NCBI RefSeq assembly: GCF_003544835.1
Contig: NZ_CP032099.1
Location: 1,860,001-1,924,000, forward strand
Source: Aliarcobacter skirrowii CCUG 10374
Lineage (GTDB): Bacteria > Campylobacterota > Campylobacteria > Campylobacterales > Arcobacteraceae
Length of the DNA: 64,000 bases
Direction of reading: 5' to 3'
Shown: positions 1 to 64,000 of the stretch, in pieces
Layout of the letters: the number at the start of each line of letters is the position of its first letter
Numbering within the stretch: the first letter of the stretch is position 1
Translations under genes and position numbers: made by a program
Notes under the pieces: model-generated
What the model saw: only the letters and a program-made list of their open reading frames with translations
Told to the model about the DNA's origin: nothing
Database searches by the model: none

Positions 1-18
1 AAATATTACAATCTCTTT

Positions 19-46
19 AAAGTAGATAGATAAAACTATCTACTTT
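19..46. terminator. Displaced mnmG terminator hairpin
   Basis: An 11-bp perfect inverted repeat (arms 19-29 and 36-46, 6-nt loop) is followed on the plus strand by TGTTTT. Read on the minus strand, the bases just before it restore the original 3' end of mnmG, with the TAG stop inside the hairpin arm. It is therefore probably the native mnmG terminator, now separated from its gene by the 23-kb transposon. It may also terminate a plus-strand gene lying left of the window. Confidence 0.7.
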
Positions 47-55
47 TGTTTTAAA

Positions 56-60
56 AACAT
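56..60. repeat. Left target-site duplication (imperfect)
   Basis: AACAT lies immediately before the TGT that opens the transposon. The other flank, at 23147-23151, is AACCT. Tn7-like elements make 5-bp duplications, and four of the five bases agree. The mismatch is easily explained by drift in this copy, which is no longer coding. Confidence 0.65.
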
Positions 61-69
61 TGTGAGATT

Positions 70-203
70 CAGAATAATTTGATAATAGATTTTTCATACT
101 ATAAGTCCCTTTTTTTAAATGATTTTATAATAGTTTTTATTAAAATCAATTTTATATGTGTACAATAAAAATTGATAATATTAACAATCAGTGAGTCATA
201 ATA
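70..203 (+). repeat. Candidate TnsB-binding repeats, left-hand end
   Basis: Copies at 70-88 (15/19 to the middle repeat of the other end), 115-133 (weaker, 14/19 to the 70-88 copy) and 163-181 (17/19 to the same middle repeat), with a degenerate one near 185-203, all point inward from the transposon terminus at 61. The shared core is TTGATAAT or close to it. The sites are more widely spaced than at the other end, echoing the unequal ends of Tn7. Apart from this transposon end and the mnmG remnant, no gene is seen in 1-300. Confidence 0.55.
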
Positions 204-300
204 GATATTATAGGATCTACAAGCATATAATTAATATTGCATGTCTAAATGAACTAAAAAATTTAAATTAAAATTTCTTATCAGCAAGAAAACCTATGCA

Positions 301-1299
301 CTATGAAGCCTTGTCTACTCTTTCTTTTAAAACTCCCATAATCTCTTTTGCCAAATGAAAAGCTAGAGTTGGAGGAACGGCATTTCCAACCATTTTGTAC
401 CCAGCACTTAGATTTTTGTAACAAAACTTATGATTATCAGGAAAAGATTGCACTCTTGCACACTCTCTAATACTTAATCTTCTGTATAAATGTTCACATC
501 CACTTATAAAGGCTTGCTTATCTTTTCCAATTTTTTCCATTTTTGGAGCTTGTGGATGAAGAGGTGCATGTCTTCCACCTGCTTGAATTGTAAATGATTG
601 TTCATCCCAACTTCTAACACGATTTCTAGACATATACATAGAAGAAAATCCACCCAACATATATTCATGATTCAGAACTTCACAAGAGTTTAAAGTATAG
701 TTTTTTTCATCAGGCAATGAAACATTATCTTTTAAATCCCAAATTACATCTTTGAGTGTTTTTTTATGATGAATTTTTTTAGGAAATTTAAAAGTAATAT
801 CTAAATCATTTCTAAATCCTATAAAAAATACTCTTTCTCTATCTTGAGCAACTCCAAAATCAGAAGCATTTAAAAGTTTGAAAGATAAGTTATAACCACT
901 ATCTTTAAAATGATTTTTGATATTTTCTAAAGCATCACTATGTCTTGAAGCCAACATCCCTGATACATTTTCAGCTAAGAAAAATAGAGGTTTTTTATCT
1001 CTTAAAACTCGAATAAATTCAAAAAACAGTTGTCCTCTTTTGTCATTTATTCCTCTTAAACTTCCTGCTTCACTCCAACTTTGACATGGAGGTCCACCAA
1101 TAAGTCCAATAGCATCAGGAATTTCACTTGATGGAATATTTACAATACTTCTTCTATCAAGTTTTGTATCTGAAAAATTTGTTTCAAATGTTTCCCAAAT
1201 TTCTTTATCATATTCATTTGCCCAAATAGTATTAAATCCTGCTTGATGAAAACCTAAGTCTAAACCACCAGCACCTGAGAATAGAGATATTATGTTCAT
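301..1299 (-). CDS. DNA (cytosine-5-)-methyltransferase, M.NgoPII/HaeIII type
   Basis: Protects host DNA by methylating cytosine in the site cut by the NgoPII-like endonuclease at 2976-3830; GGCC is expected from that family. The 332-aa protein shows motif I (FSGAGGLDLG, residues 7-16), the catalytic PCQ loop with Cys72, ENV at 110-112, the QDRER block and a C-terminal GNAVPP motif. It resembles the remembered M.NgoPII sequence along its whole length (for example GQLFFEFIR, MSRNRV, HPQAPKMEK). The start chosen is the ATG at 1299, which overlaps the upstream stop as TAATG and implies translational coupling; an ATG 12 bases earlier would add MGSI. It is last in a five-gene minus-strand operon that begins with the endonuclease. 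The target sequence is inferred from homology. Confidence 0.9.
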   Translation of the reverse strand: MNIISLFSGAGGLDLGFHQAGFNTIWANEYDKEIWETFETNFSDTKLDRRSIVNIPSSEIPDAIGLIGGPPCQSWSEAGSLRGINDKRGQLFFEFIRVLRDKKPLFFLAENVSGMLASRHSDALENIKNHFKDSGYNLSFKLLNASDFGVAQDRERVFFIGFRNDLDITFKFPKKIHHKKTLKDVIWDLKDNVSLPDEKNYTLNSCEVLNHEYMLGGFSSMYMSRNRVRSWDEQSFTIQAGGRHAPLHPQAPKMEKIGKDKQAFISGCEHLYRRLSIRECARVQSFPDNHKFCYKNLSAGYKMVGNAVPPTLAFHLAKEIMGVLKERVDKAS

Positions 1300-1877
1300 T
1301 ATTGAACCCAATCTTTGAAATTATTATATCCATCATCAGCATTCCATTTATAAACTTGAAAAAAGTTTGATAAAGTTAAAACTTTTTGAAGTTCTAATGT
1401 ATGATTAATGTTTATTTTAGAACTACCATCAATTTCATTATAGTAGTACCATTTTCCATCTTCTTTTTTTTCAATCAAATGATAAGAATTGTTATTTTCA
1501 GCATAAACACCAACATAATCTAATGGATTTTTACCTAAATCTTTAGTTTTTTGATCTTTACATTTTATACCATTTATATGAACACCAAAAATATGATTAC
1601 CTTTTTTTACACTTTTCAATAACTCATATCTAACCCAAGGTCTTTGATAAGTTTCACTACCAATTAGAACACAAGTATTTGATGTATTATTTAACCCATT
1701 ATTAATAAGTTTCTTTAAAGCAACTTTTCCTTCTTTTTTCGCTTTTTCCCACATAGAAGAATCATAATATCCTGCTTCTTGAGCATTTAATTTAAATTGT
1801 CCATGATTTCTTACAACATTAGCTCTAAAATCAATAACATCCTGATAGTGGAAACTAAAAAATACTTTTTTTGCCAT
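1299..1877 (-). CDS. TIR-like (DUF1863/MTH538) protein, ThsB-like
   Basis: A 192-aa protein with the MTH538 TIR-like fold found in Thoeris ThsB proteins. It has an N-terminal VFFSFHYQD strand, a central CVLIGSETYQ strand and WVRYEL, whose Glu85 is the likely NADase-type catalytic residue. In known systems such proteins make a cyclic ADP-ribose-type signal that activates a partner effector. It lies one base from the membrane protein gene upstream and shares a TAATG junction with the methyltransferase gene downstream, so the operon is tightly coupled. No ThsA-type effector (SIR2 or Macro domain) is visible; the membrane protein next door could be the effector. The fold call is good; the signalling role is inferred. 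Confidence 0.75.
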   Translation of the reverse strand: MAKKVFFSFHYQDVIDFRANVVRNHGQFKLNAQEAGYYDSSMWEKAKKEGKVALKKLINNGLNNTSNTCVLIGSETYQRPWVRYELLKSVKKGNHIFGVHINGIKCKDQKTKDLGKNPLDYVGVYAENNNSYHLIEKKEDGKWYYYNEIDGSSKININHTLELQKVLTLSNFFQVYKWNADDGYNNFKDWVQ

Positions 1878-1878
1878 T

Positions 1879-2358
1879 TTAGTTTCCTCCTTGAGATAAT
1901 TTTATACATTTTAGTAATAATTCAAAATAATTGAAATAAATAATAATAAAATAAATAGATAACATTATTAGAATACTTCCATAAAAAGGCAATGTACTAA
2001 TAGAAAACATAATTTGCAAAACAGATTGAACTTTATCTTTAAATCTAACTGGATTCATATTGAAAAGATTATCATCTTTAGTTAATCTATAGCTAATAAC
2101 CCAATCATGTACTTTTCTAAATAATCGTTCTTGTTGTAAATAATATGAGTCTAAAAACCAAAAAGCAATTAATGGAATAAAAGCTATAAAAATATGATTA
2201 TTATTACCTTTGAAAAGTAATGTGGCAACAATAAGAGTTATTGTCCATGTTTTAACATTGAAAGAATTTCCTGCCATTCTCTTAATAATATCTTGTACAA
2301 TTTTAACTTCTTCTATTAAAATCTTTTCTCTATCTAGTTTTTTATTATTTTCTGACAT
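1879..2358 (-). CDS. Small membrane protein between two TIR genes
   Basis: A 159-aa protein with a charged N-terminus (about residues 1-35), hydrophobic segments near 38-50 and 55-70, a soluble stretch with QQERLFRKVHDW, and a strongly hydrophobic C-terminal region (about 115-147). Total membrane segments are three or four. I recall similar short proteins (RMAxNSF...W, FxLDxYxLxQERLFR) beside TIR and DUF1863 genes, but know no biochemistry for them. Its start overlaps the end of the upstream TIR gene by 14 bases, and an AGGAG ribosome-binding site precedes it. By position it could be a membrane-disrupting effector gated by the TIR products; that is inference. Confidence 0.6.
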   Translation of the reverse strand: MSENNKKLDREKILIEEVKIVQDIIKRMAGNSFNVKTWTITLIVATLLFKGNNNHIFIAFIPLIAFWFLDSYYLQQERLFRKVHDWVISYRLTKDDNLFNMNPVRFKDKVQSVLQIMFSISTLPFYGSILIMLSIYFIIIYFNYFELLLKCIKLSQGGN

Positions 2359-2953
2359 ATGGTTTTTCTCCTGTTATCCAACTATTTAATAATACATATT
2401 TATCTTGATTCTCTCTAACCCATAATCTCATTTCATTTAATTGATTTTTTTCTTTATCAATATAATAATATAGTCCTAAATATTCTTCACCTTTAAAATT
2501 ATCATTAAAATTATTACCATATTTTTTTAAAGGTAAAATACCTACCATCTTATCTTTTATTCCATCAAAATATCCAAGTTCCCAAGGCATCCATCTTGAT
2601 TTTTGTGAATTATCTGATGTTGCATATATTAAACATTTAGATTGTTTCATTCTTGTTTGTAAAACTTCAGCTGTTTTTTTATTTATTTCATCTCTACTTA
2701 AGAGTTTATCTGTAATCCAATCTACATAAACACTAAAACCATAACTTTCCAATTCATTTTTTAATGCGGGAATAATTTCTCTATCAGCATAGCTATGAGA
2801 TAAAAATATATCAAATGAATCTTGACTAATAGAATTTATATTAATACTACTTGATTCTGATAATAAACCCATTCTAAGCGAATTATCATATGATTTAGAA
2901 TTATATAAATAATTCGTTTTTTGTTTTAATTCTTCATAACTGAATAATGCCAT
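2345..2953 (-). CDS. TIR domain protein
   Basis: A 202-aa protein with a ~45-residue N-terminal extension followed by a TIR domain. DIFLSHSYADR (48-58) is the first strand and box 1, YVDW follows near 76-79, and WMPWELGYFDG (121-131) carries the expected catalytic Glu125. Bacterial TIR domains of this kind cleave NAD+ or make cyclic ADP-ribose signals in antiphage defence. It is second in the minus-strand operon, 22 bases after the endonuclease gene and overlapping the membrane-protein gene. An AGGA sequence precedes the start. Two different TIR-family genes sandwiching one membrane protein inside a restriction-modification operon is unusual. Confidence 0.8.
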   Translation of the reverse strand: MALFSYEELKQKTNYLYNSKSYDNSLRMGLLSESSSININSISQDSFDIFLSHSYADREIIPALKNELESYGFSVYVDWITDKLLSRDEINKKTAEVLQTRMKQSKCLIYATSDNSQKSRWMPWELGYFDGIKDKMVGILPLKKYGNNFNDNFKGEEYLGLYYYIDKEKNQLNEMRLWVRENQDKYVLLNSWITGEKPYVRK

Positions 2954-2975
2954 TTCATGTCCTTTCTATTTTTTA

Positions 2976-3830
2976 TTATATTTTAAACATCAAAAACTTC
3001 CCATCCATCAACTGAACAGGATTATTTGGATTTTTGATTCTTACATCACTTACACTCACATTTGGATTATTCAGATTTTCTATTATCTGTTTATCTTCCG
3101 AAGGCATTGATTCATATTTGTCTTTTTTCATAAGACAAATAAGTTGAAAAGATTTTGTTTCATCATAACTATAAAGATAATTAAATATTTTTGTAGGATT
3201 CTCAATATGCCACATTCCTCGAATTCTAAGGTCTGTAATTCCAAGTGGATCAACTTTTTTTACTTTTCCAAGCTCGTTTGTCTCTGTAAATTCTACATTT
3301 GGAATAGATGTAATACCTGTTGAAATAGTGTCTTTTATTCTTTCATACACTTCTTTATCCGCAGAAAAACAATCACCATATACAAACCATAAAGATTTTA
3401 AACTGTTTGTATTTTTTGGAACATTGCCTATCACATAAAGCATATCTTTTATAATCCAATTTGGCTCACAATATCTACAAGCAGTTGTAATCATAGAACT
3501 ATTTGAAAAAAGTTTTGCTTTTGGATATGAACTATTTAGTGCTATTGCTGTGTTGTGAGATTCAAGTTTTTTTATTTCTATTGCATCACTATTACGTAAT
3601 ATCAAATCAGGTGGATTATTTTTATTCCCACTATAAGAATAAGTTTGTGAAAAAGCAACAAGTCTTGTTGTTTCATTTGTTACATTTATAGTTCCTGCAA
3701 AAATATCTTTGATAAACTCTTCAAGTCCAGCTCCCATATTGTTTGCTCGATTATTGCCATTTGTTAGAGTTGAAACATTGCTTTGATAACTATTTATTGT
3801 GTTGATAAATGCTTTTAAAATATTACTCAT
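2976..3830 (-). CDS. NgoPII-type type II restriction endonuclease
   Basis: Cuts unmodified double-stranded DNA; GG/CC specificity is expected for the NgoPII family. The 284-aa protein contains the PD-(D/E)xK nuclease core, PPDLILR with Asp75 and AIEIKK with Glu85 and Lys87. It matches the remembered NgoPII sequence at many points (NNRAN, GLEEFIKDIF, NPPD, LNSSYPKAKL, RIRGMW, SDVRIKNPNNP). Length is close to the family norm, so it looks intact. It is first in the operon and the cognate methyltransferase is fifth, with the TIR cassette between them. Usually the two enzymes are adjacent, so the cassette looks inserted into the pair. Confidence 0.9.
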   Translation of the reverse strand: MSNILKAFINTINSYQSNVSTLTNGNNRANNMGAGLEEFIKDIFAGTINVTNETTRLVAFSQTYSYSGNKNNPPDLILRNSDAIEIKKLESHNTAIALNSSYPKAKLFSNSSMITTACRYCEPNWIIKDMLYVIGNVPKNTNSLKSLWFVYGDCFSADKEVYERIKDTISTGITSIPNVEFTETNELGKVKKVDPLGITDLRIRGMWHIENPTKIFNYLYSYDETKSFQLICLMKKDKYESMPSEDKQIIENLNNPNVSVSDVRIKNPNNPVQLMDGKFLMFKI

Positions 3831-3965
3831 AATTTTCCCTATTTTTTTAGATTATACCCTAAATAAAATTACAATATAAAAAATATTATGAAGTGTAATT
3901 TATGTTAGGAGAAACTAAAGCATATAGGATTAATTCATTTATAAAAAGTATTTATTATATTAATA

Positions 3966-4268
3966 TTATATGATTTTTCTAATTTCTTTTGTATTAATTT
4001 CATACAACTTATTTATTCCATTATGCAATTGTTTTTTTGTCTCTAACAACTCTATAATACGCTCTACATACAAAGGAATACCATGATTACTCCAACCATA
4101 AATTGTAGGTTTTGAAATCCCAGAATATCTAGAGAATCTCGATATATTCATATCTATGCAGCTTATTTTCTCTTTGAATTGTTCTAAATTCAAAGTCGAT
4201 TTCTTTGACTTTGTTCTAGTCTTTCCATAAATATTATTTTCATTTTTTCTATTATTTTTTTCATTCAT
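3966..4268 (-). CDS. Small HTH DNA-binding protein, possible controller
   Basis: A 100-aa basic protein starting at the ATG at 4268, which has AAAGG seven bases upstream; an in-frame ATG at 4310 lacks such a site. Residues 42-62 (ISRFSRYSGISKPTIYGWSNHG) read as a helix-turn-helix of the Cro/MerR-like class, where an alpha-helical ISKPTIYGW would contact DNA. It is transcribed divergently from the methyltransferase gene at 4336 with about 67 bases between starts, the arrangement of restriction-modification controller genes. No specific family is recognised and the regulatory role is inferred from position. Confidence 0.5.
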   Translation of the reverse strand: MNEKNNRKNENNIYGKTRTKSKKSTLNLEQFKEKISCIDMNISRFSRYSGISKPTIYGWSNHGIPLYVERIIELLETKKQLHNGINKLYEINTKEIRKII

Positions 4269-4335
4269 ATTTAAACCTTTATTAAGTAAAAGTATATTAA
4301 AATAATACAACTTATAAAAACATTAAGGAATTTTT

Positions 4336-5361
4336 ATGAAAAGTATCAAAGCAATCGATTTCTTCAGTGGAGCGGGAGGTCTAACTAGTGGGCTTAAAAT
4401 GGCAGGTATAGATGTATTTGCTGGTGTTGATTTTGAACCATCTTGTAAAGAAACTTATGAAAAAAATAATAATGCAATGTTTATTAATAAGAGTATTGTT
4501 GATATTTCTATAAAAGAAATAAAGGAACTTTTCAAAAGAAATACCACAAAAAATGATTTTACAATGTTAGCTGGATGTGCACCTTGCCAACCATATAGTA
4601 TGATTAACACTAGAAAGAAACAAGATGATGAAAGAAAAACACTCCTTGATGAATTTAGAAAAATTATTAATGGGGTTAAGCCTCATTTTGTACTTATGGA
4701 AAATGTAAGCAGGCTAAATGAAGAAAATCCATACTTTTCAAAATTTATTGATATGCTTGAAAAAAATAATTACAAGTATGAATATAAAGTATTAAATGCA
4801 AAAGATTTTGGAGTTGCACAAAATAGAAAAAGACTATTTTTGATAGCTACAAGAATAAAAAAACTAAATTTATCATTTGATAATATTCAGAAAAAAGCAC
4901 CTATTTATTTAAAAGATGTAATCTCTCACTTAGAGCCAATACAACACAATAATTCATCTAAAAGAGATATTTTACATAGGGCAAAAGAACTAAATGAAAT
5001 CAATCTTAAAAGAATAAAAGCTACGCCATTAAATGGTGGATTAAGGTCTGCTTGGAATGAAGATTTAAGATTACCTTGTCATAAAGCTAAAGAAGTATTC
5101 CCTGATAACTATGGAAGATTAGCTTGGGATAAATTGAGTTCAACAATTACAACAAAATTTAATCAATACTATAGTGGGAGATTTGGTCATCCAGAACAAG
5201 ATAGAGCTTTATCCTTAAGAGAAGGTGCTTTAATTCAAACTTTTCCGAAAGATTATCAATTCTTCGGAACAGATTACCAGATAGCTAGGCAAATCGGTAA
5301 TGCAGTTCCTGTTAATTTATCAAGAGCAGTTGGTGAAGTTATTATTTCTTCAATTGCCTAA
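4336..5361 (+). CDS. DNA (cytosine-5-)-methyltransferase
   Basis: The 341-aa enzyme has motif I DFFSGAGGL (8-16), APCQP with catalytic Cys84, ENV (122-124), QNRKR (162-166) and a C-terminal QIGNAVPVNL block, so it is complete. The target-recognition region (about 180-290) differs from that of the methyltransferase at 301-1299, so specificity probably differs. AAGGAA lies upstream of the ATG. It converges on the GHKL ATPase gene at 5380, across an inverted repeat. No classical endonuclease is adjacent; the ATPase with a HEPN-like tail is the only candidate effector. Confidence 0.85.
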   Translation: MKSIKAIDFFSGAGGLTSGLKMAGIDVFAGVDFEPSCKETYEKNNNAMFINKSIVDISIKEIKELFKRNTTKNDFTMLAGCAPCQPYSMINTRKKQDDERKTLLDEFRKIINGVKPHFVLMENVSRLNEENPYFSKFIDMLEKNNYKYEYKVLNAKDFGVAQNRKRLFLIATRIKKLNLSFDNIQKKAPIYLKDVISHLEPIQHNNSSKRDILHRAKELNEINLKRIKATPLNGGLRSAWNEDLRLPCHKAKEVFPDNYGRLAWDKLSSTITTKFNQYYSGRFGHPEQDRALSLREGALIQTFPKDYQFFGTDYQIARQIGNAVPVNLSRAVGEVIISSIA

Positions 5362-5372
5362 TCCTATATCTT

Positions 5373-5404
5373 GGATAAATTAATTTGTATAAAATAATTT
5401 ATCC
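5373..5404. terminator. Bidirectional hairpin between convergent genes
   Basis: Perfect 10-bp arms at 5373-5382 and 5395-5404 with a 12-nt loop lie between the methyltransferase stop (plus) and the ATPase stop (minus), overlapping the last codon of the latter. AT-rich arms make it weak, but its placement fits a shared terminator. Confidence 0.45.
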
Positions 5405-7008
5405 ATCTCTAAAAATAAATCTACAACTACCAAAAATCTTTTTGAATTCTCTTTAGATATTGTTTCATTATAACATTTTCTATCAGTAGTATGAAATGTT
5501 GCATTCCGTATAGCAACAATTGATTTTCCTAATTCTCTTATAGATCCTTTTATATTTCTTTGAGTATCAGGATTTTGAGAATTTGCCAATTGACTTAATT
5601 TAGCATACTTATTATTCTCACCATAAATTTCATTAAAAGCAGTTTCTCCATCTTTCCCTTTATAGTTATATTTTTTACATATATAATCTAACAAAGTATC
5701 ATAAGAAGTAGAAATATTATCTTTTGCATCATTTTTAAATATTTGATCTGATTTTAAAATATATGTTGGAGTTATTGCTTGAGCAATCCATTTAAAATTT
5801 TTAACTTTTGAACTATCAACAGATGAATCTTTTATACTATTCTTAATTTTAATATCCAATAGTGATATAAGTTCTTTTTTTATTTCTTCATTAGAAACAG
5901 AATCTATTATACTTTTTATACTTTTAAAATCTTCACTATTCTTATATTTATCAATAGCAGTATCTTTTTTTTCTTTTTCATCTTGATCATATAAATTTGC
6001 ATAAGATTTTAGAATTTTATTAATAATATCAAATAATTTTTCTGTTGTTTTTGTAGATTTGAGTGCAGTTCTATCAGTTCCTATATTATCTTGTTTCTCA
6101 TCATCTATAAAATCTACATGAAGTTCACCATACAAATAAGCATATCCATAACTATTAGATGGATTTATATTTAAATATGTTGCTTCTTGACAAAGTTTAC
6201 CTCTTGCAAATAATACTATTCCTTTATTTTCTTTTATAGTAACAGTTTTTTCTCTAGCAATTATAATCCCTTTAATTTTATTATTTTTAACATATTCAAT
6301 ATCTTCATTATGGGTAAGAAATTTATCGATATCATTTGGAATTAAATAATTTAATTTATTGCCAGCTCCTTTAATAACTTCATTATCTCTGAAAGCTTTA
6401 TCTATTGTGTAATTCCCAAATTTAATAATAAATTTATCTTTATCTTTTTCTTCTCCATACATTATATTTAATCTCTTGGCAATAGATGAAGCTATATCCT
6501 TATCCGCAGGAATATTTTGCGTATTTTCAATTAAAAATACTTTTGTTCCATTTTTTTCTTTTGTAGATACTGCTTTATCATCAATTACTGCATCATAAAA
6601 GAAATCGCCATCTTTGGTATATCCAGTATCAATTTTTAATGTACTTTTTAATCCATCTTGGACTGTTTCTATTCTAAATTTTTTAAATAACCCAAAACAT
6701 GCTAACTTTCCAAAACCTTTTCTCCCTGTCACTAATCTACCTAACTTTGTTCTAGTAGATGTATCTTTTCTTCTATTTAAGCCTACATTCATATAAATAT
6801 TTTTAAGAGTGTCTAGCGACATACCATAACCATCATCATCAATTATAATTTGTCCGCGACTTTTATCTACATTAATATTCACAATAGTGGCATCTGCATC
6901 ATAAGAATTGGTAATATACTCAATTAATACCCCAAAAATATTTTTATATAAATCCTCACCTAATTGAATAACTGCGTTAGCACCTACATTAAATTCTACT
7001 TTCCCCAT
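5380..7008 (-). CDS. GHKL (MORC/Hsp90-like) ATPase with HEPN-like C-terminus
   Basis: The 542-aa protein has an N-terminal GHKL ATP-binding domain: the N box EYITNSYDADA with Glu30 and Asn34, the G1 box DDDGYGM (58-63) and the G2 box GRKGFGK (95-101). MORC- and MutL-like ATPases of this kind are known beside restriction-modification methyltransferases. The last ~80 residues are helical and contain RNATFH (Arg501 to His506), matching the R-x4-H signature of HEPN ribonucleases. No PD-(D/E)xK site was seen. Start ATG follows AAGGAAATATAAT. It faces the cytosine methyltransferase at 4336. A nucleotide-gated RNase or nuclease partner is inference; the ATPase fold is clear. Confidence 0.7.
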   Translation of the reverse strand: MGKVEFNVGANAVIQLGEDLYKNIFGVLIEYITNSYDADATIVNINVDKSRGQIIIDDDGYGMSLDTLKNIYMNVGLNRRKDTSTRTKLGRLVTGRKGFGKLACFGLFKKFRIETVQDGLKSTLKIDTGYTKDGDFFYDAVIDDKAVSTKEKNGTKVFLIENTQNIPADKDIASSIAKRLNIMYGEEKDKDKFIIKFGNYTIDKAFRDNEVIKGAGNKLNYLIPNDIDKFLTHNEDIEYVKNNKIKGIIIAREKTVTIKENKGIVLFARGKLCQEATYLNINPSNSYGYAYLYGELHVDFIDDEKQDNIGTDRTALKSTKTTEKLFDIINKILKSYANLYDQDEKEKKDTAIDKYKNSEDFKSIKSIIDSVSNEEIKKELISLLDIKIKNSIKDSSVDSSKVKNFKWIAQAITPTYILKSDQIFKNDAKDNISTSYDTLLDYICKKYNYKGKDGETAFNEIYGENNKYAKLSQLANSQNPDTQRNIKGSIRELGKSIVAIRNATFHTTDRKCYNETISKENSKRFLVVVDLFLEMDKLFYTN

Positions 7009-7224
7009 ATTATATTTCCTTAATCTTTTAAACTAATTATTTTTAATTAATCTAAGTTATCTTAACCACTACTATATGTTATTAAAAGTTAATTTGTGAT
7101 TAAATTTATATAAATAAAAGATAATTAATATTATTAATATATAAATTAATAATACGAAGAAAAATTTCATAATATACTAAGTTAATCTATATATAATAAA
7201 ATAATTAAATTATTTGGAAAATCT

Positions 7225-7893
7225 ATGGAAAATTCAGAAATAAAATTTTCTCAGCGTAAAATTAAAAAGAACTATCGTTCTATAACTGGACATTTTCCAA
7301 GTATTAAAAATAATACTTCAATAGGTTTTGAATCAAAACTTGAAAAAGCTCATTTTTTATCTCTAGAATTTGATAATGAAGTAATCTCATATCAAGAACA
7401 GCCTCAAATAGAGATATGTATCAATGGTAAAAATAAAATTTATAGTGCAGATTGTTATATCAAAAGAGCTAAAAACTCAAATAAAAAAGATAGTATTGTA
7501 GAAATTAAGTATACAAATGAAATAGAAAAAAGAAAAGATTACTTCGAAAAAAAATTTGAAGCTGCAAAAACTTCAGTAAATAAATTGAATCTTGATTTTG
7601 AAGTTTATACTGAAAAAATACATAGTGAAATATATTTAGATAATTTGGATTTTTTATATAGATACAAATTGCAATCTATTGAAAATAAATATGAAGATCA
7701 GATATTAAAGATACTTAATAAAAATAATAAAATATCTGCTTTTGACTTGGCAAACTTAATATCAAAAAACCCTATAGAATACGGACTTATTTCAAATTGT
7801 ATTTGGGATTTGGTATGCAAAGAAAAACTAAAAACTAATTTAGAGTTATCAAAAATTACTATGAATTCATTAGTGGAGCTATCTTATGAGTAA
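7225..7893 (+). CDS. tnsA: TnsA-like transposon endonuclease
   Basis: TnsA cuts the 5' ends of a Tn7-like element so that transposition is cut-and-paste. The 222-aa protein follows the family layout: FESKLEK with Glu36/Glu40, a YQEQP strand, YSADC with Asp76 and VEIKY with Glu93/Lys95, a restriction-enzyme-like catalytic core, then a C-terminal winged-helix region (about 150-222) that normally contacts TnsC. Its end overlaps tnsB by 8 bases. The 216 bases upstream are shared with the divergent ATPase gene and hold several degenerate matches to the transposon-end repeats, which could allow TnsB autoregulation. Confidence 0.88.
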   Translation: MENSEIKFSQRKIKKNYRSITGHFPSIKNNTSIGFESKLEKAHFLSLEFDNEVISYQEQPQIEICINGKNKIYSADCYIKRAKNSNKKDSIVEIKYTNEIEKRKDYFEKKFEAAKTSVNKLNLDFEVYTEKIHSEIYLDNLDFLYRYKLQSIENKYEDQILKILNKNNKISAFDLANLISKNPIEYGLISNCIWDLVCKEKLKTNLELSKITMNSLVELSYE

Positions 7894-9772
7894 TATAATT
7901 AAATTTGAAATTGATTCAAAAATATTTTATAAAGACTTAGAATATATCATTAAAGGTTATCCTTCTTTTAATGAAGTTTTACTCAAAAGAGATACTTCTC
8001 CATTTAATGAAAAAATCGTTAAAGTCCATGAACTAATAGTAGAGCCAAAAAATATAAAAGAAAATAAAAAAACATTAGTTGATCTAAGTGAAAAAGATTT
8101 TAATAAAGCAAACGAAAGATTTGAAATTATAAAATCTTTAATAGATAAAAAAGACCGAAGTGCAAATGATGTTTTAAAAATTGCCAAAAAATATAAAAAA
8201 GGTATTGCAACTATTTATAGATGGCTGAACACTTATGAGCAATATAGAAGTATTAGTTCTTTATCATCAAAAAGAGAATTTTGTGGAGCAAAAGGGAAAA
8301 GTAGATTAGATGAATCGGTTGATACTGTAATCAATGATGTTATTGAAGAATATTATTTAAATAAACAACAATATCCATTGCAAATGATTTATGATGAAAT
8401 AGTATATAAATGTAGAAATTTAAATATAAAAGCGCCTACTAAAAATACTCTACGAAACAGAATTAATAGCCTGCATCCAAAAATAATTGCTAAAAATAGA
8501 AAAGGTATAAAGATTAATGAAACAAGAGGAATGCCTAGCAATTTTCCTGAAGTAAAAATGCCTTTAGATATTATTCAAATAGATCATACTAAAGTTGATG
8601 TTATTTTAGTTGATGATGAAACAAGAAAACCAATTGGAAGACCATTTATTACAGTTGCTATTGATGTTTATAGTAGAATGATTTTTGGTTTTTATATATC
8701 TTTAGAAGCACCAAGTTATTTTAGTGTTGGACAATGTTTATTAAATGCAATTTTACCAAAAGATGATTTCATTAAAAAGTATGGAATTAAAGGAGAATGG
8801 CCAGTCTATGGATTACCAAAAAAAGTTCATATGGATAATGCTAAGGAATTTAGAAGTATAAGTTTACAAAACTTTTGTAAAGAATATAGAATCGAGGATA
8901 TTTATAGACCAGTAGCAAGACCTGAATTTGGTGGAGCAATAGAAAGAGTTATTGGTACATGTATGAAAAAAGTTCATACATTACCAGGAAGTACTTTTTC
9001 AAATATTTTTGAAAAAGGCAATTATGATTCTGATGGTAATGCTGTTATGACAATAGATAATTTAGAAAAATGGTATCTAGATTTTGTAATAAATGTTTAT
9101 CATAAAACAGAACATAGCTCTTTAGGAATGACTCCTGAAGAAAAATTTTATCAAGGTTTATATGGAGTTGGCGAAGACAAATCTATTCCATTTCTACCTG
9201 TAACTGTTGCAAATACTTTAAAACTTAGAATGGCTTTACTTCCTGGAATAAATAGAACTGTTCAAAAAAATGGAATTACAATTGATTATATTACTTATCT
9301 TAGTGAAACGCTTAGAAAATATATAATTCCAACTCAATATAAAAAATTAAAACCTGAATTGGGAAAAACTGTCATTTGCAGACGGGATCCAAGAGACATT
9401 AGTAAAATTTATATTTATGATGAAGATATACAAGATTATATAACTGTTCCATATGCTGATATAAGAAAACCTAAAATGAATTTATCAGAATTAAGAGCTG
9501 CTATTGCCGAAGCTAGAAAAAAAGTATCTGGAAGAGAGTTAGAACAGCATGATATTTTTGAAGCGCATGAAAGATTACACTCTTATGTTGCACAAGCAAA
9601 AGAAGAGAAAAAATTAGTAAGAAGAAAAGATAGTTCTAAAAAACATCAAGAAAAAACTTTAAAAAATGACCAAGATAGAATCGATTACAAAGAAAATCAA
9701 CCACTATCAAAAATTTACAACAATACAAATGATGAAGATGACTCAGATATTGAAATATATCCTATAGGCTAA
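7886..9772 (+). CDS. tnsB: TnsB/TniA DDE transposase
   Basis: The 628-aa transposase performs 3' end cleavage and strand transfer and binds the repeat arrays at both ends. An N-terminal HTH region (about 75-215) precedes the rve/DDE catalytic core. Catalytic residues are Asp233 (IIQIDHTKVD), Asp317 (VHMDNAKEF) and Glu353 (GGAIERVIGT). A Mu-type beta-barrel domain follows (about 440-520), ending in a basic, disordered TnsC-binding tail. Length is close to that of TnsB/TniA proteins. It overlaps tnsA and is 4 bases before tnsC, so the four genes form one operon. Confidence 0.93.
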   Translation: MSNIIKFEIDSKIFYKDLEYIIKGYPSFNEVLLKRDTSPFNEKIVKVHELIVEPKNIKENKKTLVDLSEKDFNKANERFEIIKSLIDKKDRSANDVLKIAKKYKKGIATIYRWLNTYEQYRSISSLSSKREFCGAKGKSRLDESVDTVINDVIEEYYLNKQQYPLQMIYDEIVYKCRNLNIKAPTKNTLRNRINSLHPKIIAKNRKGIKINETRGMPSNFPEVKMPLDIIQIDHTKVDVILVDDETRKPIGRPFITVAIDVYSRMIFGFYISLEAPSYFSVGQCLLNAILPKDDFIKKYGIKGEWPVYGLPKKVHMDNAKEFRSISLQNFCKEYRIEDIYRPVARPEFGGAIERVIGTCMKKVHTLPGSTFSNIFEKGNYDSDGNAVMTIDNLEKWYLDFVINVYHKTEHSSLGMTPEEKFYQGLYGVGEDKSIPFLPVTVANTLKLRMALLPGINRTVQKNGITIDYITYLSETLRKYIIPTQYKKLKPELGKTVICRRDPRDISKIYIYDEDIQDYITVPYADIRKPKMNLSELRAAIAEARKKVSGRELEQHDIFEAHERLHSYVAQAKEEKKLVRRKDSSKKHQEKTLKNDQDRIDYKENQPLSKIYNNTNDEDDSDIEIYPIG

Positions 9773-9776
9773 ATTT

Positions 9777-10646
9777 ATGAATGAAAGAAACTTAATATCA
9801 GAAGCTATTGAATACTTAAGTAAAAGTGATGAAGAGAGAATCTTATACTGTAAAAAAGACCATTGGATTGGTTATGGTGCAGCAGTTAAATTAATAGAAA
9901 TTTTAGAAGATAAATTTTTAGATCCACCTCAAATGAGACATGAAGGATTACTAATATATGGAGATTCAAATAATGGTAAAACTGCCATTCTAAAAAGAAT
10001 GTATGAATTACATAAAACAAAACTTGATTATGTCACAAAAGATGGTGAAGCAATTTATGAGATACCAATAATATATTTTCAAGCACCAACAATTCCTGAT
10101 GAAAGTAGATTATATAGCTTAATACTTGATGAACTTTGCGTACCACAAAATAGAGTTGATAAAGTTGCAACAAAATCTCATCTTGCTAAACATCATTTAA
10201 ATAAACTAGGTACTAAAATGATTTTAATAGATGAGATACATAGTTCATTAAGAGGTAATTTAAACAAACAAAGAACTTTTATAGATGATTTAAAACAATT
10301 AAGCAATAGCTTATCACTAACAATTGTTTTAGCAGGAACAAGAGAAGCATATTCTGCACTATCAATAGGGAATGAAACAAGTAGTAGATTTCCAGCACTT
10401 GAATTACCTAGGTGGAATAATGATAAAAAATTTAGATCATTTGTAGCAACATATGAAAGATGCTTACCTCTTAAACAAGCTTCAAATATGGCAAATAATC
10501 CAGAATTAGTTAGCAAATTATTTTATCAATCAGAAGGCTTAATTGGTAAAACTGTAAATTTATTAAAAAAAGCATCTATAAAAGCGATCCAATCAAAAAG
10601 AGAATATATTTCAGTTGATGATATAGAATATTTACCAAAGTTGTAA
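9777..10646 (+). CDS. tniB: TnsC/TniB AAA ATPase regulator
   Basis: The 289-aa AAA+ protein has Walker A YGDSNNGKT (61-69) and Walker B MILIDEIH (148-155, Asp152/Glu153). In Tn7-like systems this ATPase polymerises on target DNA, links the target selector TniQ to TnsA/TnsB and enforces target immunity. It is about half the length of Tn7 TnsC and matches the short TniB form of Tn5053/Tn6022-type elements. It sits 4 bases after tnsB and its stop is one base before tniQ. Confidence 0.9.
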   Translation: MNERNLISEAIEYLSKSDEERILYCKKDHWIGYGAAVKLIEILEDKFLDPPQMRHEGLLIYGDSNNGKTAILKRMYELHKTKLDYVTKDGEAIYEIPIIYFQAPTIPDESRLYSLILDELCVPQNRVDKVATKSHLAKHHLNKLGTKMILIDEIHSSLRGNLNKQRTFIDDLKQLSNSLSLTIVLAGTREAYSALSIGNETSSRFPALELPRWNNDKKFRSFVATYERCLPLKQASNMANNPELVSKLFYQSEGLIGKTVNLLKKASIKAIQSKREYISVDDIEYLPKL

Positions 10647-10647
10647 A

Positions 10648-11823
10648 ATGGCAAAAAGAAAAAGAGATACTTCATGGATTCAGAACTATTTCTTTTTGAT
10701 AGTTCCTCGACCTTTTGAAGATGAACTTTTAAGTTCTTGGCTAACAAGAGTTGCAATTGAACATAAACGAAAATTATCTATTTTTTTAAGTTTATATGTA
10801 AAAAAGGAAGGTAATTCTATTTCAAGAAATGATTTAGATTTTTTATATGATGAAAAGTTATTTGAAGCTTTAGTAAATAAATCAAATCTTACAAAAAAAG
10901 ATATTTTTAAAATGTCTTTAAGAAGTGAAGAAGGTTACCTATATTCTTGTAGTGATAATAATTTATATCCACCAAATCAAATTAGAAAACTTGTAGATAA
11001 AAGAAATCACTATGGACTAATGTATTGTCCCAAATGTTTAGCCGAAGATAAAATCCCATATTTTAGGAAAAAATGGAGATATCAATTTTATAATATTTGC
11101 ACAAAACATGAACTATTTTTAACAGATAGGTGCTGGGTATGCTATGAAAAAGTAAATTTTTCTAAAATAACTCACAACAAGAATTTAGCAATTTGTAGTA
11201 AATGTGAAAAAGATTTAAGAACATCTGTTTGCAAAAATATTGAAGATTATCATAGATATGGATTAGAAGCTACAAAATGGTTTGAAAAAGGATTAGAAGA
11301 TGGTTATTTTATAATTAACAATGAAATGATTCATTCTATTTATATTTTTAATAGTTTTAAAAGATTTATTTATTTAATCGATACAGCAGAAAAACTAATT
11401 TTAGATGATTTCCCATTAATTAATCAATATAAAGAAGTTTGTAAAAAAATCAACCTGTATAACTCCAAAAAAGCAAGTCTTATATATAAAGATTTTTACT
11501 TAACTTCAATGATTTATTTTTTATTTCAAAATTATCCATATAACCTTAAAAAATTTGCCAAAGATAATAATGTAACTTATAGAGATTTTTTTCATAGCTT
11601 AAAAGATACTTCTTTTTGGTACAAAAATTTAATCTTTGATTTGGTACCAATGGAAAACAAAAAAGGTAGAGAAATAGTTGAAAGCGAAGTATCAGGTGCA
11701 ATTAAATATTTAGAAAGTATAAATGAACGAGTTAATATTATAAATGTTGCTGAAGTTGTTGGATGTCATCCTAGTATTCATAAAAGATTTAATAAGATTT
11801 ATAAATTTTTAGTCAATATATAA
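10648..11823 (+). CDS. tniQ: TniQ/TnsD-like target selection protein
   Basis: The 391-aa protein opens with a TniQ domain (VPRPFEDELLSSWLTRVA, residues 19-36) and has zinc-binding clusters Cys127/Cys130, Cys151/His154, Cys162/Cys165 and Cys183/Cys186. The C-terminal half is helical and DNA-binding in relatives. TniQ/TnsD proteins recognise a fixed chromosomal site. Since the element sits in the 3' end of mnmG, this protein probably reads mnmG coding sequence; that is inference. It is shorter than Tn7 TnsD (about 500 aa). No CRISPR effector or array is present, so this is not a CRISPR-associated transposon. Confidence 0.9.
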   Translation: MAKRKRDTSWIQNYFFLIVPRPFEDELLSSWLTRVAIEHKRKLSIFLSLYVKKEGNSISRNDLDFLYDEKLFEALVNKSNLTKKDIFKMSLRSEEGYLYSCSDNNLYPPNQIRKLVDKRNHYGLMYCPKCLAEDKIPYFRKKWRYQFYNICTKHELFLTDRCWVCYEKVNFSKITHNKNLAICSKCEKDLRTSVCKNIEDYHRYGLEATKWFEKGLEDGYFIINNEMIHSIYIFNSFKRFIYLIDTAEKLILDDFPLINQYKEVCKKINLYNSKKASLIYKDFYLTSMIYFLFQNYPYNLKKFAKDNNVTYRDFFHSLKDTSFWYKNLIFDLVPMENKKGREIVESEVSGAIKYLESINERVNIINVAEVVGCHPSIHKRFNKIYKFLVNI

Positions 11824-11825
11824 AT

Positions 11826-11854
11826 TTAACTTTTAATACCATTTAAGATATAAT
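11826..11854 (+). promoter_or_regulatory. Candidate sigma-70 promoter for the ietA-ietS pair
   Basis: TTAACT (4/6 to TTGACA) is 17 bases from a perfect TATAAT at 11849-11854, and the ietA ATG follows at 11879. It gives the defence pair its own promoter, independent of the transposition operon ending at 11823. Confidence 0.5.
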
Positions 11855-11878
11855 GGTAAAAATTCAAGAAGAGGAATT

Positions 11879-12865
11879 ATGGCAAAAGCATCTCAGCTAA
11901 AAGCACTAATCAAATCACACTATGATAATGATTATACTAGATTTGATACTTTATCATTGCAAGTAGCTGCACATGAAGCTACACTTGGTAATAATTCCTT
12001 AGCACTAGAAGTAAAGAAACTTGTAGATAATTCAAAAAAGAATCGTACAGTAGAAGCGATTAATTCTAATAATGTAAAACTATACAATAATACTATTGAT
12101 GAGCTATTCATTCATTCAAGACCAATATTAGATATGTCTGAAATAATCCTTTCAACTTCTAATCATGATAAAATAGTAAAAATTTTAAATGAATATAACA
12201 ATCAAGAAAAATTAAAAAAACATGGATTAAAACATAGAAGAAAGATTCTATTATCTGGACATCCAGGTACTGGTAAAACAATGTCAGCTTCTATTATAGC
12301 TTCAGAACTTCATTTACCTTTATATGTAATACAAATAGATAAAATCATTACAAAATTTATGGGTGAAACTGGTGCAAAACTTAGACAAATATTCAAAATG
12401 ATAGAGATGCAAAAAGGTGTTTATTTTTTTGATGAATTTGATTCTATTGGTACCGATAGAAGTAAAGATAATGAAGTTGGAGAAATGAGAAGAGTATTAA
12501 ACTCATTTTTACAATTTTTAGAGAATGATAACTCTGATAGTTTAATAATCACAGCTACAAATAATATAGCTTTATTAGATAGAGCATTGTTTAGAAGATT
12601 TGATGATATTTTATATTATGATATACCAACAAAAGAAGAAATACTTAAACTTTTAAAACTAAGACTACAATCATTTACAGTTAATTTTGATTTAGAGAGT
12701 ATTTTACCTAAGGCTTCAGGATTAAGTCATGCAGATATTGTAAAAACATGTAATGATGCTATTAAAGAAGCAATTATCAATGATAAAAAGTATGTCTCTA
12801 AGACATCCTTAATTCACAACTTTGAAATTATAAAAGAATCGTATAAAAAAATTAGTGAGGCGTAA
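11879..12865 (+). CDS. ietA: AAA ATPase of an IetAS-like defence pair
   Basis: The 328-aa protein has a short helical N-terminal domain, then a classical AAA module: Walker A SGHPGTGKT (126-134), Walker B VYFFDEFD with Asp185/Glu186, sensor 1 (TATNN) and an arginine finger region (DRALFRRFDD). The module resembles that of FtsH and Vps4, but no protease or membrane segment is present. The subtilase gene starts 3 bases after its stop. An AAA ATPase coupled to a subtilisin-like protease is the IetAS arrangement, first seen in plasmid incompatibility and later reported as antiphage. The symbol is assigned by this pairing. Confidence 0.75.
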   Translation: MAKASQLKALIKSHYDNDYTRFDTLSLQVAAHEATLGNNSLALEVKKLVDNSKKNRTVEAINSNNVKLYNNTIDELFIHSRPILDMSEIILSTSNHDKIVKILNEYNNQEKLKKHGLKHRRKILLSGHPGTGKTMSASIIASELHLPLYVIQIDKIITKFMGETGAKLRQIFKMIEMQKGVYFFDEFDSIGTDRSKDNEVGEMRRVLNSFLQFLENDNSDSLIITATNNIALLDRALFRRFDDILYYDIPTKEEILKLLKLRLQSFTVNFDLESILPKASGLSHADIVKTCNDAIKEAIINDKKYVSKTSLIHNFEIIKESYKKISEA

Positions 12866-12868
12866 TAA

Positions 12869-15352
12869 ATGCCTGATTTAAGACCTTTATTTATTAGTGG
12901 ACAATGTAAAACTGATATAAGATTCACATCTCCTCAAAGAGGTGGAGGTAATTCAACTTTACCTTATAGAAATGCACCTGAACATGGAAATAGACTGTAT
13001 GGAAAATTACAATCTCTTTTAACTTCTCAAACTGAACTTATATCTCAGAATGAGTCTTTAAATAAAGGAATTTATTTAGAGGTTTTAGGGATAGAGGGGA
13101 TTGACTTAAATATAGAACCTCTTGAAAGTTCATCAAAAGATATTAGATTATCAAATTTTAAAAATACAAATCCACAAAAAGCTACACTATTTTTACCATT
13201 AGAGAAAAAAGATTTTTTAGAGAAAAAAATAAAAGAATATACAGAGAAATTAACTAAAAAAGGAAACCCAAGACATAATGATTTAATTGCGGTTATAGAA
13301 GATTTTAAAATTGCTACAATTAATTCATTTTGGAATGGTAAAGAAGATAAAATTCCTAGTGAAACTAAAGTATGGTGTGAAGTATGGTTAATTAATAATA
13401 AAAATACTCATGATGAAGATGTTATTTCAGAGTTTATAAATGTAACCCACACCAACAATATAGAAATTCGAACAGAATCAAATATAAAATTTCCAGAGAG
13501 AATAATAACTTTAGCAAAATTAAATGCTGAAGATATTTTGAATTTAATTGATTCATATCAATATTTAGCTGAAATAAGACCTTATGCAATACCAAATATA
13601 GCCTATACAAGTATGGAATACATCGACCAAAAAGAATGGGTAAATGAATTAAAAGATAGAGTGATTGTCGATTCAGATACTAAAGTTTCGATATGTATTT
13701 TAGACACTGGGGTAAATAATGTACACCCATTATTAAAAGATATCTTAAAAGATGAAGATAAACACACTTTTTTATCATCATGGGATGTAAATGATCACAA
13801 TGGTCATGGTACTGAAATGAGTGGGATAGCGGCTTATGGAGATTTGAATGAATATTTAACTACTACAGCAAATGTTGAATTAAATCATACTTTAGCATCA
13901 TATAAAATATTACCACCTACTGGAGACAATGAAGTAAACTTATGGGGATATATTACCTCTCAAGCCGTTTCGGAAAGAACTATTAAAGAATCTGGGAAAA
14001 TACATATATTCTCAATGTCTGTCACAGCAAATGATACAAATGGAGATATACCTGATGGTACTCCAAGTTCATGGTCATCTGCAATAGATAATGAACTATT
14101 TAATGGTGATACGAAAAAACTTTTTTGTATATCAGCAGGAAATGCAGACTATATCGATGATACATTCAATTATATTAGCAGTAATATAATGGCTCCAATA
14201 GAAAATCCAGCTCAATCTTGGAATGCTTTAACGATTGGAGCTTATACACAAAAAGATACCATTACAGATGAAGAAGATGAATACATTGATTATGATGTAG
14301 TAATGGCACAAAAAGATGAAATATCTCCATTTACAACAACTTCTTCTTTATGGGATAAACAATGGTGTATAAAACCTGATGTAGTATTTGAAGGTGGAAA
14401 TCTTTTGTTAAATACTACAAGAAACGATAAAACAGAACATGAAGATTTATCACTCTTAACAACCCATTCAAATATTTATAGAGATTTAATTACTTGGACA
14501 TTTGCAACAAGTGCAGCAAATGCAGTAGGAGCGAATTTTGTAGCAAGATTATATTCTACTTTTCCAGAAGCAACACCTCAAACAATTAGAGGGTTAGTTG
14601 TTCATTCGGCTAATTGGACAGATAAAATGATTGAACAATTTACAGTATCAGGGCAATCACCAAAAGATCTTTATGGAATATTATTAAGAACTTGTGGTTA
14701 TGGAGTACCTGATTTTGATAAGGCAGTGAATTGCTACAAAAATAGTTTAACTTTAATAGCAGAAGATACTATTCAACCATTTATTAAAATTGGTAGTGAT
14801 ATAAAAACAAATGTGATGAATCTTTATACTCTTCCATGGCCTAAAGAAGCATTAGAAGATTTAGGTTCTTTAGAAGTAGAAATGAGAGTTACTTTATCAT
14901 ACTTCATCGAACCAGCTCCAACAGAAATGGCTGTAAGTAGTTTTAATAGATATAACTATCCATCTCATGGGCTTAGATTTGAAGTAAATCACCCAAATGA
15001 AAGTATGCAAGAATTCAAAACTAGATGTAATAAACAAGATAGAACGGAAGACTATATATCAAGTGGTTTAAGTACATCAGATTATTGGAAAATTGGTAAA
15101 AATACAAGAGATAGAGGAAGTATAATATCTGATGTATGGAAAGGAAAAGCTGTAGAATTAGCTTCTTGTAATCACATCGCAGTATATCCAACAAATGGAT
15201 GGTGGAAAACAAGAAAACATTTAGAAGCTTATGATAATGTTACTAGATATACTTTAATTGTAAGTATTTATTCTCCATCTAATGATATTGATATATACAC
15301 ACCTGTACTTACACAAGTTACTATTCCAATACAAACTCAAATCCCAATATAA
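12869..15352 (+). CDS. ietS: Subtilisin-like (S8) serine protease, IetS-like
   Basis: The 827-aa protein has a ~260-residue N-terminal region of unknown fold, then an S8 peptidase domain with the triad Asp279 (CILDTGVNNVHP), His313 (NDHNGHGTEMSG) and Ser548 (TFATSAANA), plus an SAGN oxyanion asparagine near 425. The serine lies in an ATSAAN rather than the usual GTS context. No signal peptide is visible, so it is probably cytoplasmic, as expected for a regulated toxic protease. A ~200-residue C-terminal beta-rich region follows. The preceding AAA ATPase gene probably controls or licenses it. The intergenic 15353-15530 is AT-rich with no gene seen. Confidence 0.78.
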   Translation: MPDLRPLFISGQCKTDIRFTSPQRGGGNSTLPYRNAPEHGNRLYGKLQSLLTSQTELISQNESLNKGIYLEVLGIEGIDLNIEPLESSSKDIRLSNFKNTNPQKATLFLPLEKKDFLEKKIKEYTEKLTKKGNPRHNDLIAVIEDFKIATINSFWNGKEDKIPSETKVWCEVWLINNKNTHDEDVISEFINVTHTNNIEIRTESNIKFPERIITLAKLNAEDILNLIDSYQYLAEIRPYAIPNIAYTSMEYIDQKEWVNELKDRVIVDSDTKVSICILDTGVNNVHPLLKDILKDEDKHTFLSSWDVNDHNGHGTEMSGIAAYGDLNEYLTTTANVELNHTLASYKILPPTGDNEVNLWGYITSQAVSERTIKESGKIHIFSMSVTANDTNGDIPDGTPSSWSSAIDNELFNGDTKKLFCISAGNADYIDDTFNYISSNIMAPIENPAQSWNALTIGAYTQKDTITDEEDEYIDYDVVMAQKDEISPFTTTSSLWDKQWCIKPDVVFEGGNLLLNTTRNDKTEHEDLSLLTTHSNIYRDLITWTFATSAANAVGANFVARLYSTFPEATPQTIRGLVVHSANWTDKMIEQFTVSGQSPKDLYGILLRTCGYGVPDFDKAVNCYKNSLTLIAEDTIQPFIKIGSDIKTNVMNLYTLPWPKEALEDLGSLEVEMRVTLSYFIEPAPTEMAVSSFNRYNYPSHGLRFEVNHPNESMQEFKTRCNKQDRTEDYISSGLSTSDYWKIGKNTRDRGSIISDVWKGKAVELASCNHIAVYPTNGWWKTRKHLEAYDNVTRYTLIVSIYSPSNDIDIYTPVLTQVTIPIQTQIPI

Positions 15353-15530
15353 TTATTTTTATATTTTAAAATCATTTCCGAATTATACTTATTGCCTAAA
15401 TAAGATTATTTTATCATCTATTTATTATTAATTAGTCCTATTTAAATATTTTTTATAGTTAATCTTTCAATTAATCTTATTCTTAAAATTTTACTCCAAA
15501 CTAATGATAATAAAGAATTATGGATAATAT

Positions 15531-18500
15531 ATGTTAAAACCAAATTTAATTAAAATTCAAAATTTTATTAATATAGCATTAAAGAAAAAACCAATATCTT
15601 CTGAAACTTTAAATATATTTATTGATCAACTTAAATTATTGAATAACGTAAATCCTGAAGCAACTGAAGAAAATCAAAAAACATTTATAAGAGATTTTCT
15701 AATAAATACTTTTAATTATAAAATAAATACTTCTGGAGATATAGATTGGGCAATTTTTAATGAATTTAATAAAGTAGAAGTGATTATTGAAGTAAAAAGA
15801 ATCATAAATGAATCAGAAATGGTAAATAAAGAAAATTTTCTTAGAAAAGCATTTTTTGAAACAATATTATATTTCATGAAAGAAAGAAATCAAGGAAACG
15901 TAGATTTAAAACACATAATTATAACAAATGTTCATAATTGGTATATTATTGATGCATCTGAATATGAAAGAATTTTCTGGAATAATAAATTATTTAGAAA
16001 AAGATTTTTAGACTGGGAAAATAAAAAAACTTTAGATGATAGAACGGAGTTTTTCTATTTTTCAATTGCTAAACCTTTTTGTGAATCTTTATTAAATACC
16101 AGAAGGGAATCCTTATTTGATGATATCTATAATGAATTAATAGAAGTAAGTTCTTTTACATTAAAAGAACTTAATTATAATAATTCAGAGAACAATTTAA
16201 GTAATGTATATAAACTACTAAGCCCTGATACATTATTAAAAGATTTTACTCCCAATGATAGTAATTCTTTGAATAAAAACTTTTACGATGAATTACTTTA
16301 TATATTAGGATTAGAAGAAGCAAAAGTTAATGGTAAAAAAAGAATTATAAGAGTAAGAGAAAATAGACAAGATGGATCTTTCTTTGAAAATATTTATTCT
16401 AAACTTGATAGTTATAGTGAACTATCTAAAAATGAAGACAAAAACTTTAATAGCATAATTTCATTAATTATAGTCTGGTTAAATAGAATTATATTTTTAA
16501 AGCTTTTTGAAAATCAACTTACTGGATTTTCTAAAAATGAAAATTATGCTTTTCTTAAAAAAGAGTTTATTAAAGATTTTGGTGAACTTGAAAAGCTTTT
16601 CTTTCATGTATTATCTAAAAAACCAAATCAAAGAAATGAGGAAGTAAAAAAGAAATATAGTTTTATACCTTATCTAAATAGTTCACTTTTTGAACAATCT
16701 GAAGAAGAGAGAAAATTAATGCTTATTTCTCAACTCGATTCTACTTCAAAAATTAAAATTTATAAAAATACTGTTTTAAAAGATTTTAATGGTAAAAAGA
16801 TGTCTGGGGAGAGTAATCCTCTTCATTATTTATATGACTTTTTGAATTCATATAGTTTTGGAAGTTTAAATAATAGTAATACCATTGAAGACCAGCACAA
16901 AGAACTAATTAGCTCATCAGTATTGGGATTGATTTTTGAAAAAATAAATGGCTATAAAGACGGTAGTTTTTATACTCCAAGTTATATTACTACATTTATG
17001 TCAAAAAATATTCTAGAAAAAATAGTTGTAGATAAATTTAATGAAATCAAAGGTTGGAATTGTAATAATTTAAACGATTTGTATAATAAAATTGAAAATA
17101 TATCTGAAGCAAATGATATTATTAATAGTTTAAGAATATGTGATCCTGCAGTTGGAAGTGGGCACTATTTAGTTTCAATGCTAAATGAAATAATTAAATT
17201 AAAATCAGATTTGGGTATTCTAGAAGATAAAAATGGAAAGAAAATTAGAGATTATAAAATCTTAATAGAGAATGATGATTTAGCAATAAAAACTATAGAT
17301 AATGAATATTTTACTTATAAAAGGCCTAAGACCGTAAGCGATAATCATATTGTTCAAGAAACAATATTTTTAGAAAAACAAAAAATTATAGAAAATTGTT
17401 TATTTGGAGTTGATATAAATAGAAACTCTGTTAATATTTGTAGATTAAGATTATGGATAGAACTATTAAAACACACTTATTATACCGAGGAAAGTGGCTT
17501 TGAATATTTACAAATCTTACCGAATATTGATATAAATATTAAAGATGGAAATTCATTATTAAGTAAATTTCCATTAGTAGATAACGAAAATATACCAAAA
17601 CAAGTAAAAGAAAAAATAGATAACTATAAAGGGCTTGTAAAAGAGTATAAAAGTAGCAAGGATAAAATAGAGAAACATAAAATTAAAGAACATATACTTA
17701 ATTTAAGAAAAGAGTTATTCTTAGATTTCAACAATAATTCAAAACATGTTTTAAATTTAAAAAAATTACTTAATGGCTACACAAATAAGAAAGAAGTAAA
17801 AAAAGGTTATGTGCAACAATTTGGATACGAAGGTTTATCAAAAGAAATAGTATCAAATTATGTTAATGCAACATCTAATAGTTTATTTGATATTGCTAGT
17901 ACTATGACTAAATCTCAATTAGCTGAAGCACAAAAGATAAAAAATGATATGCTTAAAATTATTAATAAAATATACTTAGATATAAAAGAAATAGAAAGTA
18001 ATAAAATATATGAAAATTCTTTTGAATGGAGATTTGACTTCCCTGAGATCTTAGATAATGATGGAAAATTTTTAGGTTTTGATGCAATTATTGGAAATCC
18101 TCCATACATAAGAGAACCTGATAATAAAGAAGCTTTTATTGGATTACACGATGCATCTTGCTATAAAGGTAAAATAGATTTATGGTTTTTGTTTGCTTGT
18201 AAAGGAATAGATTTATTAAAAAACAATGGTAGATTGTCTTTTATTGCTACAAATAATTGGATTTCTAACTATGGAGCATCAAAATTTAGAAATAAAATTC
18301 TAAAGACTACTAAAATTGAAGAGTATATTGATTTTGGTGAGTATTTTGTTTTTGATAGTGCAGATGTTCTTACAATGATATTTACTCTTAAAAAAACAGA
18401 AAATATAGATGATTATTATTGTGAATATTCGAAAATATTAGATAAGACAATAAAAGAGGAAAATGTAAAAGAATTTTTAAACAAAGTACCACATAAAAAA

Positions 18501-19430
18501 ATACTATCATATAAATCATTGATGATTAATGAAAATTTAATTGATAAGAATATAGTTTTCTTAAATAATGATATTAAATCTATTTTAAATAAAATTGAAG
18601 AAAAAAAGAATTTTAAGTTAGATGAAAAAAATGAAATAACGAATGGCGTGCAAGTGCAACAAGAATTTGTTAATAAAAAATCTTTGGAGAAATTAGGGGA
18701 AAATTATAGATTAAATGAAGGTATTTTTATTTTATCAACAAAAGAATTAAAAAACTTAAACTTAAATTTGAATGAATTAGAAATAATAAAACCATTATAT
18801 ACTTCAACTGAAATTTATAGATACTGTACTCAAAAAGACAATAAATACTGGGTTATATATACTGATAGCAGTTTTAAGAATGTAGAAAAAATGCGGGATT
18901 ATCCAAATTTAAAATATCATTTAGATAGATTTAAAAATATTATCACAACAGATAATAAGCCTTATGGTATTCATAGAGCAAGAAATGAATATTTTTTTAA
19001 AGGAGATAAAATTTTATCTTTAAGAAAATGTGTAAATAGACCTTTGTTTAGCTATGTTGATTTTGATAGTTATGTAAATCAAGCATATTATGTAATAAAA
19101 TCAAATCGAATTAATTTAAAATATTTAACTGCACTTTTAAACTCTAAAATAATTACATTTTGGTTAAAGTATAAAGGGAAAATGCAAGGTGACAATTTTC
19201 AAATTGATAAAGAACCATTATTAAATTTACCAATTTTAAATATTGATAATAATCATATTTCAATGGATAATATCAATAATCTAATAGACAAAATTATTCT
19301 TATCTCAAGGCTTAATTCTACTGATAGTACAGAAGAAATAGTTAAGTTAGAAAATAATTTAAATAAAATATTTTATGAGTTATATAATCTCAATGATGAT
19401 GATATAGAAAAAATCGATGGAATTTATTAA
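15531..19430 (+). CDS. Eco57I-type single-chain restriction-methyltransferase
   Basis: The 1299-aa protein joins an N-terminal PD-(D/E)xK-like nuclease (Asp70/Asp72, then IIEVKR with Glu87 and Lys89) to a helical linker, a gamma-class N6-adenine methyltransferase (motif I DPAVGSGHY from 538; NPPYI from 856) and a C-terminal target-recognition region (about 1000-1290). One chain therefore both cuts and methylates, as in type IIG/IIL enzymes. PglX of BREX is a related methyltransferase, but the other BREX genes are absent. The frame is open throughout. Specificity cannot be read from sequence alone. Confidence 0.85.
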   Translation: MLKPNLIKIQNFINIALKKKPISSETLNIFIDQLKLLNNVNPEATEENQKTFIRDFLINTFNYKINTSGDIDWAIFNEFNKVEVIIEVKRIINESEMVNKENFLRKAFFETILYFMKERNQGNVDLKHIIITNVHNWYIIDASEYERIFWNNKLFRKRFLDWENKKTLDDRTEFFYFSIAKPFCESLLNTRRESLFDDIYNELIEVSSFTLKELNYNNSENNLSNVYKLLSPDTLLKDFTPNDSNSLNKNFYDELLYILGLEEAKVNGKKRIIRVRENRQDGSFFENIYSKLDSYSELSKNEDKNFNSIISLIIVWLNRIIFLKLFENQLTGFSKNENYAFLKKEFIKDFGELEKLFFHVLSKKPNQRNEEVKKKYSFIPYLNSSLFEQSEEERKLMLISQLDSTSKIKIYKNTVLKDFNGKKMSGESNPLHYLYDFLNSYSFGSLNNSNTIEDQHKELISSSVLGLIFEKINGYKDGSFYTPSYITTFMSKNILEKIVVDKFNEIKGWNCNNLNDLYNKIENISEANDIINSLRICDPAVGSGHYLVSMLNEIIKLKSDLGILEDKNGKKIRDYKILIENDDLAIKTIDNEYFTYKRPKTVSDNHIVQETIFLEKQKIIENCLFGVDINRNSVNICRLRLWIELLKHTYYTEESGFEYLQILPNIDINIKDGNSLLSKFPLVDNENIPKQVKEKIDNYKGLVKEYKSSKDKIEKHKIKEHILNLRKELFLDFNNNSKHVLNLKKLLNGYTNKKEVKKGYVQQFGYEGLSKEIVSNYVNATSNSLFDIASTMTKSQLAEAQKIKNDMLKIINKIYLDIKEIESNKIYENSFEWRFDFPEILDNDGKFLGFDAIIGNPPYIREPDNKEAFIGLHDASCYKGKIDLWFLFACKGIDLLKNNGRLSFIATNNWISNYGASKFRNKILKTTKIEEYIDFGEYFVFDSADVLTMIFTLKKTENIDDYYCEYSKILDKTIKEENVKEFLNKVPHKKILSYKSLMINENLIDKNIVFLNNDIKSILNKIEEKKNFKLDEKNEITNGVQVQQEFVNKKSLEKLGENYRLNEGIFILSTKELKNLNLNLNELEIIKPLYTSTEIYRYCTQKDNKYWVIYTDSSFKNVEKMRDYPNLKYHLDRFKNIITTDNKPYGIHRARNEYFFKGDKILSLRKCVNRPLFSYVDFDSYVNQAYYVIKSNRINLKYLTALLNSKIITFWLKYKGKMQGDNFQIDKEPLLNLPILNIDNNHISMDNINNLIDKIILISRLNSTDSTEEIVKLENNLNKIFYELYNLNDDDIEKIDGIY

Positions 19431-19446
19431 AGAAGTATAATTCTTT

Positions 19447-19463
19447 ATTATCGTTAATTGATT
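19447..19463 (+). repeat. Direct repeat, copy 1, upstream of the recombinase
   Basis: ATTATCGTTAATTGATT occurs here and again at 20533-20549, and the match extends to 20/21 with the next bases. The pair brackets the tyrosine recombinase gene, 1086 bases apart. It could be a recombinase crossover site, a trace of integration of that gene, or an internal transposase site. Confidence 0.6.
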
Positions 19464-19562
19464 CTATCAAAATAATTCTAAAATAATATATAAAACTCTC
19501 ATACTTCATAGCATTAAAAGTAACTAATAACTAAACTCCCACTTTTAATTTAAAGGAGTTAC

Positions 19563-20489
19563 ATGGTATTACCAAAAGCAATTGAAAAATTTAGATTTCA
19601 TTGTGTTTATGAAAAGAATCTAAGTTTAAAAACTATGCATGCTTACGATGCAGATTTAAATCAATTTTTAGAGAAATTTAAAAATTATAAAATAAATGAA
19701 ATATCAAAATTTGATCTAAAAGATTATGTTGAAAGTTTATTTAACCATCCTTACAAAATAAAAACTATAAAACGAAAAATAGCGGTATTAAAAACTTTTT
19801 TTAATTACCTAGAGTTTGATGAAATTTTAGAAATAAATCCATTTAGAAAATTAAGACTGTCTCTAAAAGAACCAAAATTACTACCTAAAACACTAGATAT
19901 TAAAGAAATTAAAACTATTTTAAAATATCTATATGATTTAAAAAATATTTATGATAAATCTACTTTTAGATACAACCTTCTAGTAAGAGATATAGTTACC
20001 ATTGAAATATTATTTTCAACTGGAATAAGAGTATCTGAACTATCAAATTTAAAGAAAAATGAAATAAATATAAAGCAAGGCATTATCAAAATATTTGGCA
20101 AAGGCTCAAAAGAAAGAATAATGCAAATCTGCGACAAAGAAGTTTTACTATTATTAAAAGAGTACTGCATATTATTTAAAATAAAAGATAATGAAACTAA
20201 ACATTTTTTACTAAATAGATTAAATAACAATTTTTCAGAACAATCTATTAGAGCTATGATACATAAATATGAAGAAAAATTAGGTCTAAAAAGTGTTACT
20301 CCTCATATGTTTAGGCACTCTTTTGCAACACTACTCCTAGAAGAAGGAGTGGATGTAAGATATATCCAAAATATGTTGGGACATTCTTCAATATCAACTA
20401 CCCAAATCTATACAAAAGTAAATACAAAGCATCAAAGAAAATTACTCAATACAAAACATCCAAGAAGAACTCTAAATTTTCTTAATTAA
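19563..20489 (+). CDS. Xer-like tyrosine recombinase
   Basis: The 308-aa recombinase has an N-terminal SAM-like core-binding domain (about 1-95) and a catalytic domain with Arg156 (STGIRVSEL), Lys180 region (GKGSKER), His248 and Arg251 ([10 protein letters not shown]), His274 (MLGHSS) and nucleophile Tyr283 (TTQIYTKV). All residues needed for DNA cleavage and rejoining are present. It has a good AAAGGAG site before the ATG. Size and motifs resemble XerC/XerD more than phage integrases. It sits alone between two copies of a 17-bp direct repeat, inside the transposon, so it is probably an accessory recombinase for dimer resolution or a nested cassette. Confidence 0.85.
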
Positions 20490-20494
20490 TAATA

Positions 20495-20517
20495 AACTAG
20501 ACTTAAAAAGTCTAGTT
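20495..20517 (+). terminator. Hairpin after the recombinase gene
   Basis: Perfect 10-bp arms (20495-20504 and 20508-20517) with an AAA loop begin 5 bases after the recombinase stop. No U-tract follows, so termination strength is uncertain. Confidence 0.5.
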
Positions 20518-20532
20518 ACTCCAAGTAAATTA

Positions 20533-20549
20533 ATTATCGTTAATTGATT
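20533..20549 (+). repeat. Direct repeat, copy 2, downstream of the recombinase
   Basis: This is the second copy of the 17-bp sequence at 19447-19463, in the same orientation. It contains a CG step, which is rare in this AT-rich intergenic DNA, so chance repetition is unlikely. Confidence 0.6.
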
Positions 20550-20665
20550 TTATACAAAGGTTACTAAATTTATTATTATAAAAATAATTATTTCATCTAA
20601 TTATTTACCCTAAAAAAGTGGCAAAGTAAACTAAACTATATTAGTTAAAATCCTATTGTATTATT

Positions 20666-21304
20666 TTAATTTCCTTTTAGTAGAGGTTTCCCACATTCTT
20701 CTAATTTTTTATTTAATTCTACCATTTTTTCTTCAGCAATTTTAGGCTGTACATAACAAAATTGAAAAAGTGATTGAAGAATGTCTAAACACCATTCTGC
20801 TTCCCCCGTTTCTACATTTACTATTTCACCTGTATTTTGACTTTTTATAGGATGAGCTGAAAAATTACCAATTTGTCTTATTGCATCTAGTTGTTTAGAA
20901 ATATATTCTGGAACTTTCGTCATAACTTCGTCTATCTCTTCAGATAAATTCTTTTTCTTAATTTTAAAATGTTCATGAATAATAGTTTGTAAACATCTTC
21001 TACTAAGAGCTGCACTAGCTTTTGGGCTATCATTTAAAATTAATCCAGCTTCATTGAAGTCTTCTGCAATATGTGATGGCACTTCATTTGGTGCATTGTC
21101 ACATGAACTAATTTTTGGATAAACTAGAAATTCATTTTTTAAGTTTATATCACCAGAAAAAGGAGTATTTAGTAAAAATATTATCTTTTTTTTACAAGAA
21201 GGACAGTTTTCATACCTAACATACCAATAATACTTATTATCCACACCTAGTTCTTCATTTTGGAAATTTATATGTATATAATTTTTACAATGAGGACATT
21301 TCAT
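20666..21304 (-). CDS. DUF4145 protein with N-terminal zinc ribbon
   Basis: The 212-aa protein has an N-terminal zinc ribbon (Cys3/Cys6 and Cys34/Cys37) and a helical DUF4145 domain (about 85-180). DUF4145 is HEPN-like, and here IRQIGNFSAHP holds Arg143, Asn147 and His151, close to the R-x-x-x-N-x-x-x-H pattern. DUF4145 proteins or domains are often found in defence loci and beside restriction systems, but have no established activity that I know. An AAAGGAAAC site precedes the start. It is downstream of the TnsE-like gene on the same strand, 58 bases away, so the two may be co-transcribed. Confidence 0.75.
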   Translation of the reverse strand: MKCPHCKNYIHINFQNEELGVDNKYYWYVRYENCPSCKKKIIFLLNTPFSGDINLKNEFLVYPKISSCDNAPNEVPSHIAEDFNEAGLILNDSPKASAALSRRCLQTIIHEHFKIKKKNLSEEIDEVMTKVPEYISKQLDAIRQIGNFSAHPIKSQNTGEIVNVETGEAEWCLDILQSLFQFCYVQPKIAEEKMVELNKKLEECGKPLLKGN

Positions 21305-21362
21305 ATCAAGTTTCCTTTGCTATTATATTAAATCAGATAATACCAAATATTATAAGTAAATA

Positions 21363-23060
21363 CTAGATTTTTTTCAATAAATTAAAATACCACATTGCAA
21401 GTTGCTTATCTTCTAAATCTTCATTTCTTTCATGATATTTTCTATCAAATGTAGGATTAGAATTCGAATATCTTTGTTTTATTTCAAGTGGATTCATATT
21501 ATATTTACAATATAAATTGATAAATTTATTAAAATCACTATCTTGAATTTGTCTATTGGATGTTAGTACCCAAGTAGAGCTTGCAGAAGATGGTTTATTT
21601 TCTAACTCTAATAATCCAAAAAAATAGTTGTCATACTGGAATGTAACAGTTATATATTTTCTAGCTCTTTTATTGATTTTACATTTAGGATTAATTTGCT
21701 TTTTACCATCTTCAACATCTAAAGTAAATTGTTGTAACTCTTTCTCTTCACTTATATATAAATCTTTTATATCTTTTCTTTGTACTAAATATCTAATATA
21801 TTGTCTAAATACTACAAAATTATCTATTTCATTTAATGGATTATATGAAGTATCTTTAACAAATTCACTTGAAATTACAACCTTTCTAATATTTGAATTC
21901 CCTTTTGAAGATGATTGTGTTAAGCTTAGATCTATTATTTCATCACTTTCTTGGTCTTTATATATTTTTAATAGATTTTCAATAACTTCTAATGATGATT
22001 CTTTTTCATCAACTTGAATATCTTTTAGGCTACCACAACTCTTTTTTCTATTCTTTTGATTAGATGTTTGTGTATATTTTTTACTAGCATGAGCTATTTG
22101 AAGTATTTCTGTTGTTTCATCTGGTACTTCTCTTTCTATAACTGGAAGATTATCTATATCATCAATATTTAGAGTTATTTTATTTTTTTGAATATATTTT
22201 GTGAGTTTTTCGAATCCTATACTAGAATAATCATTTATAATTTCATGAATAAAGTAATAAATTTCATTTGTAACTTTATTTTTAATAATTGAACTTCTTG
22301 TATCGATTTTAAATTGTTCTTTTGTTGGAAAATTAAATTTAAGATGCATTTTATAAATATCTTCATCTAAATTTTTTTCTTGCATATACTTCAAGTAATT
22401 ATGAATATAGCTAGATACATTATCAAACTCTTTAATTGCACTTTTTTGACAAGCAAATCTATGTATAATAGCTGCATCTTCATCTGTTTTATATTTAGGC
22501 AAAACTATCTTTGCATCTTTAGGATTATCATCACAAAGTATATATAATTCTTTCAATGTTGAATCAAGAACAGCTTCTTTTAAAGCAGAAGATCTAAAAT
22601 AGTAATATATACCAATTGCAAAATGTGGGATAATTAAATTAACACCATCTATTTCTACTAGGTAACAATTTATATTTTCAGCAGTCTTTAGATATTTTTT
22701 ATTCCAACCAAGCAATATTCCAATTGCATCTTCATTTAGTAAATCTTTTAATTTTTTTAAATTATTTTCATTAATAGTTTTTGAATCAATAATAAAACTT
22801 TTTTCTTCTATACTATTTTTTCTATCAACTTTTTTACCATTTTCATAGTACTCTAAAAATTGATAATGCGTGAAAAATAATTCAGGTGATACTGGGTATT
22901 TAAATACTTCTTTTTTAGTTATATTTTTAACAACTACTTCATAGTTACTATTACCATATTTATCTTCATCAAGTACAATTTTAAGGGGAAATATGAACTG
23001 AAAAGTATCATCAGGATTATTCTTCATAAACTCTGGAATGATACTTTTTCTAGTTGACAT
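21363..23060 (-). CDS. Probable TnsE-like transposition protein
   Basis: The 565-aa protein is not a confident family match. Its layout recalls Tn7 TnsE (about 540 aa): a central NLIIPHFAIGIYYYFRSSALKEAVL block (141-165) corresponds to the TnsE P-x-x-x-x-A-x-x-x-F-x-x-S-x-L region. A C-terminal part (about 405-565) starts with a NPLNEID segment and contains ARKYITVTFQYDNYFFGLLELE followed by STWVL. A charged Ser/Lys-rich linker (about 315-370) separates the halves. In Tn7, TnsE directs insertion into replicating DNA, favouring conjugal plasmids. Position supports this: it is the outermost gene of the element, facing in from the end in mnmG. Unlike Tn7, it is not next to tniQ. Confidence 0.55.
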   Translation of the reverse strand: MSTRKSIIPEFMKNNPDDTFQFIFPLKIVLDEDKYGNSNYEVVVKNITKKEVFKYPVSPELFFTHYQFLEYYENGKKVDRKNSIEEKSFIIDSKTINENNLKKLKDLLNEDAIGILLGWNKKYLKTAENINCYLVEIDGVNLIIPHFAIGIYYYFRSSALKEAVLDSTLKELYILCDDNPKDAKIVLPKYKTDEDAAIIHRFACQKSAIKEFDNVSSYIHNYLKYMQEKNLDEDIYKMHLKFNFPTKEQFKIDTRSSIIKNKVTNEIYYFIHEIINDYSSIGFEKLTKYIQKNKITLNIDDIDNLPVIEREVPDETTEILQIAHASKKYTQTSNQKNRKKSCGSLKDIQVDEKESSLEVIENLLKIYKDQESDEIIDLSLTQSSSKGNSNIRKVVISSEFVKDTSYNPLNEIDNFVVFRQYIRYLVQRKDIKDLYISEEKELQQFTLDVEDGKKQINPKCKINKRARKYITVTFQYDNYFFGLLELENKPSSASSTWVLTSNRQIQDSDFNKFINLYCKYNMNPLEIKQRYSNSNPTFDRKYHERNEDLEDKQLAMWYFNLLKKI

Positions 23061-23074
23061 GATTAAATAATTCT

Positions 23075-23136
23075 CTCATTATCATTTTTTATTTTACATA
23101 TTATCAATTTATATTGACTCATTATCATTTTTTATT
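23075..23136 (-). repeat. Three tandem TnsB-type repeats at the mnmG end
   Basis: Three 19-bp units lie at 23075-23093, 23097-23115 and 23118-23136, with starts 22 and 21 bases apart. The outer two are identical (CTCATTATCATTTTTTATT on the plus strand) and the middle one agrees at 15/19. Read inward from the terminus at 23146, the first unit begins after ten bases, as in the Tn7 right end. They fill the gap between the TnsE-like start and the mnmG stop; the outermost unit encodes the final Asn-Lys-Lys-stop of MnmG. Confidence 0.75.
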
Positions 23137-24999
23137 GCTTGTGACAAACCTATTCAAATTTAAATGTATAATATCAAGTGCAGCTGGTGTAACTCCAGAT
23201 ATTAAACTTGCATTATATAAAGTTGGTGGTCTATGCTTTTCAAGCTTCTCTATAACTTCATTTGAAAGCCCTGGAAGTCCTTTGTAAGAGAAGTTTTCAG
23301 GTATATTTAGTTTTAGCATTTTCTTCATTTTTTCTATCTGTTTTTGTTGCTTTTGAATATATCTATAATATTTCGCTTCTACAATTATTTGCTCTTTTAA
23401 ATAATCATCAAGCTCTTTTAAACTAGGAACCAAAATATCTAATTTTTCAATATCTATTGTATTTCTTCCTATTAAATCAACCAGTAAAACCTTATCATTT
23501 ATTTTCTCTTCTCCAATAGATTCTAAAAGTTCCAAAGTCTCTTTTTTAGAAGTTATCCAAGTATTTGCCATATAATTAATTGCATCTTCAAGAACTTTTC
23601 TTTTGTTTTCTACTTTTGCAAATGTTTCATCATCTATAAGTCCTAATTCATGACCATATTGGCTAAGTCTTATATCAGCATTCTCTTCTCTTAAAAGAAG
23701 TCTATACTCAGCACGGCTTGTAAACATTCTATATGGTTCGTGCGTTCCTTTTGTAACTAAATCATCAATTAAAACACCAATATATGCTTCATCTCGTCTT
23801 AAAATAAAAGGCTCTTTTCCATCTATTGCTAAAGATGCATTTATACTTGCCATCAATCCTTGAGCTGCTGCTTCTTCATATCCTGTTGTTGCATTTATCT
23901 GTCCAGCATGATAAAGATTTTTTATCTTTTTTGTTTCAAGTGTGTGTTTTAACTCTGTTGGATCAACATAATCATACTCAATAGCATATCCATATCTTAT
24001 AACTCTTGCATTCTCTAAACCTTTTACGCTAGCAATCATTTGCTTTTGAATCTCAATAGGAAGTGAACTTGACATACCATTTATATAATACTCCGTACAC
24101 TTAGCAGTTTGTGGCTCTAAAAATAGTTGATGTCTCTCTCTTTCGCTAAATCTTTTAACTTTATCTTCAATACTAGGACAATATCTTGGACCTGAACCTT
24201 GAATTTGTCCTGTATAAATTGGGGCTCTATGAAAATTTGCAGCAATTAACTCATGAGTGCTTAAATTTGTATAAGTTACATAACAAGGGTATTGTGTAGG
24301 ATTAAAATCTTTTTTTGATGTTCTAAATGAAAATGGTGTAGGTTTTACATCGCCACCGTGAGTCTCCATTACTGAAAAATCAATACTATTTGCATCAAGT
24401 CTTGAAGGTGTTCCAGTTTTAAGTCTTCCAACATTTAATCCAAGCTCTTTTAGTTGAATTGAAAGAGTAGTAGATGGCAACTCCCAAGCACGACCAGCTT
24501 CATAAGTATTTTCACCAATGTGAATTAAACCTCTCATAAAAGTTCCAGTTGTAAGAATAGTTTTTAAAGATCTAAACTCTTCTCCAAGTTTTGTTTTTAC
24601 TCCTAAAACTTCACTATTTTCAACTATTAAAGAAGTTACTTCATCTTGATAGATGTCCAAGTTTGGTGTGTTGTGACAAACTTTTCGCATATACTCTTTA
24701 TACTCATCCATATCAATTTGAGCTCTTGTACCTTGAACAGCAGCTCCTTTTGAACCATTTAAAACTCTAAATTGAATTCCTGAGGCATCTGTACAAAGTC
24801 CCATCTCTCCACCAAGAGCATCAAGCTCTTTTACAAGATGTCCTTTTGCTAAACCTCCAATTGCAGGATTACAACTAGCCGCTCCAATTTGCTCAACTAG
24901 CATTGTTATTAATAGTGTTTTTTTACCAAGTCTTGCACCTGCTAATGCTGCTTCAATACCAGCATGACCAGCACCAACAACGATTATATCGTATTGCAT
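23125..24999 (-). CDS. mnmG: tRNA uridine 5-carboxymethylaminomethyl modification enzyme MnmG
   Basis: MnmG (GidA), with MnmE, installs the cmnm5 group on the wobble uridine of tRNAs using FAD, NADH and folate. The 624-aa protein begins with the FAD-binding motif [19 protein letters not shown] (7-25), has [14 protein letters not shown], the [13 protein letters not shown] and [16 protein letters not shown] signatures, and a C-terminal helical domain that binds MnmE. The last residues, Val-Thr-Ser-Asn-Lys-Lys, come from the transposon end; the bases left of the element restore an original tail Leu-Lys-Gln-Lys with a TAG stop. Function should be unaffected as only the extreme tail changes. It is the insertion target of the element. 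Confidence 0.97.
23147..23151. repeat. Right target-site duplication inside mnmG
   Basis: AACCT directly abuts the transposon terminus GTGACA. It encodes part of the Arg-Phe codons of MnmG and differs at one base from AACAT at 56-60. Confidence 0.65.
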
Positions 25000-25105
25000 T
25001 TAATTTTCCTTTTTAAAGAGTATTAGAATTTTTAAATAAGAGTTAAAATTAGCTTCTTATGAATTTTTGGCTATTATAACCAAATTTTATCTAAAGGTTT
25101 TTTAA

Positions 25106-25714
25106 GTGTTTACAGGTTTAATAAGAGAGATGGCAAAGGTTGAGAGCTTTTCAAATAATATTTTAACTCTAAAAGCAGAATATATACCTAAAATTGGAGA
25201 TTCTATTGCTGTAAATGGAGCTTGTTTAACTGTTATAAAAATAGGAAATAAAAATTTTAGTGTAGAGTTATCTCCTGAAAGTAGTTCTATTTTAGCACTA
25301 GAAAATTATAAAAATGAAGTTCATATAGAACCAGCAATGCAAATGGGCGATAGATTTGAAGGTCATATTGTTCAAGGACATATTGATTGTGTTGGAACAG
25401 TTGAAAAAATAGATAAAAATGGTAATTCAACAGATTTTTATATCAAAGTACCTAAAGAGTTTTTAAAATATATGATTCCAAAAGGTAGTGTTGCAATTGA
25501 TGGTGTATCACTAACTATAAATGAAGTTTTAAAAAGTAGTTTTAGACTTACAATTATTCCTCACACAATTCAAAATACACTTTTTAGAAATTATAAAGTA
25601 GGAAGTAAAGTTAATATTGAAACAGATATGTTTGCTAGATATATTTATAATATGTTTAATAAAAAAGATAATCTATCGTGGAGTGATGTTGATAGAATTA
25701 TGGCAGCTTACTAA
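25106..25714 (+). CDS. ribE: Riboflavin synthase alpha subunit
   Basis: Converts two molecules of 6,7-dimethyl-8-ribityllumazine into riboflavin and a pyrimidine. The 202-aa protein starts with the typical MFTGLI on a GTG codon 10 bases after AAAGG. It has the two repeated lumazine-binding domains, each with its GxSVAVNGxCLT-like block (GDSIAVNGACLTV near 34-46; GSVAIDGVSLTIN near 130-142) and the MQMGDRFEGHIVQGHIDCVG linker. No FMN riboswitch is apparent in the roughly 100-base gap from mnmG. Its 3' end overlaps mreC by 4 bases, convergently. Confidence 0.95.
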   Translation: MFTGLIREMAKVESFSNNILTLKAEYIPKIGDSIAVNGACLTVIKIGNKNFSVELSPESSSILALENYKNEVHIEPAMQMGDRFEGHIVQGHIDCVGTVEKIDKNGNSTDFYIKVPKEFLKYMIPKGSVAIDGVSLTINEVLKSSFRLTIIPHTIQNTLFRNYKVGSKVNIETDMFARYIYNMFNKKDNLSWSDVDRIMAAY

Positions 25715-26475
25715 TCTAAAATTTCCTCATAAGTGTAAAAAAATCTTTTTTCAAGAGGTTTTGCATAAGGCTCTATTGTAGCTACTTTCATATCAGGATA
25801 CTCTTTTATCTCAACAACTTTTCCAACTCTAAGTCCTTCATAAAAGATATTATCAAGTCCAGATGTTATTACCTCATCACCAATATTTATATTTGCCCAA
25901 ATTGGTATAAATTTAACTTGTAAAAGTTTATCATCACTCTGTTTTGATGTTAAAATTCCAGAACCTTTGCTATTCCCAATAAAAACTGCATATGTACAAT
26001 CTTCATTTCCATTTAAAAGTCCAATATTTTTAGCTCCCCTTTTTAAAGCTATCCCTGCAGCATAATTTTCAGAGATTAAACCAACTATTTTTTCATCTAA
26101 CTCTTTATCAATTAAAACAGTTGTAAAGTCATCAAAATTTATATAAGACAAAACTCTTACAATATCAATTTTTACATTTATATTTGGTATTTCAACATTT
26201 ATTAAAAACTCTTTTAATGAATCTATTTTTGAAATTGTTGATTCATATAGATATTTATACTCTTTTAATTTTAAATTTTCAGATTGAAGCTCTTTTATTA
26301 AAGCTTCTTGATTAAAATGGTTTTTAATATTTTGAGAAAAATTTATATAACCATTTATATAAGAGTTTTTTAACCCTGCAAAAAATCCAAACTGTTTTGA
26401 AATATACTCATCTACTTCAAACAAATAGATTAATCCTGCAAAGATAAATAAAGATAGAAATAAAAATCTCTTCAT
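25711..26475 (-). CDS. mreC: Rod shape-determining protein MreC
   Basis: MreC is a periplasmic scaffold linking the MreB cytoskeleton to the wall elongation machinery. The 254-aa protein has a short N-terminal membrane anchor (about 3-19), a coiled coil (about 55-85) and the beta-barrel MreC domain with its conserved GIGDxVxTSG-type block (NINIGDEVITSGLDNIFYEGLRVGKV). It follows mreB by 7 bases on the same strand. No mreD is seen next to it. Confidence 0.92.
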   Translation of the reverse strand: MKRFLFLSLFIFAGLIYLFEVDEYISKQFGFFAGLKNSYINGYINFSQNIKNHFNQEALIKELQSENLKLKEYKYLYESTISKIDSLKEFLINVEIPNINVKIDIVRVLSYINFDDFTTVLIDKELDEKIVGLISENYAAGIALKRGAKNIGLLNGNEDCTYAVFIGNSKGSGILTSKQSDDKLLQVKFIPIWANINIGDEVITSGLDNIFYEGLRVGKVVEIKEYPDMKVATIEPYAKPLEKRFFYTYEEILD

Positions 26476-26482
26476 TTAGAAA

Positions 26483-27520
26483 TTAGTTTTTCATCTCTTC
26501 TATAATTTTTAATAGTTCTGGCTCATCTAATACTTGACTTGTACCATATGCAACAGATAAAAGTGGATCTTCTGCAATTCTTACTGGAATTTTTACAATC
26601 TCTGATAGGTATTTATCAATTCCTCTAATCAAAGCTCCTCCACCTGTTATTATAATTCCATTATCAACAACATCTCCAGCTAAATCAGGTGGCATATTTT
26701 CCAAAACACTTCTGATTGCACTTGCAATCTCTTTTAGAGGCTCTTTTATAGCAATTCTAACACCTTCACTACCTAACTCGATAGTTGAAAGGTATCCAGA
26801 GTGATCTTTACCTTTAATTTGAATTTTAAGTTCAGGTTCAAGCTTAACAGCAGCTCCTACTTCAATCTTAATCGTTTCAGCAGTTCTCTCACCAATAAAT
26901 AGATTGTAGTTTTGTCTTACATACTCAACAATAGATCTATCTACTTTATCTCCACCAACTTTTACACTTTTACATAAAACTAATCCACCCAAAGATGTAA
27001 CACCAATCTCAGTTGTTCCACCACCAATATCAACAACAACATGACCATCTGGATCTGAAACTGGAATTCCAGCTCCAATAGCTGCTGCCATTGGCTCTTC
27101 AACTAAAAATACCTCTCTAGCACCTGCACTCATAGCTGACTCTTCAACAGCTTTTCTCTCAACTTGTGTAATTCCATAAGGAATACAGATAATTACCCTA
27201 GGTCTTATAAATGATTTTCTTGAATGAGCTTTTTCGATAAAATATCTAATCATTCTCTCAGTCATCTCAAAATCAGCGATAACTCCATCTTGCATAGGAC
27301 GAACAGCTTGGATATTTAGTGGTGTCTTTCCAAGCATTCTTTTAGCCTCTTGACCTACAGCTAAAATTTTATCTTTTCCTTGTTTATCTACTTGAACAGC
27401 AACAACAGAAGGCTCATTTATAATAATACCTTTACCTTTTACAGAAACAATAGTGTTAGCAGTTCCTAAATCTATCGCCATATCACTTGAAAAAAATCCG
27501 ATTAGTTTATCTAAAATCAT
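26483..27520 (-). CDS. mreB: Rod shape-determining protein MreB
   Basis: MreB is the bacterial actin that positions lateral wall synthesis. The 345-aa protein shows the actin-fold ATP-binding motifs SSDMAIDLGTANTIV near the N-terminus, VVDIGGGTTEIGV in the middle and IIITGGGALIRGID near the C-terminus. Length is standard. AAAGGATAAC precedes the ATG and it lies 3 bases after clpX, indicating read-through from the clpX-lpxA side. Confidence 0.97.
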   Translation of the reverse strand: MILDKLIGFFSSDMAIDLGTANTIVSVKGKGIIINEPSVVAVQVDKQGKDKILAVGQEAKRMLGKTPLNIQAVRPMQDGVIADFEMTERMIRYFIEKAHSRKSFIRPRVIICIPYGITQVERKAVEESAMSAGAREVFLVEEPMAAAIGAGIPVSDPDGHVVVDIGGGTTEIGVTSLGGLVLCKSVKVGGDKVDRSIVEYVRQNYNLFIGERTAETIKIEVGAAVKLEPELKIQIKGKDHSGYLSTIELGSEGVRIAIKEPLKEIASAIRSVLENMPPDLAGDVVDNGIIITGGGALIRGIDKYLSEIVKIPVRIAEDPLLSVAYGTSQVLDEPELLKIIEEMKN

Positions 27521-27523
27521 TTG

Positions 27524-28747
27524 TTATCCTTTGCTTACTTTTGGTTCTTCCTCTTTTAGAATCACCTTTTTTGTAATTGTAATTTTTTTATTTTTAAATT
27601 TTGGAAGGTCAAACATAATATCAAGCATAATATCTTCCAAAATTGACCTAAGTCCTCTAGCCCCTGTTTTTCGTTTTATTGCTAAATCAGCAAGTTCAAG
27701 TAAAGCATCTTTATCAAACTCTAAATCTACCTTATCCATAGAGAAAAGTTTTATATATTGTTTGATTAAAGCATTTTTTGGTTCAGTTAAAATATGAACC
27801 ATATCCTCTTTTGAAATCTCATTTAAAGTTGCAATCATATGCAATCTTCCAATAAGCTCAGGAATTAAACCATATTTTACTAAATCATCTGTTTCAACTT
27901 TTGAAATAAGCTTGTCTGCATCTGATTTTGTTTTTTTATCTTGATTAAATCCTAAAATATTAGAACCCTGTTTTCTTCTAATAATATCTTCAAGCCCATC
28001 AAAAGCTCCACCACAAATAAATAAAATATTTGTTGTATCAACTTGAAGTGAGTCTTGTCCTGGATGTTTTCTACCACCTTTTGGAGGTACATTTACTATA
28101 GCACCCTCAACTATTTTTAAAAGTGCTTGTTGAACTCCCTCTCCTGAAACATCTCTAGTAATACTTCTATTTTCACTCATTCTTGCAATTTTATCTATCT
28201 CATCAATAAAAATAATTCCTCTTTGAGCTTTTTGTATATCTCCATTAGCAGCCTGAACTAATCTTGTTACAACATTCTCAACATCATCTCCAACATATCC
28301 AGCTTCTGTTAAACTAGTTGCATCTGCAATTGCCAAAGGAACATCAAGATATTTTGAAATTGTTTGAGCAAGAAGAGTTTTTCCACTTCCAGTAGGTCCT
28401 ATTAAAAGTACATTTGATTTATTAAGTTCAATATCATCACCTAACTCATCTTTTCTAAAAATTCTTTTATAGTGATTATAAACAGCAACTGATAGAACCT
28501 TTTTAGCTCTCTCTTGTCCTATAACATACTCATCTAAAATTGCTTTTAACTCAGAAGGAGTTTTTATTTTTAGCTCTTCTGGTTTTATTTTAGTTTCACT
28601 TTTAATAGAGATATCATCTAATTGTGTATTCATAATATCGTAAGCAGCACCCACACAAGCTTTGCATATACAAGCATTATCTCCAGTTATTATTGGATTT
28701 GCTTTTGTATCATTTGCTCCACAAAAATCACAAATTATTTTACTCAT
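27524..28747 (-). CDS. clpX: ATP-dependent Clp protease ATP-binding subunit ClpX
   Basis: ClpX unfolds tagged substrates and feeds them to ClpP. The protein (407 aa from the ATG at 28747) has the N-terminal zinc-binding domain with CDFCG and CICKAC, Walker [11 protein letters not shown], Walker [12 protein letters not shown], an AAA pore region and sensor 2 [10 protein letters not shown]. The ATG start overlaps the lpxA stop as ATGAGTAA; a GTG two codons upstream is less likely. clpP is not nearby. Confidence 0.96.
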
Positions 28748-29543
28748 TTTCACTCTTTAAATTTCTCTCAAAAGGAATTCCTCTTTTTGTTTCAATTATA
28801 AAACTTGCAAGTTTTTTAACTAACTCATTTGAATCATTTTCAAAAAGATTTTTAGCAGCCTCTTGAAGTGGATTTCCCATACTAAATAGAACTTTATAAG
28901 CATGTTTTAAAGCATTTATATCATCTTTATTATCTAATCTTCTTCTAAGTCCAACTAAGTTTAAACCTTTAATTGTTGCTTTATTTCCCTCTGCTAAACA
29001 AAATGGTGGAATATCTTGAGCAACAGCACTAGCTCCTCCAACCATAGCTTGTGTTCCTATTTTACAAAATTGATGAATTGGTGTTAATCCACCAACTACA
29101 ACAAAATCTTCACACTCAACATGACCAGCAAGCGTTGCTCCGTTTGCAAATATACAGTTATCTCCAATAATACAATCATGAGCCACATGAACATAACCCA
29201 TAAATAAATTATTACTTCCAATAATAGTTTTAATATTTCCAGTAACTGTTCCTGGATTAAAAAGTGTAAACTCTCTAATTTTATTGTTATCACCAATTAT
29301 TAGCTCAACCTCTTCTTCATTGTTAAACTTTAAATCTTGAGGAATTGATCCGATTGAAGCGTGAGAAAATATATGGTTATTTTTTCCAATTGTTGTTTTT
29401 CCAGTTATTAAAGAGTGAGAATCCACTATTGTTCCATCACCAATAATAACATCCTTGCCAATTATTGTATATGCACCAATTATTACATTGTTCCCTAGTT
29501 TTGCACCATCTTCTATAATGGCAGTTTTGTGAATATTATTCAT
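28740..29543 (-). CDS. lpxA: UDP-N-acetylglucosamine acyltransferase LpxA
   Basis: Catalyses the first step of lipid A synthesis, transferring hydroxyacyl from ACP to UDP-GlcNAc. The 267-aa protein has the left-handed beta-helix hexapeptide repeats through residues 1-190 (for example [18 protein letters not shown]), the catalytic-region [16 protein letters not shown] with the key His, and a helical C-terminal domain with the [10 protein letters not shown] motif. It lies 11 bases after fabZ and overlaps clpX by 8 bases. Confidence 0.96.
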
Positions 29544-29554
29544 TTTATTCCTAA

Positions 29555-29998
29555 TTATTTATCAACAATCATTGCTTTAAATTCAGCTTCAGCTGTAAGT
29601 TTACCATCAACATAAGCTTTACCTTCAAAAACCATTAAAGTACTCTTCATCTTTATTGCTGTTAATTCATAATCTAATCTATCTCCAGGACGAACAGGAT
29701 TTCTAAATTTAGCCTTGTCGATACTCATAAAATAGATAACTTTATTTTTAAGCTCTTCATCACTTAAACCTGAACTTTTTAGTGCTAAAACTCCACCGCA
29801 TTGTGCCATACCTTCTAAAATCATAACACCTGGATAGATTGGATGACCTGGAAAATGTCCTTGAAATGCTGGTTCAGAAATAGAGATATTTTTATATCCT
29901 TTTATAACTTTTCCCTCTTCCATATCTGTAATTCTATCTACTAATAGTAGTGGGTATCTATGTGGTAAAATCTCTTGAATTTGCATAATATCAAACAT
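29555..29998 (-). CDS. fabZ: 3-hydroxyacyl-ACP dehydratase FabZ
   Basis: Dehydrates beta-hydroxyacyl-ACP in fatty acid elongation. The 147-aa hot-dog protein has [13 protein letters not shown] with the catalytic His and [20 protein letters not shown] with the catalytic Glu. It is clustered with lpxA and lpxB, which share the hydroxyacyl-ACP pool, the usual Gram-negative arrangement. Confidence 0.96.
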
Positions 29999-30048
29999 AT
30001 ATTTATCCTAAAAATTGAAAATTGCTAAAGATTATATCTAAAAGAAGT

Positions 30049-31092
30049 TTAGTTTTTTATAATCTTTGCAACATTTTGAGAACTTCCCTCTTTTAAATAA
30101 TCTTTTAAAAGCTTAGAGTTTTGAAAAAAATCTTCTTTATTCATATTTTTATAGTCATTTAATAAATTTTCAACAGTTACATTTTTTTGTAAAAATTCGC
30201 TATGAAGTGGTCTATTGTACATTTTTTCAAAAAATATATTTGCAAGACCTACATAAGGAAGTTTTACAAAGATTCTTCCAATAAAAAAGTCTAATTTTTT
30301 TGCAATATAAGCAAGAGTAAAAGGAGTTCCAATTAGTGCTGCTTCAAGTGTTGCTGTTCCACTACAAATAAATGCATATTCAGCTTCTAAAAGTGATTTG
30401 TGAGCATCTTTTGATATTGTGAATTCGCTAATATCTCCATAAATCTCTTTTATATAATTATCATCAAATTTTGATGGAATTACTAACACATACTCTTTGT
30501 TTGGAATATGTTTTATTAACTCCTTAAATATAGGCATTAAGTTTTTTATCTCTGTTTTTCTACTTCCAGCCATAAATACAATTTTTTCTGTTTTTAAAAG
30601 CTCTTTTTTAAACTCTTTTATCTCATCCAATAAAGGATGTCCTACATAAGTTATTTTTTCCTTATTGCTATATAACTCACTTTCAAATGGTATGATTGAG
30701 CAAAGCTTTGAGCAAGTTGCCTCTAAAATTTTAACTCTTTTTCTTTTCCAAGCCCATGCTTGTGGAAGAATATAGTAAATAATCTCTTTATTTGGATAAA
30801 CCTCTCTTAATTTTTTTGCCAATGGAAGATTAAATCCACTACTATCCATCAAAAGAACTTTGTCGCAATCTTTTGCTAACTTTACAAGCTCATCTCTAAG
30901 ACGAAAAAAGAATCTGAGTTTTTTTAAAGCATCAACTATTCCCATAATTGCCAAATGACTTAAATCATAAAGAGGATTTCCTAAATCTTTATCAAAAACA
31001 CCAACAAACTCTACACTATCATCTAAATATTTTTTTAACTCTTTTAAATGAACATTTGATGATGCTTCCATTGCACTTACTAAAATTTTCAT
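30049..31092 (-). CDS. lpxB: Lipid-A-disaccharide synthase LpxB
   Basis: Condenses UDP-2,3-diacylglucosamine with lipid X to make the lipid A disaccharide at the inner membrane. The 347-aa protein has the N-terminal VSAMEASSNVHLKELKK region, YYILPQAWAWKRKR, the MAGSRKTEIKNLMP donor-binding block and the ICSGTATLEAALIGTP motif, all typical of glycosyltransferase family 19. Its start overlaps the queH stop by 4 bases, so the two are translationally coupled. Confidence 0.95.
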   Translation of the reverse strand: MKILVSAMEASSNVHLKELKKYLDDSVEFVGVFDKDLGNPLYDLSHLAIMGIVDALKKLRFFFRLRDELVKLAKDCDKVLLMDSSGFNLPLAKKLREVYPNKEIIYYILPQAWAWKRKRVKILEATCSKLCSIIPFESELYSNKEKITYVGHPLLDEIKEFKKELLKTEKIVFMAGSRKTEIKNLMPIFKELIKHIPNKEYVLVIPSKFDDNYIKEIYGDISEFTISKDAHKSLLEAEYAFICSGTATLEAALIGTPFTLAYIAKKLDFFIGRIFVKLPYVGLANIFFEKMYNRPLHSEFLQKNVTVENLLNDYKNMNKEDFFQNSKLLKDYLKEGSSQNVAKIIKN

Positions 31093-32162
31093 ATTATCTC
31101 CTCTTTTATATCTTCATAAATAATACTATTTATAAAAATCTCATATTTTTCATCAATAATTTTATCAACAACAATCAAAGCACTTAAATCAAAAGGATTG
31201 TTTAATATCTTATTTCTAACTATAATCTCATCTTCAAATTTAAGTTGATTAAATATCAACTCTTTTGTTGATTTATATCTACTATTAGAGATTTCATTAA
31301 ACTTATCAATAGTAATAATTTTCACTTCATCTTTTACTAAATAATTAATTCCATCTTTTACATAATCTATTTTTGAACTTGTTTGATTTTTATTTATTGT
31401 TGAATAGGCAAAAATATAAGAGGAGATAGGCTCATTATTTACTACAACTTTTCCACTTAGTAATCTATAGTTTAAAAATCTTTGTTTAATTATTTTATAC
31501 TCTTTATTGCTCTCTTCAAACTCATCTCTTTTTTTATATAGCTCTAATCTTTGTTCAATTGATTCTGGTAAGATTTGATTTGAAATAGGATTAAACATCT
31601 CATCCATAATCTTTTTTTGATGCTCTCTTTGAGAAGATAGGCCAAATAGACATCCACAATAATTTTGTCTATAAAGACTATTCTCTTTTACTCTTAACCC
31701 TTGAATCTGAGCTCCATTTCCACTTCTGTAATCTTTAAAAATAAACTTTATACCTGTTTTGTTTTCTAAATAGTTTCCAATAATTTCAAGCTTTTCTTGA
31801 GATTTCTTTGGAGATATCAACAAAGTAGTAGTAAAACTACTTTCACCTAACTCAATAGCTTTATTTACACTGTTTGCAAGTCTATCATCATAACAAACGG
31901 TACATCTATCTCCTTTTTCAGGAAGATGCTCCATCCCTTTTACTTTTTTTAACCACTCTTCAAGATTATATGGTCCTTCAATAAGTGGAATTCCTAATTT
32001 TTTACAAGAGTATTCAACATCTAAATATCTAAGTCTATATTCACTATATGGATGAATATTTGGATCATAAAAGTATCCAATAAGCTTCTCATTTGGAAAC
32101 TCTTCTTGAATTCTTTCTAAAAAATAGTGGCTATCCACAGAGCAACAAATATGTACTAACAA
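31089..32162 (-). CDS. queH: Epoxyqueuosine reductase QueH with C-terminal extension
   Basis: QueH is the iron-sulfur enzyme that reduces epoxyqueuosine to queuosine in tRNA, replacing QueG. The 357-aa protein carries the cysteine pattern HICCSVDSH, DRCTVCYDDR and NYCGCLFG, plus the YFYDPNIHPYSEYRLR segment. The catalytic part covers roughly the first 200 residues; the remaining ~150 form an extension longer than minimal QueH, whose function is unknown to me. It is coupled to lpxB downstream and divergent from the small lipoprotein gene at 32226. Confidence 0.85.
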   Translation of the reverse strand: MLVHICCSVDSHYFLERIQEEFPNEKLIGYFYDPNIHPYSEYRLRYLDVEYSCKKLGIPLIEGPYNLEEWLKKVKGMEHLPEKGDRCTVCYDDRLANSVNKAIELGESSFTTTLLISPKKSQEKLEIIGNYLENKTGIKFIFKDYRSGNGAQIQGLRVKENSLYRQNYCGCLFGLSSQREHQKKIMDEMFNPISNQILPESIEQRLELYKKRDEFEESNKEYKIIKQRFLNYRLLSGKVVVNNEPISSYIFAYSTINKNQTSSKIDYVKDGINYLVKDEVKIITIDKFNEISNSRYKSTKELIFNQLKFEDEIIVRNKILNNPFDLSALIVVDKIIDEKYEIFINSIIYEDIKEEII

Positions 32163-32164
32163 TT

Positions 32165-32192
32165 TTGTCCTTTTTTTAAAATAAGGTATAAT
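32165..32192 (+). promoter_or_regulatory. Candidate promoter for the small lipoprotein gene
   Basis: TTGTCC at 32165-32170, a 16-base spacer and a perfect TATAAT at 32187-32192 lie 34 bases before the probable start at 32226. The -35 element matches consensus at four of six positions. Confidence 0.4.
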
Positions 32193-32225
32193 TATAGTTA
32201 AAAAAATTTTAATAAAGGGTTTCTT

Positions 32226-32612
32226 ATCAAAAATATCATCAAAATATCTCTTATTGCTTCAATATTTACAGCATGTAGTATAAAAGAGCCTCAAATATCA
32301 TCAAATAGTGTAACAATACTTTTTAAAACTCCAAATATAAAATTTCATGATAGAGGTTTTATCTATAAGTATAAAAACTATACAAAACTTCAAGTATTTA
32401 GTTTAGGAAATTTAATTTTTGATGTAGATATTTATAATGATAAAATTTGTAAAGGTGTTTTTAAATGTCAAGATTTAAAAACATTTAATAAAGAGAATTT
32501 AAATGAAGAGTATGAAAATAGTTTTTTAAAAAACTTACTAGATGAGAATAAAAGAATAAGCTACTTTAAAGATGATAAGAATCAAATAACAATAAGAGTA
32601 ATAAGAGATTAA
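32226..32612 (+). CDS. Small lipoprotein-like protein with no canonical start codon
   Basis: An open frame of 128 codons reads Ile-Lys-Asn-Ile-Ile-Lys-Ile-Ser-Leu, a hydrophobic stretch, then the lipobox-like FTAC (Cys17) and a soluble domain (SVTILFKTPNIKFHDRGFIYKY, later CKGVFKCQDLKTFN). I recall similar short lipoproteins in Campylobacter and Helicobacter. No ATG, GTG or TTG is available between the upstream in-frame stop and the lipobox. An AAAGGG site at 32214-32219 is six bases from ATC at 32226, exactly where a start belongs. Either ATC is used as a rare start or a recent mutation or sequencing error has changed ATG. The rest of the frame is intact. Confidence 0.65.
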   Translation: MKNIIKISLIASIFTACSIKEPQISSNSVTILFKTPNIKFHDRGFIYKYKNYTKLQVFSLGNLIFDVDIYNDKICKGVFKCQDLKTFNKENLNEEYENSFLKNLLDENKRISYFKDDKNQITIRVIRD

Positions 32613-32663
32613 ATAGAATAATGAATAAATACATAAATTAATATAAAAATAAATAAAGATAGA

Positions 32664-32715
32664 TAAAAAAAGCCTTCACCTAAACACTTGGAGGTAAGTG
32701 AATAGATAAAGGCTT
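32664..32715 (-). terminator. rRNA operon terminator
   Basis: Read on the minus strand, arms AAGCCTT (32709-32715) and AAGGCTT (32670-32676) enclose further pairing and are followed by a run of T. It lies about 15 bases after the 5S 3' end. Confidence 0.7.
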
Positions 32716-32730
32716 GAATAAATACTCAAG

Positions 32731-32847
32731 AGCTGGCAGCGACCTACGTTTCCACCGGGGGACCCAGCAGTATTATCGGCGATGAAGTGCTTGACTACCA
32801 GGTTCGGAATGGGACTGGGTATTTCCACTTCTCTTTAGCCACCAACA
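32731..32847 (-). rRNA. rrf: 5S ribosomal RNA
   Basis: The minus-strand sequence contains the conserved 5S blocks CCCATTCCGAACCTGG and the terminal stem (TTGGTGGCTA against a CTGCCAGC-containing 3' end). Length is about 117 nt; the ends are approximate. It is the last gene of the rRNA operon, about 210 bases after 23S. Confidence 0.9.
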
Positions 32848-33057
32848 AGTTGAGTGAAAAAAGTAAATAATAAATACTCTTTGCACTCAACTCAATTAGA
32901 GTTAAGAAAAAATAATGCTAAAGTCTTGGCTCTTAAAAAAATTTGCATTTTTTCAAGTAAACGCCTTTTTTTCTTTCTAAAAAAATAAACACAATTGTCT
33001 ATTAAACATAAAAAGATATGCTTAATAAGATAGTAAACCAAAGAAAATTGTTAAAAA

Positions 33058-35966
<2,909 letters not shown>

Positions 35967-36329
35967 TCGGAACCTAAAAAAATCTTACGATTTTATTTAG
36001 GGTCCTCTTTTCTTGCCTAAAAGTTTTAGTTTAACTAGAACTTTTAAATTTGATAATATTCTTTGGCTACTATCTTATTAAACATATATACAAGTACATA
36101 CTATAATAAGTTAGTTGTGTTATCTATAGTTTTATAATTATCTTTTCAAATAATTATCTTTTTTAGATATGAAATTTTTTTATTTAAAATTAAACATTAC
36201 TATTTAATTTTACGAAAAAATTTTAAAGACTTTAACATTATATTTTTAAATATCATTTAGTAACTTCTTTTACAAAGCTCTAATATAAATCTTATAATCT
36301 CTTATAAAACTTATATTAAAACTTAAGTA
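35967..36329. other. 23S to tRNA-Ala spacer, no gene seen
   Basis: This AT-rich 363-base spacer lies within the rRNA transcript. It includes a strong near-perfect palindrome at 36018-36046 (13 of 14 pairs, one wobble), a plausible RNase III processing hairpin near the 23S 5' end. No tRNA or open frame was found. Confidence 0.6.
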
Positions 36330-36405
36330 TGGTGGAGAATAGCGGGATCGAACCGCTGACCTCCTGCGTGCAAAGCAGGCGCTCTCCCAGCTGAGCTAAT
36401 TCCCC
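36330..36405 (-). tRNA. tRNA-Ala (TGC)
   Basis: The 76-nt minus-strand sequence starts GGGGAATTAGCTCAG, has anticodon loop CTTTGCAC with TGC, the T-loop GGTTCGATCC, and an encoded CCA end. Part of the rRNA operon spacer. Confidence 0.96.
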
Positions 36406-36433
36406 AAACCAACAATCTTTAAAGATTATTTAA

Positions 36434-36510
36434 TGGTGGGCCTATCAGGACTTGAACCTGAGACCTCACGATTATCAGTCGAGCGCTCTAGCCAGCTGAG
36501 CTATAGGCCC
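36434..36510 (-). tRNA. tRNA-Ile (GAT)
   Basis: The 77-nt minus-strand sequence starts GGGCCTATAGCTCAG, has anticodon GAT in CTGATAATC, the T-loop GGTTCAAGTCC and an encoded CCA. It precedes tRNA-Ala in the spacer, the standard order. Confidence 0.96.
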
Positions 36511-36623
36511 ATTCACCTATACTTTTCGGTTAAATAATCTTTATAAACCAAATATGAGTTGTTAAAAAATATTGTTTTTCTTTATTTATATATTAAGAAC
36601 CAAATCTTAATAATATTTCTTTG

Positions 36624-38142
<1,519 letters not shown>

Positions 38143-38394
38143 TTTTTTATATCTATTTTCATAAATATATATTTGTTATAGTTTATTTGAATCTGACTTT
38201 TTTGTTTTTAATTACTTAATTACAAAATTATCACTCAAGTTATAGACAAGTTATAATTTTACTTATACTTGTTTCTTCATAATATTTTTTTAACATTTCT
38301 CATATTCAGTTTATAAAGATTACATCTTCTTAAACCGTCTAATCATAATTTTAAAGATCTTAATTTTAAACCGTACTGGTCAAATTGGACGGGA
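38143..38394. other. rRNA leader, no gene seen
   Basis: The 252 bases between the rRNA promoter and 16S are AT-rich non-coding leader. No convincing boxA antitermination motif was found by eye. Confidence 0.6.
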
Positions 38395-38423
38395 ATTATA
38401 ATAGGAAAATCTTACTTTGTCAA
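38395..38423 (-). promoter_or_regulatory. Consensus rRNA promoter with GC-rich discriminator
   Basis: On the minus strand TTGACA (38418-38423), a 17-base spacer and TATAAT (38395-38400) match sigma-70 consensus perfectly. The bases after the -10 are TCCCGTCC, a GC-rich discriminator typical of stringently controlled rRNA promoters. Campylobacterota promoters often lack a -35, so this full match stands out. Confidence 0.8.
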
Positions 38424-38571
38424 GAGGTTTGCGCTTAACTTTGGCTTAAATTTTGGAATTCTTTTATATTAATCTTTTATTTACAATTTTTTTATATTAT
38501 AATCCCCATAATATAGCAATTTATTGTTATATGTATTAAAAAAAAATCTTAAGATTATAAGGAAGGGATTT

Positions 38572-39270
38572 ATGTACAATAGAGATTATTTGACAGATCA
38601 GACAAATAGTTACTCAAATGAATCATCAAAACAAGCATATATAATGAGCTTTTTAAAAGCTACTTATCAACTTTTTGCAGGTTCACTTTTAGCAGCAACT
38701 GCTGGAGCTTATATTGGATTAGGAATTGTTAACTATATAGCTGGTCCTATGATGTGGGTTTTGTTTGCTATTGAGTTGGCACTTATATTTTTTGTAATTC
38801 CTAGAGTTAAACATACTCCTGGTGTAAATTTAGCTGTATTATTTGTATTTACATTTATTACAGGTCTTACAATTGCTCCTCTTTTAACTGCAATTTTTGC
38901 AATGCCAGGTGGTGCTTCAATTGTTGGTCAAGCATTTTTAATGACATCAATTGCTTTTGGTGGAATTTCAATGTTTGCTATGACAACTAAAAAAGATTAT
39001 GGTTTTATGGGTAAATTTTTATTTATCGCTCTAATCATTATGATTGTTGCTGGTATTTCTAATATCTTTATTCAATCTTCAATGATGCAACTTGTAATTG
39101 CAAGTGCTGGTGCTTTACTTTTCTCTGCATTTATTTTGTATGATACACAAAATATAATCAAAGGAAATTATGACTCTCCAGTTGAAGCAGCTTTATCTTT
39201 ATACTTAGATTTCTTTAATCTATTTATATCGCTTCTTCAAATACTTGGTATTATGAAAAATAATGAGTAA
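38572..39270 (+). CDS. Bax inhibitor-1/YccA family membrane protein
   Basis: A 232-aa protein with about seven membrane segments, ending in the BI-1 signature FILYDTQNIIKGNYDSPVEAALSLYLDFFNLFISLLQIL that holds the conserved Asp pair region. Relatives include E. coli YccA, which modulates FtsH, and TMBIM calcium-leak proteins; the substrate here is unknown. The ATG at 38572 follows GGAAGGG and gives MYNRDYL; an upstream ATG at 38524 has no good site. A perfect TATAAT at 38498-38503 lacks a recognisable -35. Confidence 0.88.
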   Translation: MYNRDYLTDQTNSYSNESSKQAYIMSFLKATYQLFAGSLLAATAGAYIGLGIVNYIAGPMMWVLFAIELALIFFVIPRVKHTPGVNLAVLFVFTFITGLTIAPLLTAIFAMPGGASIVGQAFLMTSIAFGGISMFAMTTKKDYGFMGKFLFIALIIMIVAGISNIFIQSSMMQLVIASAGALLFSAFILYDTQNIIKGNYDSPVEAALSLYLDFFNLFISLLQILGIMKNNE

Positions 39271-39272
39271 TT

Positions 39273-39296
39273 TATTGGGGTAATTTTGCCCCAATA
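39273..39296 (+). terminator. Hairpin after the Bax inhibitor-like gene
   Basis: Arms TATTGGGG (39273-39280) and CCCCAATA (39289-39296) with an 8-nt loop start 3 bases after the stop codon. There is little U-tract. Confidence 0.5.
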
Positions 39297-39309
39297 TACT
39301 ATATAAAAT

Positions 39310-39714
39310 ATGAATAACAATTTTTTACGAATAATCGACGCAAACCTTAATAGACTTAGAGAAGGAATTCGAGTTGTTGAGGATATTTTTAGATATGTAT
39401 ATAATGATAAGGAATTATCTACTAAACTAAAAGATTTGAGGCATCTTGCAAGAGTTGAGAACTTTTATGAAATTTTAGAGTCAAGAGATGTTCAAAATGA
39501 TGTTTTAAGAGAGTCTATTAAAAGTGAACAAAATAGAGAAGATTTAAACTCAATTTTAATTGCAAACTTCAAAAGAGCTCAAGAGAGTTCAAGAGTTTTA
39601 GAAGAGCTTACAAAACTTTCATCTATTAAAGATAGTGAAAACTTTAAATATATAAGATATGAACTCTATATTTTAGAGAGCGTTTTAACAAAAATAACTT
39701 CAAACTCTAAATAG
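39310..39714 (+). CDS. ThiD2-family protein (thiamine biosynthesis)
   Basis: A 134-aa all-alpha protein with the RIIDANLNRLREGIRVVEDIFRY opening and the NFKRAQESSRVLEEL block characteristic of the ThiD2 family, often found fused to ThiE and formerly called thiamine-phosphate pyrophosphorylase. Family members are reported to act on hydroxymethylpyrimidine phosphate. Here it stands alone, without the ThiE barrel. Its last 49 bases overlap the convergent bioC gene. Confidence 0.75.
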   Translation: MNNNFLRIIDANLNRLREGIRVVEDIFRYVYNDKELSTKLKDLRHLARVENFYEILESRDVQNDVLRESIKSEQNREDLNSILIANFKRAQESSRVLEELTKLSSIKDSENFKYIRYELYILESVLTKITSNSK

Positions 39715-40358
39715 TTTAAGTTATACTCTTTATACAATCTTTTTGCACTTTCATAAGATAGTTCGCTACTACCACTTACACCTGATTTTTTAATATAATC
39801 AAAAAGCTCTTTTTTGTTATCAAACTCTAATTTATAATTTATAGTCTCAAATTCACAAATAAAATATTTGTTAAAAGCTTTTTTTATACTATTTTCATCA
39901 AGAATTGGTGATCTATTTTTGCTTATATTTTGAATTGTTTTAAATGTATTTGAGGTAAATAAAACTGCATTTATCTCTTTTGTAATTTTAGATAGATGTT
40001 CTACTAACTTTTCTAAATCTGCAGACCATTGAAGAGCTGATGAAGATAATACAATATCAAAGTTTTGATTTTTTGTGTAGTCTATAAACTCTTGAGAATC
40101 AAAATTTAAACTTTTCAACTCTAGATTCTTTGCCTTAGGATGAAGATTACACATCTGTTTTGAACCATCAATAGCTAAGTATCTATCAAAATCCCAACTG
40201 ATATTTGAAAAAACCTGACCACTACCGCAACCTAACTCTAAAATATTTTTAGGTTTTGATTTTAGCTCACGAATCAAAGATTTTGCACAAATTTGTTGGA
40301 TTATATTATATGATTGATACTCTTTTGCATATTTTGAGAATTGATTTTTTTTTTGCAT
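39666..40358 (-). CDS. bioC: Malonyl-ACP O-methyltransferase BioC-like
   Basis: A 230-aa SAM-dependent methyltransferase with motif I ILELGCGSGQVF (39-50) and the SSSALQWSADLEKLVEHL block typical of BioC, which methylates malonyl-ACP to start the pimelate moiety of biotin. The N-terminal KNQFSKYAKEYQSYNIIQ also fits. No other biotin gene is adjacent. It is slightly shorter than E. coli BioC (251 aa). Generic methyltransferase remains possible. Confidence 0.75.
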   Translation of the reverse strand: MQKKNQFSKYAKEYQSYNIIQQICAKSLIRELKSKPKNILELGCGSGQVFSNISWDFDRYLAIDGSKQMCNLHPKAKNLELKSLNFDSQEFIDYTKNQNFDIVLSSSALQWSADLEKLVEHLSKITKEINAVLFTSNTFKTIQNISKNRSPILDENSIKKAFNKYFICEFETINYKLEFDNKKELFDYIKKSGVSGSSELSYESAKRLYKEYNLNYLEFEVIFVKTLSKI

Positions 40359-40453
40359 TGTTCTCTTTAAAAAAAAATTTAATATACATTTTATCTATTT
40401 TAAATTTAGTTTTGGATAAAATAAACACCATTTTTAAAAAAGGAATATAGATA

Positions 40454-40786
40454 ATGACATCTACACTTTTAATAGTTCAAATTGTTTTAGCGGTGCTAAT
40501 TGTAATTGTAGTTCTACTTCAAAAGAGCTCAAGTATTGGTTTAGGAGCATATAGCGGAAGCAATGACTCTGTGTTTGGGGCAAAAGGTCCTGCTAACTTC
40601 TTATCAAAAGCAACTATGGCTTTAGGTATTGTATTTGTAATCAATACATTAATTTTAGGTTATTTATATAATCAAGAGAGAAATAAAAGTGCAATTGATA
40701 GCGTAAAAATTGAATCGCTAATTCCTTCAAGTCCAATTACTGAAACAAAAGAGAACACAGCACCAGCTGCACCACAAACTAAGTAA
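40454..40786 (+). CDS. secG: Protein translocase subunit SecG
   Basis: The 110-aa protein has two membrane helices (about 4-24 and 53-73) separated by the conserved [34 protein letters not shown] loop, the SecG hallmark. It assists SecYE in export. A Pro/Ala-rich tail follows. It precedes frr by 19 bases at the head of a plus-strand run. Confidence 0.93.
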
Positions 40787-40805
40787 AAATTTAAAGGAGT
40801 TTTAT

Positions 40806-41363
40806 ATGTTGAATGAAATTTATTCACAAACAAAAGAGCAAATGGAGAAATCTATTGAGGCTTTAAAAAGAGATTACAAAACTTTACGAACAGGTAAAGT
40901 AAGTGTAAATATCTTAGATAATATAAAAGTTGATTATTATGGAACAATGACTGATTTAAGTCAAGTTGGTTCTGTATTAGCAACAGATGCAACAACAATT
41001 ACAATTAGCCCTTGGGAGAAAAATCTTTTAGGAGCTATTGAAAAAGCTATACAAACTGCAAATATTGGAGTAAATCCAAATAACAATGGTGAAGTAATTA
41101 AACTATTTTTTCCACCAATGACAGTTGAGCAAAGACAAGAGACAGCAAAACAAGCTAAAATCATGACTGATAATGCAAAAGTTGCTATTAGAAATATTAG
41201 ACAAAACTCAAATACAAAAGTAAAAAATCTTCTAAAAGATAAAGAGATTACTGAAGATGATAGTAAAAAAGCTCAAGATGAGATTCAAAAAATAACTGAT
41301 GGTTTTGTAGCAAAGGCTGATGAAACTTTAAAAACAAAAGAGAAAGAGATTTTAACGGTTTAA
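40806..41363 (+). CDS. frr: Ribosome recycling factor
   Basis: RRF splits post-termination ribosomes with EF-G. The 185-aa protein has the expected length, with [27 protein letters not shown] and INPWEKNLL-like [16 protein letters not shown], and the long three-helix-bundle ends. It overlaps no neighbour and is 2 bases from pyrE. Confidence 0.96.
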
Positions 41364-41365
41364 TT

Positions 41366-41974
41366 ATGAATATAGAACAAATATATAAAGAATCAGATGC
41401 TTTACTTGAAGGGCATTTTAAATTAAGTAGTGGAAACCACTCACAATTTTATCTACAAAGTGCAAAAGTACTTGAAAATCCAAAAACTGCGAAACTTCTT
41501 GCTGAAGCATTAGCTCTTGAGATTAAAAAGTCTGGAATTAAAATTGATGCAGTTTGTGCTCCTGCGCTTGGTGGATTAATTGCTGGATTTGCACTTGCAA
41601 CTGCTTTAGATGTAAGATTTATTTTTGCAGAACGAGCTGATGGTGAAATGACAATTAGAAGAGGTTTTAAAGTAAAAAAAGGTGAAAGATATCTAGTTTG
41701 TGAAGATATTATTACAACAGGTGGAAGTGCACTTGAAGCTGCACGTGAGATTGTAAAAGGTGGTGGTGAAGTTGTGGCTTATGCAGCACTAGCAAATAGA
41801 GGTTTTTGTCAAAGAGTAGGAAGCAGCAAAGAAAGAAAAGATAATTGCAAACTACCACTTGACAAACCACTTTTTGCACTTGCAGATTTTGCATTTGAGA
41901 TGTATAGCCCTGAAAACTGCCCTTTATGCAAAGATGGAAGTGTTGCTATAAAACCAGGTAGTAGAGGAAACTAA
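41366..41974 (+). CDS. pyrE: Orotate phosphoribosyltransferase
   Basis: Joins orotate to PRPP to form OMP in pyrimidine synthesis. The 202-aa protein has [16 protein letters not shown], a flexible loop [13 protein letters not shown] and the PRPP-binding motif [17 protein letters not shown]. It is coupled to the RDD gene, whose ATG overlaps its TAA by one base. Confidence 0.95.
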
Positions 41975-42462
41975 TGGCAAAATGGAGAGATGTAAAACAA
42001 AATAGAGCAAAAAATATTAAAACTAAAACTGTTTTACAATCATCTTCTAATTTTGTTCCTCTTTTTACACGATTTAAAGCTTTTTTAACTGACTTTTTTT
42101 TAATTACAACTCCAATTTTATATATCGTTATCTATTTAATAATGGGTGGGGGAGTAGAGTTTTCTCAAAATAGATTAGCTGGTTGGGCTATTATTTTATT
42201 TACAGTTTTATTTATTATTGCTATTTTTTGGCTAAAAAGTGGTCAAACTCCAGGTCTAAAAGCTTATGATTTAAAGCTTGTAGATAGAGAAACAAAATCT
42301 AGAGTAACTATTTTGCAAGTGCTTATTAGATATTTTGTTACACTATTTTCTATAATTTTATTTGCTCCTTTGTTTTTTGCCTATTTTAATAAAGATAGAA
42401 AAACAATCCAAGATATTCTTTCAAAAACAGATATTGTAAACGAAAAAGATGCTATTTTTTAA
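41974..42462 (+). CDS. RDD family membrane protein
   Basis: A 162-aa protein whose RDD-like signature is RFKAFLTDFFLITTPIL near residue 32, with membrane segments about 37-58, 70-88 and 111-132 and a GQTPGLKAYDLKLVD loop. RDD proteins are of mostly unknown function, some proposed as ion or small-molecule transporters. It is packed between pyrE and the MFS gene, overlapping the latter by 14 bases. Confidence 0.8.
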   Translation: MAKWRDVKQNRAKNIKTKTVLQSSSNFVPLFTRFKAFLTDFFLITTPILYIVIYLIMGGGVEFSQNRLAGWAIILFTVLFIIAIFWLKSGQTPGLKAYDLKLVDRETKSRVTILQVLIRYFVTLFSIILFAPLFFAYFNKDRKTIQDILSKTDIVNEKDAIF

Positions 42463-43537
42463 TATATCAGCATTTTATTTTTTCTATTTTGCTGCTGTTG
42501 GAATATATGTAATTTTTTTACCAAAAGTTCTAAGCGATATTGGATATAGCACTTTTGATATTGGTCTAATTCTAGCAGTTGCTCCTTTAATGAAATTTGC
42601 TATGCCCTTTTTATTTTTAAAACATATAAATTTAAATAAATCTATGTTTAAAAAGGCTCTTTTTTTAACTGTTTTGGCTGTTGCCCTATTTTATATAACA
42701 ATTGAACACTTCTATATTTTTATGTTAAATAATGCTTTTTTAGCAGCTTGTTTATCTTTAATTTTGCCATATCTTGAAGTTACAACAATTACAGTTTTAG
42801 GAAAAGATAGATATGGAAAAGCAAGACTTTATGGCTCAATTGGTTTTATGATTATTGCACTTGTTTTAGCAAAATCTCTAACATCTCCATTTATTGCATT
42901 ACACTACTATTTAGCCGTTGTTGTAATTACTGTAATATTTGCTCTTCTTTTACTGAAAAATGATTTAGAAGCAAAGCTTAGTAATACTGGAGATGAAGTA
43001 TTCTCTTTTTTAAAACATTGGGCATTTTGGGCAAGTATATTTTTTATGCAAGTTAGTTTTGGTGGATTTTATAACTTCTTTACAATTTATGAACTTGAGC
43101 ATGGTTTATCTTTAGAGACAATATCTTATCTTTGGGCATTTGGTGTTGTATGTGAGATTTTAATGTTATATTTTCAAGCACCTATTTTAAAAAATAATCT
43201 TTTAGCAATCATAAAGTTTTGTGTAGGAATAACTATTTTTAGATGGTTACTTCTATATTTATATCCTCATTCACTTGAAATTGTATTTTTTACACAAGCT
43301 ATTCATGCATTTTCTTTTGCTCTATTTCATAGTGCTGCTGTTATTTACCTATATTCACTTTATGATAATAAAAAATTAGCTCAGCAATTTATGTTTGGTA
43401 TTGGTTATGGATTAGGTGGATTTGTAGGTGCATTTCTCGCAGGTGCTGTTTATGGAGAGTTTTTATTTTTATATAGCTTTATTTTTGCAATGCTATCTTT
43501 TATATCACTATTTTTTATAAAAAAACAGAAAATTTAA
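42449..43537 (+). CDS. MFS transporter, HcaT/PPP-like
   Basis: A 362-aa protein with about 12 membrane helices. GKARLYGSIGFMI near residue 127 resembles the R-x-W-G-S-x-G-F motif of the HcaT (3-phenylpropionate) and nucleoside-permease type MFS proteins. The substrate is unknown. It ends the secG-frr-pyrE-RDD run, and its stop is 8 bases from the convergent transporter gene. Confidence 0.75.
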   Translation: MLFFNISAFYFFYFAAVGIYVIFLPKVLSDIGYSTFDIGLILAVAPLMKFAMPFLFLKHINLNKSMFKKALFLTVLAVALFYITIEHFYIFMLNNAFLAACLSLILPYLEVTTITVLGKDRYGKARLYGSIGFMIIALVLAKSLTSPFIALHYYLAVVVITVIFALLLLKNDLEAKLSNTGDEVFSFLKHWAFWASIFFMQVSFGGFYNFFTIYELEHGLSLETISYLWAFGVVCEILMLYFQAPILKNNLLAIIKFCVGITIFRWLLLYLYPHSLEIVFFTQAIHAFSFALFHSAAVIYLYSLYDNKKLAQQFMFGIGYGLGGFVGAFLAGAVYGEFLFLYSFIFAMLSFISLFFIKKQKI

Positions 43538-43544
43538 CCATAAA

Positions 43545-44513
43545 CTAAATCCATCTTTTTTTTCTAAAAATCATATATTGAGAAAAGATTACTAAAATTA
43601 AAATGCTAGTAAAAATATAAAATGCATTTTCGTTATTTGCACCTGGTATTCCACCAACATTTATTCCCAAAAGTCCTGTTAAAAACGTAAGCGGCAAGAA
43701 TATTGCAGAGATAATTGATAAAATATACATTTTTTTATTCAAATCTTCACTTAATCTATTTGTCAACTCCTCTTGTATTAAAATAACTTTATCCCTAATA
43801 GTATCAAGCTCTTCTATGTGTCTCATTAATTGATCATTTGTTTCTCGTATCTCTATTTTTCTATACTCATCTATCCAAGAGATTTTTTCGCTAGTTAATT
43901 TAATCAAAGCATCTTTTTGTGGAGTTAAATATCTTTTTAAAATAATAGTCTCTCTTCTAACATTTAAAATTTTAGTTCTAAAATCTTGCTTTTTCATATC
44001 CATAATATTCTCTTCTAGATAATCTGTTCTATCTTGAATTTCATCGATAACATCATCTATTCTATCAATCATACGATTAGTTAATTCAACTAAAAACTCT
44101 GAACTACTTTTTACTCCTATCCCTTTTTCTAAATCTTCAACTATCTCTTCAATAGACATCAAAGTTCTTCTACTTGTGCTAATAATCATATTCTTTGATA
44201 TATATAATCTAATAGATATCATATTTTCAGGTTTTGAGTTTGGTTCTAAATTTACACCTCTTAATGCAATAAGCAAAGAATCACCTAAAATAGTGGTTCT
44301 TGGTCTTGTTTCACCAGCTAAAAGTGCATCAGCAACAATAGAATCTTTAAATTGAGTTTGTATCCAATTTTTTGCTTCTTTTTGTGAATAGTCAAAATGA
44401 ACCCATAAGATATTATCTTCTGTTTTATCAATGCTATTTAGCTCTTCATATTTTAACTTTTTAGCAGAGCCTTTTTTATTGATTAAAAATCCTAAAAATG
44501 GAACTTTTTTCAC
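43545..44513 (-). CDS. CorA/ZntB family metal transporter
   Basis: The 322-aa protein has the large cytoplasmic N-terminal domain, a long helix (about 150-255), two C-terminal membrane helices and the selectivity loop LTGLLGINVGGIPGANNENAF. The loop has GIN rather than the GMN of CorA magnesium channels; GxNxGGxPG is characteristic of ZntB, a zinc transporter. A zinc or other divalent role is thus more likely than magnesium. It follows yaaA by 11 bases on the same strand. Confidence 0.82.
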   Translation of the reverse strand: MKKVPFLGFLINKKGSAKKLKYEELNSIDKTEDNILWVHFDYSQKEAKNWIQTQFKDSIVADALLAGETRPRTTILGDSLLIALRGVNLEPNSKPENMISIRLYISKNMIISTSRRTLMSIEEIVEDLEKGIGVKSSSEFLVELTNRMIDRIDDVIDEIQDRTDYLEENIMDMKKQDFRTKILNVRRETIILKRYLTPQKDALIKLTSEKISWIDEYRKIEIRETNDQLMRHIEELDTIRDKVILIQEELTNRLSEDLNKKMYILSIISAIFLPLTFLTGLLGINVGGIPGANNENAFYIFTSILILVIFSQYMIFRKKRWI

Positions 44514-44524
44514 TATTTTTCCTT

Positions 44525-45262
44525 TTAATTAATCGAATAAACTATCTCTGTTTTTAGTTTTTGCTCTTTTATCTCTTCTAGTTTTAAATTTTTTAGCTCT
44601 AAATTCATAAAATCTTCAAATGTTTTAACACTATTTTGAGCAATAATTTTTAAAATCTCTCCTCTATAAGCCTTTGCAAAATGGCTTACAACCTTACCAT
44701 CTTTTATAAATTTTAAAGTTTTATATGGTTTTTTTATAGTGTAAAACTTCTCATAAAATCCAGCTCTTAAATCTAAGATATCCTCATCTTTTAAATAATC
44801 ATCAATAGCTTTACTAAAGTTATCACTATAAAACTTCTCTATTTTTAAGTTATTAAAACTCTCACCTTGCTTTAATTTATAATCAGGAATCAAATCACTT
44901 GCTTTTATAACACCAAAAATATTTGAAAAAATCAAAACATTTTCATCTATATAATTTTGTTCATTTTTATCTAAATTATTATAATTTAAATAATCATAAG
45001 CAACACCTTCATATCTTTGAATTGCTTTTTTAAGAGGTAAAGAGAAGATATCGACTCTATATTTTTCTATTACATCATCTTTTTTTGTTCCAAAAAGTTT
45101 TTCTAAATCACTTTTTGATGCAGTTTTTAAAAAATCATTATATGCTTTTACAATCTTTGCTCTTTTATTAAAAAGCTCTGGAAATATAAAGTTATTTTTA
45201 CTAAAATCAATTTTATCACCACCAGAAATTTTTGTCTCACTTGGAGAAAATAGTATTTTCAA
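44525..45262 (-). CDS. yaaA: Peroxide stress protein YaaA
   Basis: A 245-aa protein of the YaaA/DUF328 family, recognised from MKILFSPSETK at the start, FSNIFGVIKASDLIPDYKLK, LDLRAGFYEKFYTIKKPYKTLKF and the final SHFAKAYRGEILK block. In E. coli YaaA limits free iron and DNA damage under hydrogen peroxide. It precedes the CorA/ZntB gene and may be cotranscribed. Confidence 0.9.
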   Translation of the reverse strand: MKILFSPSETKISGGDKIDFSKNNFIFPELFNKRAKIVKAYNDFLKTASKSDLEKLFGTKKDDVIEKYRVDIFSLPLKKAIQRYEGVAYDYLNYNNLDKNEQNYIDENVLIFSNIFGVIKASDLIPDYKLKQGESFNNLKIEKFYSDNFSKAIDDYLKDEDILDLRAGFYEKFYTIKKPYKTLKFIKDGKVVSHFAKAYRGEILKIIAQNSVKTFEDFMNLELKNLKLEEIKEQKLKTEIVYSIN

Positions 45263-45311
45263 TTTAAACTCTTTTTTTATAATTATAATTAGGAGAGATA
45301 TCTCCTAATTT

Positions 45312-46598
45312 TTACCAAGAAAATGCAATAGCTAAATTAACACTTGCTTGTTTTGGTAATTTTGTTCCATCTATATGAGTAGATTTACTTGCCATTTGAG
45401 CAGATAATTCAACAGGTCCCATAGAAACTCCAGCTGTGTATATCAAACCAGAATCATCATTGCTTAATAAATTCTTCATTATTCCAGCATTTAAATCAAG
45501 AATAAATAGATCAAAACTAGCACCTCCTCCTACATATCTTGATTTCATACCATTTATTGATTCATTTTCAGTTAAATCAACATCAAAAGCAAGTTCTACA
45601 AAACTAATTTTATATGCAGCTCCAGCTCTTACCATTGGATCTAATTTGAAATCTTTACCTACTGTTCTATCAAAACTAGGAGAATTTAAATTTTTTCCCA
45701 CAAGAGCCAAAGTTAAATCTTCATCAAAAGATGGATTATATGCAACTCCCAAATCTAAACCAACTGTTGTAGAATCTTTTTTATTTTTGTCAAAATCATC
45801 ACTTATATCTTTATCGCTTGAAAAACTATGAAAACTACTATATGTAGTTCCTTTCATTAGCTTAAAAGCTCCTCCTAAATAGATATCTCCAAAATCTGTA
45901 CCAAAAGCATGTCCATAGGCAACTGGTATCTCAATAACAGCAAGACCATCTAGCTGAACTCCTGTATTTTCATTACCCTCATCCATTGCATAAATTAAAG
46001 AGCTACTTTCATAATCTGTTGAATCAGTACCTAGTGGTGTAACACTATTATCTGAATTTAATTCATAATAGCTTCCACCATTTTCAAATATTAATCTGTT
46101 ATATTGTTGATCTACTTTTGAAGTTCCAGCAACATCAGCATTTGCAAAAATACCAAAACCAAAGTTTTTAATCGCAAATGCTACATCAACTGTTGGTGCT
46201 ACATTAAAAGATTGATTGTTTGCTCCTAGGATAATATTTTTTGATTGATTTAATTTTGTTAAATCATTTTTTGTTAAATCATCAAATGAAGATCCAGATA
46301 TTGTTGTATTTTCAGCCAGCTCAACTAAATCAGAAAAATTTAAATCGTCCAGTTGACTAACTGTATCTAAAACTCCATTATCTCTATATCCAACTCCAAC
46401 TCCTGTGTGAAATGCAAAAGTCTTTTTATTTTTTGCTAATAGAGCTGGATTATTGTAACTTGCAAGTGATGATGGTGATGTAGCAATACCAGCTCCACCC
46501 ATTGAAGTTGCTTTTGAACCTAAAACTTGAAAACTAGCTGCATTTAAACTTGTAGTAAGTAGTGTTGCAGCAACTATTGATTTTGTTATTTTTTTCAT
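45312..46598 (-). CDS. TraF-like outer-membrane beta-barrel protein
   Basis: The 428-aa protein begins with a signal peptide (MKKITKSIVAATLLTTSLNAA) and continues with SKATSMGGAGIATSPSSLASYNNPAL, the opening of the conjugal-transfer TraF_2 / FadL-like outer-membrane family, then many beta-strands and a C-terminal aromatic residue (AIAFSW). No conjugation gene is nearby, so the name TraF describes the family only. A transport or surface role is likely but unknown. Confidence 0.75.
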   Translation of the reverse strand: MKKITKSIVAATLLTTSLNAASFQVLGSKATSMGGAGIATSPSSLASYNNPALLAKNKKTFAFHTGVGVGYRDNGVLDTVSQLDDLNFSDLVELAENTTISGSSFDDLTKNDLTKLNQSKNIILGANNQSFNVAPTVDVAFAIKNFGFGIFANADVAGTSKVDQQYNRLIFENGGSYYELNSDNSVTPLGTDSTDYESSSLIYAMDEGNENTGVQLDGLAVIEIPVAYGHAFGTDFGDIYLGGAFKLMKGTTYSSFHSFSSDKDISDDFDKNKKDSTTVGLDLGVAYNPSFDEDLTLALVGKNLNSPSFDRTVGKDFKLDPMVRAGAAYKISFVELAFDVDLTENESINGMKSRYVGGGASFDLFILDLNAGIMKNLLSNDDSGLIYTAGVSMGPVELSAQMASKSTHIDGTKLPKQASVNLAIAFSW

Positions 46599-46652
46599 AC
46601 CTTCTCCTATTTCTATAATTGCAAAATTATAACAAGAAATAGAAGATTTGTA

Positions 46653-47300
46653 TCAAAAATTACCAACATAAGATAAAAGCTTGTTATGATCTAAAATTTT
46701 AATATGACCTTTATCATTTTCTATAACACCATCTTTTTTTAGTTTTGCAAGTTGTCTTGAAAATGTTTCAGCAGTTATATTTAATATTTGTGCAATTTTT
46801 ATCTGTCTTAAGTTTTTCAATAACTCTTCATTTTCTAACAAAAATTTTGCTATTTTTTCAATACTATTTAAAGATACATTATAGTTTATAAAACTCTCTA
46901 AATATTTTATCTTTTTAGTTAAAGATTTTATAAAAAACATTGCAATTTGTGGCTTTAGTAAGAACTCATCTTTAAATTTTCTATAATCTATTAAAATAAC
47001 TTCACAATCAGTTTCACAAGAGCAATTTGCTAAAAAATTTATCTCTTCATAGTTTACAATTTCAGCTATTAAAGATGGAGCTATTAGATTATGAATTATT
47101 ATCTCATTATCTTTAAAATCATGAGTATAAAGCTTTACTATTCCTTTTGTTAAAAGGTGTAAAAACTTTGGTTCATCTCCTTTGTAAAAAAGTATCTCAT
47201 CTTTTTGATACTTTTTTTTAAATGATATCTCTTTTAGCCTATCTAAATCTTTTTTATCTAAAAAATTAAAAAACTCATAATCATCAAAAACTTTTCTCAT
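46653..47300 (-). CDS. Crp/Fnr family transcription regulator
   Basis: A 215-aa protein from the ATG at 47300 (AAAGGAAC upstream), with a cyclic-nucleotide-like N-terminal barrel (KYQKDEILFYKGDEPKFLHLLTKGIVKLY) and a C-terminal winged helix (AQILNITAETFSRQLAKLKKDGVI), the ETFSR helix reading FNR-type half sites. There is no N-terminal Cys cluster of oxygen-sensing FNR; ANCSCETDC sits in the barrel. A perfect FNR box lies in its own upstream region, divergent from the NO-related ygbA-like gene, suggesting self-regulation and a nitrosative or oxygen-linked role. Confidence 0.88.
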   Translation of the reverse strand: MRKVFDDYEFFNFLDKKDLDRLKEISFKKKYQKDEILFYKGDEPKFLHLLTKGIVKLYTHDFKDNEIIIHNLIAPSLIAEIVNYEEINFLANCSCETDCEVILIDYRKFKDEFLLKPQIAMFFIKSLTKKIKYLESFINYNVSLNSIEKIAKFLLENEELLKNLRQIKIAQILNITAETFSRQLAKLKKDGVIENDKGHIKILDHNKLLSYVGNF

Positions 47301-47315
47301 ATTTTGTTCCTTTCT

Positions 47316-47331
47316 CTTGATAACTATCAAG
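47316..47331. promoter_or_regulatory. Perfect FNR-type box between divergent genes
   Basis: CTTGATAACTATCAAG is an exact match to TTGAT-N4-ATCAA with an extra flanking base pair. It lies 16 bases upstream of the Fnr-like start and 54 bases upstream of the ygbA-like ATG, and so could control both. Confidence 0.75.
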
Positions 47332-47384
47332 AAAATATTTTGTATTGTATGCAAAAATTATAAAAATAGAGTAAAGAAGATTTT

Positions 47385-47732
47385 ATGACAAGTGAAAAAT
47401 TTATAAGTGAAGTTAAAACTCTTAAGAAGTTTTATGAGTTATATTGTATAGATAAGCATCAAAATCAATATAATAAATCTGAAATTCAAATATATAAAGA
47501 TTTAAAAATAGATATAGATTTATATCTTTGCAAAGAGTGTTTTGAAGCAATTAACTACTCATTTACTAAACTACAAAATTGTCCCCACGAAACTAAACCA
47601 AGATGTAGAAATTGTCCAAAACCTTGTTATGAAAAAGATAGATGGAAAAGTATTGCAAAAGTTATGAAATATTCAGCTATAAAACTCTCTTTAGGTAAGA
47701 TAAAATCAAGAATTATAAATATATTTAACTAA
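47385..47732 (+). CDS. YgbA-like nitrous oxide-stimulated promoter protein
   Basis: A 115-aa Cys-rich protein with LCKECFEAINYS, NCPHETKPRCRNCPKPCYEKDRWKSIAKVM, the YgbA_NO family signature; the cysteines probably bind metal. In gamma-proteobacteria ygbA is induced by nitric oxide. Here it is divergent from the Fnr-like regulator over an FNR box. Confidence 0.85.
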   Translation: MTSEKFISEVKTLKKFYELYCIDKHQNQYNKSEIQIYKDLKIDIDLYLCKECFEAINYSFTKLQNCPHETKPRCRNCPKPCYEKDRWKSIAKVMKYSAIKLSLGKIKSRIINIFN

Positions 47733-47815
47733 TAACTTTTTATATAAAATTGTTATACAATACATTTTTAAACTATCGTTTTATAAAAAATCAATAATTT
47801 ACAATTGGATAATAT

Positions 47816-48664
47816 ATGAATAAAACTCAATTAAAAAACTATATTTTTATAATACTAGGATCATTTTGCCTATCATTTGGAACTGTAGCTTTTTTATCTC
47901 CAAATGATACAATAACAGGCGGTGGGATAGGTATTTCAATACTTCTTCACGCTCTTTTCCCATCTATTACTTTAGGATTTTTTATAACAATGGTTAGCAT
48001 TCCATTTTTGATTCTCTCTTATATTTATTTTGGAAAATATTATCTATTTAAAACATTTATTGTTGTTATTTTATTATCAAGTTTTACTGACATTTTAAAA
48101 GAAGTTATAAAAATAGATGCTATTACAAATGATATTTTACTAGCTGCAATTTTTGGTGGTATTTTTATTGGTTTGGGAATTGGATTTATTATAAAAGGTA
48201 GAGCGTCAACTGGAAGCACATCTGTTGTTGGTGAAATTATTGCTAAAAAGACAAAATTTAAAGCATCAGAAGTACTATTAACAATTGATGCTTTTATTAT
48301 GTTTGCATCTATTTTTGTATATAAAGATATTGATAAATCTTTATATAGTTTGCTTAGTGTCTATATTGGAATGAAAGTTCTTGATGTGATTCTAACAGGA
48401 CGTCCTTCTAAAAAAATTGTAAATATTGTATCTACTAATGTTGAAGTTTTAAAAGAGCAAATTAGAGATAAAATTGAAGAACATGGTACTATTTTAACTG
48501 GAATTGGACTTCATCAAGAACAAAATAAAACTATTATTTATGTTGCTGTTGATGCTGGGAAAATTGAACTTTTAAGAGATTTAATAAAAGAATTTGATAA
48601 AGATGCTTTTATGATCATCTCTGAAGCTAGTGAATTTTGGGGAAGAGATAGTAGTGTTATCTAA
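47816..48664 (+). CDS. YitT family membrane protein
   Basis: A 282-aa protein with five or six N-terminal membrane helices (SPNDTITGGGIGISILLHALFP, then GRASTGSTSVVGEIIAKKT) and a C-terminal DUF2179 domain (about 200-275). This is the YitT/DUF161 architecture. The transported substrate is unknown. Its stop is 5 bases from the convergent ung stop. Confidence 0.85.
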   Translation: MNKTQLKNYIFIILGSFCLSFGTVAFLSPNDTITGGGIGISILLHALFPSITLGFFITMVSIPFLILSYIYFGKYYLFKTFIVVILLSSFTDILKEVIKIDAITNDILLAAIFGGIFIGLGIGFIIKGRASTGSTSVVGEIIAKKTKFKASEVLLTIDAFIMFASIFVYKDIDKSLYSLLSVYIGMKVLDVILTGRPSKKIVNIVSTNVEVLKEQIRDKIEEHGTILTGIGLHQEQNKTIIYVAVDAGKIELLRDLIKEFDKDAFMIISEASEFWGRDSSVI

Positions 48665-48668
48665 GCTC

Positions 48669-49316
48669 TTACCAAATTATTGGCTCTTTTTTTAAATTAA
48701 TCAAAATTTCATTTGTTTTAGAGAAGTGTTTACATCCAAAAAAACCTCTATAAGATGATAGTGGGCTTGGATGAACTGATGTTAATATATGATGTTTTTT
48801 TCTATCTATTAATTTTGTTTTTGAAATAGCAGGGCTTCCCCAAAGAATAAAAATAGTATCTTCGCAATTATCGCTTATATATTTAATTATATTATCTGTA
48901 AAAACTTCCCAACCTAAATTGTGATGAGATTTTGGTTTTGCCTCTTCTACAGTTAAAATTGTATTTAAAAGAAGCACTCCTTGTTTTGCCCAAGGTGTTA
49001 AATCTCCATCTTCACAAATAGATTTTTTGCCCAAATCACTCTGTATCTCTTTTAATATATTTTGCATAGATGGTGGATTTTTTATATTAGCTGGAGTTGA
49101 AAATGCCAAACCTTGAGCTTGTCCAAAGCCATGATATGGATCTTGTCCTAATATTACAACTTTTAGATTATCAAGCTTTATTAAAGAAAAAGCTTTAAAG
49201 ATATTTTGTTTTTCAGGAAATACTGTAGTAGTTTCATATCTTTTGTTTATCTCTTTTTCTAAAGATTTATAGTAATCTTTTTGTTTCTCTAAATCTATAA
49301 TATCTTCCCAAGTCAT
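48669..49316 (-). CDS. ung: Uracil-DNA glycosylase
   Basis: Removes uracil from DNA to start base excision repair. The 215-aa family 1 enzyme has the water-activating motif VVILGQDPYHGFGQAQGLAFS with its Asp, and the Leu-intercalation loop SVHPSPLSSYRGFFGCKHF with the catalytic His. Length is typical. Confidence 0.97.
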   Translation of the reverse strand: MTWEDIIDLEKQKDYYKSLEKEINKRYETTTVFPEKQNIFKAFSLIKLDNLKVVILGQDPYHGFGQAQGLAFSTPANIKNPPSMQNILKEIQSDLGKKSICEDGDLTPWAKQGVLLLNTILTVEEAKPKSHHNLGWEVFTDNIIKYISDNCEDTIFILWGSPAISKTKLIDRKKHHILTSVHPSPLSSYRGFFGCKHFSKTNEILINLKKEPIIW

Positions 49317-49342
49317 AGTACTTCCTAATATTTAAAAATAAA

Positions 49343-49372
49343 AAAAGCTAAGGCTTTAAAACCTTAGCTTTT
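49343..49372. terminator. Terminator after the aldehyde dehydrogenase gene
   Basis: Perfect 11-bp arms (49343-49353 and 49362-49372) with an 8-nt loop; on the minus strand the hairpin is followed by a T-run. It lies between the dehydrogenase stop and ung. Confidence 0.75.
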
Positions 49373-49392
49373 AAAAAATCATAAATTACTGA

Positions 49393-50784
49393 TTATAAAA
49401 CTGGTGATTTAATAACCATCATTTTTTGATTTTGCATCTCTCTCATAGAGTCTGGAATTCCACCAAGTCCTAATCCTGAAGTTTTAGCTCCACCAAATGG
49501 CATCCAGTCAACTCTAAATGCTGTATGGTCATTTACCATAACTGCTGTTGCATTTAATCTTTTTATAGATTTTAAAGCTGTATCAATATTTTTTGTAAAT
49601 ACTGCTGCTTGGAATGAAACATCTAGTTGATTTGCTCTAGCAATTGCTTCATCTAAAGTTTTATATGAATATACACAAACAACTGGTCCAAAAATCTCTT
49701 TTTGAGAGATAATCGCATCATCAGATGGATTAACAATAACAGTTGGTTCAAAACAAGAATCAGAGATTCTTTTTCCACCTGTTAAAATTTTTCCACCTTT
49801 TGTAACTGCTTCATTTACCCACTCTTCAACTCTGTTTACTTCATTGTGATTAATTAGTGGTCCAACTTCAGTTTTTGGATCAAGTTGATTTCCAACTACT
49901 AGTTTTGAAGCTTTTTCGGCAATTTTAGAAGCTACTGTGTCTGCAATTGATTCATGAACAAAAATTCTTTGAACTGATACACAAACTTGACCAGCGTGAT
50001 AAAATCCACCTTTTACTAAATCTGGAATCATAGCTTCAATATCTGCATCTGGCTCAACAATAACAGGTGCAACTCCACCATGCTCTAATGCACTTCTAGT
50101 TCCTGGAGATGATTTAGAGTTTAAATACCAACCAACAGGACCAGAACCAATAAATGTAAAGAATGCTGTTTTAGGACTTGTTACTAATAACTCTCCAGCA
50201 TTTCTATCACAAACAACAGCTTGAGCCCAACCATTTGGTAAACCAGCCTCTTTTAAAATCTCTACTAATTTAATCGCACTCATTGGAGTTTGAGTTGCTG
50301 GTCTAATAATTACTGGACATCCAACAGCAATTGCTGGAATTACTTGGTGAACAGCAAGATTAAACGGGTGATTAAATGCAGAAATTGCAGCAACAACACC
50401 TATTGGCTCTTTCATTGTGTATGCAATTCTATTTGCACTTGATGCTGTGTGACCCATAGCAATCTCATGACCTTCTTGAAGTCCTATTTGCTCAATAGCA
50501 ATTTTAATTCCATTTATAGCTCTTTGAATTTCAACTTTAGAGTCAATATATGGTTTTCCACCTTCACTTGCACAAAGGATTGTAAGCTCTTCAACTTGAG
50601 AACTCATAATTTTCATAACATTTTCTAAAATCTCTATTCTTTTATATTTTGGAATCCAATTATCTCTATCTAAAAAAGTTTTATGTGCTAAATCAATAGC
50701 TGCTTCAACCTCTTCATAAGTGTTAAATTTTACAGTTCCAACTACTTTTCCATCAAATGGTGATGTAACTTCTATCGTACTCAT
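49393..50784 (-). CDS. NAD(P)-dependent aldehyde dehydrogenase
   Basis: The 463-aa enzyme has ALEHGGVAPVIVEPDAD with the general-base Glu, GGFYHAGQVCVSVQR with the nucleophile Cys, and EIFGPVVCVYSYK, so the catalytic set is complete. It resembles lactaldehyde/glyceraldehyde-type dehydrogenases, but the substrate is unknown. It follows the acetolactate synthase-like gene on the same strand with a terminator between, suggesting a linked but separately tuned unit. Confidence 0.85.
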   Translation of the reverse strand: MSTIEVTSPFDGKVVGTVKFNTYEEVEAAIDLAHKTFLDRDNWIPKYKRIEILENVMKIMSSQVEELTILCASEGGKPYIDSKVEIQRAINGIKIAIEQIGLQEGHEIAMGHTASSANRIAYTMKEPIGVVAAISAFNHPFNLAVHQVIPAIAVGCPVIIRPATQTPMSAIKLVEILKEAGLPNGWAQAVVCDRNAGELLVTSPKTAFFTFIGSGPVGWYLNSKSSPGTRSALEHGGVAPVIVEPDADIEAMIPDLVKGGFYHAGQVCVSVQRIFVHESIADTVASKIAEKASKLVVGNQLDPKTEVGPLINHNEVNRVEEWVNEAVTKGGKILTGGKRISDSCFEPTVIVNPSDDAIISQKEIFGPVVCVYSYKTLDEAIARANQLDVSFQAAVFTKNIDTALKSIKRLNATAVMVNDHTAFRVDWMPFGGAKTSGLGLGGIPDSMREMQNQKMMVIKSPVL

Positions 50785-50819
50785 ATTTTCTCCTTTGAAT
50801 TTTAATTTTAAAGATTAAA

Positions 50820-50847
50820 AAAGGGGCTTTAAATCTAAAGCCCCTTT
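50820..50847. terminator. Terminator after the acetolactate synthase-like gene
   Basis: A GC-rich hairpin with perfect 12-bp arms (50820-50831 and 50836-50847), 4-nt loop, and a T-run on the minus strand. Confidence 0.8.
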
Positions 50848-50862
50848 CTAAGATTGTTTAGA

Positions 50863-52515
50863 TTAAACTAAACAAGTTTTTTGAGGTAAAAGCTCATTTA
50901 AGATTGAGTGATTTAAAGAGTAATCAACTGCTAAATCAATTAAATGTACACCTTTGCTATTTACACATTTTTCTAAAGTAGCTTCAAACTCTTCAACAGA
51001 TTTTGGTCTATAACCATGAGCTCCATAAGATTCAGCATATTTAACAAAATCAGGGTTTCCAAGATCAAGTCCAAATGACTCAAATCCCATTCCTGTTTGT
51101 TTCCATTTAATCATTCCGTATGCATTATCATTTAAGATAACTACAGTCATATCAATACCTAATCTAACTGCTGTCTCCATCTCTTGAGAGTTCATCATAA
51201 ACCCACCATCTCCACAAACTGAAACAACTTTTTTATTTGGATTGATCATTTTTGCCATCATTCCAGAAGGAAGTCCAGCTCCCATAGTTGCAAGTGCATT
51301 ATCTAGTAAAAGTGTATTTGGTTTTGCACATCTATAGTTTCTTGCAAACCATAATTTATAAACACCATTATCAAGCGTTACAATATCTTCAGCAGCTAAT
51401 GTTTGTCTAATAGCTCTTACAGCTCTTTGAGGTAAAATTGGGAATCTATTATCACCAAAATATTTTGATAATCTAGTTCTAATCTCTTCTGCCATTCTTG
51501 TATAGTAATCAAAATCCCAGTGAGCTTGAACTTTTATTTTCTCAGTTATTTTTGCAATATTACTTGCGATATCTCCAACAACATCCATTTGTGGGAAGTA
51601 AGTATCATCTACTTCAGATGGGAAGAAGTTAACATGCATAACTTTTGTTGCACCCTCTTTATTTGACATAAAAAATGGTGGTTTTTCAATAACATCGTGT
51701 CCAACATTGATAATTAAATCTGCTCTATCAATTGCACAGTGAACAAAATCATCTTTACTTAATGCAGCAGCACTTAAACACATTGGATGATTTTCATCAA
51801 TAACACCTTTACCCATTTGAGTAGAGAAGAATGCCATACCAGTTTTATTTACTAAATCTGTTAAAGTATTTCCTATTCTTGTTCTATTTGCACCTGCTCC
51901 AATTAAAAGTAGTGGTCTTTTAGCTTTTTCAATCATAGCAACTGCTTCTGCAATAACCTCATCAACTGCTGCTGGATATTTTACATTGTGAACTGGATAG
52001 ATTGTTGTATCAGCATCTACAGGTTCGTGTGCAATATCTTCAGGTAGTTCAATATGAACAGCACCTGGTCTTTCAGTTGTTGCAATTTTAAATGCATCTC
52101 TTACAACAGAAGGGATATTATGAACATTTACAATTTGTTTTGCAAATTTAGTCATCGGTCTCATCATTCTAACAATATCAATGATTTGGAATCTTCCTTG
52201 TTTTGATTTTTTAATTGGTTTTTGACCAGTTATCATCATCATAGGCATTCCACCTAATTGTGCATAAGCAGCACAAGTTGCAAAGTTTGTAGCACCAGGG
52301 CCTAAAGTTGCTAAACAAACTCCAACTTTTCCTGTTAATCTTCCATAAGTTGCAGCCATAAATCCTGCACCTTGTTCATGTCTTGTTAATATAAGTTTAA
52401 TATTTGATTTTCTCATAGCTTCCAAGAAATCTAAATTCTCTTCACCAGGAACACCAAAAATGTACTCAACACCTTCGTTTTCTAATGCTTTTACAAATAA
52501 ATCTGATGCATTCAT
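50863..52515 (-). CDS. Acetolactate synthase-like ThDP enzyme (large subunit)
   Basis: The 550-aa thiamine-diphosphate enzyme has ILTRHEQGAGFMAATYGRLTGKVGVCLATLGPGATN near the N-terminus with the ThDP-activating Glu, and GDGGFMMNSQEMETAVR...NDNAYGMIKW, the ThDP/Mg site. It resembles catabolic acetolactate synthase (AlsS/BudB) in lacking an adjacent small subunit and ending without a regulatory region. Related ThDP enzymes with other substrates cannot be excluded. The next gene downstream is an aldehyde dehydrogenase, hinting at an aldehyde-linked pathway. Confidence 0.82.
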   Translation of the reverse strand: MNASDLFVKALENEGVEYIFGVPGEENLDFLEAMRKSNIKLILTRHEQGAGFMAATYGRLTGKVGVCLATLGPGATNFATCAAYAQLGGMPMMMITGQKPIKKSKQGRFQIIDIVRMMRPMTKFAKQIVNVHNIPSVVRDAFKIATTERPGAVHIELPEDIAHEPVDADTTIYPVHNVKYPAAVDEVIAEAVAMIEKAKRPLLLIGAGANRTRIGNTLTDLVNKTGMAFFSTQMGKGVIDENHPMCLSAAALSKDDFVHCAIDRADLIINVGHDVIEKPPFFMSNKEGATKVMHVNFFPSEVDDTYFPQMDVVGDIASNIAKITEKIKVQAHWDFDYYTRMAEEIRTRLSKYFGDNRFPILPQRAVRAIRQTLAAEDIVTLDNGVYKLWFARNYRCAKPNTLLLDNALATMGAGLPSGMMAKMINPNKKVVSVCGDGGFMMNSQEMETAVRLGIDMTVVILNDNAYGMIKWKQTGMGFESFGLDLGNPDFVKYAESYGAHGYRPKSVEEFEATLEKCVNSKGVHLIDLAVDYSLNHSILNELLPQKTCLV

Positions 52516-52834
52516 TTTATTACTCCAAAATTTTATAATGATTTAATTATACCGTTTTATAATTAACCGTTTTTAATGAAAATTCAATCTCAATTTATAT
52601 TTGAAAATATAATTGATAAACAGTTGCTATTATAGCCACAATATAGTTTAGTTTTATTAATATGCAACTTTTTTTTTCAATCTAAAGATTATTTTTGTAA
52701 AAAAGTTACACTTTTATTTAGAACGCCTATTTTTAGGGCTTTTATTTTTACAATATTTACATAAATTTTGTTACATAAAATCTCAATTTATGAAAATATT
52801 GGTTAAACTTCTATTTTTATTATAAAGGTTAAAT
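52516..52834. other. Divergent intergenic region, no gene seen
   Basis: 319 AT-rich bases between the divergent acetolactate synthase-like and phosphatase genes. It presumably holds both promoters. I found no convincing open frame, RNA or operator. Confidence 0.6.
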
Positions 52835-53476
52835 ATGAAAAAAACACTTATTTTTGATTTAGATGGAACACTTTTAGACTCTATTTATGATATTGCACTG
52901 TGTATGAATGAAGTTTTAACAAGCTTAAAATTAGATACTTATAAAATAGATGAATATAAATATTTTGTTGGAAGTGGAATAGATGTTTTAATAGATAATG
53001 CTTTAAAGAATAGTATTGAATTAAAAGATGAAGCCACAAAAAGATTTAAAGAACTTTATGAATTTAATCTTCATAAAAATACAAAACCTTATGATGGCAT
53101 TTATGAACTTTTAGATGAGCTTGTTAAATTAGATTGTAATTTAACAGTTTTATCAAACAAACCAGATTTTATGACAAAAGAGTATGTAAAAACATTATTT
53201 AAAGATTATCCATTTTTAGAAGTTCATGGACAAAAAGAGCAACAAGCTAAAAAACCAGATCCTATTCAAGCACTAAATATTGCTTCAAAACTAAAAATTA
53301 ATCCAAGTGAGATATTTTTTGTTGGAGATACAAAAGTTGATATGCAAACAGCAAAAAGTGCAAATATGAAGGCAATTGGTGTTTTATGGGGCTTTAGAGA
53401 TGAAAAAGAGCTAAAAGAGCATGGTGCTGATTTTATTGTAAAAGAGCCTTTGGAGATTATAAATATTATCAAATAA
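52835..53476 (+). CDS. gph: HAD-family phosphatase, phosphoglycolate phosphatase-like
   Basis: The 213-aa protein has the HAD motifs FDLDGTLLDS (6-15), LSNKPDF (motif II Ser), Lys of KKPDP and FVGDTKVDMQTA (motif IV), with a small helical cap (about 18-85). This is the Gph/PgmB-type architecture; phosphoglycolate from DNA repair or oxygenase side reactions is the usual substrate. Confidence 0.85.
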   Translation: MKKTLIFDLDGTLLDSIYDIALCMNEVLTSLKLDTYKIDEYKYFVGSGIDVLIDNALKNSIELKDEATKRFKELYEFNLHKNTKPYDGIYELLDELVKLDCNLTVLSNKPDFMTKEYVKTLFKDYPFLEVHGQKEQQAKKPDPIQALNIASKLKINPSEIFFVGDTKVDMQTAKSANMKAIGVLWGFRDEKELKEHGADFIVKEPLEIINIIK

Positions 53477-53478
53477 TA

Positions 53479-53507
53479 TTGACAAATGATATTTATGGTT
53501 ATATAAT
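53479..53507 (+). promoter_or_regulatory. Consensus promoter for dps
   Basis: TTGACA (53479-53484), 17 bases, TATAAT (53502-53507): a perfect sigma-70 match starting 3 bases after the gph stop and 31 bases from the dps ATG. Confidence 0.75.
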
Positions 53508-53537
53508 AGAACCCATTTTAAAATAAAGGATTCAAAA

Positions 53538-53975
53538 ATGTCAAAAGTAATAAAACAATTAAATCAAATTCAAGCTGATGCACATGCTCTTTATGTAAAA
53601 TTACATAATTATCACTGGAATGTAAAAGGTATGGATTTTCATCCAGTTCATAACTACACAGAAGGTGTTTATGATGAGATGTCAACTCTGTTTGATGATG
53701 TTGCTGAAAGAGCGATAATTTTGGGTGGAAAAGCACTTTTAACAATTGATGATTTAGTAAAAACAACAAAAATAAAGACTGAAACAGGTGATAGTTTTAA
53801 ATCAAAAGAGATTGTTGAAAAAATTACTGAAGATTTCAAATACCTTTTAGAAGAGTTTAAAAAACTAAGCGCTCTTGCAGGTGAAAATGTAGACAAAGGA
53901 ACAGAAGCTTTTGCAGATGAGAAAGTTGCAAAACTTGAAAAAGATTTATGGATGCTATCTAGCATGACAAAATAG
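53538..53975 (+). CDS. dps: Dps family ferritin-like DNA protection protein
   Basis: A 145-aa four-helix protein with the Dps ferroxidase signature NYHWNVKGMDFHPVHNYTEGVYDEM (His, His/Asp and Glu ligands). It forms dodecamers that oxidise and store iron, protecting DNA from peroxide. It has its own strong promoter and a hairpin terminator, so it is a stand-alone unit. Confidence 0.95.
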   Translation: MSKVIKQLNQIQADAHALYVKLHNYHWNVKGMDFHPVHNYTEGVYDEMSTLFDDVAERAIILGGKALLTIDDLVKTTKIKTETGDSFKSKEIVEKITEDFKYLLEEFKKLSALAGENVDKGTEAFADEKVAKLEKDLWMLSSMTK

Positions 53976-54000
53976 TGATTAAGGGATTTTCCCTTAATCA
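53976..54000 (+). terminator. dps terminator
   Basis: Perfect 11-bp arms (53976-53986, 53990-54000), 3-nt loop, followed by TCTCTTCTTTTTT. It starts immediately after the dps stop. Confidence 0.8.
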
Positions 54001-54049
54001 TCTCTTCTTTTTTAACTCACTTATATACAATACATTTTAAAGAGTCTTT

Positions 54050-55204
54050 ATGAAAAAATCAACTAGCCATATATATTTAATTATTCTATTATCTATTTTA
54101 TCTTCAGTTGCTCCAATAGCAACAGATACTTATCTTCCATCAATTCCTGAAATTGCAAAATATTTTGATGTAAATATACATAAAATTGAACTATCTTTAT
54201 CGATATTTTTAATAGGTTTTGCAGTTGGACAGATTTTTGGTGGACCAATTTCTGATAGATACGGAAGAAGATTTGGTTCTATTTTAGGACTTATTGGTTT
54301 TGCTTTTTTTAGTTTTTTAATAATATTTAGTTCAAATGTTTATGAACTTTGGATATATAGATTTTTAGAGGCATTTTTTGGAGGAATTACAGTTGTAAAT
54401 GCAGCTGCTGCTGTAAGAGATAGATTTAAAGGGCAAGAGGCTGCAAAGGTATTTTCATTGATTGGGATTATTAGAAGTATTGCACCTTTATTGGCTCCTG
54501 TTTTTGGTGCTTTAATAATACATTTTTATCCATGGGAAGGTATTTTTGTATTTCTAACAATATACTCTTTATTTGTAGCATTTTTAGTCTACAAAGATTT
54601 GCCAGAGAGTTTTGTAAAAAGTGACCAAAAAGTTTTAGAGTCCTATAAATCTGTTCTAACACACAAAAAAGCTATGAAAGCTATGTTGGTACTTGCTATT
54701 AGTTTTGGAGGTTTTTTTATATTAATCGCCAAAACATCATTTATATATATTGAATATTTTGGAATAAAAACAGACTATTTTCCACTATTTTTTGGAATAA
54801 ATTTTATTATTTTAATGTTTATGATAAAAGTAAATGTAAATCTTCTTAAAAAATATAATGCTTTGAGTATTGTAAAATTTGCAATACTTTTTCAAATAGT
54901 TGTTGGATTAATTTTTATTTTAATTCACCAAAATATAACTTTGATTCAAACTGTTATTGTTTTGGCTGCTTATATGAGTATGATGGCTTTTGTTTTTGGA
55001 AATTGTATGGCAATTGCTCTTGAGCACTTCTCAAAAAATGCTGGAGTTGCTAGTGGAGTTATTGGTGTTTTACAGTTTGGTTTGGGAGCACTTATCTCAT
55101 CTATTGCGCTATATTTTGATGATAATGGATTTTTTATAATAGCTTTTAGTATAACTTTATTATCTTTTATCTCTTACTTAATAATTAGAAGCTATAAAGC
55201 TTAA
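54050..55204 (+). CDS. MFS drug-resistance transporter, Bcr/CflA type
   Basis: A 384-aa protein with 12 predicted helices, starting with APIATDTYLPSIPEIAKYFDV and the motif A loop GGPISDRYGRRFGSI, both typical of the DHA1 Bcr/CflA family (bicyclomycin, sulfonamide and similar efflux). RFLEAFFGGITVVNAAAAVRD follows. Actual substrate unknown. It converges on the kinase gene with 2 bases between stops. Confidence 0.87.
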   Translation: MKKSTSHIYLIILLSILSSVAPIATDTYLPSIPEIAKYFDVNIHKIELSLSIFLIGFAVGQIFGGPISDRYGRRFGSILGLIGFAFFSFLIIFSSNVYELWIYRFLEAFFGGITVVNAAAAVRDRFKGQEAAKVFSLIGIIRSIAPLLAPVFGALIIHFYPWEGIFVFLTIYSLFVAFLVYKDLPESFVKSDQKVLESYKSVLTHKKAMKAMLVLAISFGGFFILIAKTSFIYIEYFGIKTDYFPLFFGINFIILMFMIKVNVNLLKKYNALSIVKFAILFQIVVGLIFILIHQNITLIQTVIVLAAYMSMMAFVFGNCMAIALEHFSKNAGVASGVIGVLQFGLGALISSIALYFDDNGFFIIAFSITLLSFISYLIIRSYKA

Positions 55205-55206
55205 AT

Positions 55207-56679
55207 CTACTTTTTAAAGTAGATTTTTGTACTTAAGCCTCTATATTTTTTATTATTATAAATATATTCACTATTTGCTACTTCTATAGTTGCATTATGT
55301 CTTATATTAATACAATTATGAGTCATAGATAGACCTATTCCTGTACCTAAACTTTGATGTTTTGTTGTAAAATATGGTTCAAAAACTCTATTAATAATGG
55401 CTTTATCTACACCTTTTCCGCTATCTTTTATCTCTATTATAAACAAATCTTTATCACTTTTTGTACTTACAAATATATATCTATCTTCTGTCTGTTTTAT
55501 TAAAGCATCTTTTGAATTTGTCAAAATATTTATAAAAGATTGAATCAACTCATTTGGATAGGCTTTTAAAAGCAAATCTTCATCAAAATCAACCACTATA
55601 TTAATACTATTCACCTTTGCAATTGGATTAAAAATATTTAAACTCTTTTCTAAAATAGATACTAAACTAGTAGATTCTAAACTCTTATCATCAACTACAA
55701 AATTGCTAATATCTTCTATTGTATTTGATAGATAATTTACCTGTTGTAAAATAAGATTCATATCTTTTTCAAAGTCATAACTATTTAGCTTATCATATTT
55801 TTTCAATATATTTATGCCACTTGCAATCGAGCTTATAATACTTAAAGGTTGTCTCCATTGATGTGCAATATTCTCCAACATACCTTTCATTGAAAAAAGT
55901 TTAGCTTGTTCTTTTAATATGTTATCACTTGTTAAATCTTTCATATTAATCAAAATATGCTCTTTGTCTGGTAACCAAGATGAAAAAATCCTAGAATCAA
56001 TTTTTCTATATTTTCCAATACAAGATTTATCAATAGTTATATTTTGAATATTTCCTTTTATAAACTCTTCATTTAGTGCTTTTACTCTTTCAATATCTTC
56101 AGGTGCAGTTAAAGCAATACAAGATGTTTGCAAAAGCTCTTCTTGAGTATATCCTGTTAATTCACAATAAGTTTTATTTACTTTAATAAAATTTGTATCT
56201 TTGTCTATTATTGCTAAACCATCTATTGTATTGTTAAATATTGTTTCTAAAAGCTCTTGTTGCTCTTTTAAAGCAAATCTCTCTTGCTCTATTTTTTGTT
56301 TTGCAACTGTTAATTCTGTAATATCTTGAACTGTTCCATGTGATATTAAAGCTTTTTTATTCTCATCAAAAATTGTTTTACAATCCTCTTTTACATATTT
56401 AATCTCTTTGTTGCTTAACTCTACTCTGTGAACTATTGAGTAATCTTTTCTATCTTCTAAAGATTTTAAATATGCACTATTTACAAGCTCTCTATCATCT
56501 TTGTAAACTAAATCTAAAAATAACTCATAACTTGGTTTTATATTTTTATCTAAACCAAAAATATTATAAATCTCTTTAGACCAAATAAGTTCATTACTCT
56601 TTAAATTAAGTTCCCAGAATCCTATTTTTGCTAGTTTTTCAATAGACTCTAGCTGATATTTATATGATGTTTTTCCCAT
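55207..56679 (-). CDS. PAS-domain sensor histidine kinase
   Basis: A 490-aa soluble kinase with two PAS domains (about 8-120 and 140-255), an H-box LENIAHQWRQPLSIISS near 270 with the phosphorylated His, an N-box FINILTNSKDAL, G1 EIKDSGKGVD and G2 GTGIGLSM. No membrane segment is seen, so it senses a cytoplasmic cue. No response regulator is adjacent; the next gene on its strand is the small protein at 56699, upstream. Confidence 0.88.
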   Translation of the reverse strand: MGKTSYKYQLESIEKLAKIGFWELNLKSNELIWSKEIYNIFGLDKNIKPSYELFLDLVYKDDRELVNSAYLKSLEDRKDYSIVHRVELSNKEIKYVKEDCKTIFDENKKALISHGTVQDITELTVAKQKIEQERFALKEQQELLETIFNNTIDGLAIIDKDTNFIKVNKTYCELTGYTQEELLQTSCIALTAPEDIERVKALNEEFIKGNIQNITIDKSCIGKYRKIDSRIFSSWLPDKEHILINMKDLTSDNILKEQAKLFSMKGMLENIAHQWRQPLSIISSIASGINILKKYDKLNSYDFEKDMNLILQQVNYLSNTIEDISNFVVDDKSLESTSLVSILEKSLNIFNPIAKVNSINIVVDFDEDLLLKAYPNELIQSFINILTNSKDALIKQTEDRYIFVSTKSDKDLFIIEIKDSGKGVDKAIINRVFEPYFTTKHQSLGTGIGLSMTHNCINIRHNATIEVANSEYIYNNKKYRGLSTKIYFKK

Positions 56680-56698
56680 CTCCTTGTATTTATCCTAG

Positions 56699-57052
56699 CT
56701 AAACTTCAATCTCAAAAAACTCTTCATCAACTTTTTGATAAGTTGCAACCGAACATGAAATTTTTGTAGCATTTGAATAATCTTTAAACTCTTGTAAAAA
56801 TAGCTTTTTTAATTTTTCAATATCTGTTGCTCTAAATATAAAGTACCCTAAAATATTACTTTTTCTCTCACCAGCTTTTTCAATACCAAAACTATCAAAC
56901 TGCCAATCAACACCTCTTGTAAAGAAAAAAACTTCACTTATTCTTTTTTCAAGTTCATCTCTAACATTTTGATTAAACTCTTTTAAATGTATTTTAAATG
57001 CAACATTACAGTTAAACTCCGATTGTGTTAAACTCTCTAAACTTTTATCCAT
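56699..57052 (-). CDS. Hypothetical protein
   Basis: A 117-aa protein without a family that I recognise. It is mixed alpha/beta, with a FNVRDELEKRISEVFFFTRGVDWQF-type centre and an acidic tail, no membrane segment or cysteine cluster (one Cys near 105). It is 19 bases upstream of the PAS kinase on the same strand, so it may be its partner. Confidence 0.6.
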   Translation of the reverse strand: MDKSLESLTQSEFNCNVAFKIHLKEFNQNVRDELEKRISEVFFFTRGVDWQFDSFGIEKAGERKSNILGYFIFRATDIEKLKKLFLQEFKDYSNATKISCSVATYQKVDEEFFEIEV

Positions 57053-57180
57053 GATATTCCTTTAAAAATTGTAAGCTGTTATGGTAACTAAATCTTAATT
57101 AAAAAATAAATTTTTTTATTTTATATTTATTATTTTAAGTTATAATTTTGGTTATTTTTTTTCAATGGGGGAGGTATTAG

Positions 57181-58926
57181 TTGGATTTAGTATTTAAAAA
57201 ACTTTTTAAAAAAGGGGTTTCTTTAAAGAGTACCATTCTTCTACTTTTCTCAACAATTGGCATCTTATTAATTTTAGTTTTAGCTTATCAACTACTTTTT
57301 TATAGTAAAAAACTAGCAATTTCAAACATAAATTCAAGATTAGATGGAATTGCTTTAAATATTCAAAATTCAATAAAAGATGTCAACAATAGTAGCTTTA
57401 GTACAGTTAATACTTTGGCACTTTTAAATGATCAAGATAGAGTAAAAATTTATACAAACTTTTTAAAATCCTATCCAAGTTTATATGCAATTTATACAGG
57501 ATATGAAGATAATAGTTTTTATGAATTTATAAATTTAAGAGTTGATAAGAATCTTATTAGCTCTTACAGTGCAAAAGATATTGATAGATGGCTTTTAATA
57601 AAAATCGATGGAAAAAATAGTACAAAAAGAGAGCTATTTTTTTATGATGATGACTTAAATCAAACAGATTATAAAATTGAGCCTAATTCATATCTTGCAA
57701 CAAAAAGACCTTGGTTTAAAGATGCAAAAAATTCAAAAGAGGCTATAAAAACCAAACCATACACTTTTTCACACATTGATTCAATTGGAATAACTTATGC
57801 AAAATCTATTAAAAATGGCAAAGAGGTTGTTGCTATTGATCTATTAATTGCAGATTATCTTAATAGTTTCAAAAATCATGTAGATATAAATAAAACAGAG
57901 CTTTATTTGTTTGATTCAGATAAATTAATTCTATCTTCACTTTCAAAAAACAGTAACTCTTTTAATGATTTTATTCTAAATATATCAGATTTAAAAGAGT
58001 TTGAAAATACGCAAATTGTAGAAAAAGATAATAAAAAATTTCTTATTAGAATAATAAAAATTGATAATAACAAACAAGATAACTATTTAGCTTTAATTGC
58101 AGAATACAAAAATATTTTAAAACCATACAATCAAGAGATACTTTGGCTTCTTTTTGTATTTATTTTTACAGGATTAATTACTATTCCTTTAATATTGTAC
58201 TTCTCAAGAGTTATTTCAAAGCCAATCTACTCTTTAGTAAGACAGAGCAAAAAAATAGAGAAACAAGATTTTAATATCTCAAAAATTGATACCTCTATTC
58301 AAGAAATTTCACTTTTATCTTGTGCTTTTTCAAATATGTCAAAATCAATTTATGATTATCAAACATCTCTTGAAGAGAAGATTCTTCAAAGAACAAAAGA
58401 GCTTTATGAGAAGAATGAAGAGTTAGAGAGATTATCTATTACAGATAAACTAACGGGACTTTATAATAGAGCAAAACTAGATAGTGTATTAAATACAGAG
58501 TTTGAAAAAGCTATAAGATACAATGATATTTTTAGTGTAATTATTATGGATATTGATTTTTTTAAATCTGTAAATGATAATTTTGGACATCAAATTGGAG
58601 ATGATGTATTAAAAGAGTCTGCAAAAATTTTAAGCTCTTGCATTAGAACTAGCGATACTCTTGGTCGTTGGGGAGGAGAGGAGTTTTTAATAATTTGTCC
58701 AAATAGTAAACAAGAAGATGCTATTAAGCTTGCAAACAGAATAAATATTGCAATTAAACAGCACACTTTTTCAACTTATCCAAAAAAAGTTACTATGAGC
58801 TTAGGTGTTGCTTCATATTGTAGCATTTTTAAAAAAGCTGAAGATATAGTTGCATCTGCTGATATTGCACTTTACAAAGCAAAACAAACAGGAAGAGATA
58901 GAGTTGTTGGAGAAAATGATATTTAA
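57181..58926 (+). CDS. Membrane diguanylate cyclase (Cache-like sensor, GGDEF)
   Basis: A 581-aa protein starting on TTG after GGGGAGG. It has a membrane helix (about 18-40), a ~280-residue periplasmic Cache-like sensor, a second helix (about 322-343), a HAMP-like linker and coiled coil, and a C-terminal GGDEF domain with the active motif GGEEF. The product-inhibition I-site RTSD lies five residues before it. It should make cyclic di-GMP in response to an external ligand. Confidence 0.9.
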   Translation: MDLVFKKLFKKGVSLKSTILLLFSTIGILLILVLAYQLLFYSKKLAISNINSRLDGIALNIQNSIKDVNNSSFSTVNTLALLNDQDRVKIYTNFLKSYPSLYAIYTGYEDNSFYEFINLRVDKNLISSYSAKDIDRWLLIKIDGKNSTKRELFFYDDDLNQTDYKIEPNSYLATKRPWFKDAKNSKEAIKTKPYTFSHIDSIGITYAKSIKNGKEVVAIDLLIADYLNSFKNHVDINKTELYLFDSDKLILSSLSKNSNSFNDFILNISDLKEFENTQIVEKDNKKFLIRIIKIDNNKQDNYLALIAEYKNILKPYNQEILWLLFVFIFTGLITIPLILYFSRVISKPIYSLVRQSKKIEKQDFNISKIDTSIQEISLLSCAFSNMSKSIYDYQTSLEEKILQRTKELYEKNEELERLSITDKLTGLYNRAKLDSVLNTEFEKAIRYNDIFSVIIMDIDFFKSVNDNFGHQIGDDVLKESAKILSSCIRTSDTLGRWGGEEFLIICPNSKQEDAIKLANRINIAIKQHTFSTYPKKVTMSLGVASYCSIFKKAEDIVASADIALYKAKQTGRDRVVGENDI

Positions 58927-58984
58927 TATTAAGTCTTGGTTAATATTCATATTATAAAATTACCAAAAAATTTGGGAAAATCAT

Positions 58985-60112
58985 TTGAAACTTTTTAAAA
59001 TCTTTATAATATTTACTGTTGTTTTGTTTTTTGCATCTTGCGAAAAAAAGGCTCAAGTAGTAGAGTCAAAACCAGTTGAAGTTGGATTTATAAATCCAAA
59101 AGAGCAATCTTTGAATTTAGAGATTGAACTTTTTGGAAGAGTAAAAGCTAAAGAGATAGCACAAATTAGACCACAAATAACTGGGATTATTGAAAAAAGA
59201 GTATTTACAGAGGGCTCTTTTGTAAACAAAGGTGATATTTTATACCAAATTGATAAACTTGATTATATAGCAAATGTAAATAGTGCAAAAGCATCTTTAA
59301 ATAGTGCAAAAGCGACACTTCTAAGCACTAAAGCAAAAAATGATAGAGCAAAAGAGCTTTTAAAATTTGATGGTATTTCAAAACAAGAAGCCGATGATAT
59401 AGAGGCTTCATATCTTCAAGCTTTGGCTTTAGTTAATCAAAGAGAGGCTGAACTTCAAAGTGCTAATATAAATCTACAAAGATGTGATATAAAAGCTCCA
59501 ATAAGTGGATATATTGGAATTTCAAATGTCACAACAGGAGCACTTGTAACTGCAAATCAAACTCAAGAGCTTGTAGATATAAAAGATAGTAGTAGTGTAT
59601 ATTTAGATCTTACAATATCATATAAAGAGTATTTAAATCTAAAAAATATTGTAAGTTTTGATACACAAAATAGCTCAAAAGTAAGATTAGTTTTGGAAGA
59701 TGATTCAAAAATTGAGAAATTTGGAGTTTTACAAAGCAAAGAGTTAAGTGTTGATCCAAATAGTGGAACAGTAACTTTAAGAGCTGTTTTTGAAAATAGT
59801 GACAAGAGCTTACTATCTGGAATGATGACAAAAGCTTATGTTCAAAGTAGTAAAAAGTTTGATGGATTTTTAATCCCTCAACAAGCTGTTTTAAGAGATC
59901 AAAAAGCAAATCCAATAATAACTTTAATAAATGATGATTTTACAACTACTCAAAAAAGAGTTAAGATTTTAAGAGCTATTGATAATTTTTGGTTGATTGA
60001 AGATAGATTAAATCCAAATGATAAAATTATAGTTGAGGGACTTAATAAAATAAATAGACAAAGCAAAGTCTCTATAAAAGATTTAAATAGTATTTATGAA
60101 GTTAAAAAATGA
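58985..60112 (+). CDS. RND efflux periplasmic adaptor lipoprotein
   Basis: A 375-aa membrane-fusion protein starting on TTG with GGGA upstream. It has a lipoprotein signal (LFFASC), lipoyl halves (GIIEKRVFTEGSFVNKGDILYQID and CDIKAPISGYIGIS), an intervening coiled coil and beta-barrel domains. It links the RND pump to the outer-membrane channel. Its stop overlaps the pump start by 4 bases. Confidence 0.92.
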   Translation: MKLFKIFIIFTVVLFFASCEKKAQVVESKPVEVGFINPKEQSLNLEIELFGRVKAKEIAQIRPQITGIIEKRVFTEGSFVNKGDILYQIDKLDYIANVNSAKASLNSAKATLLSTKAKNDRAKELLKFDGISKQEADDIEASYLQALALVNQREAELQSANINLQRCDIKAPISGYIGISNVTTGALVTANQTQELVDIKDSSSVYLDLTISYKEYLNLKNIVSFDTQNSSKVRLVLEDDSKIEKFGVLQSKELSVDPNSGTVTLRAVFENSDKSLLSGMMTKAYVQSSKKFDGFLIPQQAVLRDQKANPIITLINDDFTTTQKRVKILRAIDNFWLIEDRLNPNDKIIVEGLNKINRQSKVSIKDLNSIYEVKK

Positions 60113-63100
60113 TTGCAAAATTTTTTATATTTAGACCTATTTTTGCTTGGGTAATTTCACTTATTATTATGATAAGTGGTGTTGTAAGTCTTTATCTTCT
60201 TCCAGTTGAACAGTATCCAGATATTGCACCACCTCAAATAAATATTTTTGCAACTTACACAGGAGCATCTGCTCAAACTGTTGAAAATAGTGTAACTCAA
60301 ATAATAGAACAACAACTAACAGGTCTTGATGGAATGTTATATTTTTCTTCAAGTTCAAGTTCATCTGGAAGATCAAGAATAAGCATAGTTTTTAATCAAG
60401 GAGTTAATCCAGATATTGCTCAAGTTCAAGTTCAAAATAAAGTTGAACAAATCTTATCAAAACTTCCTGATGATGTTCAAAGACAAGGAGTTAGAGTTTA
60501 CAAATCTCAAACAGATTTTTTAATGCTTGCATCTGTTTATGACTCAACAGGAAAAGCAAATAGAACAGATATTAGTGATTTTTTAGTAAGTAATCTTCAA
60601 GATAGTATTGCAAGAATTGAAGGTGTTGGAGAAGTTACTGTTTATGGTGGACAGTATGCTATGAGAATATGGCTAGATCCTTATAAACTTGAAAAATATA
60701 ATCTAATTCCTCTTGATATTCAAAATGCTATAAATGCTCAAAACTCACAAGCAAGTGCTGGAAGACTTGGAGCAATGCCAACTTTAGATAATCAACAACT
60801 TTCAGTTACGGTAACTGCAAGATCTATGTTTGAAAATGTTGATGAGTTTGAAAATATTATTTTAAAAACCTCTTTAGATGGAAGCAGTGTAAAAATAAAA
60901 GATGTAGCAAGAGTTGAGATTGGTGCTCAAAGCTACAACAATGTAACAGCTCTAAACGGTTACCCAGCAAGTGGTATCTCAATACAACTTGCAAGTGGTG
61001 CAAATGCTGTATCTACTTCAAAAAAAGTTAAAGAGTTTTTACAAAATGCTCAAACTTTTTTCCCAGAAGGGTACAAAGTAGCATATCCAAGAGATACAAC
61101 TTTATTTATACAAGCATCTATTAATGAAGTTGTTAAAACTTTAATTGAAGCTATTATTTTAGTTGTTTTTGTAATGTTTTTGTTTTTAAAGAATTTTAGA
61201 GCAACTTTAATTCCAGCAATTGCAGTTCCTGTTGTAATTTTAGGAACATTTGCTATTTTAAATATTTTAGGTTTTACAATAAATACCTTAACAATGTTTG
61301 CTTTGGTTTTAGCAATTGGACTTTTGGTTGATGATGCTATTGTTGTTGTTGAAAATGTTGAAAGAAATATGAAAGAGTTAGGACTTAGTGCAAAAGAGGC
61401 AACAATTATATCAATGCAAGAGGTAACAAGTGCCTTAATTGGAATTACAACTGTTTTATCGGTTGTATTTTTACCTATGGCATTTTTTGGAGGAAGTACA
61501 GGGGTTATTTATCAACAATTCTCAGTTACAATAATCTCATCTATGGTTCTATCTGTTATTGTTGCACTTACATTAACTCCAGCACTTTGTGCAACAATTT
61601 TAAAACCTCATAGTGAAAAAAGTAGTGGGTTTATATTTAAATTTAATCAATATTTTGAAACTTTTACAAAAAAATATACATCTTGGATTGAAAAAATTAT
61701 AAAACTTCCAAAAAGATGGGCTATTTTTTATCTTATTATTGTTGTAGTTGCAAGTTATATTTTTATAAAACTTCCAACAAGTTTTTTACCAAAAGAGGAT
61801 CAAGGAAGCCTTATGGTTCAATACACTCTTCCTGTTGGTGCAGTTGCAAGTAGAACAGTTGATGTTGCAAATATTATTAGAGATTACTTTTTAAATGAAG
61901 AAAAAGAGGCTTTAAATACAATATTTACAATCTCAGGATTTAGTAGTAGAAGTAGTGGTCAAAATGTTGGAACAGCATTTATCTCTTTAAAAAGTTGGGA
62001 TGAGAGAAATAGCAAAGAGTTACATGTAGATAGTATTAGTAAAAGAGCTATGATGGCATTTAACAATCCAAATAGCAAATATTTCATAAGAGATGCTAGA
62101 GTTTTTACAATAAATCCAAGTGTAATTCAAGGATTAGGAAGTAGCGATGGATTTGAGTTTCAGCTCTTAGCTAGTTCAAATATAAGTAGAGAAGAGTTAA
62201 GAGATGTAAAAGATGCTATTTTACAAGAGGCTAAAACAAATTCAAATATAAACTCTGTAAGAGCAGATGGTACAGAGGAGTCACCTCAGCTAAAAATATC
62301 TTATGATGTTCAAAAAGCACTATCTTTGGGCTTAAATCTAAGAGATATTGATACTACTTTAAGTGCTGCTTGGGGTGGAATTTATGTAAATGATTATATT
62401 GATAGAAATAGAATAAAAAGAGTCTATATTCAAGGTGATGCACCGTTTAGAAGTGCTCCTGAAGATTTGTATAAATGGAAAGTTAGAAATAGTGCTGGAA
62501 CTATGACTCCTTTTAGTGAGTTTTCAAAATTCTCTTGGGAGTATGGACCTGAAGAGTTAACACGATTTAATGGATTTATGTCTTATGAGATTCAAGGAAG
62601 TGCTGCAACTGGAATTAGTTCAGGAGTTGCTATGAGCGAGATGGAAAAAATAGCAAATAAAAATGCAAATGGAACAATGTATGCGTATAGTGGATCTTCT
62701 TATCAAGAGAAAATTGCAAGTAATCAATCACTACTTTTATATGCAATTTCACTTTTAGTTGTCTTTTTATGTTTAGCAGCTCTTTATGAGAGTTGGAGTG
62801 TTCCATTCTCTGTTTTACTTGTAGTTCCTTTGGGAGTTTTAGGAGTTGTTTTAGCTGTTTATTTTAGAGATTTAAGCAATGATGTATATTTTCAAGTTGC
62901 ACTTTTGGCAGTTATGGGACTTGCAAGTAAAAATGCAATCTTAATAGTTGAGTTTATAAATAGTGCATATAAAAATGGTATGAATTTAGTAGAAGCTTCA
63001 ATTTTGGGAGCAAAACTAAGACTTAGACCAATAATTATGACCTCTTTAGCATTTATTGCAGGAATCATACCACTTGCTATTTCAAGTGGAGCAGGTGCTA

Positions 63101-63231
63101 ATAGTAGAATTGCAATAGGAACTGCAATTTTAGGTGGAACATTAAGTGCTACTATTTTGGCAATATTTTTTGTACCACTATTTTATATATTTATAAAATC
63201 AATATTTAAAAAAGAGGCAAAAGATGTTTAA
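60109..63231 (+). CDS. RND multidrug efflux transporter, AcrB/HAE-1 type
   Basis: The 1040-aa inner-membrane pump has the start FFIFRPIFAWVISLIIMISGVVSLYLLPVEQYPDIAPP, two large periplasmic loops, 12 helices and the proton-relay motif LLVDDAIVVVENVERNM with paired Asp residues. Substrates are probably hydrophobic drugs, dyes or bile salts. It is the middle gene of adaptor-pump-channel. Confidence 0.95.
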   Translation: MIAKFFIFRPIFAWVISLIIMISGVVSLYLLPVEQYPDIAPPQINIFATYTGASAQTVENSVTQIIEQQLTGLDGMLYFSSSSSSSGRSRISIVFNQGVNPDIAQVQVQNKVEQILSKLPDDVQRQGVRVYKSQTDFLMLASVYDSTGKANRTDISDFLVSNLQDSIARIEGVGEVTVYGGQYAMRIWLDPYKLEKYNLIPLDIQNAINAQNSQASAGRLGAMPTLDNQQLSVTVTARSMFENVDEFENIILKTSLDGSSVKIKDVARVEIGAQSYNNVTALNGYPASGISIQLASGANAVSTSKKVKEFLQNAQTFFPEGYKVAYPRDTTLFIQASINEVVKTLIEAIILVVFVMFLFLKNFRATLIPAIAVPVVILGTFAILNILGFTINTLTMFALVLAIGLLVDDAIVVVENVERNMKELGLSAKEATIISMQEVTSALIGITTVLSVVFLPMAFFGGSTGVIYQQFSVTIISSMVLSVIVALTLTPALCATILKPHSEKSSGFIFKFNQYFETFTKKYTSWIEKIIKLPKRWAIFYLIIVVVASYIFIKLPTSFLPKEDQGSLMVQYTLPVGAVASRTVDVANIIRDYFLNEEKEALNTIFTISGFSSRSSGQNVGTAFISLKSWDERNSKELHVDSISKRAMMAFNNPNSKYFIRDARVFTINPSVIQGLGSSDGFEFQLLASSNISREELRDVKDAILQEAKTNSNINSVRADGTEESPQLKISYDVQKALSLGLNLRDIDTTLSAAWGGIYVNDYIDRNRIKRVYIQGDAPFRSAPEDLYKWKVRNSAGTMTPFSEFSKFSWEYGPEELTRFNGFMSYEIQGSAATGISSGVAMSEMEKIANKNANGTMYAYSGSSYQEKIASNQSLLLYAISLLVVFLCLAALYESWSVPFSVLLVVPLGVLGVVLAVYFRDLSNDVYFQVALLAVMGLASKNAILIVEFINSAYKNGMNLVEASILGAKLRLRPIIMTSLAFIAGIIPLAISSGAGANSRIAIGTAILGGTLSATILAIFFVPLFYIFIKSIFKKEAKDV

Positions 63232-64000
63232 ATATCTTTATATCTCTCTTCTTGCTCTAATTTTTACAGCTTGTTCAATGCAACCAAAACTAAATTTAGA
63301 TGAAAAAGAGTTGATTCAAAGCAGCTTTAAAGATTACGAAAAGAGCGACAAAAAAAGTTTTGAAAAGCTTGATAGTAGTGATTTTATTTTGGATGAATCA
63401 TTAAAAAAGATTGTAAATCTAGCACTTTTAAATAATAAAGATTTAAATATTGCCTTACTTAAAATAGATAGAGCCAAAGCTTTGTATGGAATTGAGACTT
63501 CAAAACTTTTTCCAAGTGTTAATGCAAATGGCTCTTTAAACAGAAGTGATAGAAACAACAATATAAGTAGCAATTATGAGGCAAATTTAGCAGCCTCTTT
63601 TGAGCTTGATCTATTTGGTAAAAATCAAAGCCTAAACCTTGCAGCAAAAAATAGCTTTTTGGCTACAAAATATGCTTACAATAGTACAAAATTAGTTCTG
63701 ATTTCTCAAACAATCTCTAGCTACTTTAATCTTTTAAGCAATATTGAAAATAGAAATTTAGCTACTAAAATATTAGAAAATCTAAATGAAGTCTATACTC
63801 TAACTTCAAAAAAATATAGTATTGGAGCATCAAGCAAAGATGAGATGTTAGCATCACTGGCTAGCCTAAAAGAGATGGAAAATAGGATTTTGGATTTTGA
63901 AAATGAGATAGAAAAGAGTATAAATGCTCTTGAGCTTCTAATCTCTTCTAAACTTCCAGATGATATTTTGAAAAATAGTTTTTTAGACTCTTTATATCTA
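63224..64000 (+). CDS. Outer-membrane efflux channel, NodT/TolC family (3' end outside window)
   Basis: Partial: 259 codons before the window ends. A lipoprotein signal (IFTACS) and the repeated helical outer-membrane-factor domain (LVNLALLNNKDLNIALLKIDRAKALYGI-type opening, later SFELDLFGKNQSLNLAAKNSF) identify it. The ATG overlaps the pump's last codons by 8 bases, so it completes a three-gene efflux operon. Confidence 0.9.
   Translation, partial: MFKYLYISLLALIFTACSMQPKLNLDEKELIQSSFKDYEKSDKKSFEKLDSSDFILDESLKKIVNLALLNNKDLNIALLKIDRAKALYGIETSKLFPSVNANGSLNRSDRNNNISSNYEANLAASFELDLFGKNQSLNLAAKNSFLATKYAYNSTKLVLISQTISSYFNLLSNIENRNLATKILENLNEVYTLTSKKYSIGASSKDEMLASLASLKEMENRILDFENEIEKSINALELLISSKLPDDILKNSFLDSLYL

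Follow-up and report, generated by a model that had tools for sequence, protein, structure and literature searches.

The window analysed here, a stretch of 64,000 nt from Aliarcobacter skirrowii CCUG 10374, carries a gene for a XerC/XerD-like tyrosine recombinase preceded by a type IIG restriction-methyltransferase gene (Table 1). The type IIG protein matches the PDLC03612 REase_MTase_IIG model (E 7.9e-251 over residues 6-1296), in keeping with predicted restriction and methylase regions in one polypeptide, as expected for this class. On the far side, genes for an AAA ATPase and a subtilase come after tnsABC-tniQ (7225-15352). In a related genome, G056, the Tn7 genes lie close to the module, and the window's ATPase/subtilase DNA has no match there. 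On the right, a 565-aa gene without any match in Pfam or NCBIfam is separated from the 3′ end of gidA by a segment holding a 24-nt direct repeat (92%; 23070-23136). Comparison with the closest relative, G027, places the left flank of its locus at window 60-183 and the right flank at window 21367 onward. Hence, about 21 kb of variable genes are bounded by conserved flanks next to gidA, and the locus is a chromosomal island. The variable part (60-21367) comprises C5-methylase-like and TIR-like ORFs (named by eye), a HATPase gene, the Tn7 genes and the module studied below.

Table 1 Features of the recombinase locus (window coordinates)
Feature	Position	Strand	Remarks
Tn7-like tnsA, tnsB, tnsC/tniB, tniQ	7225..11823	+	Pfam; collinear in G056; far side of the module
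Distal site GATAA-TAAAGAA-TTAT(G)	15506..15522	+	9 nt before the type IIG start codon
Type IIG restriction-methyltransferase gene, 1299 aa; predicted invertible segment	15531..19430	+	Eco57I domain, E 2.4e-33
Proximal site GATAA-TAAAGAA-TTAT(A)	19436..19452	-	Same spacer as the distal site and inverted to it; inverted block ends at 19452
Upstream copy of the direct repeat	19447..19463	+	Inner arm and flank of the proximal recombination site; identical in G027
Leader between proximal site and recombinase	19453..19562	.	Putative place of divergent promoters
XerC/XerD-like tyrosine recombinase, 308 aa; putative invertase	19563..20489	+	PF00589, E 1.7e-37
Leader-like relic	20530..20603	+	Contains the downstream repeat copy (20533-20549); second site arm degraded
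565-aa gene beside gidA, right anchor of the locus	21363..23060	-	Collinear in G027 and G056

The recombinase ORF is the only gene between two copies of a 17-bp direct repeat, ATTATCGTTAATTGATT, both on the + strand and identical at 17/17 positions; the alignment extends to 20/21 matching bases. Positions, match and the single enclosed gene are thus as the original prediction had them. A search allowing up to two mismatches found two copies in the whole 1.97-Mb genome. Exact 17-mer direct repeats at most 1.3 kb apart form three sets in the window (19447/20533, 23075/23118 and 39566/40516), compared with a mean of 0.03 in 60 Markov-shuffled windows, one of which contained any; the repeat exceeds chance expectation. 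The third set belongs to an exact 18-nt direct repeat at 39566-40533, with copies 950 nt apart, outside the recombinase locus.

The recombinase possesses residues R156, K180, H248, R251, H274 and Y283, common to a paralogue of the same genome, which we take to be the catalytic R-K-H-R-H-Y set of the Phage_integrase fold. Its best-scoring models are XerC and XerD, yet it falls below the NCBIfam cut-offs of both (TIGR02224, 231 vs 335.15 bits; TIGR02225, 227.7 vs 329.6 bits). It also stays below the cut-offs of the tyrosine-type DNA invertase model NF007370, of the FimB/FimE type (59.8 vs 221 bits), and of the integron integrase model TIGR02249 (100.9 vs 265 bits). The solved structure 5jjv of XerH, the recombinase of the Campylobacterota dif system, is matched with an E value of 1.4e-12. 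XerH is a tyrosine recombinase too, but the probable host XerH is a separate 350-aa gene near 1.019 Mb of the chromosome (G000:C1), 30% identical to the window's recombinase. A second copy at 780610-781533 is 56% identical to it.

Homologues at E ≤1e-50 were found in 17 of the 104 genomes of a family-level survey, own genome included. A scan of GTDB contigs with the single recombinase protein gave no match; with a two-row alignment it gave at least 90 relatives, and the best 80 were kept as loci. By record titles these 80 belong to Campylobacterota, Bacteroidota, Ignavibacteria, Clostridia, Paenibacillus and others, though single assignments may be wrong, as many relatives are MAGs. Viral contigs yielded four distant loci (27-46% identity), and a phage collection three unannotated records (43-45% identity). 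In one relative, G082 (L128, near 9304-9966), the match covers residues 1-218 only and is directly followed by tniB-like sequence, which suggests that a Tn7-like element took part in an insertion or a fusion. In L088 (5965-7720), a partial recombinase and its site are directly duplicated (score 810) beside an AAA/STAND-like module. In a Micavibrio MAG (L032), direct repeats about 46 nt long, several of them recurring every 76 nt, lie about 170-1540 nt 5′ of the recombinase and look by eye like a CRISPR array.

Recombination sites and modules

In many homologues, a motif with the core GATAA-N7-TTAT, whose commonest outer arm is TGAATAAAG, is located just 3′ of the recombinase and recurs in inverted orientation at a distance of some kilobases. 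In the window, the corresponding pair, which the original prediction had missed, is formed by two identical 16-mers, GATAATAAAGAATTAT, at 15506-15521 (+) and 19437-19452 (-), 3.9 kb apart. They enclose a single gene, the type IIG restriction-methylase. Exactly two copies occur in the genome at up to one mismatch, both at this gene. About 110 bp separate the proximal site from the start of the recombinase gene, and the site overlaps the upstream repeat copy. The second recombinase of the genome has its own pair, AATAATAGGATATTAT, again with exactly two copies, around a GNAT/methyltransferase gene pair. By length alone, the inverted 16-mer pair of the window is not significant in such an AT-rich stretch (three pairs within 5 kb in window 4001-26000, vs a shuffle mean of 0.68 and a maximum of 7); what gives it weight is how it compares across genomes. 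Since the partner site is inverted and lies 3.9 kb upstream, the predicted reaction is an inversion of the type IIG gene.

We surveyed 100 regions, comprising 18 regions with G handles, the second locus of the genome, the window and the best 80 GTDB loci; they are not fully independent, as L029 is apparently the G100 locus and L054 and L055 share their layout. Site pairs were accepted when identical or with one mismatch, one copy lying at most 450 nt from the recombinase. An inverted pair was found in 44 of the 100 regions and a direct pair in 2, and with 25 shuffled arm patterns, 1.24 regions scored on average (maximum 10, for one pattern). The motif gave no pair in 56 regions, some of them shortened by contig ends; among regions with at least 5 kb downstream, a pair was present in 40/64 and absent in 24/64. 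A 4-nt spacer variant of the motif scored in 31/100 regions, which is taken to reflect putative overlapping TTAT words in the same sites; spacers of 5, 6, 8, 9 and 10 nt scored in 0 to 3. As the site is nearly palindromic, the counts of facing and outward sites (44 and 43 of 100) are uninformative, and the orientation statistic compares inverted with direct pairs only.

Taking the shortest of alternative pairs in L068 and L088, the 50 pairs delimit 47 modules, 46 of which were used for the column identities of the site. Genes run in both directions in 40 of the 47, convergently in 39 (L078 being the exception), and convergent genes mostly touch or overlap at their ends. The single-direction modules have genes starting at the proximal site only (four) or at the distal site only (three, the window among them). 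The nearest start codon is found between -25 and +30 nt of the site in 39/44 proximal and 38/43 distal cases. When module genes were clustered, 16 of the 24 multi-locus clusters were met in both orientations and 8 in one only. In addition, contigs end within 200 nt 3′ of the recombinase in 19 of the 80 GTDB loci (three inside the gene), compared with 3/80 upstream; we attribute this to assemblies breaking at a site where the sequenced populations would hold both orientations.

Module contents are diverse: type IIG genes, an EcoRI-type methylase with a GmrSD/HNH nuclease, a type IIG-like methylase with a specificity subunit, AAA/STAND-like ATPases paired with ATP-grasp (D-Ala ligase-like) genes, GNAT with methyltransferase, radical SAM with TPR ATPase, and SIR2-STALD with TIR, a Thoeris-like pair (L072). 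Convergent partners belong to different clusters and families. In PADLOC, the SIR2 gene of L072 matches ThsA (E 1e-98), and the TIR gene matches PDC-S66 (1.6e-13) and ThsB (8.8e-10). Altogether, 7 of 20 module proteins have PADLOC matches at E ≤0.001, which supports a defence role for a minority of them. A 760-aa module gene of G056 has no match in Pfam, NCBIfam or PADLOC. In Acetobacterium paludosum (L081, 6975-10835), inverted sites enclose a radical SAM gene and, convergent with it, a gene for an ATPase that contains TPRs; neither protein was matched in PADLOC.

Natural inversions between genomes

Six nucleotide comparisons were made: the window against G027, and five pairs chosen because their proteins already showed opposite orientations. 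All five are natural inversions. The window and G056 are collinear in their Tn7 genes, recombinase and gidA region, while the type IIG segment is reversed: window 15499-19452 aligns in inverted orientation with G056 14460-18426 (77.9% identity), and the block ends at the sites. A case within one species is offered by two A. cryaerophilus plasmids, pM830MA and pACRY43158, which carry the same recombinase accession and flanks that are 99.8-99.9% identical. There, a 3.46-kb segment between predicted AATAATAGGATATTAT sites is inverted at 99.9% identity. The other three pairs are G000b/G012a, G027/G078 and G014/G060. Comparison across genomes shows that the sites come in pairs, that the pairs are inverted, and that natural inversions have their ends there.

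A gene in the distal orientation in pM830MA is annotated as two ORFs (L133, 1937-4407); on pACRY43158 it is proximal and forms one ORF, a split that perhaps reflects relaxed selection on a putatively silent side. The second module of the A. skirrowii genome (L006, G000:C1:774000-788000), a convergent GNAT/methyltransferase pair between its sites, is oriented opposite to its relative on an A. faecis plasmid.

The window and G027 carry unrelated modules, so that this sixth comparison provides no inversion test. In G027, a 92% identical recombinase sits at the same place between two modules, the left one with spacer TAAAGAA and the right one with TTTAAGA. G056 also has two modules (spacers TAAAGTA and TTAAGAA), and the window has the left one only.

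Such differences could mean that inversion, although real, is a by-product, and that the sites serve the capture and exchange of modules at a platform, as in an integron with its cassettes. Close relatives differing in module content at the same place (the window and G027) would fit, as would similar modules in distant taxa, on plasmids and near Tn7 genes. However, the sites are inverted rather than direct, so a single cassette could not be excised by them alone. Start codons at the sites and tail-to-tail gene ends in most modules are moreover what selection on expression would produce. We therefore regard the platform as an unlikely main function, although it is the best placed of the alternatives. 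An integron proper was rejected, as the integrase model stays below its cut-off and the 44 inverted vs 2 direct pairs depart from the direct orientation of cassette sites.

The original prediction had also offered resolution of transposon cointegrates, which here would involve the neighbouring Tn7-like element. The tnsABC-tniQ genes lie in the same island, and resolvases of the tyrosine or serine type are found in some Tn7-like elements (PMC8649781). But tnsA is present in the window, so that there is no obvious need for the recombinase in resolving cointegrates, and G027 has recombinase, sites and modules at the same place without Tn7 genes in the 34.9 kb read. A Tn7-like resolvase would go with an element lacking tnsA and would occur with the transposon, a combination that was not found; Tn7-type genes were seen within the 1.5-kb flanks of other homologues at two loci (L025, L028). 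This role is very improbable.

The direct repeat around the recombinase gene

The two copies of the direct repeat differ in their relation to the recombination sites. The upstream copy is probably part of the recombinase's own site, so the prediction that the repeat is the site of the enzyme probably holds for this copy and is not supported for the other. In the downstream copy, the second arm is degraded and the spacer reads TTAATTT, vs TAAAGAA at the inverted pair. It occupies the place of the right-hand site of G027, but it is reversed, has lost the second arm and differs in its spacer.

When the sequence around the downstream copy (20530-20603) was aligned with the recombinase leader, the match ran from 19444 onward and scored 27, vs a maximum of 23 in 200 shuffles. 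It also aligns with the G027 leader above shuffles (0/200, as for the window's own leader). No alignment above shuffles was obtained with the leaders of G056 (p 0.165) and G078 (0.67), or with downstream flanks. These alignments are most simply read as traces of a duplication of the recombinase leader, of which the downstream copy would be a remnant.

Alternatively, the repeat might have no other role than to regulate the recombinase promoter, for example as an operator. The upstream copy does lie about 100 bp before the gene, and it is kept in G027 and partly in G056. It overlaps, however, the end of a block exactly inverted between genomes, and we give this alternative very little credence.

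Self-excision of the recombinase gene as a 1.1-kb circle, suggested by an exact 17-bp repeat on both sides, is the least credible reading of all, because the downstream arm and spacer are mismatched, the partner site that does match lies 3.9 kb upstream in inverted orientation, and the arrangement is rare. An excisable single-gene element, which requires a direct pair of sites, both intact and sharing one spacer, was rejected on these grounds. In 300-nt flanks at 100 loci, several shortened by contig ends, a direct repeat brackets the gene at just two, the window itself and L049, where it accompanies two tandem recombinases, which explain it. The original prediction was to fall if the repeat were absent near orthologous recombinases, and this is largely what was found.

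A putative inversion switch

The features expected of a tyrosine-recombinase DNA invertase are found together at these loci: the fold with its residues, inverted sites with matched spacers, and both orientations ending at the sites. We consider it highly likely, on the strength of these comparisons, that the recombinase is an invertase that flips the type IIG gene between inverted sites of the same spacer, probably as an expression switch. Within this reading, we infer both that the Xer-like recombinase itself catalyses the inversion and that inversion switches expression.

The recombinase would act on short sites made of an arm, GATAA, a 7-bp spacer and TTAT, and the segment between two opposed sites of the same spacer would be inverted; in the window, this would be the type IIG gene. 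A promoter beside or within the recombinase region would read the gene that starts at the proximal site (ON), and a gene starting at the distal site would be silent (OFF). Single-direction modules would then be ON/OFF switches, and convergent modules either/or switches. The type IIG gene of the window is probably now in the OFF or less expressed, distal orientation, and that of G056 in the other. A scan with promoter consensus sequences performed no better than shuffles (56 promoter-like sites vs 46.6, sd 8.5), and an external promoter on the distal side could make both states ON. In addition, the SIR2/TIR pair of L072 looks like two parts of one system, which a strict either/or switch would disable.

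More broadly, and with distinctly less assurance, we think it probable that these loci are self-contained flip modules found across phyla. One Xer-like recombinase would serve one or two modules, told apart by their 7-bp spacers, and would toggle whole genes either/or so that only the recombinase-adjacent gene is made, defence-type genes and Thoeris-like halves included. A module would contain either a complete restriction system or unrelated genes placed tail to tail, their start codons at the sites. Species would exchange such modules, and plasmids and the surroundings of Tn7-like elements would harbour them.

Type IIG enzymes of Campylobacter jejuni vary in phase by slippage in a homopolymer tract. 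The likeness is a varying type IIG enzyme in a campylobacterotal host, and the difference is that site-specific inversion would be used here instead. In the vpma locus of Mycoplasma agalactiae, the Xer1 tyrosine recombinase brings about inversions that join a gene to a single promoter (PMC2268961). As here, a dedicated Xer-type recombinase adjoins the locus, and the sites lie in 5′ untranslated regions, just as the start codons of most modules lie near their sites. Whereas vpma is an array of one surface-lipoprotein family, each module described here is bounded by two sites and holds a single gene, a small operon or convergent genes unrelated to one another. Several modules carry restriction or other defence-type genes, and the convergent partners do not form a paralogous family.

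In Ureaplasma, the adjacent ORFs of mba/UU376 and UU172/UU171 are expressed alternately through inversion at short inverted repeats (PMC3047005), and UU172/UU171 run in opposite directions, like the genes of the convergent modules. There, a 5′ coding region is fused to either surface-protein ORF, whereas here whole genes flip. The vpma and the Ureaplasma inversions, of all described mechanisms the nearest to this one, both act on surface proteins (PMC2268961, PMC3047005). Phase-variable type I restriction-modification loci also rely on a tyrosine recombinase, such as pneumococcal PsrA, which inverts DNA at a restriction-modification locus (PMC4948785, PMC7096588); hsdS specificity genes are recombined there, and a whole restriction gene or system would be flipped here. 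A survey of inversions describes small intergenic switches and hsdS loci (PMC5903667). Overall, the system is a cross-phylum variant of known invertase switches. We found no description of this arrangement in the open-licence literature searched, which is weak evidence of novelty.

Recombinases often adjoin anti-phage genes, with a function in defence that is stated to be unknown (PMC12529663). Our reading offers a function for the recurring Xer-like recombinase of defence-type islands, and the short sites predict which neighbouring genes are switched. It also poses a puzzle, namely the reason for either/or control of convergent partners such as the SIR2 and TIR genes. Restriction systems, AAA/STAND-like ATPases, ATP-grasp and Thoeris-like genes may differ among the cells of one clone, and isolates, assemblies and phage-sensitivity tests could therefore capture one of two states.

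Follow-up and report, generated by a model that had tools for sequence, protein, structure and literature searches.

Does the reading frame at positions 21363-23060 encode TnsE, and does the transposon that carries it have two routes to new targets, one to mnmG and one to replicating or conjugal DNA? Both had been proposed in a preliminary description of the window (the whole 64,000-nucleotide stretch analysed here), which belongs to a 1.97-Mb, single-contig genome for which Aliarcobacter and Arcobacter are the closest named relatives. The description placed the frame correctly: it begins with ATG, runs on the minus strand and encodes 565 amino acids. In our assessment, this protein is very probably TnsE and serves as second target selector for a cut-and-paste transposon of the Tn7 type, whose home is mnmG, a gene for tRNA modification.

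To define the transposon, we compared the tails of mnmG with and without an element. In relatives without an element the gene product ends in ...LNLNMFLKQK-stop or similar, whereas the transposon supplies the last residues of element-bearing copies (VTSNKK, CHKH, CQKQ etc., depending on the frame). Because these tails differ, we placed the start of the transposon within mnmG, at TGTCACAAGC. The other end was located at position 61 (TGTGAGATTC) through the same repeat as the TnsE-side end; it does not lie directly upstream of tnsA, where we had sought it, and sits 7 kb further out. The two ends, the target duplication and the stranded mnmG tail therefore delimit a complete Tn7-like transposon at 61-23146 (23,086 bp), both ends of which start 5'-TGT. 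The boundary features are as follows.

61-23146, no strand assigned: transposon, with ends 5'-TGTGAGATTC (tnsA side) and 5'-TGTCACAAGC (TnsE side), recognised by tip repeats, duplication and displaced mnmG tail.
56-60, no strand assigned: distal copy of the target-site duplication, AACAT, the reverse complement of ATGTT; it matches ATGTT in the empty-site mnmG of relatives.
23147-23151, no strand assigned: mnmG copy of the target-site duplication, AACCT (AGGTT in the mnmG sense), one substitution from AACAT.
40-60, minus strand: displaced original mnmG 3' tail, ATGTTTTTAAAACAAAAGTAG, encoding MFLKQK and a stop; the same peptide tail is found in uninterrupted mnmG, e.g. at locus L056.
61-182, plus strand: tnsA-side end, carrying repeats near 70-89 and 163-182; the same end occurs in L020 with a perfect duplication.
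23075-23146, minus strand: TnsE-side end, with 20-bp repeats at 23075-23094, 23097-23116 and 23118-23137 (about 21-bp spacing) and the tip.
23125-24999, minus strand: mnmG, host gene and attachment site, in which the transposon end has taken the place of the last codons.

Repeats resembling TnsB sites are present at both tips. The outermost repeat of the TnsE end overlaps the mnmG stop codon, and the new C-terminus and stop codon of mnmG come from the outermost sequence of this end. The two window copies of the duplication agree at four of five bases, with the distal copy matching the empty site; the duplication is ATGTT, one window copy being now mutated. Exact 5-bp duplications were observed in relatives (L020 ATATT, L021 TATTT, L025 ATGTT, L026 TGAGA, L029 ATGGC and L034 ATGGA); some of these also retain a displaced mnmG tail or have the end of another element stacked right behind. 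The orientation of insertion is fixed: the last codons of mnmG are hit and the TnsE end lies nearest the gene. The precise ends, the duplicated target sites and the stranded mnmG tail thus bear out the mnmG route of the preliminary description.

Tandem stacking at mnmG with leftover TnsE ends was seen at L020 3600-3720, L027 18101-18190, L029 2390-2440 and L078 1-164, and these stacked elements gave no indication that immunity to re-insertion lasts.

Within these boundaries the genes are arranged as follows.

21363-23060, minus strand: TnsE, 565 aa, identified by AF2/Foldseek and hhalign and conserved in relatives.
7225-7893, plus strand: TnsA endonuclease (Pfam TnsA N-terminal domain, 8e-12).
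7886-9772, plus strand: TnsB transposase (Pfam rve and Mu-transpos_C; phmmer to PseTnsAB, 1e-49).
9777-10646, plus strand: TnsC AAA+ regulator of the TniB family (Pfam TniB, 3e-50).
10648-11823, plus strand: TniQ, 391 aa, which probably recognises the 3' end of mnmG (Pfam TniQ, 9e-23); among mnmG inserters it is better conserved than TnsE.
301-7008, no strand assigned: cargo, namely cytosine methylases, two ThsB-like TIR proteins, an NgoPII-type restriction enzyme and a HATPase/REase protein.
11879-15352, plus strand: cargo, an IetA-IetS anti-phage pair (PADLOC 4e-69 and 1e-39).
15531-19430, plus strand: cargo, a type IIG restriction-methylase (PADLOC 8e-251).
19563-20489, plus strand: Xer-type tyrosine recombinase (Pfam, NCBIfam; R, HxxR and Y residues present).
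20666-21304, minus strand: cargo, a DUF4145/PD-T7-4-like protein (Pfam 2e-16, PADLOC 1e-23).

The tnsE start codon lies 86 bp from the transposon tip and 64 bp past the mnmG stop, on the same strand as mnmG. At the tnsA-side end, by contrast, 7 kb of restriction and TIR genes come first, and tnsA begins 7.2 kb in from the tip. The preliminary description had put tnsE at the far end, inverted relative to tnsABC; the terminal position and the opposite strand hold, while tnsABC does not occupy the other terminus.

The recombinase at 19563-20489 may be a cointegrate resolvase. Genes of this type with the catalytic residues recur in L022, L028, L031, L118, L119 and L120 (50-92% identity) and are absent from some related elements.

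What identifies the 565-aa protein? The frame is not a chance one, since intact homologues of about 560 aa are found in many Campylobacterota genomes and comparison with the nearest homologue gives a protein-coding pattern (23%, 15% and 31% of codons differ at positions 1, 2 and 3). An AlphaFold (AF2) model of the protein had a mean pLDDT of 76, with very low confidence at residues 293-339 and 365-410. When this model was compared with the PDB by Foldseek, the top seven matches were all TnsE C-terminal domains (5d17, 5d16 and 9d5l) at a probability of 1.00 and a TM-score, normalised by target, of 0.58-0.66; the superposition had a high rmsd (5-8 Å) and covered the C-terminal domain alone. The eighth match had a 13-fold weaker E-value and a probability of 0.13.

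Similar results were obtained with sequence profiles. We built a family alignment for the window protein from thirteen homologues in related genomes and a reference alignment of nine TnsE sequences, comprising Tn7 tnsE from plasmid R721 (NC_002525) and eight further TnsE from named plasmids. Aligned by hhalign, the two profiles matched with a probability of 94.9 and an E-value of 4e-8 over 388 columns, and at the C-terminus the positions conserved in the window family and in plasmid TnsE alike (LLE-x-(D/E), ST, H and W) were brought into register. The negative control, the window family against TniQ, gave a probability of 0.5. Residues ~143-155 (IIPHFAIGIYYYF), which align with the clamp segment of Tn7 TnsE, are conserved in the family but show no evident canonical sliding-clamp motif. 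The structural and profile matches indicate that the protein is a divergent TnsE, with steering toward plasmids as its predicted role. The preliminary description had called it TnsE-like, proposing comparison with the Tn7 TnsE C-terminal domain as the check and naming a clear match to another family as grounds for rejection; it is upheld by both Foldseek and hhalign, and no other family came near in the structural search.

The window protein itself had no curated family match above threshold in Pfam, NCBIfam or PADLOC. Family members at L026 (6e-4), L128 (0.003) and L032 (0.01) did match Pfam TnsE_C, all below the curated cut-off. As the fold itself matches, we read the missing TnsE_C match as a limit on the sensitivity of a single sequence model; a score above that cut-off does not define the family. 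Sequence searches of the PDB and of plasmids with the window protein returned nothing relevant; a search of the genome contigs gave no matches with the single window sequence and nine loci with the family alignment.

In a survey of the order, TnsE homologues were found in 34 of 399 genomes. About 19 distinct intact copies of tnsE share the strand of mnmG and start 32-110 bp beyond its stop codon; tnsABC-tniQ, where present in the region, is inverted relative to tnsE, with the exception of L126 (part of the region read). The cargo differs between elements while the presence and place of tnsE are constant.

Two loci, L022 (8836-17400) and L023 (2430-12800), have an intact tnsE at mnmG with no tnsABC-tniQ found in the region examined; these elements are possibly mobilised in trans. 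Remnants with little beyond the TnsE end persist at mnmG in L034, L035 and L047.

How would such an element move? We propose that TniQ would bind the 3' coding sequence of mnmG and recruit TnsC and TnsAB to it. TnsE would recognise replication-associated DNA (in the case of Tn7 TnsE, on the lagging strand in conjugating plasmids), and by recruiting the same TnsABC it would offer an escape route to mobile DNA. From these sequences we infer a second route, via TnsE, to replicating or conjugal DNA. It could also be speculated that transcription of mnmG extends into tnsE when the element occupies its home site: co-transcription is possible because the genes are 64 bp apart on the same strand and no terminator-like site was seen between them.

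Insertions away from home were found in two genomes. In a Sulfurimonas metagenome bin, one copy of the clade is at mnmG (L081/L122) and another is on a 28-kb plasmid-like contig (L083/L087), the one such carrier found in the clade. This contig, which is not circular, has replication-initiation-like, primase-like, YafQ and integrase genes, and a 315-aa protein flanking the element has its sole plasmid matches on 2.4-2.8-kb plasmids. The element occupies 8286-25803 with CTATG on both sides, a perfect duplication, and in the TnsE tree this copy is nested among the mnmG copies with full support. Its TniQ (L087 11961-13073) lacks the last C-terminal helix-turn-helix-like segment of the mnmG-homing TniQ, which may be either a cause or a result of the departure from mnmG.

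The chromosome of G365 holds two 100% identical copies of a sister element (L128/L138 and L129/L139), one after argJ and one disrupting flhF. The argJ copy has the duplication TTTAT, stacked behind another end, and the flhF copy GTATG. Both the plasmid-like contig copy and the flhF copy are consistent with what a TnsE route would be expected to produce. For an element beside an RND-pump gene (L125), a matching target duplication was sought and not found.

Sister elements have other homes. The argJ 3' end (...VKINADYRT-stop) is the home site of one branch (L127 3409-3493, L129 17169-17253 and L137). The transformation gene dprA is split by TnsE-bearing Tn7-like elements at L130/L142 and L132/L144, with N-terminal junctions also at L131 and L033; the TnsE end adjoins the N-terminal part of the gene and, in G231 and G233, the far end adjoins the C-terminal part. 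This splitting of dprA parallels the inactivation of comM by Tn6022. A Tn7-like element on Nitrosophilus labii plasmid pHRV44 has a possible 519-aa TnsE at its far end, inverted (L150 32226-33785), for which the profile match is weak and composition-biased; we therefore draw no conclusion from it.

One alternative is that this TnsE is a relic, inherited although plasmid targeting is no longer in use. The end branch of the window protein in the TnsE tree is long (0.42 compared to 0.06 for its nearest relative), its specific substitutions are concentrated after residue 250 (residues 250-565, window 21363-22310), and broken tnsE copies stand at mnmG in L027 and L124. The substitutions in the C-terminal half could reflect faster evolution or recombination, and a relative-rate test is hard to read as mnmG itself has the same excess. 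Against a relic, the frame is full-length and intact with coding-type codon changes, the invariant residues of the family alignment are retained, and tnsE stays intact in L022 and L023 where tnsABC-tniQ was not found. We therefore regard a relic as unlikely.

Another possibility is that the TnsE-like protein itself reads mnmG, as a site selector sharing the TnsE fold alone, with TniQ as a bridge in the manner of TnsF and TniQ of Tn6022. Off-home copies aside, tnsE always adjoins mnmG in this clade, and the short TniQ (391 aa) is near the length of the TnsF-requiring Tn6022 TniQ (369 aa; PMC10293859). However, the proximity is explained by the position of tnsE at the end of an oriented element, and a close TnsE is present in the L083 element, which is not at mnmG. 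Among mnmG inserters, TniQ of L030 and of the window are 52% identical while their TnsE are down to 25%, and elements with argJ or dprA as their target also have TnsE homologues. Given this contrast and these other homes, the most likely explanation is that TniQ, and not TnsE, reads mnmG, TnsE being the second selector; the reverse assignment is improbable. A structural model of TniQ was too poor for use (pLDDT 57).

That the protein belongs to another family, such as cargo with a defence function, and resembles TnsE fortuitously is scarcely credible: the absence of a curated match and the many defence genes of the element would allow it, but Foldseek found TnsE structures alone, the profile match is strong (4e-8), and the gene keeps its presence and place across differing cargo.

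A wider proposal may be made tentatively, which we consider less likely than not. A Campylobacterota lineage may have evolved the two-route life of TnsE elements from homes of its own, mnmG, argJ and dprA; in its mnmG branch the transposon end would also supply the tail of the host coding sequence, the orientation of insertion would put tnsE in the mnmG transcription unit, and the plasmid-seeking factor would be made from a host promoter solely at home.

Within the open-access literature (most subscription papers and preprints lay outside the search), we found no report of Tn7-like elements at mnmG/gidA or in Campylobacterota, of mnmG tail replacement, or of the window TnsE branch. Weakly conserved tnsE genes are probably undercounted (Benler et al. 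2021, PMC8649781), and according to a 2024 review almost all elements that target glmS or comM have TnsE, with no mechanism known beyond prototypic Tn7 (PMC11406308). The present family offers a distant TnsE with compact natural tests, the same family being found with exact ends both on a plasmid-like contig and at its mnmG home. The attachment sites gain mnmG, together with argJ and dprA from sister elements, and the family provides a transposon end that doubles as replacement coding sequence for its target gene. The mnmG-homing elements also carry stacked anti-phage systems.

The remote, inverted tnsE has a precedent. Tn6022-type elements likewise have a highly divergent tnsE close to the far end and on the opposite strand (Faure et al. 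2023, PMC10293859), so the gene order that the preliminary description called unusual is confirmed as remote and inverted without being unique. Tn6022/AbaR-type elements and the window element also share tnsABC-tniQ with a short TniQ (PMC10293859). In contrast to Tn6022, the window element is in mnmG and not comM, has cargo (IetA) and no TnsF (orf3) after tniQ, and belongs to the phylum Campylobacterota; as it lacks TnsF and is not in comM, it is not a Tn6022 member. Its insertion swaps a few terminal codons, whereas that of Tn6022 disrupts the gene. No Tn6022 TnsE was found for comparison when Acinetobacter plasmids were searched via TnsB.

Compared to Tn7 TnsE (the R721 copy, NC_002525, with 5d16, 5d17 and also 9d5l), the window protein has the same C-terminal fold, can be aligned over most of its length and is likewise partnered with TnsABC and a TniQ-family protein, but the two are only ~14% identical and the canonical clamp motif is not seen in the window protein. 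The tnsABCDE cluster of Tn7 ends with tnsE; in the window element the gene is at the opposite end and inverted. Insertions of Tn7 lie past the stop codon of glmS, and its tnsA-side end is the one closest to that gene. Like Tn7 at glmS, the window element is inserted in fixed orientation at the 3' end of a conserved housekeeping gene, with a 5-bp duplication and TGT/ACA ends. Unlike Tn7, it is inserted within the coding sequence, its end encodes the new tail of the gene, and it is the TnsE end that faces mnmG.
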